Below are positions 1-42,452 of a stretch of 42,452 nucleotides of DNA, piece by piece (position 1 is the stretch's first letter; each line of letters begins with the position of its first letter). The stretch lies in assembly GCF_011839805.1 (NCBI RefSeq), contig NZ_VWPY01000038.1, positions 1 through 42,452 of the forward strand, in the 5' to 3' direction. The notes beneath the pieces are model-generated. The model did no database searches, was not told where the DNA came from, and saw only the letters and a list, made by a program, of their open reading frames with translations. Origin of the DNA: Kineococcus rubinsiae. GTDB lineage: Bacteria > Actinomycetota > Actinomycetes > Actinomycetales > Kineococcaceae. Position numbers and translations under genes: made by a program.

Positions 1-654
1 CCGAAGCGCATCGGACCGGTCAACGACCTCATGGGCTTCACCATCGCCGGCCCGGCGCACTACTACGCCTCCGGTCATCCTGGTGCCGGCAGCAACCTGC
101 CCGACCCGGTCGGGCTGATCGAGTCCCGCGACGCAGGGCGCACCTGGACGCAACTCTCGCGCCAGGGACTCTCGGACTTCCACGCCCTCGCCGCGTCTTC
201 CCGCGCCGTCCTCGGTTACGACGGCACGTTGCGCACCAGCAGCGACGGCGCCACCTGGACGAGCTTGAGCGCACCGGTGCAACCGTTCGCGCTGACCTCC
301 TCACCCGACGGCGCGGTGCTGCTGGCGACCAGTCAAGACGGCCCGGTCCGCTCCAGCGACGCCGGCCAGACGTGGTCGGCGATCCCCGCTGCACCTCTGC
401 TATTGCTGGTGGCCTGGGCAGGCGGCACGCAAGACACCGCTGTCGGCGTCACCCCCGATGGGCAGGTCCTCATCAGCACTGACGCCGGACTGACCTGGGA
501 CGAGCGTGGCCGCGTCGAGGGAGCTCCTCAGGCGTTGAGCGCCAGCAGCGCCGACACCGGTGATGTGCACGTTCAGGTCGTCACCGACACCACCGTGGTG
601 ACCTCCACCGACGGAGGCCGTACCTTCGCCGCCTTGCCAGCGTCAGTGCGGTGA
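1..654 (+). CDS. BNR-repeat (sialidase/F510_1955-like) protein, 5' end outside window
   Basis: The frame is open from base 1 and the first in-frame ATG (base 31) lies inside what looks like mature protein, so the gene is entered partway and its N-terminus is missing. At least three Asp-box/BNR blades are visible: ESRDAGRTW, RTSSDGATW, RSSDAGQTW, then STDAGLTW and STDGGRTF. This spacing is typical of seven-bladed propellers of the exo-alpha-sialidase or photosystem assembly-factor type. In actinobacteria such proteins are usually secreted or lipid-anchored, but the signal region cannot be seen here. No catalytic function can be assigned from the repeats alone. It converges on the peptidase fragment at 773-1459. 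A related, decayed copy lies at 24.9-25.5 kb. Confidence 0.8.
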   Translation, partial: PKRIGPVNDLMGFTIAGPAHYYASGHPGAGSNLPDPVGLIESRDAGRTWTQLSRQGLSDFHALAASSRAVLGYDGTLRTSSDGATWTSLSAPVQPFALTSSPDGAVLLATSQDGPVRSSDAGQTWSAIPAAPLLLLVAWAGGTQDTAVGVTPDGQVLISTDAGLTWDERGRVEGAPQALSASSADTGDVHVQVVTDTTVVTSTDGGRTFAALPASVR

Positions 655-772
655 GTGCCACAGGATGTGGTCGGCCACCCTGGGCGCCGCAACGACCGCT
701 CGAGCGCGGCAACCAGGCTTCAGGGGTAGCTGTGACCAAGGTCGCTGTCTGGTTCCGCACTGCTCTGACATG

Positions 773-1459
773 TCAGCCGGTGTACTCCCAGTGCCAAGGT
801 TCGAAGGGCCCGTTCTGCCGCTCGGCCCAAGCGGGGTGCAGCCAGCCGTACAGTGCGGCATTGCGTTTCAGCCAGGTGAACTGCGCCGAGCCGGCGCTCT
901 CCACCCCGCAGCCGAGGTCAACGGCGATGCCGAGGCCGTGGCGGCTGGTACCGGCGATAGCGGCGAGGGCGGGTTTGCTCTGTTTCACGTCGATCTGCGC
1001 GGCCAGCGTCCGGTAGGAGTCGGTGACGCAAATCGGCGAGCTGAACTCCTGCGCGGAGGCCTGACTGAGCCGGTTGAACGCGGCGGTGGCATCGGAGCGG
1101 AGCACGTGGTTCGAGGCCCCCCACAGGGGACACAGGGCGCTGCGGGGGATCAGCCCGTTGGGGTAACCGGCGGTGCTGCTTCCCCGGCAGCTTCCGGTGA
1201 CCGGGGACGTCCACACCGGTGAGGGGACGTCTGCGATCCGCGGGTGCGCGGCAGTCGTGGCCCGATCCGCGGCCGTCTCCTGGGCGGCGCGCTTCGTCGC
1301 GTCTGCGAGGGCGGCGCCAGCGGAGGCGCGGGCGTTCGCGAGGGACCGCGCCCGCGCGGCGTCACCGGCAGCCGTCACCGCAGTGCTCCTCTGAAGGTTC
1401 GTGAGCGAGGCCACTCGCTCCTTCTGCTCAGTGACCAGCGCGTCTGACCGCCGCTTCAA
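773..1459 (-). CDS. LAS-fold (VanY/M15B) D,D-carboxypeptidase-like domain, C-terminal part of a split gene
   Basis: The protein carries the zinc-peptidase signature SRHGLGIAVDLG (pattern SxHxxGxAxD) and a C-terminal EPWHWEY containing the last zinc-ligand His, the two hallmarks of VanY-type D-alanyl-D-alanine carboxypeptidases acting on peptidoglycan stem peptides. The first 60 residues are a charged Ala-rich coiled coil. There is no signal peptide, which would leave a cell-wall enzyme in the cytoplasm. The start used is a TTG at 1459 overlapping the TGA stop of the upstream ORF (TTGA), preceded by AGGAGG eight bases away. The coiled coil continues in frame upstream of the TTG (codons for QEATA), so the two ORFs more likely derive from one secreted protein interrupted by a one-base shift. 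Translation by coupled re-initiation is the alternative. Confidence 0.75.
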   Translation of the reverse strand: MKRRSDALVTEQKERVASLTNLQRSTAVTAAGDAARARSLANARASAGAALADATKRAAQETAADRATTAAHPRIADVPSPVWTSPVTGSCRGSSTAGYPNGLIPRSALCPLWGASNHVLRSDATAAFNRLSQASAQEFSSPICVTDSYRTLAAQIDVKQSKPALAAIAGTSRHGLGIAVDLGCGVESAGSAQFTWLKRNAALYGWLHPAWAERQNGPFEPWHWEYTG

Positions 1460-2121
1460 AGCGGTGGCCTCCTGTTTCGGACTTGAACCTTCGCCCCAGC
1501 TTCGGCGGTGCTCACGACGGCGTCGGCCTGCACCTGCTGAATGTACGCGAAATCGGTGACGGCGCTGCTGCGGTGGGCACCGATGCGATCGGCGGAGACA
1601 AGGGCCTGCGCGGCGTCAGCCGTTCCGCCATGTTGCAGGAAGCCGATGAGCCCGCCGTACTGCTGCACGACCGAGCCGCCGCGGTAGGTCCACGACACCC
1701 AGCGCCCCAGCTCCTTCTTGCCTCGGTCGAGGTCAGTGTCCGCTTCATTCAGGCGCGTCTGCTCTCGGACCTCTTGTCGTTGCGCGGCTTGACGGGCCTC
1801 CACCGCTTGCTGGTAGGCCTCCAGTGCACTGTTGGCCTGCTCGGCCACCGCGTCGAGGCGCGCTTGCCCCACCTTCAGCTGTGTTTGAGAGGCGGCTGCG
1901 GCCGCGGCCGAGGCCTCGACCGCTCGCTGGGCCGCTTGAACCTCCCCGGAGGTCGGGAGCTCAGCCGTGATGGGAGGGACCAACTGGCCACTCTCGGACC
2001 CCTTCGCCGTCATGACCGTCGCCCCCACCGTTGCGGCGCTGGCGCTGACCGCGCTCAGAGCCAAGCACCCGACGCCCAGTGTCGAGCCCGCAAGCAGGAG
2101 CAAGCGGCGGCGGAAGGTCAT
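1456..2121 (-). CDS. Secreted coiled-coil protein, N-terminal part of the split peptidase gene
   Basis: The first 30 residues form a Sec signal peptide (MTFRRRLLLLAG, then a hydrophobic stretch ending ASA). After it comes a long Ala/Gln/Glu-rich coiled coil (roughly residues 60-150), then a WVSWTYRGGS segment of the type found before the catalytic domain in actinobacterial NlpC/P60 and M15 wall hydrolases. The last residues (VRNRRPPL) do not resemble the family and come from reading the wrong frame. A one-base shift near 1475 would join this ORF to the LAS domain at 773-1459. The full protein would be about 450 residues: signal peptide, coiled coil, D,D-carboxypeptidase. Whether the break is a real mutation or a sequencing error cannot be told from one sequence. 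Confidence 0.75.
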   Translation of the reverse strand: MTFRRRLLLLAGSTLGVGCLALSAVSASAATVGATVMTAKGSESGQLVPPITAELPTSGEVQAAQRAVEASAAAAAASQTQLKVGQARLDAVAEQANSALEAYQQAVEARQAAQRQEVREQTRLNEADTDLDRGKKELGRWVSWTYRGGSVVQQYGGLIGFLQHGGTADAAQALVSADRIGAHRSSAVTDFAYIQQVQADAVVSTAEAGAKVQVRNRRPPL

Positions 2122-2415
2122 GTCAGCTCACGTCCAGTGCGGTCAGGGCTGATCTGCCCGGCGGTGCTGCATCATCCTTCCTGTCTTCGGCCGCACCGGT
2201 GAAGCACTGTAGGTAGCGCTGAGGTCGGCAGGCGCACCCGTTCACAACGCTGCCGTCGCCGATCCCGACCATGAAAGGCTGGCTGCAGGCACACGTCCGT
2301 GCCACCACGGGCGGCCACCGAGGGAGCAGGACGCAGGACGATCTCACGGGGAACCAGCTCAGCTGCGACCTGCGTTAAAGGTCAGCTGGGGGCGGCTGTG
2401 GCGGGAGGGTGGGCC

Positions 2416-4815
2416 TCAACGCAGCGACGGTTGAGGAGATGGCCGGAGATGATCAGCCGGAGCTGCGACCGGGGAGGCCTTGAAGCGACGCAGCCGGAGA
2501 CTGTTGGAGACGACGAAGATCGAGGAGGCCGCCATGGCTGCGCCCGCCAGCAGGGGGTTGAGCAGGCCGGCGATGGCGAGAGGCAACGCTGCCACGTTGT
2601 AGGCGAACGCCCAGAACAAGTTGACCTTGATCGTGGACAGTGTCGATCGGGCCAGGCGCAGCGCGTCGACGGCAGCCATCAGGTCACCTCGCATCACGGT
2701 CAAGTCGCTGGCTTCGATCGCGACGTCCGTGCCGGTGCCCATGGCGATACCAAGATCGGCGGCGGCCAGTGCGGCGGCGTCGTTGACCCCATCACCGACC
2801 ATCGCAACGACTCGACCTTGGTCTTGCAGGGCCCGCACGGCGTCGACCTTCCCTTCCGGCAACACCTCGGCGATGACCTCGTCGATCCCCACTGCCGCCG
2901 CGACCGCGTGCGCTGCGCGGGAGTTGTCGCCGGTCAGAAGAACGGCTCGCAGCCCGAGACGGCGCAGCTGCGCGACAGCTGCCGCACTGGTCGGCTTGAG
3001 GGTGTCGGCTACGACCAGCACCCCCCGTGCACGACCGTCCCAGCCGACGGCGATGGCCGTGCGTCCGGCCTGTTCGGCTGCGCTCAGGGCCGCCAGCAGA
3101 TCGCGGTCCAGGCCCTGGGCCCACTGCTCCGTCAGCCAGGACGCGCGCCCGGCTGCGACAGCGTGTCCTTCGACGACACCACTGACACCCCAGCCACTGC
3201 TGGCGGCGAAGGACGTGACGGGCGGCAGTTGCTCCTCGCCGTCCCAGGTGCGCAACCAGTCGGTGGCAGCTGCCGCAATCGCCGTCGCGATCGGGTGTTC
3301 CGAAGCGTGTTCCACGGCGCCGGCCAGCCGGAGCAGTTGGCCCTCGTCGACTCCTGCTGCGGGGTGGATCTCGAGCAAGGACATGCGTCCGGTGGTGACG
3401 GTTCCTGTCTTGTCGAGCACCACGGTGTCGATGCGGCGTGTCGACTCCAGGACTTCCGGCCCCTTGATCAGCAACCCCAGCTGGGCGCCGCGGCCGGTGC
3501 CGACCAGCAGTGCCGTCGGAGTGGCCAGCCCCAGCGCGCACGGGCATGCGATGATCAAGACCGCGACGGCGGCGGTGAAGGCCGCCTCCGCGGAGTGCCC
3601 AGCCAGCAGCCAGCCTGTCAGCGTCACGATGGCCAAGACCAAGACGATGGGGACGAACACCCCTGAGACGCGGTCGGCTAGGCGTTGTACCGCAGCCTTG
3701 CCCGATTGTGCGTCTTCCACCAGTCGGGCCACCTGAGCCAGCTGAGTGTCCTTCCCGACCCGGCTGGCCCTGACCAGCAGTCGGCCGCCCGCGTTGATCG
3801 TCGACCCGGTCACGGCGTCACCGACGCCGACCTCCACCGGCACGGACTCCCCGGTCAGCAGACTCGCGTCAACAGCTCCCGAGCCGTCGATGACCACGCC
3901 GTCAGTGGCGACCTTCTCACCAGGACGGGTGACGAAGATGTCGTCGACGGCGAGGTCCTCGATCCGGATGCGATGTTCCATCCCTTCGCGGACGACGGTG
4001 ACGTCCTTGACGCCCAGCTGCAGCAACGCCCGTAGCGCCGCACCACTGCGGCGCTTGGCTCGCGCCTCCATGTAGCGACCAGTGAGGATGAACACCGTGA
4101 CCGCTGCAGCGACTTCGAGGTAGATCTCCTGACCCCCTCGCCCAGGCAGCACAGAGAAGTGCATCCGCATGCCAGGCATGCCTGCCTGGCCGAAGAACAA
4201 GGCGTACAGCGACCAGGTGAAGGCGGCGAGGACGCCAACGCTGATGAGGGTGTCCATGCTGGCTGCGCCGTGGCGAGCGTTGACCCACGCCGCCCGGTGG
4301 AACGGCCACGCACCCCACACCGCTACCGGAGCCGCCAGCGTCAGCGACAGCCACTGCCAGTTGGTGAATTGCAGCGCCGGGACCATCGCCAAGGCCACGA
4401 CGGGCACCGTCAGAGCGGTCGCGATGGACAGCCGTGTGCGAAGCGTCGCGGTCTTTACGGACGCGCCGTCGCTGTCAAGGTCCTGCAGACTTCGACTGTC
4501 GCTGTCCTGCTCCATCACGCCCGTACTGGTTTCCTGACGCGGTGTCTTGCGTACAGGGGCAGGAGGCAGGTCGGCCGTGTACCCCGTGGCTCGTACCACG
4601 GCGATGGCGGCCGCGGCGTCTGTTCCCGCCGGGAGCCGAACATGCGCCTTCTCCGTGGCGTAGTTGACGGACGCCTGCACGCCTGGCATGCGGTTCAGCT
4701 TCTTCTCGATGCGTGCTGCGCAGGAGGCACACGTCATGCCACCGATCATCAGCTCGACCGACGAGTGGCTGCCGGGCAAGACGTGAGGTGAGTCACCGGT
4801 GCTGGCTTCGGTCAT
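2416..4815 (-). CDS. copA: Copper-translocating P1B-type ATPase
   Basis: This is a 799-residue inner-membrane ATPase that exports Cu(I) to the periplasmic side. The domains in order are: one N-terminal HMA domain with GMTCASC (residues 26-32), four membrane segments, the actuator loop with TGES (321-324), the transmembrane CPC copper motif (424-426) within IIACPCALGLATP, the phosphorylation site DKTGTVT (468-474), the SEHP motif near 505, and the hinge GDGVNDAAAL followed by membrane helices at the end. An Asp/Ser/Thr-rich linker of about 25 residues (95-120) separates the HMA domain from the first helix. All key residues are intact. It is the last gene of csoR-copZ-copA, 110 bases after copZ. 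A CPC motif with a CxxC domain supports Cu(I)/Ag(I) rather than zinc. Confidence 0.95.
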   Translation of the reverse strand: MTEASTGDSPHVLPGSHSSVELMIGGMTCASCAARIEKKLNRMPGVQASVNYATEKAHVRLPAGTDAAAAIAVVRATGYTADLPPAPVRKTPRQETSTGVMEQDSDSRSLQDLDSDGASVKTATLRTRLSIATALTVPVVALAMVPALQFTNWQWLSLTLAAPVAVWGAWPFHRAAWVNARHGAASMDTLISVGVLAAFTWSLYALFFGQAGMPGMRMHFSVLPGRGGQEIYLEVAAAVTVFILTGRYMEARAKRRSGAALRALLQLGVKDVTVVREGMEHRIRIEDLAVDDIFVTRPGEKVATDGVVIDGSGAVDASLLTGESVPVEVGVGDAVTGSTINAGGRLLVRASRVGKDTQLAQVARLVEDAQSGKAAVQRLADRVSGVFVPIVLVLAIVTLTGWLLAGHSAEAAFTAAVAVLIIACPCALGLATPTALLVGTGRGAQLGLLIKGPEVLESTRRIDTVVLDKTGTVTTGRMSLLEIHPAAGVDEGQLLRLAGAVEHASEHPIATAIAAAATDWLRTWDGEEQLPPVTSFAASSGWGVSGVVEGHAVAAGRASWLTEQWAQGLDRDLLAALSAAEQAGRTAIAVGWDGRARGVLVVADTLKPTSAAAVAQLRRLGLRAVLLTGDNSRAAHAVAAAVGIDEVIAEVLPEGKVDAVRALQDQGRVVAMVGDGVNDAAALAAADLGIAMGTGTDVAIEASDLTVMRGDLMAAVDALRLARSTLSTIKVNLFWAFAYNVAALPLAIAGLLNPLLAGAAMAASSIFVVSNSLRLRRFKASPVAAPADHLRPSPQPSLR

Positions 4816-4925
4816 GGTCAGGCTCTCTGAGAGTCAGGTGCGCCCAGCACGGTGTCGATGTGCGAGAGCCACCAGTCGCCGGAGGACGGTGCCGCTCGGG
4901 AGCAGCAGGCTTCAGTGCGGGCTGA

Positions 4926-5306
4926 TCAGGCGCTGCGTCCGATCAGTTGGTAGCCGGCTTCGTCCACGGCGGCAGCGACGTCGGCGTCTGGCACGGCAGA
5001 CGTCGAAGTGATCACGGCGGTGGACGTTCCACCGGCGACGAGATCGATGTGGACGTCGCTCACACTGCTGAGAGCGCGCAGCTCGTCCGTGACCGCGCCG
5101 ACGCAGTGCCCGCACGTCATGCCGGCGATGTCATACGCCTGCGTCACCGGCTTCGTTGAGCCCTGCGGTACCACGATGACATCTTCCGACGAGGCGGACG
5201 AAGCGGGCTCGCTCGTGGCAGCGCTCGGAGCGCAGCAGGCACAGCCGGAGTTGCTCGCAACGGTGGCGTCAGTAGGGGCGGCAGTGATCTTCAGGTCTTC
5301 GGTCAT
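4926..5306 (-). CDS. copZ: CopZ-like copper chaperone with Cys-rich N-terminal extension
   Basis: Residues 55-126 form an HMA domain with the Cu(I) site GMTCGHC; the fold continues to a C-terminal AGYQL typical of CopZ. The domain would hand Cu(I) to CopA, encoded next. The first 55 residues are an extension not found in minimal CopZ (about 70 residues): it is Ala/Ser-rich and begins with a CACC motif (SGCACCAPS), which could give a second copper or thiol site. A purine-rich AAAGGAA lies ten bases before the ATG. The gene sits between csoR and copA on the same strand and is probably co-transcribed, although the 203-base gap to csoR could hold its own promoter. Confidence 0.9.
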   Translation of the reverse strand: MTEDLKITAAPTDATVASNSGCACCAPSAATSEPASSASSEDVIVVPQGSTKPVTQAYDIAGMTCGHCVGAVTDELRALSSVSDVHIDLVAGGTSTAVITSTSAVPDADVAAAVDEAGYQLIGRSA

Positions 5307-5509
5307 GAGGTCGACGTTCCTTTCGCGGTATGAGTGGGCGCGAGACGCTGCGGTCCTCAGGCCCGCATGGAGGAGTCGGGACCCTGCGCTGGTCGCATTG
5401 CACGTGGGCGGTCTACGGGACGGGCGTCCTCGTCGTCACTTTTTGGACAATGATGGTGACGCTTCTCGGGGGAACCGGTGAGCAGTCGAACTCTGACCGT
5501 GGGCTCACA

Positions 5510-5791
5510 TCAGGAGCGAACGAGGCGGGCGATGGCTGCGGAGGCCTCTGCCACCTTCTCGTCCGCCACCTCACCACCCTGGCGTGCCGCGTCGGCAACG
5601 CAGTGAGCGAGGTGATCGCCCAACAGTGACAGGGCGACCGCCTGGAGAGCTCTGGTGGCCGCCGCTACCTGCGTCAGCACATCGATGCAGTACGTCTCCT
5701 CTTCCACCATCCGTTGCAGTCCACGAACCTGCCCTTCGATCCGGCGCAGACGCTTCAGCACGTCGTCCTTGTTGGTGCCGTACCCGATCAC
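5510..5791 (-). CDS. csoR: CsoR-family copper-sensing repressor
   Basis: This small all-helical DNA-binding repressor (DUF156 family) releases DNA when Cu(I) binds. The start chosen is a GTG at 5791 with AAGGAG six bases upstream. It gives an N-terminus (IGYGTNKDDVLKRLRRIEG) that matches the family better than the longer reading to 5833. With this start the ligand triad falls at Cys35, His60 and Cys64, almost the numbering of the mycobacterial CsoR Cys-His-Cys set (36/61/65). The basic helix RRIEGQVRGLQRMV is intact. The gene heads the copper cluster, with a TACC-N7-GGTA dyad 57 bases upstream, consistent with autoregulation. Confidence 0.93.
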   Translation of the reverse strand: MIGYGTNKDDVLKRLRRIEGQVRGLQRMVEEETYCIDVLTQVAAATRALQAVALSLLGDHLAHCVADAARQGGEVADEKVAEASAAIARLVRS

Positions 5792-5847
5792 CGCCGTCTC
5801 CTTCACCCTCACGACCTTTCTACGGCAACTCACCCGGCGTCAGCAAG

Positions 5848-5862
5848 TACCCGGGGGTGGTA
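5848..5862. promoter_or_regulatory. Candidate CsoR operator upstream of csoR
   Basis: TACC-CGGGGGT-GGTA is a perfect 4+4 dyad with a GC-rich 7-base centre; the flanking G and C extend it to GTACC/GGTAC. CsoR operators are GC-rich dyads in promoters of copper genes, and this one lies directly upstream of the csoR start. The same spacing recurs at 22904, 41671 and, with one mismatch, 6251. The assignment is an inference from position and recurrence. Confidence 0.6.
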
Positions 5863-6126
5863 CCTCCCGCCCAACCGGCCTGACGGTGGCAGCATTCCTC
5901 AAGATCGCACTCTCCTGCGGGCCGTCGCGCGCTGCGGAGGACACCTCTAGCAGCTCACCTTCCACCACTTCTTCTCGCAGGACGAGGAGGGGGGTGGGCG
6001 CGTAAGGACGGGGCAGAAGGACGTGATGCGTCCTGAGCGAGCTCAACTGCGCGAGTGATCCGCGATGAGGGCGGCGACCACGCTCGGCTGAGGAGTGGAG
6101 GGCTGGGTGCTGCGATCTTCCTCCTC

Positions 6127-6152
6127 GCCGTCGCCGTCGCCGTCGCCGTCGG
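6127..6152. repeat. Hexanucleotide simple repeat (CGCCGT)4
   Basis: Four direct copies of CGCCGT plus a partial unit in otherwise unassigned DNA. The unit would encode alternating Ala-Val or, on the other strand, Gly-Asp. It explains the odd open frames here and is a possible slippage site. Confidence 0.8.
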
Positions 6153-6250
6153 TCCGTTCGCGGGCAAAGGCGACTTTGGCGCGGAAGGGGGATGTGCCGG
6201 CCCTGTCAGTGCGGGGGGCTGCGCTGTGGCCATTCACCGCGCGGCGCACA

Positions 6251-6265
6251 TACCCCCGCCGGGTT
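6251..6265. promoter_or_regulatory. Imperfect CsoR-like dyad
   Basis: TACC-CCCGCCG-GGTT matches the TACC-N7-GGTA pattern with one mismatch and has the same GC-rich centre. An ATG lies 12 bases downstream, but the frame that follows is only about 36 codons and is unrecognised. Weak evidence: the single mismatch raises the chance of coincidence in GC-rich DNA. Confidence 0.3.
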
Positions 6266-6769
6266 ACCCTGTGGGCATGCAGGGCACCGATCGGCAGGCC
6301 TGGACCTGTGGGGTCTTGTCGCGCTGCGCCTTGGTGGGGCCCTCGTCGGGAGGTTCTGTCGGTCGCATCTGCTGTCTGGCCCGATAGGGGCGCGGTGCTC
6401 AGAGCGGTGCGGACGCTGTGGCGATGGTGGTGGGGATGCCTGCATCAGGTGTCGCGCGCACATCTGCGGCTCCGCGGCCGACCGCGAGCACGGCGAGCTT
6501 GTCCTCCACCGTGCTCACCGCCCCGCGGTGATCAGGGGCTTGGATTCTTCGAGGACGCAGCTAGCGGCCACAGATCGTCGAGTGACGGTGTGCCCTACGT
6601 GGCTGCCGGCGTCGTGCCGCTGCTGTGGGTGGCGCACTGCGGCGTCGTCACGACGTCGCCGGGGGCGTCTACCCACTCACGAAGACCTCAGGCCCTACGG
6701 TGAGTGAGGCGATCTGACACTGGTTGCAGCCGATTGTGGTGGCAGAGGATTGGAGAGGGGGTGGTGACG

Positions 6770-7228
6770 ATGCTCGGCAGCTCCCAGCCCGCGCTTGTGC
6801 GGGGTGGCGCTGCCTTCTCGTCCAGGGCCTCCTCGACAGTCGTCTTCTTGGCCGTCCTCCTCGGCGTCCTGGCCATGGCTTTCGGCGGCGCCGCCCACCG
6901 GGTGGCTGACACCTCAGGTCTGCCAGGTCACCTCTCTGCGCAGGTCTACAGCGCTGCGAACGTAGAGCCCCGCGGGTCCTCGGAGTCCTCAGCTTCGGCA
7001 CACCACCACATCCGCGAAGACGCGGGACCCCGCGAGAACCAGCTCGTGCGGGTGTTGAGGCGGTCTGTGCGCAGCCGAGGCGGGCAGAAGGTGAACCTCG
7101 GGGCGTCGTGGCTCATCAGCTGGCTGACGTTGCGCCACCTCCGCGGCTCGCCGTCGCTATCTCACGGGCAGCGGCGCACGGCGTGGCTGAGGCGCCGCCA
7201 CATCGTCTTGTGCATCCATCGGGTGTGA
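6770..7228 (+). CDS. Possible small membrane protein, unrecognised
   Basis: From the ATG at 6770 (preceded by a purine-rich GAGAGGGGG) the frame encodes 152 residues. One hydrophobic segment is visible at about residues 21-40 (VVFLAVLLGVLAMAFGGAAH), followed by a Ser/His-rich stretch (SASAHHHIRED). The last 80 residues are Arg-rich and look like non-coding translation, so the gene may be broken after the first half. The hydrophobic helix followed by His residues faintly recalls small actinobacterial membrane proteins found near copper genes (for example DUF6153), but I cannot confirm this. Treat as a doubtful gene. Confidence 0.3.
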   Translation: MLGSSQPALVRGGAAFSSRASSTVVFLAVLLGVLAMAFGGAAHRVADTSGLPGHLSAQVYSAANVEPRGSSESSASAHHHIREDAGPRENQLVRVLRRSVRSRGGQKVNLGASWLISWLTLRHLRGSPSLSHGQRRTAWLRRRHIVLCIHRV

Positions 7229-7513
7229 TCGCGGGCTACGACGCGGACTGACCCAGTCCCCGTAGCGCACCGGAGCAATGCCGCACCGGTGCTTCTTGAC
7301 GTCCTGTCAAGCCGCTCGTCCGATCATGAGTTCCTGCCGCCTCCGCCGGCTCCCCGCTGTGCGCGATCTTCCGCCGGGTATCGGCGCTCATCCTCGCGCC
7401 GGGGCCGGCACAGAGACAGCTGTGCAGCCACGCGCTGCGCTGACCAGGCTGTCCACCACGCGGCGGCGGGCTCGATGACGGAATCCACTCATCTCCCCGC
7501 TAGGAGCCAGCAC

Positions 7514-8839
7514 ATGCCGGACTTCCCGAACAACGCGCCTCCCGCCTCGGCCCGCGTGGACGACCCCGCGAAGCGCGTCGCCCAGTTGGCCCGGACGACG
7601 CCACACCAATCCCCCCCACGAGCCGGCGCCGGGTCGGTGAGCAGCCCCTCACGCGCGCTGAACCACGTGAACCCGTCCGGGGCCCCCGCCACCAGCACGG
7701 CGCGCGACGCAGATCCGGCCGCCGACACCGCGGCCCACGCCGCAATCTCGGAGGGAGCCACCGGCACCGACGCTGGGGACGGGCCCCCCGTCAGTGCTGA
7801 GGCCAGCGGCAACGGAGTACTCACACGCGTCCCGTCTGAAGCCCGTTCGAGGCGAGCGTCACGAGGGGGTGACCACCTCGACACGCCGTCCGCTGACGGT
7901 GCGCTGACGAGGTGCACCAGTGACAGCATGCTTGGGCGTCCAACGGGAAGTGATGACCGGCTGCTCGCTGGTCGCGATGATCACCTGCCTGAGGAGCTCT
8001 GGTACGGGCGGGGTCTGCGTGCACGTCTGATGACGTCGACCGACGCGCGCGCCACCGCCGAGCTGCAATTGCGTTACCTGTCTGAGGGCTTCTTTCCCCG
8101 GCTCGGCCTGGCGTTCGTCACGCGCTGGCACCGCGCATTCGTCCAGCAGCCTCACGGGTGGGCGGCGGTCGTGGTCGATGCCGACGAGCGCATCGTCTCC
8201 TACGCCTTGGTGGCCACCCGCCAGCGCGACTTCGTCGAGGGCGTCATCCGATCCCAAGGTCTGTCGATGGCCGCCAGCGCAACCCTTGCCCTGGCCGGCC
8301 GGCCCCGGCTCCTCCTTCACTTCCTTCGCACCCGCACTCTGCGGTACGTGCGCCGCATCATCACCACAGCCACCAGACGGATCACCGGAGCGCAGGCAGC
8401 TGTGGCTACCACGGACACTTCAAGCCAGGTCGTCGAGGCGGTCGTGCACGCTGTGGTGACCGTCGAATCAGCGCGCGGTCTCGGCTGTGCCGCGACCCTG
8501 CTCGACGCGGCTGAGCGCAGTGCCAGGGAAGACGGCGCGACGGTCATCGCGCTCGTCACCGACGACCTCCCCCCGCAGGAGGCCGCCGTGCGCTGCACCT
8601 CGGGGCCTCGCAGAGGGGCGGCCGGCCTGTACGAACACCTCGGATGGAAACGCACTGCAGAACGTGTTCGCGACGGGCGTCGCATCTTGGAGTACCGACG
8701 TAGGCTCGGCCCACTGCCGGACCAGGCGGGTGCTGACGGTGGGTCGCCGCCCTCGCACATCGGGCCCGTGGTGGGTAGCCCGACCTCCCGGGCTGAGGAC
8801 GACGGCCCTCGAGGTGAAACCGCGACGGGACGCAGGTGA
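7514..8839 (+). CDS. GNAT-family N-acetyltransferase with long disordered N-terminus
   Basis: The start at 7514 is chosen because TAGGAG lies seven bases upstream; an in-frame reading from 7289 exists but has no such site. The 441-residue product has about 165 Ala/Ser/Pro/Asp-rich, probably disordered residues. Then comes a GNAT-like domain beginning RGLRARLMTSTDARATAELQ and FPRLGLAFVTRWHRAF. The acetyl-CoA motif A region reads VESARGLGCAATLLDAAE, followed by GLYEHLGWKRTAERV, typical of GNAT strand 6-7. The substrate is unknown. A linker with YVRRIITTATRR inside the domain suggests a membrane-associated or enlarged variant. A short disordered tail follows. It is 70 bases from the next plus-strand gene and probably shares its transcript. 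Confidence 0.75.
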   Translation: MPDFPNNAPPASARVDDPAKRVAQLARTTPHQSPPRAGAGSVSSPSRALNHVNPSGAPATSTARDADPAADTAAHAAISEGATGTDAGDGPPVSAEASGNGVLTRVPSEARSRRASRGGDHLDTPSADGALTRCTSDSMLGRPTGSDDRLLAGRDDHLPEELWYGRGLRARLMTSTDARATAELQLRYLSEGFFPRLGLAFVTRWHRAFVQQPHGWAAVVVDADERIVSYALVATRQRDFVEGVIRSQGLSMAASATLALAGRPRLLLHFLRTRTLRYVRRIITTATRRITGAQAAVATTDTSSQVVEAVVHAVVTVESARGLGCAATLLDAAERSAREDGATVIALVTDDLPPQEAAVRCTSGPRRGAAGLYEHLGWKRTAERVRDGRRILEYRRRLGPLPDQAGADGGSPPSHIGPVVGSPTSRAEDDGPRGETATGRR

Positions 8840-8911
8840 GCGGTCCTCCACTCACCTGCACCCCACCGCATGCATTCGGCAAGCATCACGAGACACAAGG
8901 ATCACGCACGC

Positions 8912-10027
8912 ATGACAGCTTCCGATGACAGTAGGCGGCTCGAAGCAACGGGCGCCGGTGCCGAGACGGGCCAAGCCCAGCATCTGCGGGCACTGAGCGC
9001 TGGTGCGCCAGTCGGGGACCGGTCACCGTCTCGGCGCGGGCTGCTCGTAGGGACGTTGATGGTGCTGAGCTCGGTGACCGCGGCGTGCACCCGCGGCGGT
9101 GAGTCATCAGCTACCGGGTCCTCTGCTGACGCTGCCTCGACGGCTACGTCTTCGCCAACGCTGGCGCCGTCACCGACACCGACCCCGGAAGTGCGGTTGC
9201 CAACGGTCGCGGAGTACGTCGTGATGGAAGGGGAGGTCGAGCCGGCCTGCAAGCAGGCCGCTGTCGACTACCTGCAGACCGCCCTGTCAGCCGATCCGGG
9301 CATTAAGGGGGGTGAAGCGTCTGCGCCGGACCTGGCGGCGCGTCTGGCGGCGCGAGGGATGGACGCTCGTCCTGCCGGAACCCTACAAGCGATGCTGCCC
9401 CGAGGCGAGGCCTCGGCTCTGGAAGTGGTGTATCCGCAGTACGGTGGCCTGACGGCTTCGTTGACCGACGCCAGCGTCATGCTCGTGGCGAACCAGTACC
9501 GTGTCGCCGTCGGGCGCCGCGACGTCGAGACTCTCTCCTCCACCTTCGATGTCCGCTTGCAACGCCAAGCGAAGGCATGGGCGGTCACGGAGGTGATACC
9601 AGTTTCCAGCCCGGCAGCGGTCGCGGGGACGCCCTCGCCGGCGGCGATGAGCGTCCTCGCTCACCCGGGAATTCTGCTGCCGGGCGCTGCCCGTGCAGAT
9701 CTGCTGTCGGGAGCGATCGATGACCGGGTCAGCGAAGCACTCCTGGCGCTGGCCCAACGGTGGAAGCTGCACGTCCAGGTCATCAGAAGTGGCCATCCGA
9801 TCAACGTCTTCGCCACCGACCGCGTCTCCAACCACACACGGGGCCGCGCGGTGGACATCTGGTCCATCGATGACGTGCCCGTCATTGATCACTCCACCAG
9901 CGCCTGGAGGTCAGTCATGCAGGCCGCCTTGCAGGTCTCCAGAGAGGTCGGCGGGCCGCAGAAGATCGGTGCCGGATCCTTCACCGATCACGTCCACCAG
10001 GACCACGTGCACGTCGGATTCGACTGA
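8912..10027 (+). CDS. Tat/lipoprotein-type secreted LAS-fold protein
   Basis: The N-terminus carries SPSRRGLLVGTLMVLSS followed by a lipobox VTAAC, so the protein is probably exported (the twin Arg hints at Tat) and lipidated on the Cys. A Thr/Ser/Pro-rich linker follows, then a domain of about 170 residues without recognised motifs. The C-terminal domain reads RSGHPINVF, SNHTRGRAVDIW and DHVHQDHVHVGF. The second is a SxHxxGxAxD zinc motif and the last the closing HxH, the signature of LAS-type (M15-like) peptidases. The catalytic Glu is not obvious, so it may bind peptidoglycan or metal rather than cut. The ATG at 8912 has AAGGA ten bases upstream; an ATG at 8870 is in frame. It precedes the multicopper oxidase gene by about 115 bases. 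Confidence 0.75.
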   Translation: MTASDDSRRLEATGAGAETGQAQHLRALSAGAPVGDRSPSRRGLLVGTLMVLSSVTAACTRGGESSATGSSADAASTATSSPTLAPSPTPTPEVRLPTVAEYVVMEGEVEPACKQAAVDYLQTALSADPGIKGGEASAPDLAARLAARGMDARPAGTLQAMLPRGEASALEVVYPQYGGLTASLTDASVMLVANQYRVAVGRRDVETLSSTFDVRLQRQAKAWAVTEVIPVSSPAAVAGTPSPAAMSVLAHPGILLPGAARADLLSGAIDDRVSEALLALAQRWKLHVQVIRSGHPINVFATDRVSNHTRGRAVDIWSIDDVPVIDHSTSAWRSVMQAALQVSREVGGPQKIGAGSFTDHVHQDHVHVGFD

Positions 10028-10141
10028 CCATCGAGGTTGAGGACATGAGGCCGCGTGACGGCCGGCAAGAGCAACCCACCGTCCCGCGGCCTCACTCTCC
10101 ACACTCGCCAAGTACTTCCGACAACCATGACGAGGTCAACG

Positions 10142-11749
10142 ATGTGCCCACAGTCTGAGCATCTCGAAGCGGACGCGACGCACGCCGAGAAGCCATCGCG
10201 TCGGCGTGTGCTGGGAACGGGCGCGGTGGCTCTGGTCGGTGCCGGGACGGGACTGTGGATCGCCGATCGAAGCCGCGACCCGCAACCAAGGAGTCTCACC
10301 GGCGCCATCGCGACGCGCGAGGCGGCGCGGTCACGGAGCGGTCGCGTCGTTCACCGGCAGCTGCGAGCCAGTCCCCGAACCATCGACCTGGGGGGGCAGC
10401 TGGTCTCCACGTGGGCTTTCGCCGACCAGGTTCCCGGTAGTGAGATCCGCGTCAACGTCGGCGATGAATTGCGCGTGAACCTTCTCAACGACTTGCCTCG
10501 GCCCACCAGTGTGCACTGGCACGGGCTTGCTCTGCGCAACGACATGGACGGCGTTCCCTCGGTCACCATGGCACCCGTCGCCGCCGGCGACTCGTTCGCC
10601 TACTCCTTCGTCGTTCCAGATGCGGGCACCTACTGGTTCCACCCCCACGTCGGCGTGCAGCTCGACACCGGCCTGTACGCGCCACTCATTGTCGAGGATC
10701 CCGACGAGGACGCGCCGTACGAGGCGGACGTCACCCTGGTCCTCGACGACTGGACGGATGGGCTCGGCGATGCGCCGGACGACATCCTGGCGCGATCGCG
10801 TGCCGACGGGATGAGCTTGACGAGCAGCACGATGGGCTCCGAGAGCCCGCCCGGCATGGAAGGCATGGCTGGCATGGACGCCTCCGGAGCGACTACCACG
10901 GGAAGCACGTCCGGGGTGGTGAACGCAGCGCAACCGCTGGGCTCTGACACCGGTGACGTCTCTTACCCTGCGCACCTCATCAACGGGCGCCTGCCCAGTG
11001 ATCCCTTCGTCGTCTCCAGCCGCGTCGGTCAACGGCTGCGCGTGCGGTTGATCAACGCCGGCGCAGATACGGCGTACCGCGTCGCGATCGGGGGGCATCG
11101 CCTGACGGTCACGCACAGCGATGGGTTTCCTGTTGAGCCGGTGACGGTCGATGCGGTGATGCTCGGCATGGGGGAGCGCTACGACCTGCTCGTGGAGGCC
11201 GGTGACGGCGTGTTCCCGATCGTCGCGGTCGCCGAAGGCAAGGACGACCCCTCCGCGGTGGCGCTGCTGCGGACCGCCTCCGGAAGCACACCCCCACCGC
11301 AGGTGCGACCCGCGGAGCTCACCGGGAGACTTCTCAGCTACGCCGACCTCCAGCCCACGCAGGCGGTCATGCTACGCACCGACACCCCGGATCGGCAGAT
11401 GCAGGTGCGCCTGCAGATGGTCGACGGTGGGCGAGCGTGGACGCTGAATGGACGGGCGTATCCGGACTACGCCGCACTGCCCGTGTCGCAGGGGGAGCGC
11501 GTGCGATTGACTCTGATCAACGAGACGATGATGTTCCATCCCATGCACCTGCACGGGCACACCTTCGCCCTCAGTGCCGTCAACGGGGCGGCTGCCAGGG
11601 GCCCGCGCAAAGACACCGTCAACGTGCTGCCCATGCAGTCTGTCTCGATCGACCTGGACGCAGACAACCCCGGTCAGTGGCTGTTGCATTGCCACAACGC
11701 CTACCACGGCGAGCAGGGCATGATGACGGTCATGTCGTATGAGGTGTGA
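10142..11749 (+). CDS. Tat-exported multicopper oxidase (CueO/CopA-like)
   Basis: This 535-residue extracytoplasmic copper oxidase probably oxidises Cu(I) to the less toxic Cu(II). The Tat signal SRRRVLGTGAVALVGAG is near the N-terminus. All four copper-ligand clusters are present: HWHGL, YWFHPHVG, HPMHLHGHTF and HCHNAYHGEQGM, the last giving the type 1 Cys and axial Met. A Met-rich insert (GMEGMAGMDAS and neighbours) lies in domain 2, similar in nature to the Met-rich copper-binding loop of CueO. The ATG at 10142 is preferred because GAGG sits six bases upstream, whereas the earlier ATG at 10127 has no ribosome site. It belongs functionally with csoR-copZ-copA. Confidence 0.9.
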   Translation: MCPQSEHLEADATHAEKPSRRRVLGTGAVALVGAGTGLWIADRSRDPQPRSLTGAIATREAARSRSGRVVHRQLRASPRTIDLGGQLVSTWAFADQVPGSEIRVNVGDELRVNLLNDLPRPTSVHWHGLALRNDMDGVPSVTMAPVAAGDSFAYSFVVPDAGTYWFHPHVGVQLDTGLYAPLIVEDPDEDAPYEADVTLVLDDWTDGLGDAPDDILARSRADGMSLTSSTMGSESPPGMEGMAGMDASGATTTGSTSGVVNAAQPLGSDTGDVSYPAHLINGRLPSDPFVVSSRVGQRLRVRLINAGADTAYRVAIGGHRLTVTHSDGFPVEPVTVDAVMLGMGERYDLLVEAGDGVFPIVAVAEGKDDPSAVALLRTASGSTPPPQVRPAELTGRLLSYADLQPTQAVMLRTDTPDRQMQVRLQMVDGGRAWTLNGRAYPDYAALPVSQGERVRLTLINETMMFHPMHLHGHTFALSAVNGAAARGPRKDTVNVLPMQSVSIDLDADNPGQWLLHCHNAYHGEQGMMTVMSYEV

Positions 11750-12303
11750 GGTGTGTCGACCGCACAAGCGGGACGGGAGCGGCTCATCTGAGCAAGACCA
11801 CGGTCGTCCTCCTTGACCTTCGCCTGAGGTGTAGCGGCGGTGCCCCCGTCCCTTCAGGTCTCCCGCGACTCCAACGACCACGACGGATTCAGCCCCTGGC
11901 GATTGCAGGGGGTTCGCTGTCGGGGGCACAGCCGTGGCCAGGTGCGAACGGGGCCGTGCTGGTCGGCACGGGGACCGTGAGAAGTGATCACATAGGGGGC
12001 TGCTGAGTGGCACTCGAGGTCGCTGCTGCGCTGACGGAATCGCCCCCCCTCGCGTCGGTGGCAGCGATCGCGGTGACTGGCCGTGGACAGCGGCGTTGCC
12101 GACCACCCGTCGCCGCTACCAGCGTGGCAGCACGTCGGGGACGGTCACCTCATGCGCACGTGCTCGCCCACGCCTCGAGTGCTCGACGACCACACGATTC
12201 GCTGATGAGCGCGACGCCCACTCGTGGGCGGGGCGTGATCGGCAGTGGCCGCCGCACCGGCTCTCGAGCCGCTCCGACGGTCGGGGGCTGAATCAGGCGT
12301 TGG
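11750..12303. other. Intergenic stretch with no recognisable gene
   Basis: Between the oxidase and lgt (convergent) I see only short open frames of unlikely composition, rich in Arg, Gly and Pro. No clear terminator hairpin with a T-run was found. Confidence 0.5.
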
Positions 12304-13143
12304 TCAGGTGCGTTGCTCATCCTGTTGGGATGCCGTGCGCCGACCCAGCACCAGGACGGTCAGCGACACGGCAAGAGCCAACAGACTCACCCAAGTGTTG
12401 ACCCGCAGGCCGAAGATCGTGTTGGCGAAGTCGCTGCGCAAGGCCTCGATCCACAGCCGTCCCAGTGCGTAACCTGCTACGTACGTCGCGAAGAGGTGAC
12501 CGCGTGACAACTGCCGACGACGATCGATCAGCAGCAGGGTGGCTGCCAAGCCCACGTTCCACAAAGATTCGTACAGGAAGGTCGGATGGAAGTACCCCAA
12601 GACCACGGTCTCACCGTCGGTGGTGGTGACGGCCCGCCCGTCAGCCCACTCGTACACCTTCAGTTTCCAGGGGAGCGTGGTGGGACTGCCGTACAACTCG
12701 TTGTTGAACCAGTTACCCCACCGGCCGAAAGCCTGTGCGAGGGCGACGCCCGGCGCGGCCGTATCGGCGTAAGCACTCAAAGGAATACCGGCCCGACGGC
12801 ACGCCCACCATGCCGCGAGGGCACCACCCATCAGACCTCCCGGAATTCCCAGGCCCCCGTCCCAGATCTTCACCGCGTCCCACGGGTCGCGCCCAGGAGC
12901 GAAGTAGAGCTCCGGGTCGGTGAGGACGTGGTAGACGCGTGCCCCCACGATGCCACCGACCACGGCGATCACGCTGATGTCGACGACCTGCGTCGAAGCA
13001 CCACCACGGGCACTCCAGCGACGCTTGACCAGCGCGATGGCGACCAAGATGCCCAGCAGGATGCACAGGGCGTAGGCCCGCACCGGCAGAGGGCCTAGGG
13101 CCCAAACTCCGCGGGTGGGGCTGGGTAGATAGCTCATGTCCAT
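12304..13143 (-). CDS. lgt: Prolipoprotein diacylglyceryl transferase
   Basis: Lgt attaches diacylglycerol from phosphatidylglycerol to the lipobox Cys of prolipoproteins at the outer face of the cytoplasmic membrane. The 279-residue product has the family layout of about seven membrane helices: PLPVRAYALCILLG at the start, GGIVGARVYHVLTD, the glycine-rich GLGIPGGLMGG, the signature GRWGNWFNNELYGSPTTLPW, and the PTFLYESLWN region near the end. The expected Arg, Asn and Glu of the signature are present. The start is one of several close codons (GTG 13149, ATG 13143, ATG 13137). It lies 48 bases after lnt on the same strand. Being outside its usual biosynthetic neighbourhood, it may be an accessory paralogue (inference). 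Confidence 0.92.
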   Translation of the reverse strand: MDMSYLPSPTRGVWALGPLPVRAYALCILLGILVAIALVKRRWSARGGASTQVVDISVIAVVGGIVGARVYHVLTDPELYFAPGRDPWDAVKIWDGGLGIPGGLMGGALAAWWACRRAGIPLSAYADTAAPGVALAQAFGRWGNWFNNELYGSPTTLPWKLKVYEWADGRAVTTTDGETVVLGYFHPTFLYESLWNVGLAATLLLIDRRRQLSRGHLFATYVAGYALGRLWIEALRSDFANTIFGLRVNTWVSLLALAVSLTVLVLGRRTASQQDEQRT

Positions 13144-13191
13144 GGTCACACGCTCTCGTGAGGAAACTACCGGGATCGCCGCAGGCGGTGG

Positions 13192-14898
13192 TCAGGTTGT
13201 GCGTCGCCGATGCTTGCGGGGAACTAGGTGGGCCGGAGCGCCGAACGCCGCAGCGAGTAGACCGTATGCGGCAGCCAAGAGGCCAACGCCTACTAAGCCC
13301 TCTTCGATGCGGTCACCGAAGCGGGTGGCGATGGTCTGCTCGTCCCGCAGCGGTAGGTCGCTCTGCAGGACCTTCTGGGTGAACAACGCCGAGGTAGCCA
13401 CGGACGTGCCGTCGGGGAGGATGAGCGCGCTGACACCGACGGTGGAGATGTGCGCGACGGCCCGCCCGTACTCCACTGCCCGCAGACGCGACATCGCGAG
13501 CTGTTGAACACTCTCATCGCTGCGACCAAAGGTGGCGTTGTTGGTCTGTACCACCAGCAGGTTCGCGCCGGCGCGGACGGAGTCACGGGTCAGATCGTCG
13601 AAGGCCACCTCGAAGCAGATGAGGTCACCGATGCGGGCGTTACCCATGACCAGTGGCTGGGTTCCGGTGCCGGCGACGAAGTCGCGGCGGACCAAGTCGA
13701 CCTTGTCGCTGAGGCGGCGGAAGAAGCTGCGGTAGGGCACGTACTCTCCGAAGGGAACGGGGCGCTGCTTGATGTAGCGCTGGACAACGCCGCGCCCGGG
13801 CACCCAGACCAGCCCGGCGTTGCTGAGCCGGTCGGTGGGCTCCTGCAAGACGGCTCCCACCAGCAAGGGGACGCTCACGGCGGAGGCCGCCGCGTCGATG
13901 GTGGCCGCTGCAGCGTCATCGCGCAGGGGATCGACATCGCTGGCGTTCTCCGGCCACAGCACTAGGTCCGGTTGCTCACGCTGCCCGGCCGCCACCGCAG
14001 CGGCCAAGTCCTGGGTGGCCGCAGCATGGTTGTCGAGCACCGCTCGCCGCTCGGCGTTGAAGTCCAGACCGGGGCGAGGAACGTTGCCCTGTACCGCGGC
14101 AACGTTCACGACGTCGGCTCCTGCACTGGGACGGGGTATGAATTCTCCGGCGCCCAGGGTGACGGTGACCAGGATCAGGCTGACCAGCAAGCCTCGTGCG
14201 GTCCGGGACGGCTTACTGCTCACCGCTGCTGCACCGCCGATGGGCGCAATGGGGCTCCTGTGCGAAGTGGCTGCACCGACTGCGACGAGGCGAGCCCGGC
14301 GTCGCCGGCGCAGAACAGGATTGAGTTCGCTGATGGACGCGGCGATCGCCGCGCCCGCTAGGGCGACGGCGAAGGAGACCAGCGGCGCCCCGCCGATCGA
14401 GGCCAGACCCACCAGGGGCGACTCGCTCTGGGAGAAGGCCAGGCGTCCCCAGGGGAAGCCACCGAAGGGCGCACGGGAACGTACTGCCTCCTGCAGCACC
14501 CACAGTCCGGCCACGGCGAGCGATCGCAACACCGCGCCACCGGCTCGAGCGATGGGGCGATCAGCGACGGCGATGAGCGCCGCCAGAGCGGCGATGAAGC
14601 CAGCTTCCAGGACCGACAGCGCCAACCAGGGCACTGCCCCGACGTAGGTTCCCGACCACGCCAGGTGCGGCACGAAGAAGCCGAGGCCGAAGCAGAGGCC
14701 CAGCGCCGCTGCGCCCCGTGCACGCCGCCCGCGGAGGATCAGGAAGAAGGCGGCCAGAGCCAAGGGGGCCATAGCCCACCAGCCACGCGAGGGGAATGCC
14801 GTGTCCAGCAACATCCCCGCCCCCGCAGCCGCGATCGCACGCCCCGTGGGCGCGAGCAAGCGCTGCGGCCAGCTCCTCCTAGATGGGAGACTTCGCAC
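13192..14898 (-). CDS. lnt: Apolipoprotein N-acyltransferase
   Basis: Lnt adds the third acyl chain to the N-terminal Cys of lipoproteins. The N-terminal half has about six membrane helices, the C-terminal half a nitrilase-type catalytic domain. The Glu is in VLWPENASD, the Lys in YIKQRPVPFGEYVPY and the Cys in DLICFEVAFDD, so the triad is complete. A last helix (LVGVGLLAAAYGLLAAAFGA) and a basic tail close the protein. The frame extends upstream to 15084, but that would overlap the divergent sortase gene; the GTG at 14898 gives the usual short tail before helix 1. That start is a judgement. It is transcribed before lgt, and the pair forms a lipoprotein-maturation unit. Confidence 0.9.
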   Translation of the reverse strand: MRSLPSRRSWPQRLLAPTGRAIAAAGAGMLLDTAFPSRGWWAMAPLALAAFFLILRGRRARGAAALGLCFGLGFFVPHLAWSGTYVGAVPWLALSVLEAGFIAALAALIAVADRPIARAGGAVLRSLAVAGLWVLQEAVRSRAPFGGFPWGRLAFSQSESPLVGLASIGGAPLVSFAVALAGAAIAASISELNPVLRRRRRARLVAVGAATSHRSPIAPIGGAAAVSSKPSRTARGLLVSLILVTVTLGAGEFIPRPSAGADVVNVAAVQGNVPRPGLDFNAERRAVLDNHAAATQDLAAAVAAGQREQPDLVLWPENASDVDPLRDDAAAATIDAAASAVSVPLLVGAVLQEPTDRLSNAGLVWVPGRGVVQRYIKQRPVPFGEYVPYRSFFRRLSDKVDLVRRDFVAGTGTQPLVMGNARIGDLICFEVAFDDLTRDSVRAGANLLVVQTNNATFGRSDESVQQLAMSRLRAVEYGRAVAHISTVGVSALILPDGTSVATSALFTQKVLQSDLPLRDEQTIATRFGDRIEEGLVGVGLLAAAYGLLAAAFGAPAHLVPRKHRRRTT

Positions 14899-15023
14899 AT
14901 GGACCTTGACGGCGGGCGGTGTAGGAGCGGAGCGCTTGCCCGGGGACAGGAACTCGATCGTGCCCTCTCCTCGCTGCGGCCACGTCGCTCTCCGTGGCTC
15001 GTCTGGACGGGGGTCTGGACGCC

Positions 15024-15794
15024 ATGAGGTCCTCGGCACGAATCGTCTCCGTCCTGGGGGAGTGCCTGGTGACAGCGGGGGCACTGGTTCTCCTGTTCGT
15101 CGTGTGGCAGGTGTGGTGGACTGACGTGACGGCGCGGGCGCAGAGTGATCGGGCGAGCGAGCGGCTCGAGCAACGCTGGAAGGACCCCGCGGTTACCGAG
15201 AGCCCCTTGCCCGCGGTTCCTAGCGGTCCACGCTCGGCTACCGAGGGGAAGCCCGCCGGGATGCAGGCGCCCCCTGTCGTTGCGTCGCCGCCGGAAGTGG
15301 GTGCCGCCTTCGCGCTGGTGCGCATTCCCGCGTTCGGTAGCGACTACGTGCAGCCGCTGCTGGAAGGCACCGACACCCAGACGCTGAAATCTGGGGTAGG
15401 TCACTACGTCGGGACAGCATTGCCCGGAGCGGTGGGCAATCTTGCGATCGCTGGGCACCGCGTCACCTACGGCCGACCCTTCTTCCGCATCGACGAACTG
15501 CGCGTAGATGACGTGGTGCAGGTCGAGACTGAGCAGGCGCTGTTGACCTACACCGTTCGCTCCAGTCTCGTGGTCACCCCCGACCGGATCGATGTGATCG
15601 CACCAGTGCCCGAGCGCCCGGGCGCACAGCCGCAGGAGCGTCTGCTGACCTTGACGGCCTGTCACCCGCGGTACTCGGCGCGCCAGCGCTACATCGTCCA
15701 GGCTGTGCTCACGTCGTGGAAGGCGAAGGCCGAGGTGACCAGAATAGAGGAGGCGGACACGGCGCCCTCTGCCGGCCTGGGCTCTGAGGACTGA
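15024..15794 (+). CDS. Class E sortase
   Basis: Sortases cleave a sorting signal and attach surface proteins to peptidoglycan. The product has one N-terminal membrane anchor (VLGECLVTAGALVLLFVVWQ), an Ala/Pro-rich linker of about 70 residues and a C-terminal sortase barrel. The barrel contains the catalytic His in AIAGHRVTYG, the Cys in TLTACHPRYSARQR and the downstream Arg of the same motif. The TLTxCHP form is typical of actinobacterial class E enzymes. The ATG at 15024 is preferred over an upstream codon at 14994. No pilin-like or LPxTG/LAxTG substrate is visible in the window. It is divergent from lnt and converges on resB. Confidence 0.9.
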   Translation: MRSSARIVSVLGECLVTAGALVLLFVVWQVWWTDVTARAQSDRASERLEQRWKDPAVTESPLPAVPSGPRSATEGKPAGMQAPPVVASPPEVGAAFALVRIPAFGSDYVQPLLEGTDTQTLKSGVGHYVGTALPGAVGNLAIAGHRVTYGRPFFRIDELRVDDVVQVETEQALLTYTVRSSLVVTPDRIDVIAPVPERPGAQPQERLLTLTACHPRYSARQRYIVQAVLTSWKAKAEVTRIEEADTAPSAGLGSED

Positions 15795-16054
15795 CAAGAC
15801 GACAACGGGGTCACCCATAGCGGGACTTTCGGCGCAGACCCCCGACGCCGCGAGGCGTATCGCGCATGATGGCAGGCCACTGATTCTGGGCACGTTTCGA
15901 TAGCCAGATGCATGGGTGGTGGACCTGGCAAGGGTGGCCGGCGTGGTCAGAGCACCTGTGAGGTTGACGTCGCTACCGTCGGCGGGCAGGGGCACCCCGG
16001 CCGTTGCCAGACCGCCGGCTGCCCTAGCAGGCGGCTGCTGTGTCGTCTCGCGGG
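15795..16054. other. Intergenic region between convergent sortase and resB genes
   Basis: No gene seen. A short stem (ACGCC-GCGA-GGCGT) lies near 15845-15858 and could act as a weak terminator. Confidence 0.4.
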
Positions 16055-17737
16055 TCACCGCGGCGTCTGCTGGGGGAGCGGAGAGGGCAGAAGGGCGAGC
16101 TCTGCGGTTGGCGCAACGGTTGGTATCGCGGCGCAGACCCGGTCCACCTCGTCAGCTAGGGCGCTGTCGCTTCCCCGCGAGAGCCCGGCGACCTCCACCC
16201 GGCAGTGCTCGCTGGTCCCCACGGCACCGGTGATGCGGGCCCAGACCCGGCGACGGGGAATGAACAGCGACAACGCCAATCCCGCAGCCGCCAGCAAGGC
16301 GAAGATCAGCGCAGCCCGCTGACCCGGTGTGGAGCGCACGTCGAGAGAGGCGAAGCGCTTCACCGATTCCATCGTCACCGTGCCCGCGCCGTCAGGCAGA
16401 ACGGCCGTCTCGCCGGGACGCAGCTGCAACACGTACGGGCGCCCCTGGCCATCATCGACCTGACGCAACCGCGTGGTGTCGAGCTCGTAGACACTCTGCG
16501 GAACACCGGAGCCCAGCCCCAGGTCACCGGTGTACACGGACATCACGAGGACGGGATTGCCGAGATCGGGGAAGCCGGACACCGGGCGCCCAGACGGGTC
16601 GAGCGTAGCGCTGGGCAGGAACACCCCCTGCAGCCCCAGCTGCTCAGGGGTTCCGTCAGCGCGGACAGCATCCGGCACCTTGACGACGCCGGTGGAGTCG
16701 TAGTTGGACGTCTGAGGCAGGAAGGGAACCGGGCCCTCCTGCACGAGCTGACCTGAGCCGTCGCGCAGCGCGATGACCGGGGCGTAGCCGTTGCCTGACA
16801 GCGAGACTTGCGTGGCTCCGACCTTGGCTGGATGGTTGACCTCGATTCGCTCCTTCTTCTCGTTCCCGGCAGCATCGGCAGTCAGGAGCACGTCCGCCGC
16901 GAAGCGCCGGGGCTGGCCCATCTGAGACCGCTGCTGTGTTTCGAAGGAGACGTCCATGCGCTGAAGCATCAAGGCGAAGGGTGGCAGGTCGGCGATGTCC
17001 GCCCACGCACCAGAAGTGAAGCTGTCGAATCCGGGTGCTGAACCGGTGAACGACTGCCCCTCCACAAGGAGCTTCTGACCGGAGTAGGAGTACAACGAGC
17101 CTGCGGCCAGAGCGAGGAGAAGACCGACCAACGAGAGGTGGAAGACCAGGTTGCCGCTCTCACGGAGGTGACCTCGTTCTGCGGCCAGCGTCAGCACCGG
17201 AGTGCTGCTGCTGGCGCGACCCCCACCGGTCGAGCTTGAGGAATCACCTGGGGTGCTCAAGATGACCCGGAAGCGGTGCCGCCGCAGGTGGGTGTGCACA
17301 ACGGCGGCGACCGCGTCCGCAGCGCCCGCGGCGAAGAACTCGCGATGCTCTGGCAACCGGGACAGGTTGCGCGGTGTGCTCGGGGGAGCCGAGCGCAACG
17401 CTATCCAGTGCCGGCGCACGCGGGGCAGAACGCACCCGATGAGGGAGATGAAGAGCAGGAGGTACACCGCGGAGAACCACACGGACGAGTACACGTGAAA
17501 GACCTGGAAGCGCTGCAGCCACGGGGCGGCCGTCCCATGCACGGCAATGTACTGCGCGACTCGCGAGGGGTCGACGTTCACTTGGGGGAAGAGCGAGCCG
17601 GGCACGGCCGCCACAGCCAGCAGCATGAGCAGGAGCAACGCAGTGCGCATGCTGGTCAGTGACCGCCAGCAGAAGCCGAGCAGCTCCAGAGTCTTCAGAG
17701 GAGCTGCCCTTGCCCTGGGGCGGCGATCAGGCTCCAC
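16055..17737 (-). CDS. resB: ResB, System II cytochrome c synthase subunit
   Basis: ResB (CcsB of some nomenclatures) pairs with the CcsA-type protein to move heme across the membrane and ligate it to apocytochrome c. The 560-residue product has three N-terminal membrane helices (starting LLLLMLLAVAAVPGSLFPQ, a family hallmark, then FSAVYLLLFISLIGCVLPR), then a helix around NLVFHLSLVGLLLALAAGSL. A large extracytoplasmic domain follows, and a last helix (AALIFALLAAAGLALSLFIPRRRVW) sits before a short cytoplasmic tail. The His in NLVFHLSL is in the position of a conserved heme-handling His. It is the last gene of the tlpA-ccsB-resB set; the 218-base gap before it has no recognised gene. Confidence 0.92.
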   Translation of the reverse strand: MEPDRRPRARAAPLKTLELLGFCWRSLTSMRTALLLLMLLAVAAVPGSLFPQVNVDPSRVAQYIAVHGTAAPWLQRFQVFHVYSSVWFSAVYLLLFISLIGCVLPRVRRHWIALRSAPPSTPRNLSRLPEHREFFAAGAADAVAAVVHTHLRRHRFRVILSTPGDSSSSTGGGRASSSTPVLTLAAERGHLRESGNLVFHLSLVGLLLALAAGSLYSYSGQKLLVEGQSFTGSAPGFDSFTSGAWADIADLPPFALMLQRMDVSFETQQRSQMGQPRRFAADVLLTADAAGNEKKERIEVNHPAKVGATQVSLSGNGYAPVIALRDGSGQLVQEGPVPFLPQTSNYDSTGVVKVPDAVRADGTPEQLGLQGVFLPSATLDPSGRPVSGFPDLGNPVLVMSVYTGDLGLGSGVPQSVYELDTTRLRQVDDGQGRPYVLQLRPGETAVLPDGAGTVTMESVKRFASLDVRSTPGQRAALIFALLAAAGLALSLFIPRRRVWARITGAVGTSEHCRVEVAGLSRGSDSALADEVDRVCAAIPTVAPTAELALLPSPLPQQTPR

Positions 17738-17955
17738 AGCTGCCCCGCCAGGTCGTGTCGGGTACCTGCACGGGTGTCAGTTCCGCCCGTGCACTGCGGT
17801 CCGTGACCGCCCTGCCGCTGGTGGGGCCCAGAGTCGTCGTCCCGTCGTACCTCCAACTACAGGCCGCACACCACCGTAGTGACGCGCAGCGTTGTGGTCC
17901 CTGCTGCGCGCGTCGAGCGATGCGTGGGGGCGTGACGAGGGGAAGCATCGACAGA

Positions 17956-18987
17956 TCACACGCCCGCATAGGAGTGCAGTCCGGGGAAGAAGACGTTCAC
18001 GATCAGGTAGTTGAACAGGACGCAGGCGTAGCCCAGCAGGGACAACCAGGCCGCGCGGTGCCCGCTCCAGCCCCGGGTGGCGCGAGCGTGCAGGTAGCAG
18101 GCGTACACCACCCAGATGATGAAGGTCCACACCTCCTTGGAGTCCCAGTTCCAGTACCGGTTCCAAGCGACTTGCGCCCAGACGGCGCCGGCGATGAGGG
18201 TGAACGTCCACATGACGAACCCGATGGCGTTGAGCCGGAAAGCCGTCTGCTCCAGCTCCGCAGGCCGCGGCAAAGCCTGCATGAAGGTGGCCCCTCGGCT
18301 CTGGCCGCTGTCGTCCTTCCTCTGCTGACGGGTCTGCAGCAGCTGCAGGATCGTGGCGGAGAAGCCCAGGGTGGACAGAGCCGAGGCCAGGATCGCGACG
18401 AAGACGTGGATGACCAGCCAGTAGCTGTCCAGGGCCGGTACCAGCTGCGCGGCCTCGACGTAGAACCTCTGCAGCGCCAAGCCCAAGGTCAACAGCACCG
18501 GGCCCGCGACGAAGGTGCCGAGGTAGCGGGCATCTCGGCCACCGCCGAGCCCGGCGCGCTGAGCTCGGGCCAAGGCGACCAGGTAGCCGAGGGCCACCAC
18601 CAGGGACCCGGTCAGGGCGAACTCGAACATGTTGCCCCAGGGGACGCGGTGGACTGACAGCGCGCGGGTGAGCACAGAACCCGTGTGCAGGAGTGCAGCG
18701 AGGACGAAGAGGGCAGTGCCGACGGCGGCCGCGCGACGACGACGAGGAGGTGCCGGCGCCGTCAGCGTCGTCGTCGTCGCGCTGCCCGTCGGCGAGGCGT
18801 GCTCCTGAGCGCCCCTGCGCTGGGAGGTTGTGAGCTGGGCTGCTGTGTGGCCGCGACCCTGCTGTGCCTTCGCCTCCCGTCCACCGCCGGCGAGATCAGC
18901 TGCGTAGGCGATCAGAGACAGCAGGTAGCTCGCCATCGCGGAGTAGAGCAACAGGTTGCTCGTCCCGGCAAGGTGCTCGTCGATCAT
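17956..18987 (-). CDS. ccsB: CcsB/CcsA-type heme exporter for cytochrome c biogenesis
   Basis: This integral membrane protein has about eight helices over 343 residues. It shows family motifs RVPWGNMFEFALTGSLV and, near the C-terminus, WNWDSKEVWTFIIWVVYA, the tryptophan-rich WWD-like heme-binding element, followed by GHRAAWLSLLGYACVLFNYLIVN. A long Ala/Thr-rich cytoplasmic linker of about 55 residues separates helix 1 from helix 2. It forms the heme-handling complex with ResB. The conserved His residues around TGSVLTRALSVHRVPWG and VIHVFVAIL are present. It is the middle gene of tlpA-ccsB-resB, 119 bases after tlpA. Confidence 0.92.
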   Translation of the reverse strand: MIDEHLAGTSNLLLYSAMASYLLSLIAYAADLAGGGREAKAQQGRGHTAAQLTTSQRRGAQEHASPTGSATTTTLTAPAPPRRRRAAAVGTALFVLAALLHTGSVLTRALSVHRVPWGNMFEFALTGSLVVALGYLVALARAQRAGLGGGRDARYLGTFVAGPVLLTLGLALQRFYVEAAQLVPALDSYWLVIHVFVAILASALSTLGFSATILQLLQTRQQRKDDSGQSRGATFMQALPRPAELEQTAFRLNAIGFVMWTFTLIAGAVWAQVAWNRYWNWDSKEVWTFIIWVVYACYLHARATRGWSGHRAAWLSLLGYACVLFNYLIVNVFFPGLHSYAGV

Positions 18988-19106
18988 CGGGTCGTCTCCA
19001 GCGGGGTGGTGGCGCAGCGGTGGGCGGCCGCGACGAGGACGGGGCGGTCGTCGTCGATCAGGTCAGTCGCATGACGCCGTCGAGGCGTAGGTGGGTGGAT
19101 AGCCGG

Positions 19107-19703
19107 TCAGGCGGATGTCGTCGACTCAGGAAGGCCGTCCCTGGCTGACTCGATGAGGCCTGACAGGGTCGCGGCATCGACGATCCCGACGACCCGGCCT
19201 GCAACGCGACCCTGGCCGTCCAGGACGAGAGTCACCGGTACTGCTCGTGCCGGCACGAACGCGGCGACACTCAACAGCGCTCGCCCATCAGTGTCTTCGA
19301 TGCTGGGGTAGGAGATGCCGTAGCGGCGCTCGAAGGCCTGTGCGGCTGGCCGGTTGTCCTGCACGTTGATCCCGAGGAAGCGCACGCCCTGGTCCTTGAG
19401 CCCATCCGACTGCTGCGCCAGCACGGGAGCCTCCTGACGGCACGGTGCGCACCAGGAGCCCCAGACGTTCAAGACCACCACGTTGCCGCGCAGGGTGTCG
19501 AGGTTCACGCTCTCGTCGGTGAGTGTCGTTCCCGACAGAGTCACGGGCCGCCCGCGTTGCCCAGGGTTGATCTCGCTGACCGGCCCGGAGGCAGTCGTCA
19601 ACGGCGCTGACACTCCGACCGTGGACCGTGAACGCGTCTGCCAGTAGGCCCAGCTCGCAGAGGCCATCAGAACGAGGAAGAGACAAACCCCGATCAGCGT
19701 CAA
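19107..19703 (-). CDS. TlpA/ResA-like membrane-anchored thiol-disulfide oxidoreductase
   Basis: ResA-type thioredoxins reduce the CxxCH cysteines of apocytochrome c before heme attachment. The 198-residue product has one membrane anchor (LIGVCLFLVLMASASWAY) and a thioredoxin domain with VLNVWGSWCAPC (Cys at 85 and 88) and the cis-Pro region ARAVPVTLVLDGQGRV. The start is uncertain: the reading uses a TTG at 19703 whose TG overlaps the TGA of an upstream 49-codon ORF beginning at 19849. The frame is open further upstream without a clear start. It opens the cytochrome c maturation set. A CTAC-N11-GTAG dyad lies about 180 bases upstream. Confidence 0.88.
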   Translation of the reverse strand: MTLIGVCLFLVLMASASWAYWQTRSRSTVGVSAPLTTASGPVSEINPGQRGRPVTLSGTTLTDESVNLDTLRGNVVVLNVWGSWCAPCRQEAPVLAQQSDGLKDQGVRFLGINVQDNRPAAQAFERRYGISYPSIEDTDGRALLSVAAFVPARAVPVTLVLDGQGRVAGRVVGIVDAATLSGLIESARDGLPESTTSA

Positions 19704-19849
19704 CGTCCGGTGCGGTCCGCGTTCTCGCCGGGCGTAGGAGGTACCTGCGTCTGGTCCGGATCCGTCAGGCAGTCTGAGGACGGCATCGTTGCAGGTCCTG
19801 GTACGTCGGAGGGTGCGTCCGCGCGGGAAGTGCGCCGTGAGCTGCTCAT
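19700..19849 (-). other. Possible 49-codon leader ORF overlapping the TlpA start
   Basis: An ATG at 19849 opens a short Ser/Pro/Asp-rich frame whose TGA overlaps the TTG of the TlpA-like gene (TTGA). GGAGGAG lies 14 bases before the ATG, too far for a strong site. It could be a coupling leader or chance. The protein itself resembles nothing. Confidence 0.2.
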
Positions 19850-19885
19850 GTTGTCTGCTGCCACTCCTCCAGGCGCGGGCCTCAT

Positions 19886-19904
19886 CTACGAGGCAACATA
19901 GTAG
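19886..19904. promoter_or_regulatory. CTAC-N11-GTAG dyad upstream of the cytochrome c maturation operon
   Basis: CTAC, eleven bases, GTAG; the flanks extend it to TCTAC/GTAGA. The same spacing occurs upstream of the BlaI gene and of the BNR remnant at 25.45 kb, so a BlaI-family target is the simplest explanation (inference). It lies in a 346-base intergenic gap that probably holds the operon promoter. Confidence 0.5.
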
Positions 19905-20049
19905 ACGATGTTCAAAGCTGCTGGGCAGTCAGGCAAGCAGGTACTCAGCGCTGAGGCACGAAGTGGAACATGGTGTCTGCGCTCGTGTCGGCGGTGCTGC
20001 GCTCCGGTAGACGCCGACGCACGGGTGGTCCCCCGCCGGTGGTTGATGC

Positions 20050-21015
20050 TCAGCGGGGGGCTGAGGCCAGGACGCAGTGATCAGTGGCGGTCGCAGCTGC
20101 GGCTGGCTGCACGGCGGCGGCAGCGGGCGTGATCAGGACAGCAGTGATGAGCAGGAGCAGTCCCAGTCGTTGAGGCCGGCGCAACGGCTGACGGGCCCTC
20201 TGCAAGCGGCGCACCCTGGCTAGCGCCAGTCGTCCACCGATGCCCAGGGTCGCGCGCGGCGTCTGAGCCTCGGCCAGGCGCACCAGGGCCGCGGCCAGGT
20301 GAGCTGGTGAGTGTCGCCGGACTGCGGCATCGTCGGCGAGCAATTCGACCAGGTCCTGCGTCTCGCGGTGCGCCAGCCGCAACGCGGACACCCAGGGGAA
20401 GGCGCGGTGCAGAGCGGCGCTGAAGCCGATGACCAGGTGATGGTGTCCTCGGAGGTGGGCGTGCTCGTGACCGAGCACCGCAGCCAGCTCGGCCGGCTCG
20501 AGGGCCTCCACGGCCGCCGTCGTGACGACGACGGCGCCTCTGCGCCCGGGCAGGCAGTAGGCCAAAGCTCTTTCGTGCTCCACGACGAGCATGGAGCGGG
20601 CCGTGTCAGCAGCAGGTCGCGCGAGCAGCGCCAGGGCCTGCATCTGAGCCCGGCGCTGCCGGGTGGACGTCACCGCCACCTCGAGCACGCAGTAGGTCGT
20701 GCGGGCGATGACGGCCACCATGACGGCGAACGCCGCCGTGCTGGCTGCCGAGCTGGTCACCGCGCCGTACTGCAGCCGCAGCACGGCGAGGCAGGTGTGC
20801 AGCACGTCGGCCAAGCCTCCGGCGAGGCCGCCTCCGGGGAAGGCCACGACAGCCGCCGCGAGAACTACGGATAGCAGGAGAGAAGCGCTCAGCGACTGCC
20901 AGGCGCAGACGGCGAGCCGTGGGGACCGCGCCAGCCAGGTACTAGACTGGATGAGGCGGGGGCCCAGTGTGGCGATGCTGACGGCGTAGATCACGAGCGC
21001 CAAGGCGATGGCCAC
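20050..21015 (-). CDS. M56-family (BlaR1/MecR1-like) membrane metalloprotease
   Basis: The 321-residue product has membrane helices at about 1-20, 40-62, 88-108 and near 265-290. The cytoplasmic zinc site HEHAH is at 183-187 within AVLGHEHAHLRGHHH. In BlaR1 the M56 domain cleaves the BlaI repressor after signal perception. Here the C-terminal penicillin-sensor domain of staphylococcal BlaR1 is absent, so the signal is unknown. It follows the BlaI-type gene with a three-base gap and is clearly co-transcribed. Mycobacteria have a similar short BlaR/BlaI pair. Confidence 0.9.
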   Translation of the reverse strand: MAIALALVIYAVSIATLGPRLIQSSTWLARSPRLAVCAWQSLSASLLLSVVLAAAVVAFPGGGLAGGLADVLHTCLAVLRLQYGAVTSSAASTAAFAVMVAVIARTTYCVLEVAVTSTRQRRAQMQALALLARPAADTARSMLVVEHERALAYCLPGRRGAVVVTTAAVEALEPAELAAVLGHEHAHLRGHHHLVIGFSAALHRAFPWVSALRLAHRETQDLVELLADDAAVRRHSPAHLAAALVRLAEAQTPRATLGIGGRLALARVRRLQRARQPLRRPQRLGLLLLITAVLITPAAAAVQPAAAATATDHCVLASAPR

Positions 21016-21018
21016 GTC

Positions 21019-21450
21019 TCAGTCCTGCTCAGGTGGCGACGGTGACGACGGAGGTCGTGGCTGGCTCGCCGTGTCGGGGTCCGGGGACGTCAACGCATCA
21101 CGCAGACGAGTCACCTCGTCGGGGTCCATCTGATCGACGAAGTGCAGCAATGTGGCGGTGCGGTCGCGGCTGAACGCCAGCACCTGACTGATCACCTGCG
21201 TCGTGTGCTCCTCCCGGGAGCGCACACTGCGGTAGTGGTAAGCGCGCCCGCGCAACTCCCGCCGCAGCAGGCCCTTGCGGTGGAGGTTCTCCATGACGGT
21301 CATCACCGTCGTGTAGGCGATCTGACGATCACGCCGCAGGAGGTCCATCACCTCTCGCACGGAGAGCGTGCCCTCCACGTCCCACACGCAGTCCATGACC
21401 GTGGCCTCCAGACGGCCGAGTCGTGGGCCACCGCCGCCCAGTTCGCTCAC
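21019..21450 (-). CDS. BlaI/MecI/CopY-family transcriptional repressor
   Basis: This 143-residue winged-helix repressor has [21 protein letters not shown] as the first helices, then recognition-helix region [19 protein letters not shown] and wing [11 protein letters not shown], followed by a C-terminal dimerisation helix. The GTG start has GGGAG six bases upstream. No CopY-type CxCx4CxC copper site is present, so regulation by cleavage through the adjacent M56 protease is more likely than direct metal sensing. The gene is divergent from ccdA, and a CTAC-N11-GTAG dyad lies in the 110-base space between them. This suggests it controls both itself and cytochrome c maturation. Confidence 0.92.
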
Positions 21451-21503
21451 TTCCAGCTCCCTGTCACGTCCTCGCCCGTGGTGGTCAGATGCGCCAGCCA
21501 GGC

Positions 21504-21522
21504 CTACTATCCATCATCGTAG
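21504..21522. promoter_or_regulatory. CTAC-N11-GTAG dyad between the BlaI-type gene and ccdA
   Basis: CTAC-TATCCATCATC-GTAG lies 39 bases before the ccdA start and 54 bases before the divergent repressor start, in a patch less GC-rich than its surroundings, as expected for a promoter. Probable operator of the BlaI-type protein (inference from position and recurrence at 19886 and 25453). Confidence 0.55.
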
Positions 21523-21560
21523 TCGGTTGCGACCGCAGTCGGTGGAGGAGTCGTTCACAA

Positions 21561-22475
21561 GTGTCTGCCGCTGTCAGTGAGACGATCAACAGTGTCGTCA
21601 CGTCTGGGCCCATGCTGCTGGCGATCGTCCTCGCGATGATAGCCGGCGCACTCTCGTTCTTCTCGCCCTGCTGCCTTCCGCTGGTCCCCGGCTACCTCTC
21701 CTACGTCGCCGGAATGGTGGGCACCGACGGCCAGCTAGGCACCCCGGCCGCGGCGGCTTCAGCAACAGCGTCGACCACTGGCTCCCTGAGGTACGTGCCC
21801 GCCGAAGTCCCCGGGGTAGGGAGAGCTCTCCGCGTTATGGGGCGGGTGCCACGGGTGGCTCACGGCCCGGGTGCACCGCTGCGGGGGACTAGTCGCCGAC
21901 TGCTGTTGGGCGCGGCGCTCTTCGTCGGTGGGTTCGCCGTGGTCTTCACCAGCTACGGAGCCTTCTTCGGTGCCGTCGGATCCTTCCTCCTCACCTACCA
22001 GCAACTGCTCGTGCGGATCCTGGGTGGGCTCACCATCGTCATGGGCCTAATGTTCACCGGCATCTTGTGGCGCGTGCCCTTCGTCAACGCCACCGTCCGA
22101 CTCCGCTACCGCCCCGCTTCCGGACTCGCCGGAGCGCCGCTGCTCGGGGTCCTATTCGGCCTCGGCTGGACGCCGTGCATCGGACCCACCCTCGCCGCAG
22201 TCCTGGCCCTGGCGACGAGTACCGGGAGTCCGGGGCGAGGTGCGGTGCTCTCCGCCGCCTACAGCCTGGGCATCGGCATCCCCTTCCTCTTGGCGGCCCT
22301 ATCCTTCGAGCGGGCGATGGACGCTTTCGCTTGGGCCCGTCGGAGAAAGCTGTTCATCATGAGACTGGGAGGCTGCCTGCTCATCCTCCTGGGCGTGATC
22401 CAGGTGAGCGGCCTGTGGGTCGTCTTGATGTCACGACTGCAGGGCCTCATCAGCAACTGGCAGCTCTCGCTCTGA
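21561..22475 (+). CDS. ccdA: CcdA-family thiol-electron transporter
   Basis: CcdA carries electrons from cytoplasmic thioredoxin across the membrane to ResA-like proteins. The start is the GTG at 21561 (GGAGGAG ten bases upstream), not the longer frame that would run into the divergent repressor gene. The 304-residue product has six to seven membrane helices. The redox Cys residues are in [18 protein letters not shown] (residues 36-38) and [15 protein letters not shown] hydrophilic insert of about 65 Ala/Arg-rich residues between helices 1 and 2 is larger than in the minimal family. It completes the System II set encoded in the opposite direction. Confidence 0.93.
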
Positions 22476-22612
22476 TAGGCCGGCGCACCGCGCATCCTCC
22501 ACCAGCGACCTGACTCGCGGGCGCGTCCGCTGCTGGCGCCGCTGAGCGTGAGCTCGCCCGCCCCGACGTTGCTGGAAACGATGGCGCAAAGGCGAGATTC
22601 TGAAGGCCAACC

Positions 22613-22846
22613 TCACGTGCCGGACCGGGAATCGAACCATCCAAACCACCAGAGACTGCCCACGGTGACGACGATGCCCGCGAGCAGGTACAACTCGCTG
22701 TGGCCGCCCGGCAGCAGTTGGACGTTCCTGGTGAGGCGCATCAGGTCGTTGGCGAAGATCGTGTACAGGCCGACAGCGAGGACGGCGACCCCGATCCGCT
22801 TGTGCCACGCTGGCCGGTACCGGTACCGGAGCTTCTTCTCGTTCAC
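22613..22846 (-). CDS. Small two-helix membrane protein, unknown function
   Basis: The GTG at 22846 (AGAGG seven bases upstream) starts a 77-residue protein. It has a basic N-terminus (NEKKLRYRYRPAWHKR), a helix IGVAVLAVGLYTIFAND, a loop LMRLTRNVQLLPGGHS and a second helix ELYLLAGIVVTVGSLWWFGWFD. I recognise it only as the type of small integral membrane protein common in actinobacteria; no function can be given. The frame could start at 22954, but that would overlap the divergent gene and its dyad. It shares a 106-base intergenic region containing a CsoR-like dyad with the divergent membrane protein. Confidence 0.7.
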   Translation of the reverse strand: MNEKKLRYRYRPAWHKRIGVAVLAVGLYTIFANDLMRLTRNVQLLPGGHSELYLLAGIVVTVGSLWWFGWFDSRSGT

Positions 22847-22903
22847 GCGTCCGCCTCTGCAGTTGTGGAGCTGCGATGTGTGGCCCGTTCGTTCTGTCAG
22901 GTA

Positions 22904-22918
22904 TACCCTCCCAGGGTA
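22904..22918. promoter_or_regulatory. Perfect CsoR-like dyad between divergent membrane-protein genes
   Basis: TACCCT-CCC-AGGGTA is a perfect 6+6 inverted repeat and also fits TACC-N7-GGTA as upstream of csoR. It is 57 bases from the start of the small protein and 34 bases from the preferred start of the larger one. Copper-responsive control of both is inferred. Confidence 0.6.
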
Positions 22919-22952
22919 GTCAATGGTAGAGGGTTCCGGGCGGGAGTCGGTC

Positions 22953-24152
22953 ATGTGGACGAAGCTCGGCTCGCGATGCTGCGGCGGTCTCCGAGTGAGG
23001 AGTGGCCGTCAGGACGGTGCGCCCGCTCGCGGCACGTCCCCTCACCGCCGTGACGGGGTGTCCCTCGTGGCCGGCGCCTGGATCGTGGTCTCCCTGTTCG
23101 CCGACGGCTGGGCGCACACGCACCTCCCCGACCTGGAGTCCTTCTTCACGCCATGGCATGCGGCGTTGTACAGCGGCTTGCTGGCCAACGTCATCTGGTT
23201 GGTCTGGCTCAGCCGCCCGACCAGGCCCCGGCCCCGTGACGCGAGTGAGACTTCTGCCATGTCGCCGTCGGCCCGCATGAGGCGAGGCGCGACGGTGGCG
23301 ACCTGGCACTGGTCACCACCCGCCGGGTACGGCGGGGGAGTGCTCGGCGCCGTCATCTTCGGTGGCGGAGGGGCAGCCGACATGGCGTGGCACAGCGCCT
23401 GGGGAGTCGAGGTCGGCTTAGACGCCCTGCTCAGTCCACCCCACCTCGTTCTCCTGGTGGGTGCACTACTCCTCGTGACAAGTCCCTGGCGGGCGAGCTC
23501 CAGCAACACCCCCGCAACGCATGCGGCCGCCACGGTTTCCCTGCTCCTCGCCGTCGCCCTGATGGCCTTCTTCTTGATCTACACCTCGGAGTTCGCGTCA
23601 CCCGCTCTGACGAGCACCTACACCCGGCTACCGGAGGCGTCACCGGGACATGCAGCAGGTGAGGCAAGCGCCATCCTCGGTCTCGGACGATTCCTCATCA
23701 CGACCGTGCTCTTCGTGGTTCCACTCCTGATGCTTTGGCGTCGACCTCAGGTGCCAACCGGAAGCGTCAGCCGCATCGTGATCCCGCTCTCGGGTCTCAG
23801 CCTGGCGGTGAGCGATGACCTGGGTCCGGCACTGTGGGGAGTGCTCGGCGCATCCTTCGGCGCACTCGTCGCCGATGTGACCATTGCCCTCCTGCGTCGG
23901 CACCACGTTCCCCACCGGCCGTCCGTGTTGGCAGGTGTAGCCACACTTGGCGTGTGGTCGGGGCACGCAGCGGCACTGACGGCTGCCGGCCTCGTCCGGT
24001 GGCCGCTGGCCCTGACCTCGGGCGTCGTAGCGCTAAGCGGCCTCGTCGCCGTCCTGTTGAGCTACCTGGCGAGCTTCCCCATGCTCGATGATCAGCGTCG
24101 CGCAGCATGGGCTGGCACGTCCAGCGGCGCGCCTGCTGATCTGCCCAGGTAG
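22953..24152 (+). CDS. Polytopic membrane protein, unknown function
   Basis: About nine to ten hydrophobic segments are visible over 399 residues, the first being VSLVAGAWIVVSLFADGWAH. Recurrent conserved-looking His/Asp/Glu residues sit next to the helices: DGWAHTHLPDLESFFTPWHAALYSG, then GGGAADMAWHSAWGVEVGLDALLSPPHLVLL. Such motifs could bind metal, but that is speculation. The ATG at 22953 has GGGAG six bases upstream; an ATG at 22923 is nearly inside the dyad. No family name comes to mind beyond conserved actinobacterial membrane protein. The CsoR-like dyad just upstream suggests a link to copper. Confidence 0.75.
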   Translation: MWTKLGSRCCGGLRVRSGRQDGAPARGTSPHRRDGVSLVAGAWIVVSLFADGWAHTHLPDLESFFTPWHAALYSGLLANVIWLVWLSRPTRPRPRDASETSAMSPSARMRRGATVATWHWSPPAGYGGGVLGAVIFGGGGAADMAWHSAWGVEVGLDALLSPPHLVLLVGALLLVTSPWRASSSNTPATHAAATVSLLLAVALMAFFLIYTSEFASPALTSTYTRLPEASPGHAAGEASAILGLGRFLITTVLFVVPLLMLWRRPQVPTGSVSRIVIPLSGLSLAVSDDLGPALWGVLGASFGALVADVTIALLRRHHVPHRPSVLAGVATLGVWSGHAAALTAAGLVRWPLALTSGVVALSGLVAVLLSYLASFPMLDDQRRAAWAGTSSGAPADLPR

Positions 24153-24409
24153 CGATTGCGGCGCGGGTGTCGAACGCGGCGTAGTACGGCCGGGAACCTG
24201 AGACGTTCGAGGGGACCGGCGGAAGGGCGGAACACGAACCACCATCGACATTCATGAGACTTCGTGGGGGGAAGGACGCACGTACCGGACGCTGAAGGGA
24301 CAGCTCGCCGACGACCCATCCATGCACGGGCACCCGCTGAACAGCCGCCGAAGGACACCACCATCGGACCAAGGCCGCGCAAAGCACCGCCACCGCCCGC
24401 CAGTAGTGT
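24153..24409. other. Short gene-free stretch
   Basis: Between the polytopic membrane protein and the convergent small membrane protein I see only shadow frames and no clear hairpin. Confidence 0.4.
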
Positions 24410-24907
24410 TCAGCGGTTGGCACCAGAATCGCGAAATTTCGACGGAAGGGCTAGATCTACTCGAGCTGCTTCGACTGAGTCACAGGGGCGGAGAGTGTCT
24501 CGGGCGACGAAAAGCAAGGATAGGGCAGAGCCGGTTTCGTCATCGATTGAAAATCGGCCCTCGGGGTAGCGTCGGGTGAAGGTCAGAAGGGTGTCGACGT
24601 TGCGGTTGATCGACGCAGCCGACCGATCGATCTTGCCCAGTCGACACTGGTCGCCGAGGCTGTGAAGGGCTTGATGCACGGCCTCTACTTGAGCGGGCGA
24701 GGCGGAGCTGCTCGGTTCGGGTGACTGGCCTACGAGCACCGCGACCGTCGGAGGGCCGGGGGCCACATTCAGGCGCAGCACAAGGGTGACCAAGAGGAGG
24801 GTCGCGGCGGCAAGCAGTAGGGCGGTGACCGCGAGCGGGCGCAGAAGATGTTTCCAGTCGCCGCTTGAACCGCTCGGGCTTCGGGCGGGCTTTCGTTTAC
24901 TGAGCAT
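24410..24907 (-). CDS. Single-pass membrane protein with extracytoplasmic Cys-pair domain, unknown
   Basis: The ATG at 24907 gives 165 residues: a basic N-terminus (SKRKPARSPS), one helix (LLRPLAVTALLLAAATLLLVTLVL), a Ser/Pro linker and a helical domain from about 80. The domain has two Cys (DQCRLGK and RPCDSVE) that could form a disulfide outside the cell. The frame is open to 25081, but that part overlaps the BNR remnant and is Arg-rich. It follows the BNR remnant by about 25 bases on the same strand, so both probably belonged to one operon. Function not recognised. Confidence 0.65.
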   Translation of the reverse strand: MLSKRKPARSPSGSSGDWKHLLRPLAVTALLLAAATLLLVTLVLRLNVAPGPPTVAVLVGQSPEPSSSASPAQVEAVHQALHSLGDQCRLGKIDRSAASINRNVDTLLTFTRRYPEGRFSIDDETGSALSLLFVARDTLRPCDSVEAARVDLALPSKFRDSGANR

Positions 24908-24930
24908 CGACCGCTGCGGGGAGGACGTCG

Positions 24931-25458
24931 TCAGCTCGTCGGTCGCCAGGTGGCACCAACGTCGGGGGATCGGTAGGTGCGGGTTTGTCCGCCCTGGAGG
25001 GCGCCGGCGAAGGCGGCGTTCCCGTCTGCGGCGACAATGGTGGTAACGCCGGTGCCTTGAGACGCGGCGATTTTCTGCCAACTGATACCACCGCCGGTGT
25101 TTTGGGAGACATCTTCAATCCGACGGCGATCATCTCTCGAACGTTCACTAGGTTCCAAGCTGCAGCCGTGACACCAGGGGGGCCGCCAAGCGGAGTGAGG
25201 GTTCGTCTCCCGTTGCTACTGGAGGTGAGGCCATCGGCCCCGTTAGGAACAAGGATGCGGTTGAGATTCGTGAAGCCGACCAAGATGGTACCCGTGAAGG
25301 AGTGACCGGCGTTGGCGTTGCTGACCCGCCAGGTCTTCCCGCCGTCGGTGAAGGCAAGCAATCCGGCTTGTGGGGACCGGGTGGGCGAGCAGGGCCATCG
25401 CGTACAAAGATTCCGCACCGGTGCTGCTCCCTCGACTCGGCGGGCCCTTCTCCTACTA
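24931..25458 (-). pseudogene. Remnant of a BNR-repeat protein with at least two frameshifts
   Basis: Three successive frames together read as one propeller protein. First comes GAESLYAMALLAHPVPT (ending near 25366), then AGLLAFTDGGKTWRVSNANAGHS through VNVREMIAVGLK (to about 25110), then DVSQNTGGGISWQKIAAS through YRSPDVGATWRPTS with a stop at 24931. Each junction needs a one- or two-base change. Upstream of the first piece there is a stop, so the N-terminal part is missing. The blades (TDGGKTW, SPDVGATW) resemble the intact protein at the left end of the window. Loss of function is likely; sequencing error cannot explain the missing front part. Confidence 0.65.
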
Positions 25459-25471
25459 AGCAGTAGAGTAG
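25453..25471. promoter_or_regulatory. CTAC-N11-GTAG dyad next to the BNR remnant
   Basis: CTAC-TAAGCAGTAGA-GTAG matches the spacing of the dyads at 19886 and 21504; an inner CTACT-AAGC-AGTAG palindrome is also present. It sits at the edge of the truncated BNR gene and may be a leftover regulatory site. Confidence 0.4.
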
Positions 25472-25751
25472 TCCTCGCGCTCGGTGCAGGCGAAAGACGC
25501 CACTTTGGTCGAGATGCCCTTCATGCGAGGGCCTGAAGGTCGACGCGCTGGAGAGCGCCCCTACGCCGCCAGCCTCGACCGCTCGTCCTGGGGCAGTGGC
25601 CGGCCAGAGCTGTTGGAGCCCACGGAGAGCACCGCGGTGGCCAGCGGCTGGGGCAGATTGTTCACCACTGATCCCGGTGATGCCATGACTAGTGAGGAGG
25701 CACGTGGGTGCACCTCGATGCCGCGGGTTTCATGGCGTGGGGAGCAGAGCG
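25472..25751. other. Gene-free gap between BNR remnant and merA
   Basis: No gene or clear hairpin recognised; open frames here are short and of unlikely composition. Confidence 0.4.
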
Positions 25752-27197
25752 TTAGGCGCAGCAGGAGGTCGGCATCTGGTTGCGGAAGAGTCCCGCGGTG
25801 ATGCGCAGACTCTCAGCCATCGTCAGGTACGGCGCCCAGGTGTCGGCGAGGTCGTCGACGGTCATGCCGGCCTTGATGGCGTAGGTGGCGGCCAGCAGCA
25901 TCTCTCCCGCCCCGTCAGCTAGGGCGTGCACGCCCAGGACCTTCCTGCTGGCGGGATCAGCCACGATCTTCACCACGCCGCGGGTGTCGTGCTGGACCAG
26001 CGCCCGGGGGACATCGGCCAGGTCTAGGACCCGACACTCGCAGCCGTTGCCGAGGGCCAGGACCTCCTGCTCGCTCAGACCCGCCGAGGCCAGCTGGGGG
26101 CGGGTGAAGACCACGGCGGGCAGCCCGGTGTAGTCGACGCGCGCAGGGCGCGCGGGTGGGTTCGCCGTGTCTGCGTCCCCCGGGGCGGGAGGTATCTGCG
26201 ACAAGGCGTTCAGGGCTGCGACCCGGCCGCCGGCGGCCGCGACGTAGACGTACTGCGGGGCGCCTGAGACGTCACCGGCGGCGTAGATGAGCGGGTTCGA
26301 CGTGCGTTGGGCCTCATCGACGAGAACGAAGCCGCGCTCGTCGACTTCGACACCCGCAGCCTGCACACCCAGACCGTCGGTGCGGGCACCGCGTCCGGTC
26401 GCCACCAGCAGCCGTGCACCGCGCACCTGGGCCCCGGAGGTCGTGGTCACCATCACTTCCTCGCCCTCCATCGCGACCGCGCGGGCGTGCTCTTGCACCA
26501 CGGTGATGCCGTCGTCCTCGAAGATCTGGGCTAGACCAGCGGCCAGCTCGGGCTCGGCGCGGGGCGCCAGGCGCCCCACCACGCTGACCTTGGCCCCCAG
26601 GTGGGAGAAGAGCTGCGCCTGCTCCAAGCCGACGTAGCCGCCACCAATGACCACCAACGACTCCGGCAGTTCCTGCAGCTCCATCGCCGTGGTCGAGGTC
26701 AGCCAATCCACCTCACCCAGACCGGTCACGTCGGGCACGTCGGGGGTGGAGCCGGTGGCGATCAGGTAGGCCCGCGCCCGCAGCGGCACCCCGTCCACGG
26801 CCAAGGTCGACGCATCGACGAAGGTGGCCTGGCCGGGGCGGATCTTGAAGCCGTACGCAGCAGCCACGTCGGCGTACTTCGCGCCCCGCATGGACTCGAT
26901 CAGCGCATCCTTCTGCCCCACTAGGGCACCGAAGTCCACCGGACCAGCTGAGGTCGGGGCACCACCGAAGGGGTTGGTCAGCGCCTCGTGGCGGGCACCA
27001 GCCGCGGCCAGCAGCGTCTTGGACGGGACACAGCCCACGTTGACGCAGGTACCGCCCAGCACGCCGCGCTCGATGAGGACCACGCTGCGCCCGGTCAGGC
27101 TGGTCGCGATGGCGGCGCTCATCGCCGCCCCACCGGAGCCAATCACCGCGAGATCGACGTCGTAGTCCTCCTCCTTGTCCTTATCGTGCTGGGTCAT
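25752..27197 (-). CDS. merA: Mercuric reductase (short form)
   Basis: This FAD/NAD(P)H-dependent enzyme reduces Hg(II) to volatile Hg(0) in the cytoplasm. The 481-residue protein has the FAD site VIGSGGAAMSAAIA, the redox-active GGTCVNVGCVPSK (Cys51 and Cys56), an NAD(P) site VVIGGGYVGLEQAQLF, the second FAD motif IYAAGDVSGAPQYVYVAAAGG and the dimerisation domain. It ends in SCCA, the vicinal Cys pair (479-480) that collects Hg(II), which separates MerA from lipoamide dehydrogenases. The N-terminal HMA domain of longer MerA proteins is absent. GAGGAG precedes the start by about 11 bases. No merT, merP or merB is present, so Hg(II) uptake would need another route. It is divergent from merR around a shared operator. 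Confidence 0.95.
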   Translation of the reverse strand: MTQHDKDKEEDYDVDLAVIGSGGAAMSAAIATSLTGRSVVLIERGVLGGTCVNVGCVPSKTLLAAAGARHEALTNPFGGAPTSAGPVDFGALVGQKDALIESMRGAKYADVAAAYGFKIRPGQATFVDASTLAVDGVPLRARAYLIATGSTPDVPDVTGLGEVDWLTSTTAMELQELPESLVVIGGGYVGLEQAQLFSHLGAKVSVVGRLAPRAEPELAAGLAQIFEDDGITVVQEHARAVAMEGEEVMVTTTSGAQVRGARLLVATGRGARTDGLGVQAAGVEVDERGFVLVDEAQRTSNPLIYAAGDVSGAPQYVYVAAAGGRVAALNALSQIPPAPGDADTANPPARPARVDYTGLPAVVFTRPQLASAGLSEQEVLALGNGCECRVLDLADVPRALVQHDTRGVVKIVADPASRKVLGVHALADGAGEMLLAATYAIKAGMTVDDLADTWAPYLTMAESLRITAGLFRNQMPTSCCA

Positions 27198-27241
27198 GTC
27201 GCAGCTTCTCCTCGCGTTGTCCGTCTCTGACGAGGAGACTG

Positions 27242-27265
27242 GACCTTCCAGTGCAGGGGAAGGTC
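27242..27265. promoter_or_regulatory. MerR operator in the merA-merR divergent promoter
   Basis: GACCTTCC-AGTGCAGG-GGAAGGTC is a perfect 8+8 dyad, the classic site for MerR-family activators. On the merA strand it overlaps a TTGACC -35 box with a 19-20 base spacer to the -10 region, the stretched spacing that MerR-type proteins correct by DNA distortion. It is 45 bases upstream of the merA start. Confidence 0.9.
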
Positions 27266-27301
27266 AAGACGAGATGTTCGGGACGCGCTCTAGGAGGCAG
27301 G

Positions 27302-27691
27302 ATGCGCATCGGTGAGCTCGCCGAGGCCAGCAGCACGACCACCAAGACGCTGCGCTTCTACGAAGAGGCCGGGCTCCTACCCGCCCCGAACCGCACCGCC
27401 AGCGGCTACCGCGACTACGACCCGGACGTGGTGGCCCGGTTGAACTTCATCCGCCGCAGCCGCACCGCGGGGCTGAGCCTGGCTCAGATCCGTGAGGTCC
27501 TCGACATCCGTGACAGCGGCTCCGCACCCTGCCAGCACGTGCACGAACTCCTCGAGGACCGCCTCGCTGGCCTGGACCGCCAGATCGCCGAACTCCAGGC
27601 CCTGCGCGCCACCGTTGCTCAGCTCCGCGACGCCGCTACCTCGGTTGAGCCCGCGGACTGCGACCCGGTTCTGGTGTGCAGATACCTGTGA
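27302..27691 (+). CDS. merR: MerR-family mercury/heavy-metal responsive regulator
   Basis: The 129-residue product starts at the ATG at 27302, with AGGAGG five bases upstream, rather than at the in-frame ATG inside the operator. The N-terminal winged helix is MRIGELAEASSTTTKTLRFYEEAGLL, followed by GYRDYD and a dimerisation coiled coil. Cys77, Cys120 and Cys126 occupy about the positions of the mercury ligands of Tn501 MerR (82, 117, 126), which supports Hg(II) over Cu(I) sensing. It likely represses and activates the divergent merA promoter and limits its own expression. Confidence 0.9.
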   Translation: MRIGELAEASSTTTKTLRFYEEAGLLPAPNRTASGYRDYDPDVVARLNFIRRSRTAGLSLAQIREVLDIRDSGSAPCQHVHELLEDRLAGLDRQIAELQALRATVAQLRDAATSVEPADCDPVLVCRYL

Positions 27692-27692
27692 G

Positions 27693-27712
27693 CGGTCGAG
27701 CTCGCTCGACCG
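27693..27712 (+). terminator. Hairpin directly after merR
   Basis: CGGTCGAG-CTCG-CTCGACCG forms a perfect 8-base stem with a 4-base loop starting one base after the merR stop. No T-run follows, as is common in high-GC actinobacteria. It lies between convergent merR and nuoN-like genes. Confidence 0.6.
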
Positions 27713-27840
27713 TCAGATGGCGCCAAAGAGTGCCACCCGTCGCCGACGGTGATGCCTAAGGCCAGCACTCCCTCCGTGTCTCGAATTGGTTGCCGTCAAG
27801 GCGACCTGGTGAGACACGCGGCGTTACGAGCCTGCGGACA

Positions 27841-29346
27841 TCAGCGCGTGAGCTGCAGGTCGAAATGATTGGCGAGGGGAAGGACTGTCACCGCGAAGGT
27901 GAGGACGATCACCGCCGCCACGACAGCGCTAGCCCTGGTCGTACCGCCGGTCACCGGCGATCGCGGCGCACTAAAGCCTGGGAAGGAAGAGGCGTCACCG
28001 CGGGAACGAGACTTTCCATCAGTTTCAGCGTCGGGGCGAAACACGGGGGCGATCCAGCGCAGGTAGTAGAACAGGCTGGCGGCGGTGTTCAGCGCGGCCA
28101 CGACGACCAACCAGGCCAGTCCACCGTCCCAGGCGGCGGTGAAGGCGGCGACCTTGCCCGTGAACACCGCGGTGGGTGGTGTGCCGACCAGGCTGAGCAA
28201 GCACACCAGCAGCGCCCCCGCTAGTACCGGCTGCTGCCGGGCAAGGCCCCGGTAGGAGGCCAGCGTCCTCCGCTCGGGGAGGGCGGCGGTCACGGCGAAG
28301 GCGCCGAGGTTGGTCACGGCGTAGCCGGCGAGGTACAGCAGCAGCGCCGGCAGGGCTTCGTCGGTGCGTCCGGCGACGGCGACGGGCATGAGCAGGTACC
28401 CGACCTGACTCACCGTGGACCATCCGAGCAACCGTCGAGGGTCGTCCTGTCCGAACGCGGCCAGGTTCCCCAGCGTCATGCTCAACGCTGCGAGCACCGC
28501 GATCAGCAGGGGCCAGTCCAGACCCGCCGCACCGCCCCGAGGCAGTGCCTCTAGTAGTCGGTAGATGGCGATAAGGGCGCCGATCTTCGGCACCGTCGTG
28601 GCGAAGGCCGCTGCTGTCACGGTGCCCCCCTGCGCCGCGTCGGGCACCCAGAAGTGCGCGGGGACCCCTCCCGCCTTGAACAGCAGGCCCCCGAGGACGG
28701 CAACGACCCCAACGGCCACAGCCGGCGCAGGCGAGTCGGCGAGTTCGGTGGTGAGACCGCCATAGGTCGTTGCGCCTGCCAGGGCGGCCAGCAGTGCAAC
28801 GCCTAGCAGCAACAAGATGTTGGTCAGTGCGCCCAGCAGGTAGGTCTTCAGCACCGCCTCCGCTGCAGCACTGGTGCGGGCCAACCCGATCAGCCCGTAC
28901 AGCGGGATGGAGGCGAGCAGGAACGCGACGGCCAGGACCAGCAGGTCGTGGGCTCCGGCGAGGACGACCGTGCCCAGCGCGGACAGCAGCAGCAGGCAGT
29001 ACGTCTCGCTCTCGCGTGCGGTGCCGGACACCTCGCTCACGCCGAGGGCGATGACGAGCAGGGTGGCGGCGATGACGATGAGCCGGACGGCTCCGGTGGC
29101 GTCGTCCACGGCGTAGGTGGAGGTGTACACCGTCCGCGCCGGCCCGGCCAGCGCCACGACCGAAGCGGCCGCACTGCCCAACAGGGCGGCGACGGCGATC
29201 AGGCGGGCCACCCACTGCCGCTGCCGGGGCAGGAACGACCCGGCCAGCAGGCTCAGCAGGGCACCGGCGAGCAGGCAGATCTCCGGCAGCAGGGCCAGCG
29301 GGTCCTCATTGGTCATGGTCATCGCCGAGGTGAGCGCTGTGATCAC
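27841..29346 (-). CDS. nuoN: Complex-I-like subunit N (antiporter-type proton channel)
   Basis: This 501-residue protein has 13-14 membrane helices of the antiporter-like family. Visible motifs are a Lys-bearing helix FKAGGVPAHFWVPDAAQGGTV, the HFW-PDA loop of NuoN, GWSTVSQVGYLLMPV and FTGKVAAFTAA near the C-terminal half. The acidic and Lys residues expected for proton transfer appear to be kept. It is the last gene of the A-[BD]-H-J-K-L-M-N operon; its GTG start lies seven bases after the M stop. In this operon it would translocate ions without a recognisable redox arm. Confidence 0.92.
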   Translation of the reverse strand: MITALTSAMTMTNEDPLALLPEICLLAGALLSLLAGSFLPRQRQWVARLIAVAALLGSAAASVVALAGPARTVYTSTYAVDDATGAVRLIVIAATLLVIALGVSEVSGTARESETYCLLLLSALGTVVLAGAHDLLVLAVAFLLASIPLYGLIGLARTSAAAEAVLKTYLLGALTNILLLLGVALLAALAGATTYGGLTTELADSPAPAVAVGVVAVLGGLLFKAGGVPAHFWVPDAAQGGTVTAAAFATTVPKIGALIAIYRLLEALPRGGAAGLDWPLLIAVLAALSMTLGNLAAFGQDDPRRLLGWSTVSQVGYLLMPVAVAGRTDEALPALLLYLAGYAVTNLGAFAVTAALPERRTLASYRGLARQQPVLAGALLVCLLSLVGTPPTAVFTGKVAAFTAAWDGGLAWLVVVAALNTAASLFYYLRWIAPVFRPDAETDGKSRSRGDASSFPGFSAPRSPVTGGTTRASAVVAAVIVLTFAVTVLPLANHFDLQLTR

Positions 29347-29353
29347 GGTGGGC

Positions 29354-30847
29354 TCACCGCCCCACCAGGTCGACGAGCTGGCCTGCCGTGGGGGTGATGA
29401 CGTCGAGCAGCGGGGCGGGAAGGACCCCGATGGCCAGGGCGAGGATGAGAAGGGGGCCGATGGCGCACATCTCCACCGCGCCGAGGTCGCGGAAGCCCAC
29501 CGAGCGGCCCACGGTCTCGCCGGTGAGCAGCCGTTGCAGGGCGCGCAGGAAGAGGGCGGCGGTGATGAGGATGCCCAGCACGGCGAGGGCCGAGATGGGG
29601 GCGGTGGCGATGGCGCCGGTGAAGACCTGGAACTCGGCGATGAAACCGCTGAAGCCGGGCAGGCCCAGGGAGGCGAACGCGGCGATTGCGAACAAGGCGG
29701 CGTAGCGCGGCGCCGGTCGGGCCAGCCCCCCGAAGGAGCCCATGTCGTAGGTCCCCGTCCGTTCGTGCACGACGCCGGCGAGCAGGAAGAGTGCCGCGGT
29801 GATCAGGCCATGGCTGACCATCTGCGTCACCGCTCCGACGATGGCGACCTGCCGGGCCTGCTCCGCGGAGCCGGTGAGGACACCGGCGGCCCCGACGGCC
29901 ACGACGACGTAGCCCATGTGATTCACCGAGGTATAGGCGATCATCCGTTTCAGGTTCGTCTGGGCCAGCGCCACGAGCGCTCCGTACAGCACCGAGACGA
30001 TGCCGACGGCCAGGACGACCCAGGCCCAGTCGCGCCAGGCATCCGGCAGCAACGGCATCGCGATCCGCACGAAACCGTAGGTGCCCATCTTCAGCAGGAC
30101 CCCGGCCAGCACGGCCGAGCCGACTGCGGGCGCGTCGGTGTGTGCCGGCGGCAGCCAGGTGTGGAAGGGGAACGTCGGTGTCTTGACCGCCAATCCGAGC
30201 AGGATCGCGCCCAGCACCAGGACCCCGACCGATCCGCTGCCCTGCAGCGGTGCCGTCCGCGACAGCTCGACGATGTCGAAGGTGTGCGGTGTCGCAGCCA
30301 GGTACAGGCCGATGAAGCCCACCAGCAGCGCCAGCGAACCCAGGAACGTGTAGAGGAAGAACATCAGCGCCGAGCGCGCCGCCTGCCCGTGTCCCCAGCC
30401 GGCGATGGCGAAGTACATCCCGACAATCGACAGGTCGAAGAAGACGAAGAACAACAGCAGGTCCTGGGCGGCGAAGACTCCGAGGCAGGTGGTCTGCAGG
30501 AAGCAGAACAGTGCCGCGTGCAGGCGTGGCCGGTTCCCCTCGTTCAGGGCGTACACCGAGCAGGAGGCGAAGACCACGACCGTCAGGGCGACCAGCGGCC
30601 ACGACAACCCGTCCAGGCCGACGTGGTAGCTGCTGGCGACCGTCGAGATCCAGCCCACACGCTGCTCGAAGTCCAGGCTCGTGCTCGGGTCGGCCGGGCG
30701 GCCCAGCCACATCCCGGCGATCAGCAGGACTTCGGCCGCGCTCAGGGCACACCAGATCCAGCGTGCTGCGGTGTCCGGGACGCGGACCGCCACCAGGAAG
30801 CACGCGACCACCAAGGGTAGGAAGACGACGATGGAGAGCACGCTCAC
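29354..30847 (-). CDS. nuoM: Complex-I-like subunit M
   Basis: The GTG at 30847 overlaps the L stop (GTGA) and gives 497 residues with about 14 helices. The helix LLLFFVFFDLSIVGMYFAIAGWG carries Asp138 where canonical NuoM has the functional Glu (E144 in E. coli), a conservative but notable change. The next helices keep the Lys motif LAVKTPTFPFHTWLPPAHTDAP and GVLLKMGTYGFVRIAMPLL. Translation upstream of the GTG is Arg-rich shadow of L. It belongs to the antiporter-like pumping module. Confidence 0.93.
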   Translation of the reverse strand: MSVLSIVVFLPLVVACFLVAVRVPDTAARWIWCALSAAEVLLIAGMWLGRPADPSTSLDFEQRVGWISTVASSYHVGLDGLSWPLVALTVVVFASCSVYALNEGNRPRLHAALFCFLQTTCLGVFAAQDLLLFFVFFDLSIVGMYFAIAGWGHGQAARSALMFFLYTFLGSLALLVGFIGLYLAATPHTFDIVELSRTAPLQGSGSVGVLVLGAILLGLAVKTPTFPFHTWLPPAHTDAPAVGSAVLAGVLLKMGTYGFVRIAMPLLPDAWRDWAWVVLAVGIVSVLYGALVALAQTNLKRMIAYTSVNHMGYVVVAVGAAGVLTGSAEQARQVAIVGAVTQMVSHGLITAALFLLAGVVHERTGTYDMGSFGGLARPAPRYAALFAIAAFASLGLPGFSGFIAEFQVFTGAIATAPISALAVLGILITAALFLRALQRLLTGETVGRSVGFRDLGAVEMCAIGPLLILALAIGVLPAPLLDVITPTAGQLVDLVGR

Positions 30848-32856
30848 CCCACGAGTACGAGCAGCACGGCACCGGCGGCGAGGACCGCGACGGCTTGGAT
30901 GTAGTAGTGGTGCAGCAACCCGGTCTGCGGTCGGCGGGCCAGCCCTGCGAGGCGGCGCACCCCGGCGGCGACGCGCACGACCCCGGCGTCGAGGACGTCC
31001 ACGTCCACTCGCTGCAGGAGGGTGGCGGTCTGCAGCGCTAGGGCTGCGACGCGCTCGACCCCCCGGGCCAGCACCTTGTCGTCGGCGCGGGCCAGCACTC
31101 GTGCCAGCCGGTCGGTGGGGTCGACGACGCCCGCCAGGGCCAGCCGGTGCAGGCCCAGCCAGTTGCGGGCCCACCCGGGCTCGGGGACCCCACTGCCGCG
31201 GGTGGTGAGCAGCACCACACCCAGCACGGTGACCACCGCGAGCACGGCGGAGACGAGCAGCTCGACCGGGCCCGGGGCGGGAGCCGGTGGCTGTCCGAGC
31301 AGGCGATCAACACCTGAGCGCACCGGTGGCAGGGCCAGCACACCCAGCAGCGCCGCGGGGACCGCCAAGACGATCAGCGGCAGTGTCTCCAGCCACCCGA
31401 TCCGACGGGTCCCGGGTTGTTCGGTGTCGAAGCCGGCCTCAGGGCCGGTGGCGTCGGGATCGGTGTCCTCGGGATCGGTGGCGTCTCGCGTGGCCGAGCG
31501 CCACACCAGGACGAGGACCTTGCCGGCGTAGCCGGCGGAGAGGACCGCGGCGAGCAGTCCCGTCGCGTACAGCCACCCGGAGGTGGCCAGTGCGGCGGCC
31601 AGCACCTCGTCCTTGGTCGCCCACAGCGACAACGGCACGACCCCGCCCAGCGCCAGTGCTGCCACCCCGGCGCAGACCCCGACCACCGGCCAGCGGCGGG
31701 CGACCCCCTGTAGGGCGGGCAGCTGCTTGGTGCCCAACGCCGACAGCCAGGCCCCGGCGGCCAGGAACAGCAGCGACTTCACCGCCGCATGTGCGACCAG
31801 CTGCGCAGCACCGCCGGCGACCGCACCGACCCCTGCGCCCAGCACGACGAACCCGAGCTGGGCGGCGGTGGAGGCGGCCAGGAGCTGCTTGAGGTCGCGC
31901 TGAGCCACCGCGACCACCCCGAGCAGCACGGCGGTCGCCGCGCCGCACCAGGCGGCCGTCGTCGCGGCCCAGCCCGTCACCGCCAACAGCGGTTGCACCC
32001 GCAGCAGCAGGTAGCCGCCCATGGCCACCATCGCCGCGGAGTGCAGCAGAGCGCTGACCGGGCTCGGGCCGACCATGGCCCGTGACAGCCAGAACGAGAA
32101 CGGCAGCTGCGCGGCCTTGCCGAGCGCGGCGAGCAGGATCCCGGCGGCCACCATGTGCCGCCACCCCGAGCTGGCCGCGGCCAGGTCGCCCAGGTCCAGG
32201 CCCGCGCCGCCGGCCACTGCGGCACCGGCGGCCACGTACAGGCCGAGGTCGCCCAGACGGGTCGTGACGAACGCCGTCACCCCAGCCTTGACCCGGTGCT
32301 CCTGCCACCAGGCGAACCCGATCAGGGCGAAGGAGGCGGCCCCCATCACCTCCCAGGCCAGCAGCAGCGTCGGTAGCGTCGTCGCCGTCACGGTCATCAC
32401 CACGGCCGCAACGAACACCAGCATCAAGGCGCAGAACCGGGCCCTTGCCTCACGCACGTCGGCGGCGGCGAAGACCATCACCAGCAGTGCGATGCCGACG
32501 ACCGCTGGAAGGATAAGTGCGGCGAGGCCGTCGACAGCAAGACCAAAGCGCGCGAAGGGCAGGAAGGCGGCGGAGACGCGCGGCCGCCCGGCCGCCGCCA
32601 CACCGGCCAGCACGCACTCCGCGCCCAGTACTGCAACCGTGACGACCGGCGCCCACCGCTGACCCGCAGGCGGGCGCTCGTCCTCGGGCTGGTCGTCTCG
32701 AACTGCGGGGCCGCTCAGCGAGACCAGGCCCAGACCAGCGCCGGTGACCGCGGGCAGCAGGACCAGGGCCCACAGGACCCAGTCAGCGCCCGTTGCCCCC
32801 AGGACCGCACTCCCTGCCGCAGCCGCCCCGGCAGCTGCACTCAGCGAGCCGGTCAC
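30844..32856 (-). CDS. nuoL: Complex-I-like subunit L
   Basis: The product has 670 residues from a GTG at 32856, which overlaps the K stop as GTGA. Key elements of the distal pump are kept: LAWEVMGAASF (Glu169), LGKAAQLPFSFWLSRAMVGPSPVSALLHSA (Lys247, split here only for emphasis on the GPSPVSALLH loop), and WATKDEVLAAAL, the TM12 Lys. A hydrophilic Asp/Thr/Glu-rich loop (about residues 540-570) precedes the C-terminal part, which ends in a helix LLHHYYIQAVAVLAAGA, consistent with the lateral-helix region of NuoL. The channel therefore looks functional, in contrast to the redox-side subunits of the same operon. Confidence 0.92.
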   Translation of the reverse strand: MTGSLSAAAGAAAAGSAVLGATGADWVLWALVLLPAVTGAGLGLVSLSGPAVRDDQPEDERPPAGQRWAPVVTVAVLGAECVLAGVAAAGRPRVSAAFLPFARFGLAVDGLAALILPAVVGIALLVMVFAAADVREARARFCALMLVFVAAVVMTVTATTLPTLLLAWEVMGAASFALIGFAWWQEHRVKAGVTAFVTTRLGDLGLYVAAGAAVAGGAGLDLGDLAAASSGWRHMVAAGILLAALGKAAQLPFSFWLSRAMVGPSPVSALLHSAAMVAMGGYLLLRVQPLLAVTGWAATTAAWCGAATAVLLGVVAVAQRDLKQLLAASTAAQLGFVVLGAGVGAVAGGAAQLVAHAAVKSLLFLAAGAWLSALGTKQLPALQGVARRWPVVGVCAGVAALALGGVVPLSLWATKDEVLAAALATSGWLYATGLLAAVLSAGYAGKVLVLVWRSATRDATDPEDTDPDATGPEAGFDTEQPGTRRIGWLETLPLIVLAVPAALLGVLALPPVRSGVDRLLGQPPAPAPGPVELLVSAVLAVVTVLGVVLLTTRGSGVPEPGWARNWLGLHRLALAGVVDPTDRLARVLARADDKVLARGVERVAALALQTATLLQRVDVDVLDAGVVRVAAGVRRLAGLARRPQTGLLHHYYIQAVAVLAAGAVLLVLVG

Positions 32857-33155
32857 TGCTTCAGGTCCGTGCTCATGTCGGTCATGTCCGAGCCTCGGGA
32901 GCGGTGCAGCACCGTGGCCACGGCGAAGCCCATCGCCATCTCCACCGTCATCGCGGCGATCACGACCAGCAGCAGCACGTGCCCGTCCGGGGTGGGGGCC
33001 AGGAACCACCACAGTCCTGCTGCGGCCAGGATCACGGCGTTGATCATGAGCTCGAGGCCCATCATCACCATGACGAGGACCTGCTGGGAGATCGCCCCGT
33101 ACAACCCCACCGCGAACAGCGCCGCGGCGATGACCAGGACTGCCTGCAACGTCAC
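32853..33155 (-). CDS. nuoK: Complex-I-like subunit K
   Basis: This 100-residue, three-helix protein is a homologue of MrpC. It has the GLELMINAVILAAAGLWWF helix with the first conserved Glu and AAMTVEMAMGFAVATVLHR with the second Glu, both needed for proton movement between the Q-module and the antiporter subunits. The GTG start overlaps the J stop (GTGA). The tail DMTDMSTDLKQ adds two Met/Asp pairs not usual in the family. Confidence 0.92.
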   Translation of the reverse strand: MTLQAVLVIAAALFAVGLYGAISQQVLVMVMMGLELMINAVILAAAGLWWFLAPTPDGHVLLLVVIAAMTVEMAMGFAVATVLHRSRGSDMTDMSTDLKQ

Positions 33156-33724
33156 CGGCCCACACCCCCCGGCTGCGGGTCCTCGGCCGGCCGTCTGCGC
33201 AGGTCGTCACCGAGGCGGTCGTAGCGGCTGCGCGGCAGGGCCAGCACCAGGGCGGAGACGATGGTCGAGAACAGCACCGGGCTGACGACCAGCATCACCA
33301 GCATCTTCGACCCCATGGTCGCCTGACCCAGCGACACGGTGAGATCCACGGCCGGCGCCCCCCGTCGGGCAGGCCAGGGCACGAGCAGTGCGCCACCGGC
33401 CAGCACGATGAAGGCGCCGGCCGCGACCCCGAGAGAGGTCTTGCGTGAGTGGACCATGCTCATCGGCATCAGCGCCGGGTTCATCCCCATGAACATCACC
33501 ATGTAGACGGCCATGACGGCCATCTCCATGACCATCATCAGCACGACGATCACCCCGACGTAGTCCAGGTGCAGGAACAGCACCTGCGCGCCGACCGCCA
33601 CGAACGACGCCGCCAGGGCGTAGGTCGCCCGCGCCATCGAATCCGTACGGAAGACCACGACACCAGCGGCGACCGCCACCGCACCCAGCCCCCAGAACAG
33701 CACCGTCTGCACCACACCGGTCAC
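33152..33724 (-). CDS. nuoJ: Complex-I-like subunit J with a Met-rich segment
   Basis: This 190-residue membrane protein has five helices. The TM3 region (LDYVGVIVVLMMVMEMAVMAVYMV) and the loop after it (MFMGMNPALMPMSMVHS) hold about fifteen Met residues in some fifty positions, far more than in standard NuoJ, where a Tyr-Gly-bearing pi-bulge helix is found. Met clusters facing the outside of the membrane can bind Cu(I) or Ag(I); this is inference. The start is a GTG at 33724, four bases after the H stop. Confidence 0.88.
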   Translation of the reverse strand: MTGVVQTVLFWGLGAVAVAAGVVVFRTDSMARATYALAASFVAVGAQVLFLHLDYVGVIVVLMMVMEMAVMAVYMVMFMGMNPALMPMSMVHSRKTSLGVAAGAFIVLAGGALLVPWPARRGAPAVDLTVSLGQATMGSKMLVMLVVSPVLFSTIVSALVLALPRSRYDRLGDDLRRRPAEDPQPGGVGR

Positions 33725-33728
33725 CAGT

Positions 33729-34625
33729 TCACCTCACGACCACGACGACGGACACCACGAGCAGTTGCAGCAGGGTCAGGGGCAGGACGAGTACCCAGCC
33801 AACCTCAACGAGGCGGTCCGGGCGCAACAGCGGCACCCGCCGGCGCACCAGCACCAGCACCGACAGCACCGCGAAGGTCTTGACCAGGGTCCAGACCCAG
33901 TCCGGCAGCCACGGCCCGTCCCCCCCACCAAAGAAGGCGACCACCGCGAACGCCGACCCCGCGGCCAGCAGGGCGTAGCGCCCCGCCAGCAGCAGCAGCC
34001 GGTCCACACCCGACACCTCGGCCAGCACCCCACCGCCAATGTCGGCTGCGGCCGCGGCGGCGAACGGGCCCTGCACCGAGAACGCCACAACGCAGGCGCA
34101 GAACACGACGAACGCCACCGGCATCCACACCACGAACCACAGCCCGTGCTGGGCGGCGATCACATCAGCGACCCGCAGACTGCCAGCACCGACCGCCGGA
34201 GCGGTCAGCGCGAACATCAGCGGCAGCTCATACGCCAGCGCCTGAGCCAGGAATCGGTACCCCCCGACCAGGGCGTGTGTGCTGTTCGCACCCCAGCCGG
34301 CCATCCACACCAGCGCCCACACCAGCACGTCCATCGCGTTGAACCAGACGACCCCGACCCCCAGGTCGGACAGTGTCCAACGCCCCAGCGGAATGACCGC
34401 CACCATCAGCAGAGCCGCCACCAGCAACCCACCGCCCCCCAAACGCCACAGCAGACGGTCAGCCGCCAGCAGCGTCCGTCGACGTTGCCGCAGCAACCGT
34501 GCGGCCTCCGCTGCCGGGGCCCCCCAACGGCCACCGGAGACCACCGCGTCCAGACAGGCCGCCCACCAGGCGGCGGCCACCACCAGAAGCAGCGCCAGCG
34601 GGGCCCAAGCGACCGAGACCGTCAC
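33729..34625 (-). CDS. nuoH: Complex-I-like subunit H lacking the quinone-site loop signature
   Basis: The GTG at 34625 overlaps the stop of the B/D-like gene (GTGA) and gives 298 residues with about eight helices. MAGWGANSTHALVGGYRFLAQALAYELP corresponds to the canonical GWSSNNKYALLG...SYE(V/I)P helix, and its Glu is kept (133). The next signature, normally ETNRxPFDxxExExELVAGF, is replaced by SVQGPFAAAAAADIGGG (183-199), so the acidic residues lining the quinone entry channel are gone. The N-terminal part (RLLRQRRR) also diverges from the usual RxGPNRVGP. The subunit probably keeps a scaffold or proton-relay role without quinone chemistry. Confidence 0.88.
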   Translation of the reverse strand: MTVSVAWAPLALLLVVAAAWWAACLDAVVSGGRWGAPAAEAARLLRQRRRTLLAADRLLWRLGGGGLLVAALLMVAVIPLGRWTLSDLGVGVVWFNAMDVLVWALVWMAGWGANSTHALVGGYRFLAQALAYELPLMFALTAPAVGAGSLRVADVIAAQHGLWFVVWMPVAFVVFCACVVAFSVQGPFAAAAAADIGGGVLAEVSGVDRLLLLAGRYALLAAGSAFAVVAFFGGGDGPWLPDWVWTLVKTFAVLSVLVLVRRRVPLLRPDRLVEVGWVLVLPLTLLQLLVVSVVVVVR

Positions 34626-35890
34626 CACGTCCGCCGCCACCTCGCCCGCGCGCCTGCGGCCGAGGCCGTGAGGTCGGCCACGACCCCCGTGCCGGCGACG
34701 ATCAGGCGCACCGCGGCCAGGTCCAGTCCCGTCACCAGCTGTGGCAAGGCAACGGGTGGGATCGCGTCGGTGAACGCTACGTCGGTGAGGCCCACCCCGG
34801 CGAGCGACCCTGTCGGCGCGGCAGCTGCGGCCGCGGCCTCCTCCAGCCAACCGCGCAGCCGGTCGGGCAACTCCACAGCAAGCACGTCCGAGCCCGCAGC
34901 AGAGCTGTCCTGACCCGGGGCTCGGGTAGCCGTGCACAGCCCACGCAAGGACCACCCCAGAACCCGGGAACGGGTGACGCGACGCGTCAACCGGGCCACG
35001 CCCGCCGCACACACCGGCAGTGCAACTCCATCGAGGGCGTCATCCCGCAACTGGCGCGCCTGCGCAGCCGCGGAGCCCCAACCGGCGACAGCCAGCAACC
35101 GGGCCACGTCATCGCAGCGATCGACGAGGACGTCACGGCGGGCGTCACCCGTCACCGGTAGACCCCGGCCCGCGACCGGGTCGACGATCTCAGCGGTCGC
35201 CTGCACGACGACATCGCCCTGCAGCGTGCACGTCAACACCAGGCCCGGCGGCCAGTGCGGCAGGACCGGTCCTAGCGGGACGTGCAGGACGTCCATCTCC
35301 AGGCCGTCACGGTCCTGACCGCCTTCAGCCAAGCCGATCCCACCGGGCATCGGCATGTCCATAGCCATGTCGCCGTGGTCCTCGCCCATGTCCATGTGGC
35401 CGTGGTCTTCGCCTATGTCCATGTCGCCGTGTGACGCCTCCCCGTCGTTCCCGTCGTTCCCGTCGTTCCCGTTGCTCTCGTCTCTCTGGTGGTCGTCGTC
35501 GTTTTCGTCGCCTGCATCTCTCTCGTCGTCCGTGTCGGTCCACGAGCCGAGGCGGGAGGTGGCGTCGCTGCGCTGCGCGTCGCTGTCCAGCAGTGCGACG
35601 GCGGCCGCATTGAGCGCGGCGGGCACCCCGGCGGAGCCCACCACGTCGACCCGGGTACGGGGTCCGGGCATCTGGTCCCAGACGGCCGCAATGACGACGC
35701 TCATCCGTGGACCGGCGCTACCGCAGACCGCCAGCACGTCCGCCTCGGCCGGCGAAGTCGCCTGCACCCACGAGCGTGCGGTCAGTCCCCGCTCCACCGC
35801 CATCCGGACCCCGGCCGCGCCGGGGACCTCGATGACCAGGACATGGGCCCGTCGGACGGCCCACCTGCCGAGAAGCTCGTTCAGACCCAC
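34622..35890 (-). CDS. NuoB/NuoD-like fusion without cofactor ligands, with Asp/His/Met-rich insert
   Basis: The GTG at 35890 (AAGGAG seven bases upstream) gives 422 residues. Residues 2-100 follow the NuoB order: WAVRRAHVLVIE, then SPAEADVLAVCGSAGPRMSVV, then WDQMPGPRTRVDVVGSAG. The adjacent Cys pair and the GSC Cys that bind cluster N2 in real NuoB are absent. Residues 119-183 are a hydrophilic insert of Asp/Asn/Gly repeats and MDMGEDHG-type repeats. Residues 200-422 resemble a degenerate NuoD (LHVPLGPVLPHWPPGLVLTCTLQGDVVVQA in place of the GPQHPSTHG region, then an RSRVLGW helix), without the quinone-site His. It sits exactly where nuoB-C-D normally lie. No catalytic site is visible; a metal-binding or structural role is likely. 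The family assignment rests on gene order plus weak similarity. Confidence 0.8.
   Translation of the reverse strand: MGLNELLGRWAVRRAHVLVIEVPGAAGVRMAVERGLTARSWVQATSPAEADVLAVCGSAGPRMSVVIAAVWDQMPGPRTRVDVVGSAGVPAALNAAAVALLDSDAQRSDATSRLGSWTDTDDERDAGDENDDDHQRDESNGNDGNDGNDGEASHGDMDIGEDHGHMDMGEDHGDMAMDMPMPGGIGLAEGGQDRDGLEMDVLHVPLGPVLPHWPPGLVLTCTLQGDVVVQATAEIVDPVAGRGLPVTGDARRDVLVDRCDDVARLLAVAGWGSAAAQARQLRDDALDGVALPVCAAGVARLTRRVTRSRVLGWSLRGLCTATRAPGQDSSAAGSDVLAVELPDRLRGWLEEAAAAAAAPTGSLAGVGLTDVAFTDAIPPVALPQLVTGLDLAAVRLIVAGTGVVADLTASAAGARARWRRTW
35367..35435. repeat. 27-base imperfect tandem repeat encoding MDMGEDHGH units
   Basis: Two full 27-base units (35367-35393, 35394-35420) differing at a few positions, plus a 15-base partial third unit, inside the B/D-like gene. 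They encode nine-residue units with Met, Asp, Glu and His, of the kind seen in copper- and silver-binding loops. The in-frame period implies expansion under selection for the peptide. Confidence 0.85.
35443..35469. repeat. 9-base tandem repeat (CGTCGTTCC)3 encoding Asn-Asp-Gly units
   Basis: Three perfect copies followed by a degenerate fourth, next to the 27-base repeat in the same gene. The encoded NDG units form a flexible acidic linker; copy number may vary between strains by slippage. Confidence 0.85.
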
Positions 35891-36231
35891 CGGAGTGCTC
35901 CTTCGCGCCAGGCCCAAGCGACTCCGGCCAGCAGGACGCCCAGGAACACGAACATCTCGATCACCGCGCCCGAGCCCATCTGGGCCACGACGACGGCCCA
36001 GGGGTACATGAACAGCATCTCGACGTCGAAGGCCAGGAAGATCAGCGTGACCGGGTACCAGCGGACGTGGAACCGCGAGAGGGCATGCTCGAGCGGGTCG
36101 TGCCCGGACAAGAAGGGCAGGCTGCGTACCGGGTCCGGCGCCACCGCCGTCAGCCGAGCCACGGCATACAACGTGCCTATCCCCAGCAGAGCCACCGCGA
36201 GGACCGCCAGCACCCCGACGAAGGACTGCAT
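35881..36231 (-). CDS. nuoA: Complex-I-like subunit A
   Basis: The ATG at 36231 (GGAGG six bases upstream) gives a 116-residue, three-helix protein. The loop between helices 1 and 2 and the second helix match NuoA: FLSGHDPLEHALSRFHVRWYPVT, then LIFLAFDVEMLFMYPWAVV with the conserved Asp and Glu. It opens the operon and overlaps the next gene by ten bases. The frame is open to 36390, but that part covers the divergent regulator start. The 99-base gap to the ArsR gene should hold both promoters. Confidence 0.9.
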   Translation of the reverse strand: MQSFVGVLAVLAVALLGIGTLYAVARLTAVAPDPVRSLPFLSGHDPLEHALSRFHVRWYPVTLIFLAFDVEMLFMYPWAVVVAQMGSGAVIEMFVFLGVLLAGVAWAWREGALRWV

Positions 36232-36298
36232 ACCCGCCTCCACCTCCTCGACCAGGTCGCGTTCGCCGCGGCTAGTGCTCTTGGATCTCATACCCGTA

Positions 36299-36308
36299 CG
36301 CACGTGCG
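36299..36308. promoter_or_regulatory. Palindrome between nuoA-like and ArsR genes, candidate metal-sensor operator
   Basis: CGCACGTGCG is a perfect 10-base palindrome, extended by CCC/GGG at the ends (CCCGTACGCACGTGCGGG). It lies 23 bases before the ArsR start and 68 bases before nuoA, a position expected for an ArsR-family operator. The sequence is not the AT-rich 12-2-12 type, so the assignment is tentative. Confidence 0.35.
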
Positions 36309-36330
36309 GGCAACCCGAAGCAGTGGTTGC

Positions 36331-36711
36331 ATGTCCCACGTGACGGACCACGCCCATCCTGTCGACGCACACCGTGTCGAGCGGGCCCAAGAGCGTGTGC
36401 CAGCCGCTGCGGATGTGGAGCGCCTCACCGCAATCCTGGGCCTGCTCGCCGACCCCACCCGGGCACGGGTGCTGTACGCCCTCGACGAGGTTCAGGAACT
36501 GTGCGTTGGCGACACTGCCCTCGCCCTCAACATCACCGAGGACGCTGCTGGGTACGCCCTTCGGGTCTTACGTACCGCCGGTCTGGTCAGCAGGCGCAAG
36601 GAAGGCCGCATCGTCTTCTACCGGCTCGCCGACGGCTTCCCCGAACCGTTGCTCGAGCACTGTCTGCGACGACTGACGTCTTTGACGCATGAACGCGATG
36701 ACGAGGGATAG
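36331..36711 (+). CDS. ArsR/SmtB-family metal-sensing repressor
   Basis: This 126-residue winged-helix repressor starts at the ATG at 36331. The alpha-3 region reads VQELCVGD, the metal-binding ELCVxD motif of ArsR/CadC/CmtR proteins, with Cys58. Further candidate ligands are His110, Cys111 (EHCLRRL), His120 and a His-rich N-terminus (His3, 7, 9, 14). The recognition helix and wing are ITEDAAGYALRVLRTAGLVSRRKEGRIVFYRLAD. The metal cannot be told (Cd, Pb, Zn, Ni or As are all possible). It is divergent from the complex-I-like operon and is its likely regulator, which is unusual for respiratory genes. Confidence 0.88.
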   Translation: MSHVTDHAHPVDAHRVERAQERVPAAADVERLTAILGLLADPTRARVLYALDEVQELCVGDTALALNITEDAAGYALRVLRTAGLVSRRKEGRIVFYRLADGFPEPLLEHCLRRLTSLTHERDDEG

Positions 36712-36851
36712 ACGCCTGCACCGGTTCACGTGCTCGGCCAGTGCCCATCGTTAGCCTTCACCGAGCGACGATGAGGCGTACAGCCGAGGCCAAAATCGCG
36801 AGTCGGGCCTTCCGGCGACGACTAGCAACCGGGCGGCGCAAAGCAGACGCT

Positions 36852-38519
36852 CTACCCGCGTACCAACCGCGTGATTCGCCTCAGCGACGGAACAACTGCA
36901 TCCGACAACTCCTTCACGCGCATCAACCGGCACAATATCGCGAACACTGTCAGCACCATGGTGCCGCCGCCGAGCACTATGCCGAGGTTCGTCAGCTGAC
37001 TTGTGAACTCCCCCGCTTCGTGGGCGCCCGAGAAGGCTAGCGTGCCAGCCGCGACGCCGATGATGAGGACCCTCACCCCTGTGCGTAGGAGCAGGTAACC
37101 ATCAATGCCCTCGCCATCGAGATGGCGCAGCCGCCTGCGCAGCAGCACCACCGCCAGTGTGAATGAGGCGGAATTCGCCACGGTCATGGAGACCCCGATA
37201 CCGACAACGGTCCACTCCGGAGGAACGGCAAGCCAGCAAAGCAGGTTGCCGAGGGCCATGACGGTGGCATTGACGGCTGAGACGATGAAGGGTGTCCTTG
37301 CGTCTTCGTAGGCGTAGAAAACCCTCGCAACGAGATAGTTGACGCTGAACGGTACGAGACCGAGGGCCATGACTCTCAGGACCTCCCCGATCGGTCGGCC
37401 ATCAGGGACCATAGCTGCTCCGATCCAAGGCCCCAGTGCAACGAAGGTGGATGTAGCCAGCGCTCCCGCAACCACGACAGTGCGAGCCCCCGAGGAGAAG
37501 TCACGGCGTACAGCGGTCACATCGCCCAAGGCGGCGTTGGTGCTGAGACGTGTGAAAAGTGCCGTCACGAGCGAGACCGCGACGAGGGAGTGCGGCAGCA
37601 TGAACAGGAGATAGGCGTAGGTGTAGGAAGCGCCCGTTGCCCCGTTCAAGCCCAACTCGGCCAGCTGCCGTCCAGCGTTGCTCGTGGTGTTCGAGGTCGC
37701 GACGAAGACGAGTTGTGTGACCATCACTCCGGCGAAGGTCCAGCCAGCCACGCGGCCCGCGCTGCGCAGTCCGAAGCCACGAAAACCCCACCGCGGCCGA
37801 TAACGGAAACCGCTTCGGCGCAGCGGCCAGAAGAGCACCAGCCCTTGTCCGATGATCCCTAACGTCGCCGTTCCCGCGAGGAGGGCGACCATGGGCGGCG
37901 TCCAGTCATCGGCGGTCATGCTCCGGGCGTTGGGGACGAGAACACGGAAAGTAGTCAATCCCGCGATGGCGATGACATTGTTGAGTACTGGCGCCCACAT
38001 GTACGGCCCGAAGCTTCCCTTGGCGTTGAGTACCTGGCCGAGCACCGTGTACAAACCGTAGAAGAAGATCTGCGGAAGGCACCAGAAGGCCATCGTCGCG
38101 GTCAGTGCGAGCCAGTCGTCGGGGAATCTGCTGGCGTAGAGCCGGGCGACGAGCGGTGCCGCCGCCGTCAGCAGAACGGTCGCAAGAGCCATAACCACCA
38201 GAGCAAGGGTCACGAGCCGGTCAACGAACTCCTTCCCCCCATCGGGCATCCTCAAGGCTCGGACAATCTGCGGGACCAGGACGGCGTTGAGCATCCCGCC
38301 TGCAATGAGGATGTAGAAGGTGTTCGGTGCCTTGTTGGCGACGTCGAAAGTCTGTGCGCCGACCTGGGTGGTGCCGCCGATGGCTGCGCCCTGTACCGCG
38401 CTGCGCGCGAAACCCAGCACACGTGAAACCAGCGTTCCCGTGGCCATCAACGTGCTGGAGCGCATCACAGAGCTCGGGGCCGAGGCGGCGGAAGACGGGC
38501 TTCGTTCCGGCAACGCCTT
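36852..38519 (-). CDS. murJ: MurJ-family lipid II flippase (MviN)
   Basis: MurJ flips lipid II across the cytoplasmic membrane for peptidoglycan synthesis. The product has about 14 helices: MATGTLVSRVLGFARSAVQGAAIG (helix 1 with the conserved Ser/Arg), DVANKAPNTFYILIAGGMLNAVLVPQIVRA (conserved Asn-Pro region), SYTYAYLLFMLPHSLVAVSLVTALFTRLS and RVFYAYEDARTPFIVS. It ends soon after helix 14 and lacks the long C-terminal kinase-like and binding domains of mycobacterial MurJ. The GTG at 38519 is a guess; ATG 38465 and GTG 38582 are also possible. No cell-wall operon surrounds it, so it may be a second copy. Confidence 0.88.
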   Translation of the reverse strand, partial: KALPERSPSSAASAPSSVMRSSTLMATGTLVSRVLGFARSAVQGAAIGGTTQVGAQTFDVANKAPNTFYILIAGGMLNAVLVPQIVRALRMPDGGKEFVDRLVTLALVVMALATVLLTAAAPLVARLYASRFPDDWLALTATMAFWCLPQIFFYGLYTVLGQVLNAKGSFGPYMWAPVLNNVIAIAGLTTFRVLVPNARSMTADDWTPPMVALLAGTATLGIIGQGLVLFWPLRRSGFRYRPRWGFRGFGLRSAGRVAGWTFAGVMVTQLVFVATSNTTSNAGRQLAELGLNGATGASYTYAYLLFMLPHSLVAVSLVTALFTRLSTNAALGDVTAVRRDFSSGARTVVVAGALATSTFVALGPWIGAAMVPDGRPIGEVLRVMALGLVPFSVNYLVARVFYAYEDARTPFIVSAVNATVMALGNLLCWLAVPPEWTVVGIGVSMTVANSASFTLAVVLLRRRLRHLDGEGIDGYLLLRTGVRVLIIGVAAGTLAFSGAHEAGEFTSQLTNLGIVLGGGTMVLTVFAILCRLMRVKELSDAVVPSLRRITRLVRG

Positions 38520-38624
38520 CACCTCACAATGATCGCTGCTAGAACTGCCTGCTGTGACCAGGGCGCTCCCTGATCCGGCCACGGCCGAGCTGACCCACCA
38601 CGGTTCGGCAGGACAGCACGCTGA

Positions 38625-39593
38625 TCAGGCACGGTGGTGGCGGCGGAAGACGTGCACGGCCGGGGAGGTCTCCGGGGGCAGGAGCAGCCGGCTGAGCCGG
38701 GCGTCGGTGCTCAGCTCGAAGGTGTCCTGCTTGCGGTAGTCCGCCCACGCACCTGCGCTGATCTCCGCGGTGCTGCTCAACACCACGTAGAGCTCGACGC
38801 TGGGGGTGGTGAAGACGTGACGTTCGAAGTCGTTGTCGGTCGGGGGCCAGGAGCACAGGACCACCTGCGGGCGGTGGGTGCGCAGCGCGGTCCGGGCGTC
38901 CTGGCGCACGACGTCGGCGGGGTAGTCGACGGCCTTGGACCAGCTGTAGTCGTCGGTGGCGGTGATGTCCACGCCGTAGTGGCGCAGGAAGCGGGTCAGG
39001 GTGCCGTCGCCGGCGGCGATCTCCACGCAGGAGCGATCGCCGATCAGCCGGGCGAGCTCCTTGAGCAGCGCGGCGGAGTAGAAGCAGTACACGCCCTTGG
39101 GGCGTACCAGGGGCATCAGGAGCTGGCGCTGGCCCAGCAGCGGCCACATGGCTCGGAAGGCCGGCAAGGAGACGGGCTTGCGCTCGAGGTCGCGGCGGAA
39201 GAGCAGCTTCTGCATCAGCCAGCCGTTGACGAGGGTGAACCGGACCCGGCCTTCGGTGACACCTGTGGTCGCCGAGAGGATGGCCTGCTGCACCGCGCGC
39301 AGGGTCATGTGCCGGCGCACCTCCGCCTTGACCAGGAAGTCGCGAGGCGCCCACCGGTCCGGTGAGAAGCTGGTCGGCTTCTGCGCAGCCTTCAAGTGCG
39401 ATCGCAACGCCTCGACGTCCCCGGCGGAGACGAGAGCATGGGTCTGGGCTTGGACGGTCTTCCACTCCTGCGGGAAGGCGGAGCGCAGCTCGTCCAGGTT
39501 TGGATCGGTGGCCAACCACGCCACCAAGTCCTTCGGTCGGGCGGCCGCGCCACTCCTCACTGGGTGTCTGCTGTCCACCACTCCACCTTGCAC
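38625..39593 (-). CDS. Putative SAM-dependent methyltransferase-like protein
   Basis: The 322-residue protein has a Rossmann-type SAM motif at about 190: CVEIAAGDGTLTRFLRHYGVDITATDDYSW, where EIAAGDG is motif I and the acidic TATDD motif II. Later elements are VVRQDARTAL, then VVLCSWPPTDNDFERHVF in the position of motif IV, then VELYVVLSS. The N-terminal 150 residues are helical and unrecognised, with a hydrophobic LPAFRAMWPLLGQRQLLMPL before the SAM domain. The substrate is unknown. Start GTG at 39593 or the nearby GTG codons at 39581/39578. Not obviously co-transcribed with murJ. Confidence 0.7.
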   Translation of the reverse strand: MQGGVVDSRHPVRSGAAARPKDLVAWLATDPNLDELRSAFPQEWKTVQAQTHALVSAGDVEALRSHLKAAQKPTSFSPDRWAPRDFLVKAEVRRHMTLRAVQQAILSATTGVTEGRVRFTLVNGWLMQKLLFRRDLERKPVSLPAFRAMWPLLGQRQLLMPLVRPKGVYCFYSAALLKELARLIGDRSCVEIAAGDGTLTRFLRHYGVDITATDDYSWSKAVDYPADVVRQDARTALRTHRPQVVLCSWPPTDNDFERHVFTTPSVELYVVLSSTAEISAGAWADYRKQDTFELSTDARLSRLLLPPETSPAVHVFRRHHRA

Positions 39594-39948
39594 ATGTGCA
39601 CCATCTTCCGCTAGCCCGTCAGCGACGGCGCCGGCATTCGGCCCGAATGGTCAGGTATCGCCACGGCGGGATCTGAGTGATGCGTTGACTCACTAACACG
39701 AACGAGCGCATCAGTGGGAGAGGCTGTTCAGCCACGGCCGATGGTCTGGAGTGGCTCACAGGACCCTAGGGGTGAGAAGCCGCAAGTGGCCATCGCCCGC
39801 CGCCGGCAAGACATTCGGGCTCAAAAACCGTGACGAGCCAAGACGAGCCCCCACCGTGTCCGCCAAGCCTCGGCGGTGGTGGCACGGTCGAGGAACTGGC
39901 TGGAACATGTCCACCGGTTGCGCGAAGTCGATCTAGCCGACCACAGAC
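39594..39948. other. Gene-free stretch with an inverted repeat
   Basis: No gene recognised. TGATGCG (39678-39684) and CGCATCA (39707-39713) form a 7-base inverted repeat around 22 bases; it may be an operator or a terminator stem. Confidence 0.4.
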
Positions 39949-41298
39949 TCAACCTTCTTCGGCCGTTCCCGCCAGGGTCGACGACGTGGCAATCTCGATC
40001 GTCGAGTCGTTCTGACGTGGCTGCCGGGGGCCCGCGTGGATAGCAGCAGTCCCCCTCCACCTGCGGTTCGCTTTGAGTGCCTCTGCCGCATCGGGCTCAT
40101 GTCGCGCGAAGGACAGCAAGATCCCCATTCCGACAAGAGAGAGGACAAGTGAAGAACCACCCATGGAAATGAACGGCAGCGTCACGCCCAGCACGGGCAG
40201 GAGTCCGAGGACTACCGCGATGTTGACGCTGGCCTGCGCAATGATCCACGTTACTATACCGATGATGGTGAGTCTGGAGCCCAGGTCCGTAGCTCGGCGA
40301 GCCAATCTAGCGCCCGAAATGGCGATTGCGAAGAAGAGAAGCAGGATCGGGACGGTCCCGAGTAGACCCAATTCCTCGCCGGTGACGGCAAAGATGAAGT
40401 CGTCCTTCGCTGCAGGTAGCCACTGCCACTTTTCTCGACTGGCACCAAGGCCGATCCCAAAGATGCCCCCGGTCGCCAGTGCGTACTTACCTTGAATGGC
40501 CTGCCACGCTGTCCCCTGGATGTCGGTCGACGAGCCTCCGCCAGATAGCCAGTACTCGACCCGACGCATGCGGTTGGGACTCGTCAGCACCATGACCAGG
40601 GTCAGACAAGCGCCGCTCACGGCGGCTAAGCCGAAGAACCTCACTGGGACGCCGCCTACCCACAGCACGGCGCCGAGCACGATCAGCATGACCATCGCTG
40701 TCCCCAAGTCGCGCTGCATGATCACGATGCCGATGGTCGATGCTGTGGCGGGAGCCGTTGCGGCCATCAAGACCTTGAAACTTCGGATGCCCTTCTCCCT
40801 GCGGGCCACCGTCAATGCCACCATCAGAATCATCGCCAACTTCGCGAGCTCGGAGGGTTGACCCTGCACGGGTCCCACCGCGAGCCAGTTCTGATTACCC
40901 CCCACAGAGACACCTAGCCCTGGTACAAACACCAGCATATTCAGTGCAGCGGAGAGTAGGAAGATGGGCACGGTAAATCGTCGCCAGGCCCCTGGAGAAA
41001 TTCTCGAACATACAACCAGAGCGATGAGCCCCACAGCACACAACTGCGCCTGCCCGAAGAACTCAGTGAAGGACGATCCGTACTTGCGAAAAGACTCTAC
41101 GCTGGAGGCGGAAAGTACCATCACCAATCCGACGACCACCAAGAAGAGGGTAGCAAAAGTCAGGATGTAGTAGTCATTCAGTGGAGAGGCGAGCTCTGCT
41201 CTCTTCTCGGCCACCCAGCCCCTCATTATGCCGATGATGTTCTCGTCCAGCCGTCTCGTGACTGAGGATTGAGCTCGAACTTCACCTTCTGTGCCCAT
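39949..41298 (-). CDS. FtsW/RodA/SpoVE-family (SEDS) protein
   Basis: SEDS proteins polymerise lipid II into glycan strands together with a class B penicillin-binding protein. The 449-residue product has ten helices: LTFATLFLVVVGLVMVLSASSVES, NQNWLAVGPVQGQPSELAKLAMILMVA (conserved Pro-Ser-Glu-Lys), IMQRDLGTAMVMLIVLGAVLWVGG (with the catalytic-region Asp), GLGASREKWQWLPAAKDDFIFAVTGEELGLLG and LPFISMGGSSLVLSLVGMGILLS. These are FtsW-like signatures. It stands alone, away from any mur/fts cluster and without a penicillin-binding partner gene. Its DNA looks clearly less GC-rich than the neighbours, which suggests separate origin. The ATG at 41298 is preferred to the TTG at 41304. Confidence 0.9.
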   Translation of the reverse strand: MGTEGEVRAQSSVTRRLDENIIGIMRGWVAEKRAELASPLNDYYILTFATLFLVVVGLVMVLSASSVESFRKYGSSFTEFFGQAQLCAVGLIALVVCSRISPGAWRRFTVPIFLLSAALNMLVFVPGLGVSVGGNQNWLAVGPVQGQPSELAKLAMILMVALTVARREKGIRSFKVLMAATAPATASTIGIVIMQRDLGTAMVMLIVLGAVLWVGGVPVRFFGLAAVSGACLTLVMVLTSPNRMRRVEYWLSGGGSSTDIQGTAWQAIQGKYALATGGIFGIGLGASREKWQWLPAAKDDFIFAVTGEELGLLGTVPILLLFFAIAISGARLARRATDLGSRLTIIGIVTWIIAQASVNIAVVLGLLPVLGVTLPFISMGGSSLVLSLVGMGILLSFARHEPDAAEALKANRRWRGTAAIHAGPRQPRQNDSTIEIATSSTLAGTAEEG

Positions 41299-41670
41299 CC
41301 CCAAGGGCCCTTCTTACTCGTTCCTGCCTCGGCCACGTCAGTACGGGCGTCGTTGTCTGTTTGTCCTGATCTAGGCCAAAGTGGCGTCCCGTGTGCGAGG
41401 AGACTGCCGCGCGCCGACGGCAGGCATCTGGCGCGTGTGATGTGGGCGGTAACCCACTTTGGCTGACGATGATTGGTCCTTTGCCTGGCACACGTGAGAG
41501 TGGCTTCACGCCCCGCTCTCGCAGCTTGAACTACGGTTCTCGAAACGCGAACTGTTCAAATACTCCGACAGACCCTCACTCCCACGTGTATTGGGACGGA
41601 CATGCGGTGATGGAGCGGATGCTTAAAGTCGCCGGGCGAGCTGGTCAGGTCCTGCTTGATGCTGAATGTA

Positions 41671-41685
41671 TACCCCGGGACGGTA
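41671..41685. promoter_or_regulatory. CsoR-like dyad in a gene-poor region
   Basis: TACC-CCGGGAC-GGTA has the same dyad and spacing as the site upstream of csoR. No gene starts clearly on either side, so a deleted target gene or a small RNA are possibilities, and coincidence cannot be excluded. Confidence 0.4.
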
Positions 41686-41712
41686 CCGCTTTAGGCGGTC
41701 GAAGACGCACTG

Positions 41713-41742
41713 GCGGCCCGCGACACGCGGTTCGCGGGCCGC
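41713..41742. terminator. Strong GC-rich hairpin
   Basis: GCGGCCCGCGA and TCGCGGGCCGC form a perfect 11-base stem around an 8-base loop. It lies 25 bases past the stop of the minus-strand fragment at 41768-41935 and so may be its terminator. No T-run is present. Confidence 0.55.
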
Positions 41743-41767
41743 TAGCCGCCCGTCCGGTACAGAAAAC

Positions 41768-41935
41768 TCAGGCCGTGGAGGCGAGTATCTGGCTCATCTG
41801 GGCGACCTTGGCGGTCTGGGGGATCTTGAGGTGGCTCGCGGAGGCGAGGGCCCTGAAGTTGAACCGTCGACCTGCTAGGTAGTTTGCTACATCTGGGTAG
41901 CGGCTAGATTGGCCGAGGCAGTACTGACGGACCCG
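41768..41935 (-). pseudogene. C-terminal fragment of an unrecognised protein
   Basis: The minus-strand frame between an upstream TGA (41936-41938) and the stop at 41768 reads VANYLAGRRFNFRALASAS and ends HLKIPQTAKVAQMSQILASTA. It has no start codon except a late ATG, but its balanced composition (Phe, Asn, Lys, Ile) is unlike the Arg/Pro shadows around it, and a hairpin follows its stop. It looks like the 3' end of a lost gene. I do not recognise the family. Confidence 0.35.
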
Positions 41936-42017
41936 TCACCGAGCCCAGCCAGGCGGCACCGGTCACCTCGGCCAGAGGCGGCTCGGTGATCCCCGGCCTG
42001 TCCGCTAGAGGCGAACA

Positions 42018-42452
42018 TCAGTGATGGTTCGCGCCTTCGTGTCCGGCGTGGTCTGCCGGCTCGAGCTGGAAGGTGGAGTGCTCGATGCTGACCGGGAAGT
42101 GCTCGGCCGCGCAGGCCTGCAGGGCGTCGAGCATCTGCGGGGTGTGCCCGTCGTGGAAGCAGCCGTCGTCGAGGACGACGTGCGCGCGGACAGCACGGGC
42201 AGGCCGGAGGTGATCTGGCTGGCGTGCAGGTCGTGCACCCCCCGCACGTGCGGCAAGGCCAGCAGGTGCTCGCGCACTGAATCCAGGTCCAGCCCGCGCG
42301 GGGTGGACTCCAGCAGGACCTCGGTGGTCTCACGCAGCAGCTTGATGGTGCGCGGCAGGATCAGGGCACCGATGAGCAGGGAGACGACCGCGTCCGCGCG
42401 AAGCCACCCGGTGGTAGCGATGACGACGGCGGCGACCAGCACCGCGACCGAG
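42018..42452 (-). pseudogene. CDF-family metal cation exporter, frameshifted and cut by the window edge
   Basis: Cation diffusion facilitators export Zn/Cd/Co in exchange for protons. The part in the window covers the last helices (VAAVVIATTGWLRADAVVSLLIGALIL), RTIKLLRETTEVLLESTPRGLDLD and the cytoplasmic domain VREHLLALPHVRGVHDLHAS, a clear CDF signature. After SGLPVLSA the frame shifts. The alternative frame continues correctly as HVVLDDGCFHDGHTPQMLDALQ and ends with HAGHEGANHH at 42018. The shift falls in a CGCGCGC run near 42186, consistent with a two-base gain. If this is a sequencing or slippage error the gene is intact; otherwise it is a recent pseudogene. Its 5' part lies beyond the right edge. 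Confidence 0.8.

Follow-up and report, generated by a model that had tools for sequence, protein, structure and literature searches.

A complex I-like membrane arm with a degenerate redox module is a candidate proton-coupled copper or silver transporter of Kineococcus rubinsiae and its relatives

Introduction

How motion at the quinone end of complex I (NDH-1, NuoA-N) drives distant proton channels is a long-standing open question. Reduced relatives of this enzyme have been described. In the passages of PMC3765725 that concern it, the Streptomyces-type nuo2 set (A2, B2, D2, and H2 to N2) is likewise without the NADH module; a subunit I2 is also reported there, which a motif search of the nuo2 loci used here did not find. 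Sets printed as nuoAHJKLMN in Salinispora, Streptomyces, and Kocuria are presented, in passages of PMC3314556, PMC4018334, PMC6002675, and PMC6676996, as a partial NDH-1 of marine adaptation and read as a salt or osmotic proton pump, with the gene order nuoA, hypothetical protein, and nuoH-J-K-L-M-N given in PMC6676996. Mrp antiporters also have complex I-like antiporter subunits that work without redox chemistry. To our knowledge, Mrp has no NuoH, NuoA, or B/D cap.

Here, we describe an eight-gene membrane arm from Kineococcus rubinsiae, found in a 42,452-nucleotide stretch of DNA (contig NZ_VWPY01000038.1, analyzed over its positions 1 to 42,452 and called the window below). It resembles complex I in its A, H, J, K, L, M, and N subunits, in its remnants of B and D, in gene order, and in its proton-path residues. 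It differs in the absence of C, E, F, G, and I from the cluster, in the fusion of B and D into one protein (BD) without the cluster cysteines or the GPQHPSTHG loop, and in a methionine ladder and a metal linker. The sister set nuo2 has separate, redox-competent B2 and D2 and keeps the redox site, whereas the arm does not: nuo2 B has the CC and GCPP cysteines in the five readable of six loci, and nuo2 D has the GP-HP-HG loop in three readable loci. The arm does not contain the MrpA-G gene set, and its best family models are those of Nuo; a separate antiporter-type gene pair on contig C1 of the same genome was taken for Mrp. The arm is almost certainly the same system as the printed marine nuoAHJKLMN, to which it was matched by gene order, the same order being present in Salinispora (L123) and Kocuria polaris (L120). 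The dead BD, the metal linker, and the methionine ladder go unmentioned in the cited passages of those papers. We propose, with a probability of roughly 55%, that the arm is a complex I-derived proton-coupled transporter of Cu(I) and/or Ag(I) that would most likely serve copper resistance by export.

Results

The eight-gene locus

The operon, in the order A-[BD]-H-J-K-L-M-N, occupies 27841 to 36231 on the minus strand after refinement of the starts. Gene calls and profile matches showed that the sequence-only reading of this DNA had the eight genes, their order, and their coordinates right. The features of the locus and the copper genes in its wider context are as follows.

35881 to 36231, minus strand: NuoA-like subunit, 116 aa (Pfam Oxidored_q4, E 7.7e-27)
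34622 to 35890, minus strand: BD, a fusion of a NuoB-like part, a linker, and a NuoD-like part, 422 aa, predicted to be redox-dead
35348 to 35509, minus strand: BD linker, His/Met/Asp-rich, BD residues 128 to 181
33729 to 34625, minus strand: NuoH-like subunit, 298 aa, with a degenerate quinone loop (Pfam NADHdh, E 1e-45; alignment with solved NuoH)
33152 to 33724, minus strand: NuoJ-like subunit, 190 aa, with the Met ladder (Pfam Oxidored_q3, E 9.2e-8, slightly under the cutoff)
33449 to 33538, minus strand: NuoJ Met ladder (M63, M64, M66, E67, M68, M71, M75, M77, M79, M81, M86, M88, M90, and H92)
32853 to 33155, minus strand: NuoK-like subunit, 100 aa (Pfam Oxidored_q2, E 1.3e-12)
30844 to 32856, minus strand: NuoL-like antiporter subunit, 670 aa (Pfam Proton_antipo_M, E 3.4e-45)
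29354 to 30847, minus strand: NuoM-like antiporter subunit, 497 aa (NCBIfam TIGR01972, 459 bits, over the cutoff)
27841 to 29346, minus strand: NuoN-like antiporter subunit, 501 aa (Pfam Proton_antipo_M, E 6e-48)
36331 to 36711, plus strand: ArsR/SmtB-family regulator, 126 aa, divergent from A (NCBIfam NF033788, over the cutoff)
2416 to 4815, minus strand: copper-type P1B ATPase with an HMA domain, window context (TIGR01511, 516.8 bits; cutoff, 397)
10055 to 11749, plus strand: multicopper oxidase, window context (Pfam Cu-oxidase, Cu-oxidase_2, and Cu-oxidase_3; TIGR01480 under the cutoff)

Adjacent genes share 10 nt at the A-BD junction and 4 nt where H, K, L, and M each begin. The ArsR gene and A are separated by 99 bp, and an operator search of this gap yielded an imperfect 8-2-8 palindrome at 36293 as its sole candidate. 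The closest Foldseek match to the window J was a mycobacterial NuoJ (E 9e-5). The copper ATPase and the multicopper oxidase of the window, the Met ladder, and a metal role of the linker had not been picked up in the earlier reading.

Recurrence and spread

At 122 of the 137 loci examined, a few of which were counted twice, all eight genes were found on a single strand with their order unchanged. At three of the other 15 loci the BD match was too weak to register, and most of the remaining ones were cut by contig ends. This recurrence is far beyond chance. A single genome scan detected 279 relatives, and annotation calls the gene set a partial NADH dehydrogenase. Copies are present across several classes of actinobacteria and, outside Actinomycetota, where the search covered plasmids, on plasmids of Alphaproteobacteria and Halomonas; a scan of viral contigs found no relative. 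In the phylum search 39 of 396 genomes matched, of which the four weakest were not counted as arms; one of these, L235, is a canonical complex I and was dropped from the set of deep relatives. The carriers include soil and sputum isolates. In a NuoM tree (a single quick tree of one subunit, with SH-aLRT support only), the arm copies formed one clade adjoining nuo2. This clade includes L262, L264, and L266, which were labeled as nuo loci and are arm copies by position, and the nuo2-labeled L280, on a long branch, was placed elsewhere.

Loss of redox chemistry

The window BD protein has no Pfam match. Its N terminus gave weak NuoB matches (NCBIfam, E 1.8e-4), the 50 Foldseek matches listed for its model were all NuoB/NuoD-type chains (E 0.003 to 0.03), and PF00346 (NuoD) was detected in the BD of distant relatives. 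At the four columns that hold the N2-cluster cysteines of NuoB, 1, 0, 0, and 0 Cys were counted in 127 aligned BD sequences, rows with X being left out, which bears out the earlier claim of a B-like part without cluster cysteines. The quinone loop of NuoD is altered as well, BD having GPVLPxWPxG where complex I has GPQHPSTHG. (L044 was dropped from the first BD alignment, and L011, L026, and L034 were also dropped from alignment A1.) None of the 18 deep relatives that yielded a BD sequence was an intermediate with an intact redox site, and none was seen by eye in five proteobacterial copies, one of which (L288) is annotated without its N terminus. Judged by these sequences, BD is a fused NuoB-NuoD remnant whose electron handling appears to be dead.

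The missing subunits were not found nearby either. The claim that the cluster has no C, E, F, G, or I gene held, as none was found and no room is left for one, and none is annotated in 16 plasmid loci (PLSDB tables, which are incomplete). The sequence-only reading had pointed to intact redox genes elsewhere in the genome, or homologues that keep the B motif, as findings that would speak against it. The window genome was searched for standard nuo genes with three families (PF00361, PF00146, and PF00346); NuoD (PF00346), the redox gene searched, gave 0 matches, and no examined relative retains the set of B cysteines. The sole standard nuo genes found with the three families come from the short contigs C16 and C19, whose GC contents are 43% and 41%, respectively, compared to 68% for the window. 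These genes look gammaproteobacterial by inspection, and the two contigs are most likely contamination of the assembly. Borrowed redox subunits were considered and rejected, NuoD having been found neither in the window genome nor in 4 further carriers (46 searched; one of the 4 is 87% complete). Decay of the arm to a pseudogene was ruled out because the channel residues are near-invariant across ~110 loci.

Proton-path residues and the quinone site of NuoH

The pump residues had been described as kept in L, M, N, and K, and this proved right for L and K and, apart from one exchange, for M, the proton-path residues of all three being near-invariant. The proton-path residues of L and K are retained in 97 to 100% of ~110 loci (the window K retains both transmembrane Glu), and in M the Glu of TMH5 is replaced by Asp in 107 of 107 relatives. 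It held only in part for N: none of the 108 scorable relatives has the TMH5 Glu, which is replaced by Leu or Phe, while three lysines of N are retained in 87, 109, and 107 of 109 relatives. Similarly, the reported loss of the quinone-site acids of H is not complete. Most of the loop acids are gone, in the window those at Asp of PFD and the leading Glu of PEAE, but one loop acid remains. Among the relatives, the PFD Asp is present in 8 of 114, and Asp stands in place of the next Glu, after the first Glu of PEAE, in 111 of 114. A keeps FDVE. One duplicate locus (L049, of L061) was dropped from these residue counts.

A methionine ladder and a metal-binding linker

A ladder of methionines specific to this family runs along TMH3 of NuoJ and the loop that follows. 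Met accounts for 16 of the 53 columns conserved at 95% in J, compared to 3 of 141 in L, 4 of 184 in M, and 1 of 92 in N. Of 18 J positions checked, 12 are kept (M30, M63, M64, E67, M68, M71, M75, M79, M88, M90, H92, and M141): they are unchanged in 114 of 114 or nearly all actinobacterial rows (49 of 49 for E67) as well as in all 19 deep relatives and all 5 plasmid copies from proteobacteria. M66, M86, M137, and M144 are conserved in Actinomycetes and not in the deep relatives. One canonical J in the same alignment has M77, M88, and H92 only, and the nuo2 J proteins show no ladder by eye. Further family-specific residues are H55, M72, and M75 in A and Met at positions 29, 31, 32, 69, and 73 in K.

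In Actinomycetes the BD linker, which in the window has a model pLDDT below 50, is in most cases rich in His and/or Met. His was sparse (below 3 in every 40-residue stretch) in 6 of 107 scorable linkers (11 of 118 BD rows could not be cut and were left out), including those of Salinispora L123 and of a near relative, L048, whose linker is Met/Asp-rich with no His. In Rubrobacter and most proteobacterial copies, one to five heavy-metal-binding domains (HMBD) occupy the same place as the His-rich linker (E 5e-13 to 1e-75 in six copies), with the motif in all 8 Rubrobacter copies and in 4 of the 5 proteobacterial ones. This replacement suggests that metal binding there is selected. The domain (PF19335) is absent from the window BD, which has its His/Met/Asp-rich stretch instead. 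Among the best 40 of 164 plasmid records matching the HMBD stretch, the short matches were by annotation copper/heavy-metal P-type ATPases and RND adaptors. These proteins share the Pfam HMBD with the BD linkers of Rubrobacter and Alphaproteobacteria, and their membrane machinery is unrelated to the arm.

Neighboring genes

Of the 79 named loci, 52 have copper genes in their flanks, as do 11 of the 28 sampled loci and 14 of the 19 deep relatives, compared to 1 of 40 control regions; the loci are phylogenetically nonindependent, and the controls are few and come from 13 genomes. Without the queries drawn from the loci themselves, the counts were 47 of 79, 10 of 28, and 13 of 19, respectively. 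The fetched region lacked any copper marker at 27 of the 79 named loci, 17 of the 28 sampled ones, and in 5 of the 19 deep relatives. The copper regulator CsoR is encoded in the flanks of 17 of 79 named loci, 4 of 28 sampled loci, and 10 of 19 deep relatives, and a gene like the window ArsR in those of 4, 5, and 5, respectively. On plasmids, cop-type genes adjoin A in Curtobacterium pC1a and in the Rubrobacter tropicus plasmid, and each of the five proteobacterial plasmids read has such genes flanking the arm. The plasmid copies of Gordonia and Rhodococcus pyridinivorans have neighbors without an annotated metal link. DUF326, which we take to be a domain of copper storage proteins, occurs in the flanks of 15 of 79 named and 4 of 28 sampled loci. 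The MBL-rhodanese and SHOCT neighbors that came from an unbiased count were not clearly enriched under the set cutoffs. The window also has cytochrome c maturation genes (ResB, CcsA-type, thioredoxin-like, and DsbD-type), as do the flanks of some relatives.

In the window itself, the genes closest to the arm are ArsR and mer, not cop, and the cluster had been linked to metal stress, with mercury included. The mercury link was rejected, as MerA does not recur: it is in the flanks of 0 of 28 sampled loci, 0 of 79 named loci, and 0 of 19 deep relatives, and in 1 of 10 actinobacterial plasmid loci. The relevant metal is most probably copper/silver, not mercury. The core idea of a redox-dead membrane arm with a conserved ion path, used under metal stress, is supported.

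Discussion

A transporter of Cu(I) and/or Ag(I) could work as follows. The BD cap, which would sit on the cytoplasmic side as NuoB and NuoD do in complex I, may collect the metal through its His/Met-rich or HMBD linker and pass it to the Met/His-rich loop of J (M81, M86, M88, M90, and H92) and to H55 of A. These J and A loops presumably lie at the former quinone cavity, as placed after complex I structures. The Met ladder of J TMH3 would then carry the metal across the membrane, with help from the Met residues of K and A next to the conserved E-channel Glu. As in Mrp antiporters, the energy would come from protons flowing through the L, M, and K channels, which are conserved, with both coupling and direction being our inference. 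Other proteins encoded in the same islands (P1B ATPases, multicopper oxidases, and copper-binding proteins) would work in parallel. Points that count against a transporter include the lost pump Glu of N, the possibility of another role for the Met-rich helices, the loci with no copper marker, the ArsR and mer genes closest to the arm in the window, the His-poor linkers, and the four J methionines not kept in deep relatives.

It is unlikely that the arm is instead an Mrp-like Na+/H+ or K+/H+ device that manages ions or proton motive force under copper stress and carries no copper, its methionines and linker serving to protect, sense, or buffer. L, M, and N are indeed homologous to Mrp subunits, the proton-path residues are conserved, and copper genes are missing at some loci. 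However, the conserved methionines are gathered in J and K near the E-channel, with few in A and almost none in L, M, and N, a distribution unlike general protection from oxidation, and the HMBD domains that replace the His-rich linker in other lineages point to selected metal binding. Copper import, or insertion into membrane cuproenzymes such as oxidases, could account for the cytochrome c maturation genes of the window and some relatives and for DUF326 in the flanks. We regard it as quite unlikely, since most of the neighbors act in detoxification (Cu ATPase, CsoR, multicopper oxidase, and CopB) and they are often plasmid-borne, which export fits better.

Copper might also act as a trigger or fuel, such that proton flow is gated or driven by metal binding or by a Cu(I)/Cu(II) redox change in the cap. 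The metal-binding part does occupy the site of the N2/quinone module, and conservation covers E67, in TMH3 of J, as well as the acids that K contributes to the E-channel; a gate, however, has no need of a Met ladder across the membrane, and no electron acceptor was recognized among the neighbors, which leaves this mechanism very improbable. We give as little credence to the published reading as a partial NDH-1 pump of protons (or sodium) for marine or osmotic adaptation. It is true that several carriers are marine, and passages of the papers state that marine strains have the set and terrestrial relatives do not, but a pump would have no redox module in the cluster to power it, the protein left unnamed between A and H is by all appearances a dead NuoB-NuoD with a metal linker, and the carriers include the soil and sputum isolates and, as printed, one strain from copper-rich mine fluids.

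The broader form of the copper/silver transporter reading has, in our judgment, an even chance of being right. It holds that the arm represents a cross-phylum, often plasmid-borne class of Cu/Ag transporters, in which metal-binding domains stand in for the quinone/iron-sulfur module and a Met-lined Cu(I) path for the E-channel, and which is proton-driven via the antiporter subunits. If true, this would correct the printed reading of a salt adaptation pump, add a new class of copper transporter, and explain a gene set annotated as a partial NADH dehydrogenase. It would also provide a natural variant of complex I, with a metal path in place of redox chemistry and with pump residues almost unchanged, that shows which parts are needed for coupling and that could be run on added metal.

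Composition of the operon and identity of BD

The arm is a tightly packed operon, checked for start and stop codons, and lies in the window together with other genes as follows.

16055-19703, minus strand, and 21423-22475, plus strand: cytochrome c maturation set (ResB, CcsA-type, thioredoxin-like, and DsbD-type) inside the metal island
20050-21450, minus strand: BlaI/CopY-type repressor beside an M48 peptidase
25752-27197, minus strand: merA, adjoining the arm
27251-27691, plus strand: MerR-family gene, divergent from merA
27841-36231, minus strand: arm operon A-BD-H-J-K-L-M-N

Pfam and NCBIfam clearly recognized A, H, K, L, M, and N, and J fell just under the cut-off. BD, a fusion of a NuoB-like part, a linker, and a NuoD-like part, gave no Pfam hit in the window copy. 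Its first 100 residues are NuoB-like, and the NuoD features of its C-terminal part were aligned by eye in 25 sequences. The NuoD nature of this part was confirmed by distant relatives, since PF00346 (NuoD family) matched BD in all 10 scanned distant loci (E of 7e-5 to 7e-17), in nine of them above the cut-off. The AlphaFold model of the window BD had a pLDDT of 80.7, and the best 50 of its 439 Foldseek hits were all NuoB or NuoD chains of complex I or their relatives in MBS and formate hydrogenlyase, with weak E values (0.003 to 0.03). An imperfect palindrome, CCCGTACG-CA-CGTGCGGG (36293-36310), lies between arsR and nuoA and is a possible operator.

Redox residues are lost and most channel residues are kept

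The four NuoB cysteine columns held 1, 0, 0, and 0 Cys among 127 BD sequences. The sequence-only reading had taken the arm to be redox dead, and this held up when the window genome (119 contigs, 4.88 Mb) was searched for NuoD and none was found. Standard nuo genes do occur on its short contigs C16 (locus L050, 43% GC) and C19 (locus L014, 41% GC), compared to 68% GC for the window, and these contigs are most likely assembly contamination; the second NuoH copy of the assembly sits on such a contaminant-like contig. Any NuoH was found in only 3 of 12 genomes of the family. Of 46 carrier genomes, five had no NuoD match (the window genome G000, G004, G008, G386, and G693, the last with a completeness of 87%), and most of the other 41 also hold ordinary complex I or nuo2, the Streptomyces-type second nuo cluster.

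Pump residues had been described as kept in L, M, N, and K, which counts over about 110 loci bear out only in part. The seven residues checked in L were kept in 107 to 109 of 110 rows, and K retained Glu35 in 113/113 and Glu72 (or Asp) in 112/113. M kept two Lys and one Glu in 107 to 108 of 108 rows, with Asp replacing the TMH5 Glu in 107/107. N, however, has lost its TMH5 Glu in all 108 rows, and its three Lys were kept in 87, 109, and 107 of 109. Among the deep relatives (distant arm copies), the M TMH5 position was Asp in nine and Glu in nine, and N again lacked the Glu. Near-constant channel residues in such diverged proteins mean that the membrane arm is under selection, which, judged from sequence, would most simply be for ion movement.

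A methionine ladder in NuoJ

In 114 rows of J, M63, M64, M68, M71, M75, M79, M81, M86, M88, M90, and H92 did not vary, and almost no variation was seen at M66 and M77; E67 was invariant in 49 rows. Met accounted for 16 of the 53 best-conserved columns in J, 6/34 in K, 3/39 in A, 2/68 in H, and 8/417 in L, M, and N together. Because residues 54 to 79 form a single helix in the J model, M64, M68, M71, M75, and M79 are predicted to share one face. Twelve of 18 checked J positions were unchanged in all 19 deep relatives, and M77 and M81 were kept in 16 and 18 of them; M66, M86, M137, and M144 were not conserved there. Four alphaproteobacterial J proteins and one from Halomonas have the same 12 positions plus M77 and M81. 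The single canonical J that was aligned shares only M77, M88, and H92 and otherwise has ordinary residues; nuo2 J proteins, unlike those of the arm, have no ladder. The ladder is a new feature of the arm. Family-specific Met also lie beside the E-channel acids in A (M72 and M75) and K (M29, M32, and M69), and His55 of A is conserved.

Metal-binding modules in the BD linker

The stretch between the B and D parts is variable. Among the 107 Actinomycete copies that could be scored, 84 had a 40-residue span with 6 or more His (median, 9; maximum, 18). The window linker has 5, and six Actinomycete linkers have fewer than 3, among them that of locus L048, which is Met/Asp rich with zero His. At the same place, a heavy-metal-binding domain (HMBD) motif was found in 8/8 Rubrobacter loci; Pfam detected HMBD in all three scanned Rubrobacter BD (E of 5e-13 to 1e-22) and 2, 5, and 2 such domains in three scanned proteobacterial BD (E to 1e-75). 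Neither the Actinomycete copies nor the Halomonas copy has the motif, and it is also absent from the ten remaining deep relatives whose BD could be cut out. The presence of two unrelated metal-binding modules at the same spot argues that metal binding there has probably been selected.

The arm is often found near copper genes

Genes flanking the arm at 116 loci were clustered with no predefined list, and ten proteins from the 40 largest clusters were annotated; some other large clusters that look like shadow frames were left out. Among the annotated ones, P-type ATPases led (38 loci), followed by multicopper oxidases (31), MBL-rhodanese and DUF305 (27 each), and CsoR (23); DUF326 was found at 16. 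Under fixed thresholds, 52/79 loci from named genome contigs, 11/28 class-sampled loci, 6/10 plasmid loci, and 14/19 deep relatives had one or more of seven copper markers nearby; among 40 control regions, drawn from 13 genomes, one did. Fisher p values against the controls were 1.7e-12 (named) and 1.2e-4 (class-sampled), which overstate independence because the loci are related. With queries taken from the loci themselves removed, the counts were 47/79 (named), 10/28 (class-sampled), and 13/19 (deep relatives). P1B ATPase alone showed no enrichment in the sampled loci (1/28), 17 of these 28 had no copper marker within the region fetched, and none was annotated near the arm on the Gordonia and Rhodococcus pyridinivorans plasmids.

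On Curtobacterium plasmid pC1a, annotated HMA protein and heavy-metal P-type ATPase genes run directly into the arm, with a metal-sensitive regulator nearby; a similar set runs into the arm on a Rubrobacter tropicus plasmid. Proteobacterial flanks (four of the ten records with a long BD match among the matches listed, plus Halomonas) carry copB, copD, CusA-type, cupredoxin, or multicopper oxidase genes on plasmids of Sulfitobacter (two), Roseovarius, Nitratireductor, and Halomonas. In the window, a copper-type P-type ATPase and a multicopper oxidase lie ∼23 kb and ∼16 kb from the arm. The mer genes next door, which the sequence-only reading had pointed out, are present in the window, but MerA was not found beside the arm in 126 non-plasmid loci. 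A repressor-M56 peptidase pair, similar to the BlaI/CopY-M48 pair of the window, is near the arm in loci L142 and L144. On Mycobacterium avium plasmid pS2a (L141), a heavy-metal P-type ATPase, an HMA protein, and nocobactin-type siderophore genes are near the arm.

Distribution and origin

Searching 394 genomes of the class with BD yielded 27 strong matches (E < 1e-15) and 12 near 1e-4; 11 of the latter cover the NuoB-like stretch alone and probably represent ordinary NuoB. When 396 genomes of the phylum were searched with a J profile, 39 matches reached an E of 1e-10 or better, and the four weakest of these were left out. Among named genome contigs, 279 relatives were found; the best 80 were kept, and all of these are actinobacterial by title. 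The plasmid BD search gave 16 records, all from actinomycetes. With a Rubrobacter BD as query, the best 40 of 164 records added a plasmid group in Sulfitobacter, Paracoccus, Roseovarius, Thioclava, and Nitratireductor, although matches beyond the first 12 mostly cover no more than the HMBD stretch. The Halomonas plasmid was added by searching plasmids with J. All eight genes were in order in 122 of 137 loci examined, and the remaining 15 were cut by contig ends, were broken, or had a BD too weak to register. Of the broken copies, L144 (Rhodococcus oxybenzonivorans pRB29) retains A and BD along with fragments of H and N; in L146 (Streptomyces sp. NBC_00080 plasmid), nothing remains beyond A and a portion of BD. 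One genome, G398, has two diverged copies (L051 and L052).

In a NuoM tree of 84 rows, arm copies formed one clade (SH-aLRT, 100) adjoining a group of nuo2-like and Rubrobacter complex I sequences (group support, 94; both together, 99). In contrast to arm BD, five of the six nuo2-type loci read have intact B cysteines (the portion of L286 shown did not include the motif), and three have the quinone loop of D, D being not found or misread in the other three. This placement beside a redox-competent, ladder-free nuo2 means that, as far as this sample shows, redox loss and ladder gain date to the stem of the arm clade.

Proposed function

What is almost certainly the same gene set as the arm has been published as nuoAHJKLMN. 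Papers on Salinispora, sponge Streptomyces, and Kocuria present it as a partial NDH-1 operon and interpret it as a proton pump for marine or osmotic adaptation (PMC3314556, PMC4018334, PMC6002675, PMC6676996); one notes that nuoA is followed by a hypothetical protein and treats a strain from copper-rich mine fluids as a carrier (PMC6676996). No report of a copper-transport role or Met ladder for the arm was found in the open-licence PMC literature, surveyed mostly at listing level, which leaves absence unproven.

Given the anatomy, conservation, metal-binding domains, and copper context observed, the simplest reading of the sequences is that the arm may be a proton-coupled Cu(I)/Ag(I) transporter; we infer the identity of the metal, its transport, the direction, and the coupling. 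The J and A loops are presumably placed, as in complex I structures, at the former quinone cavity. The BD cap would gather the metal and hand it to H55 of A and the Met/His-containing loop of J; the J ladder would then lead it across the membrane, at the expense of protons flowing through L, M, N, and K.
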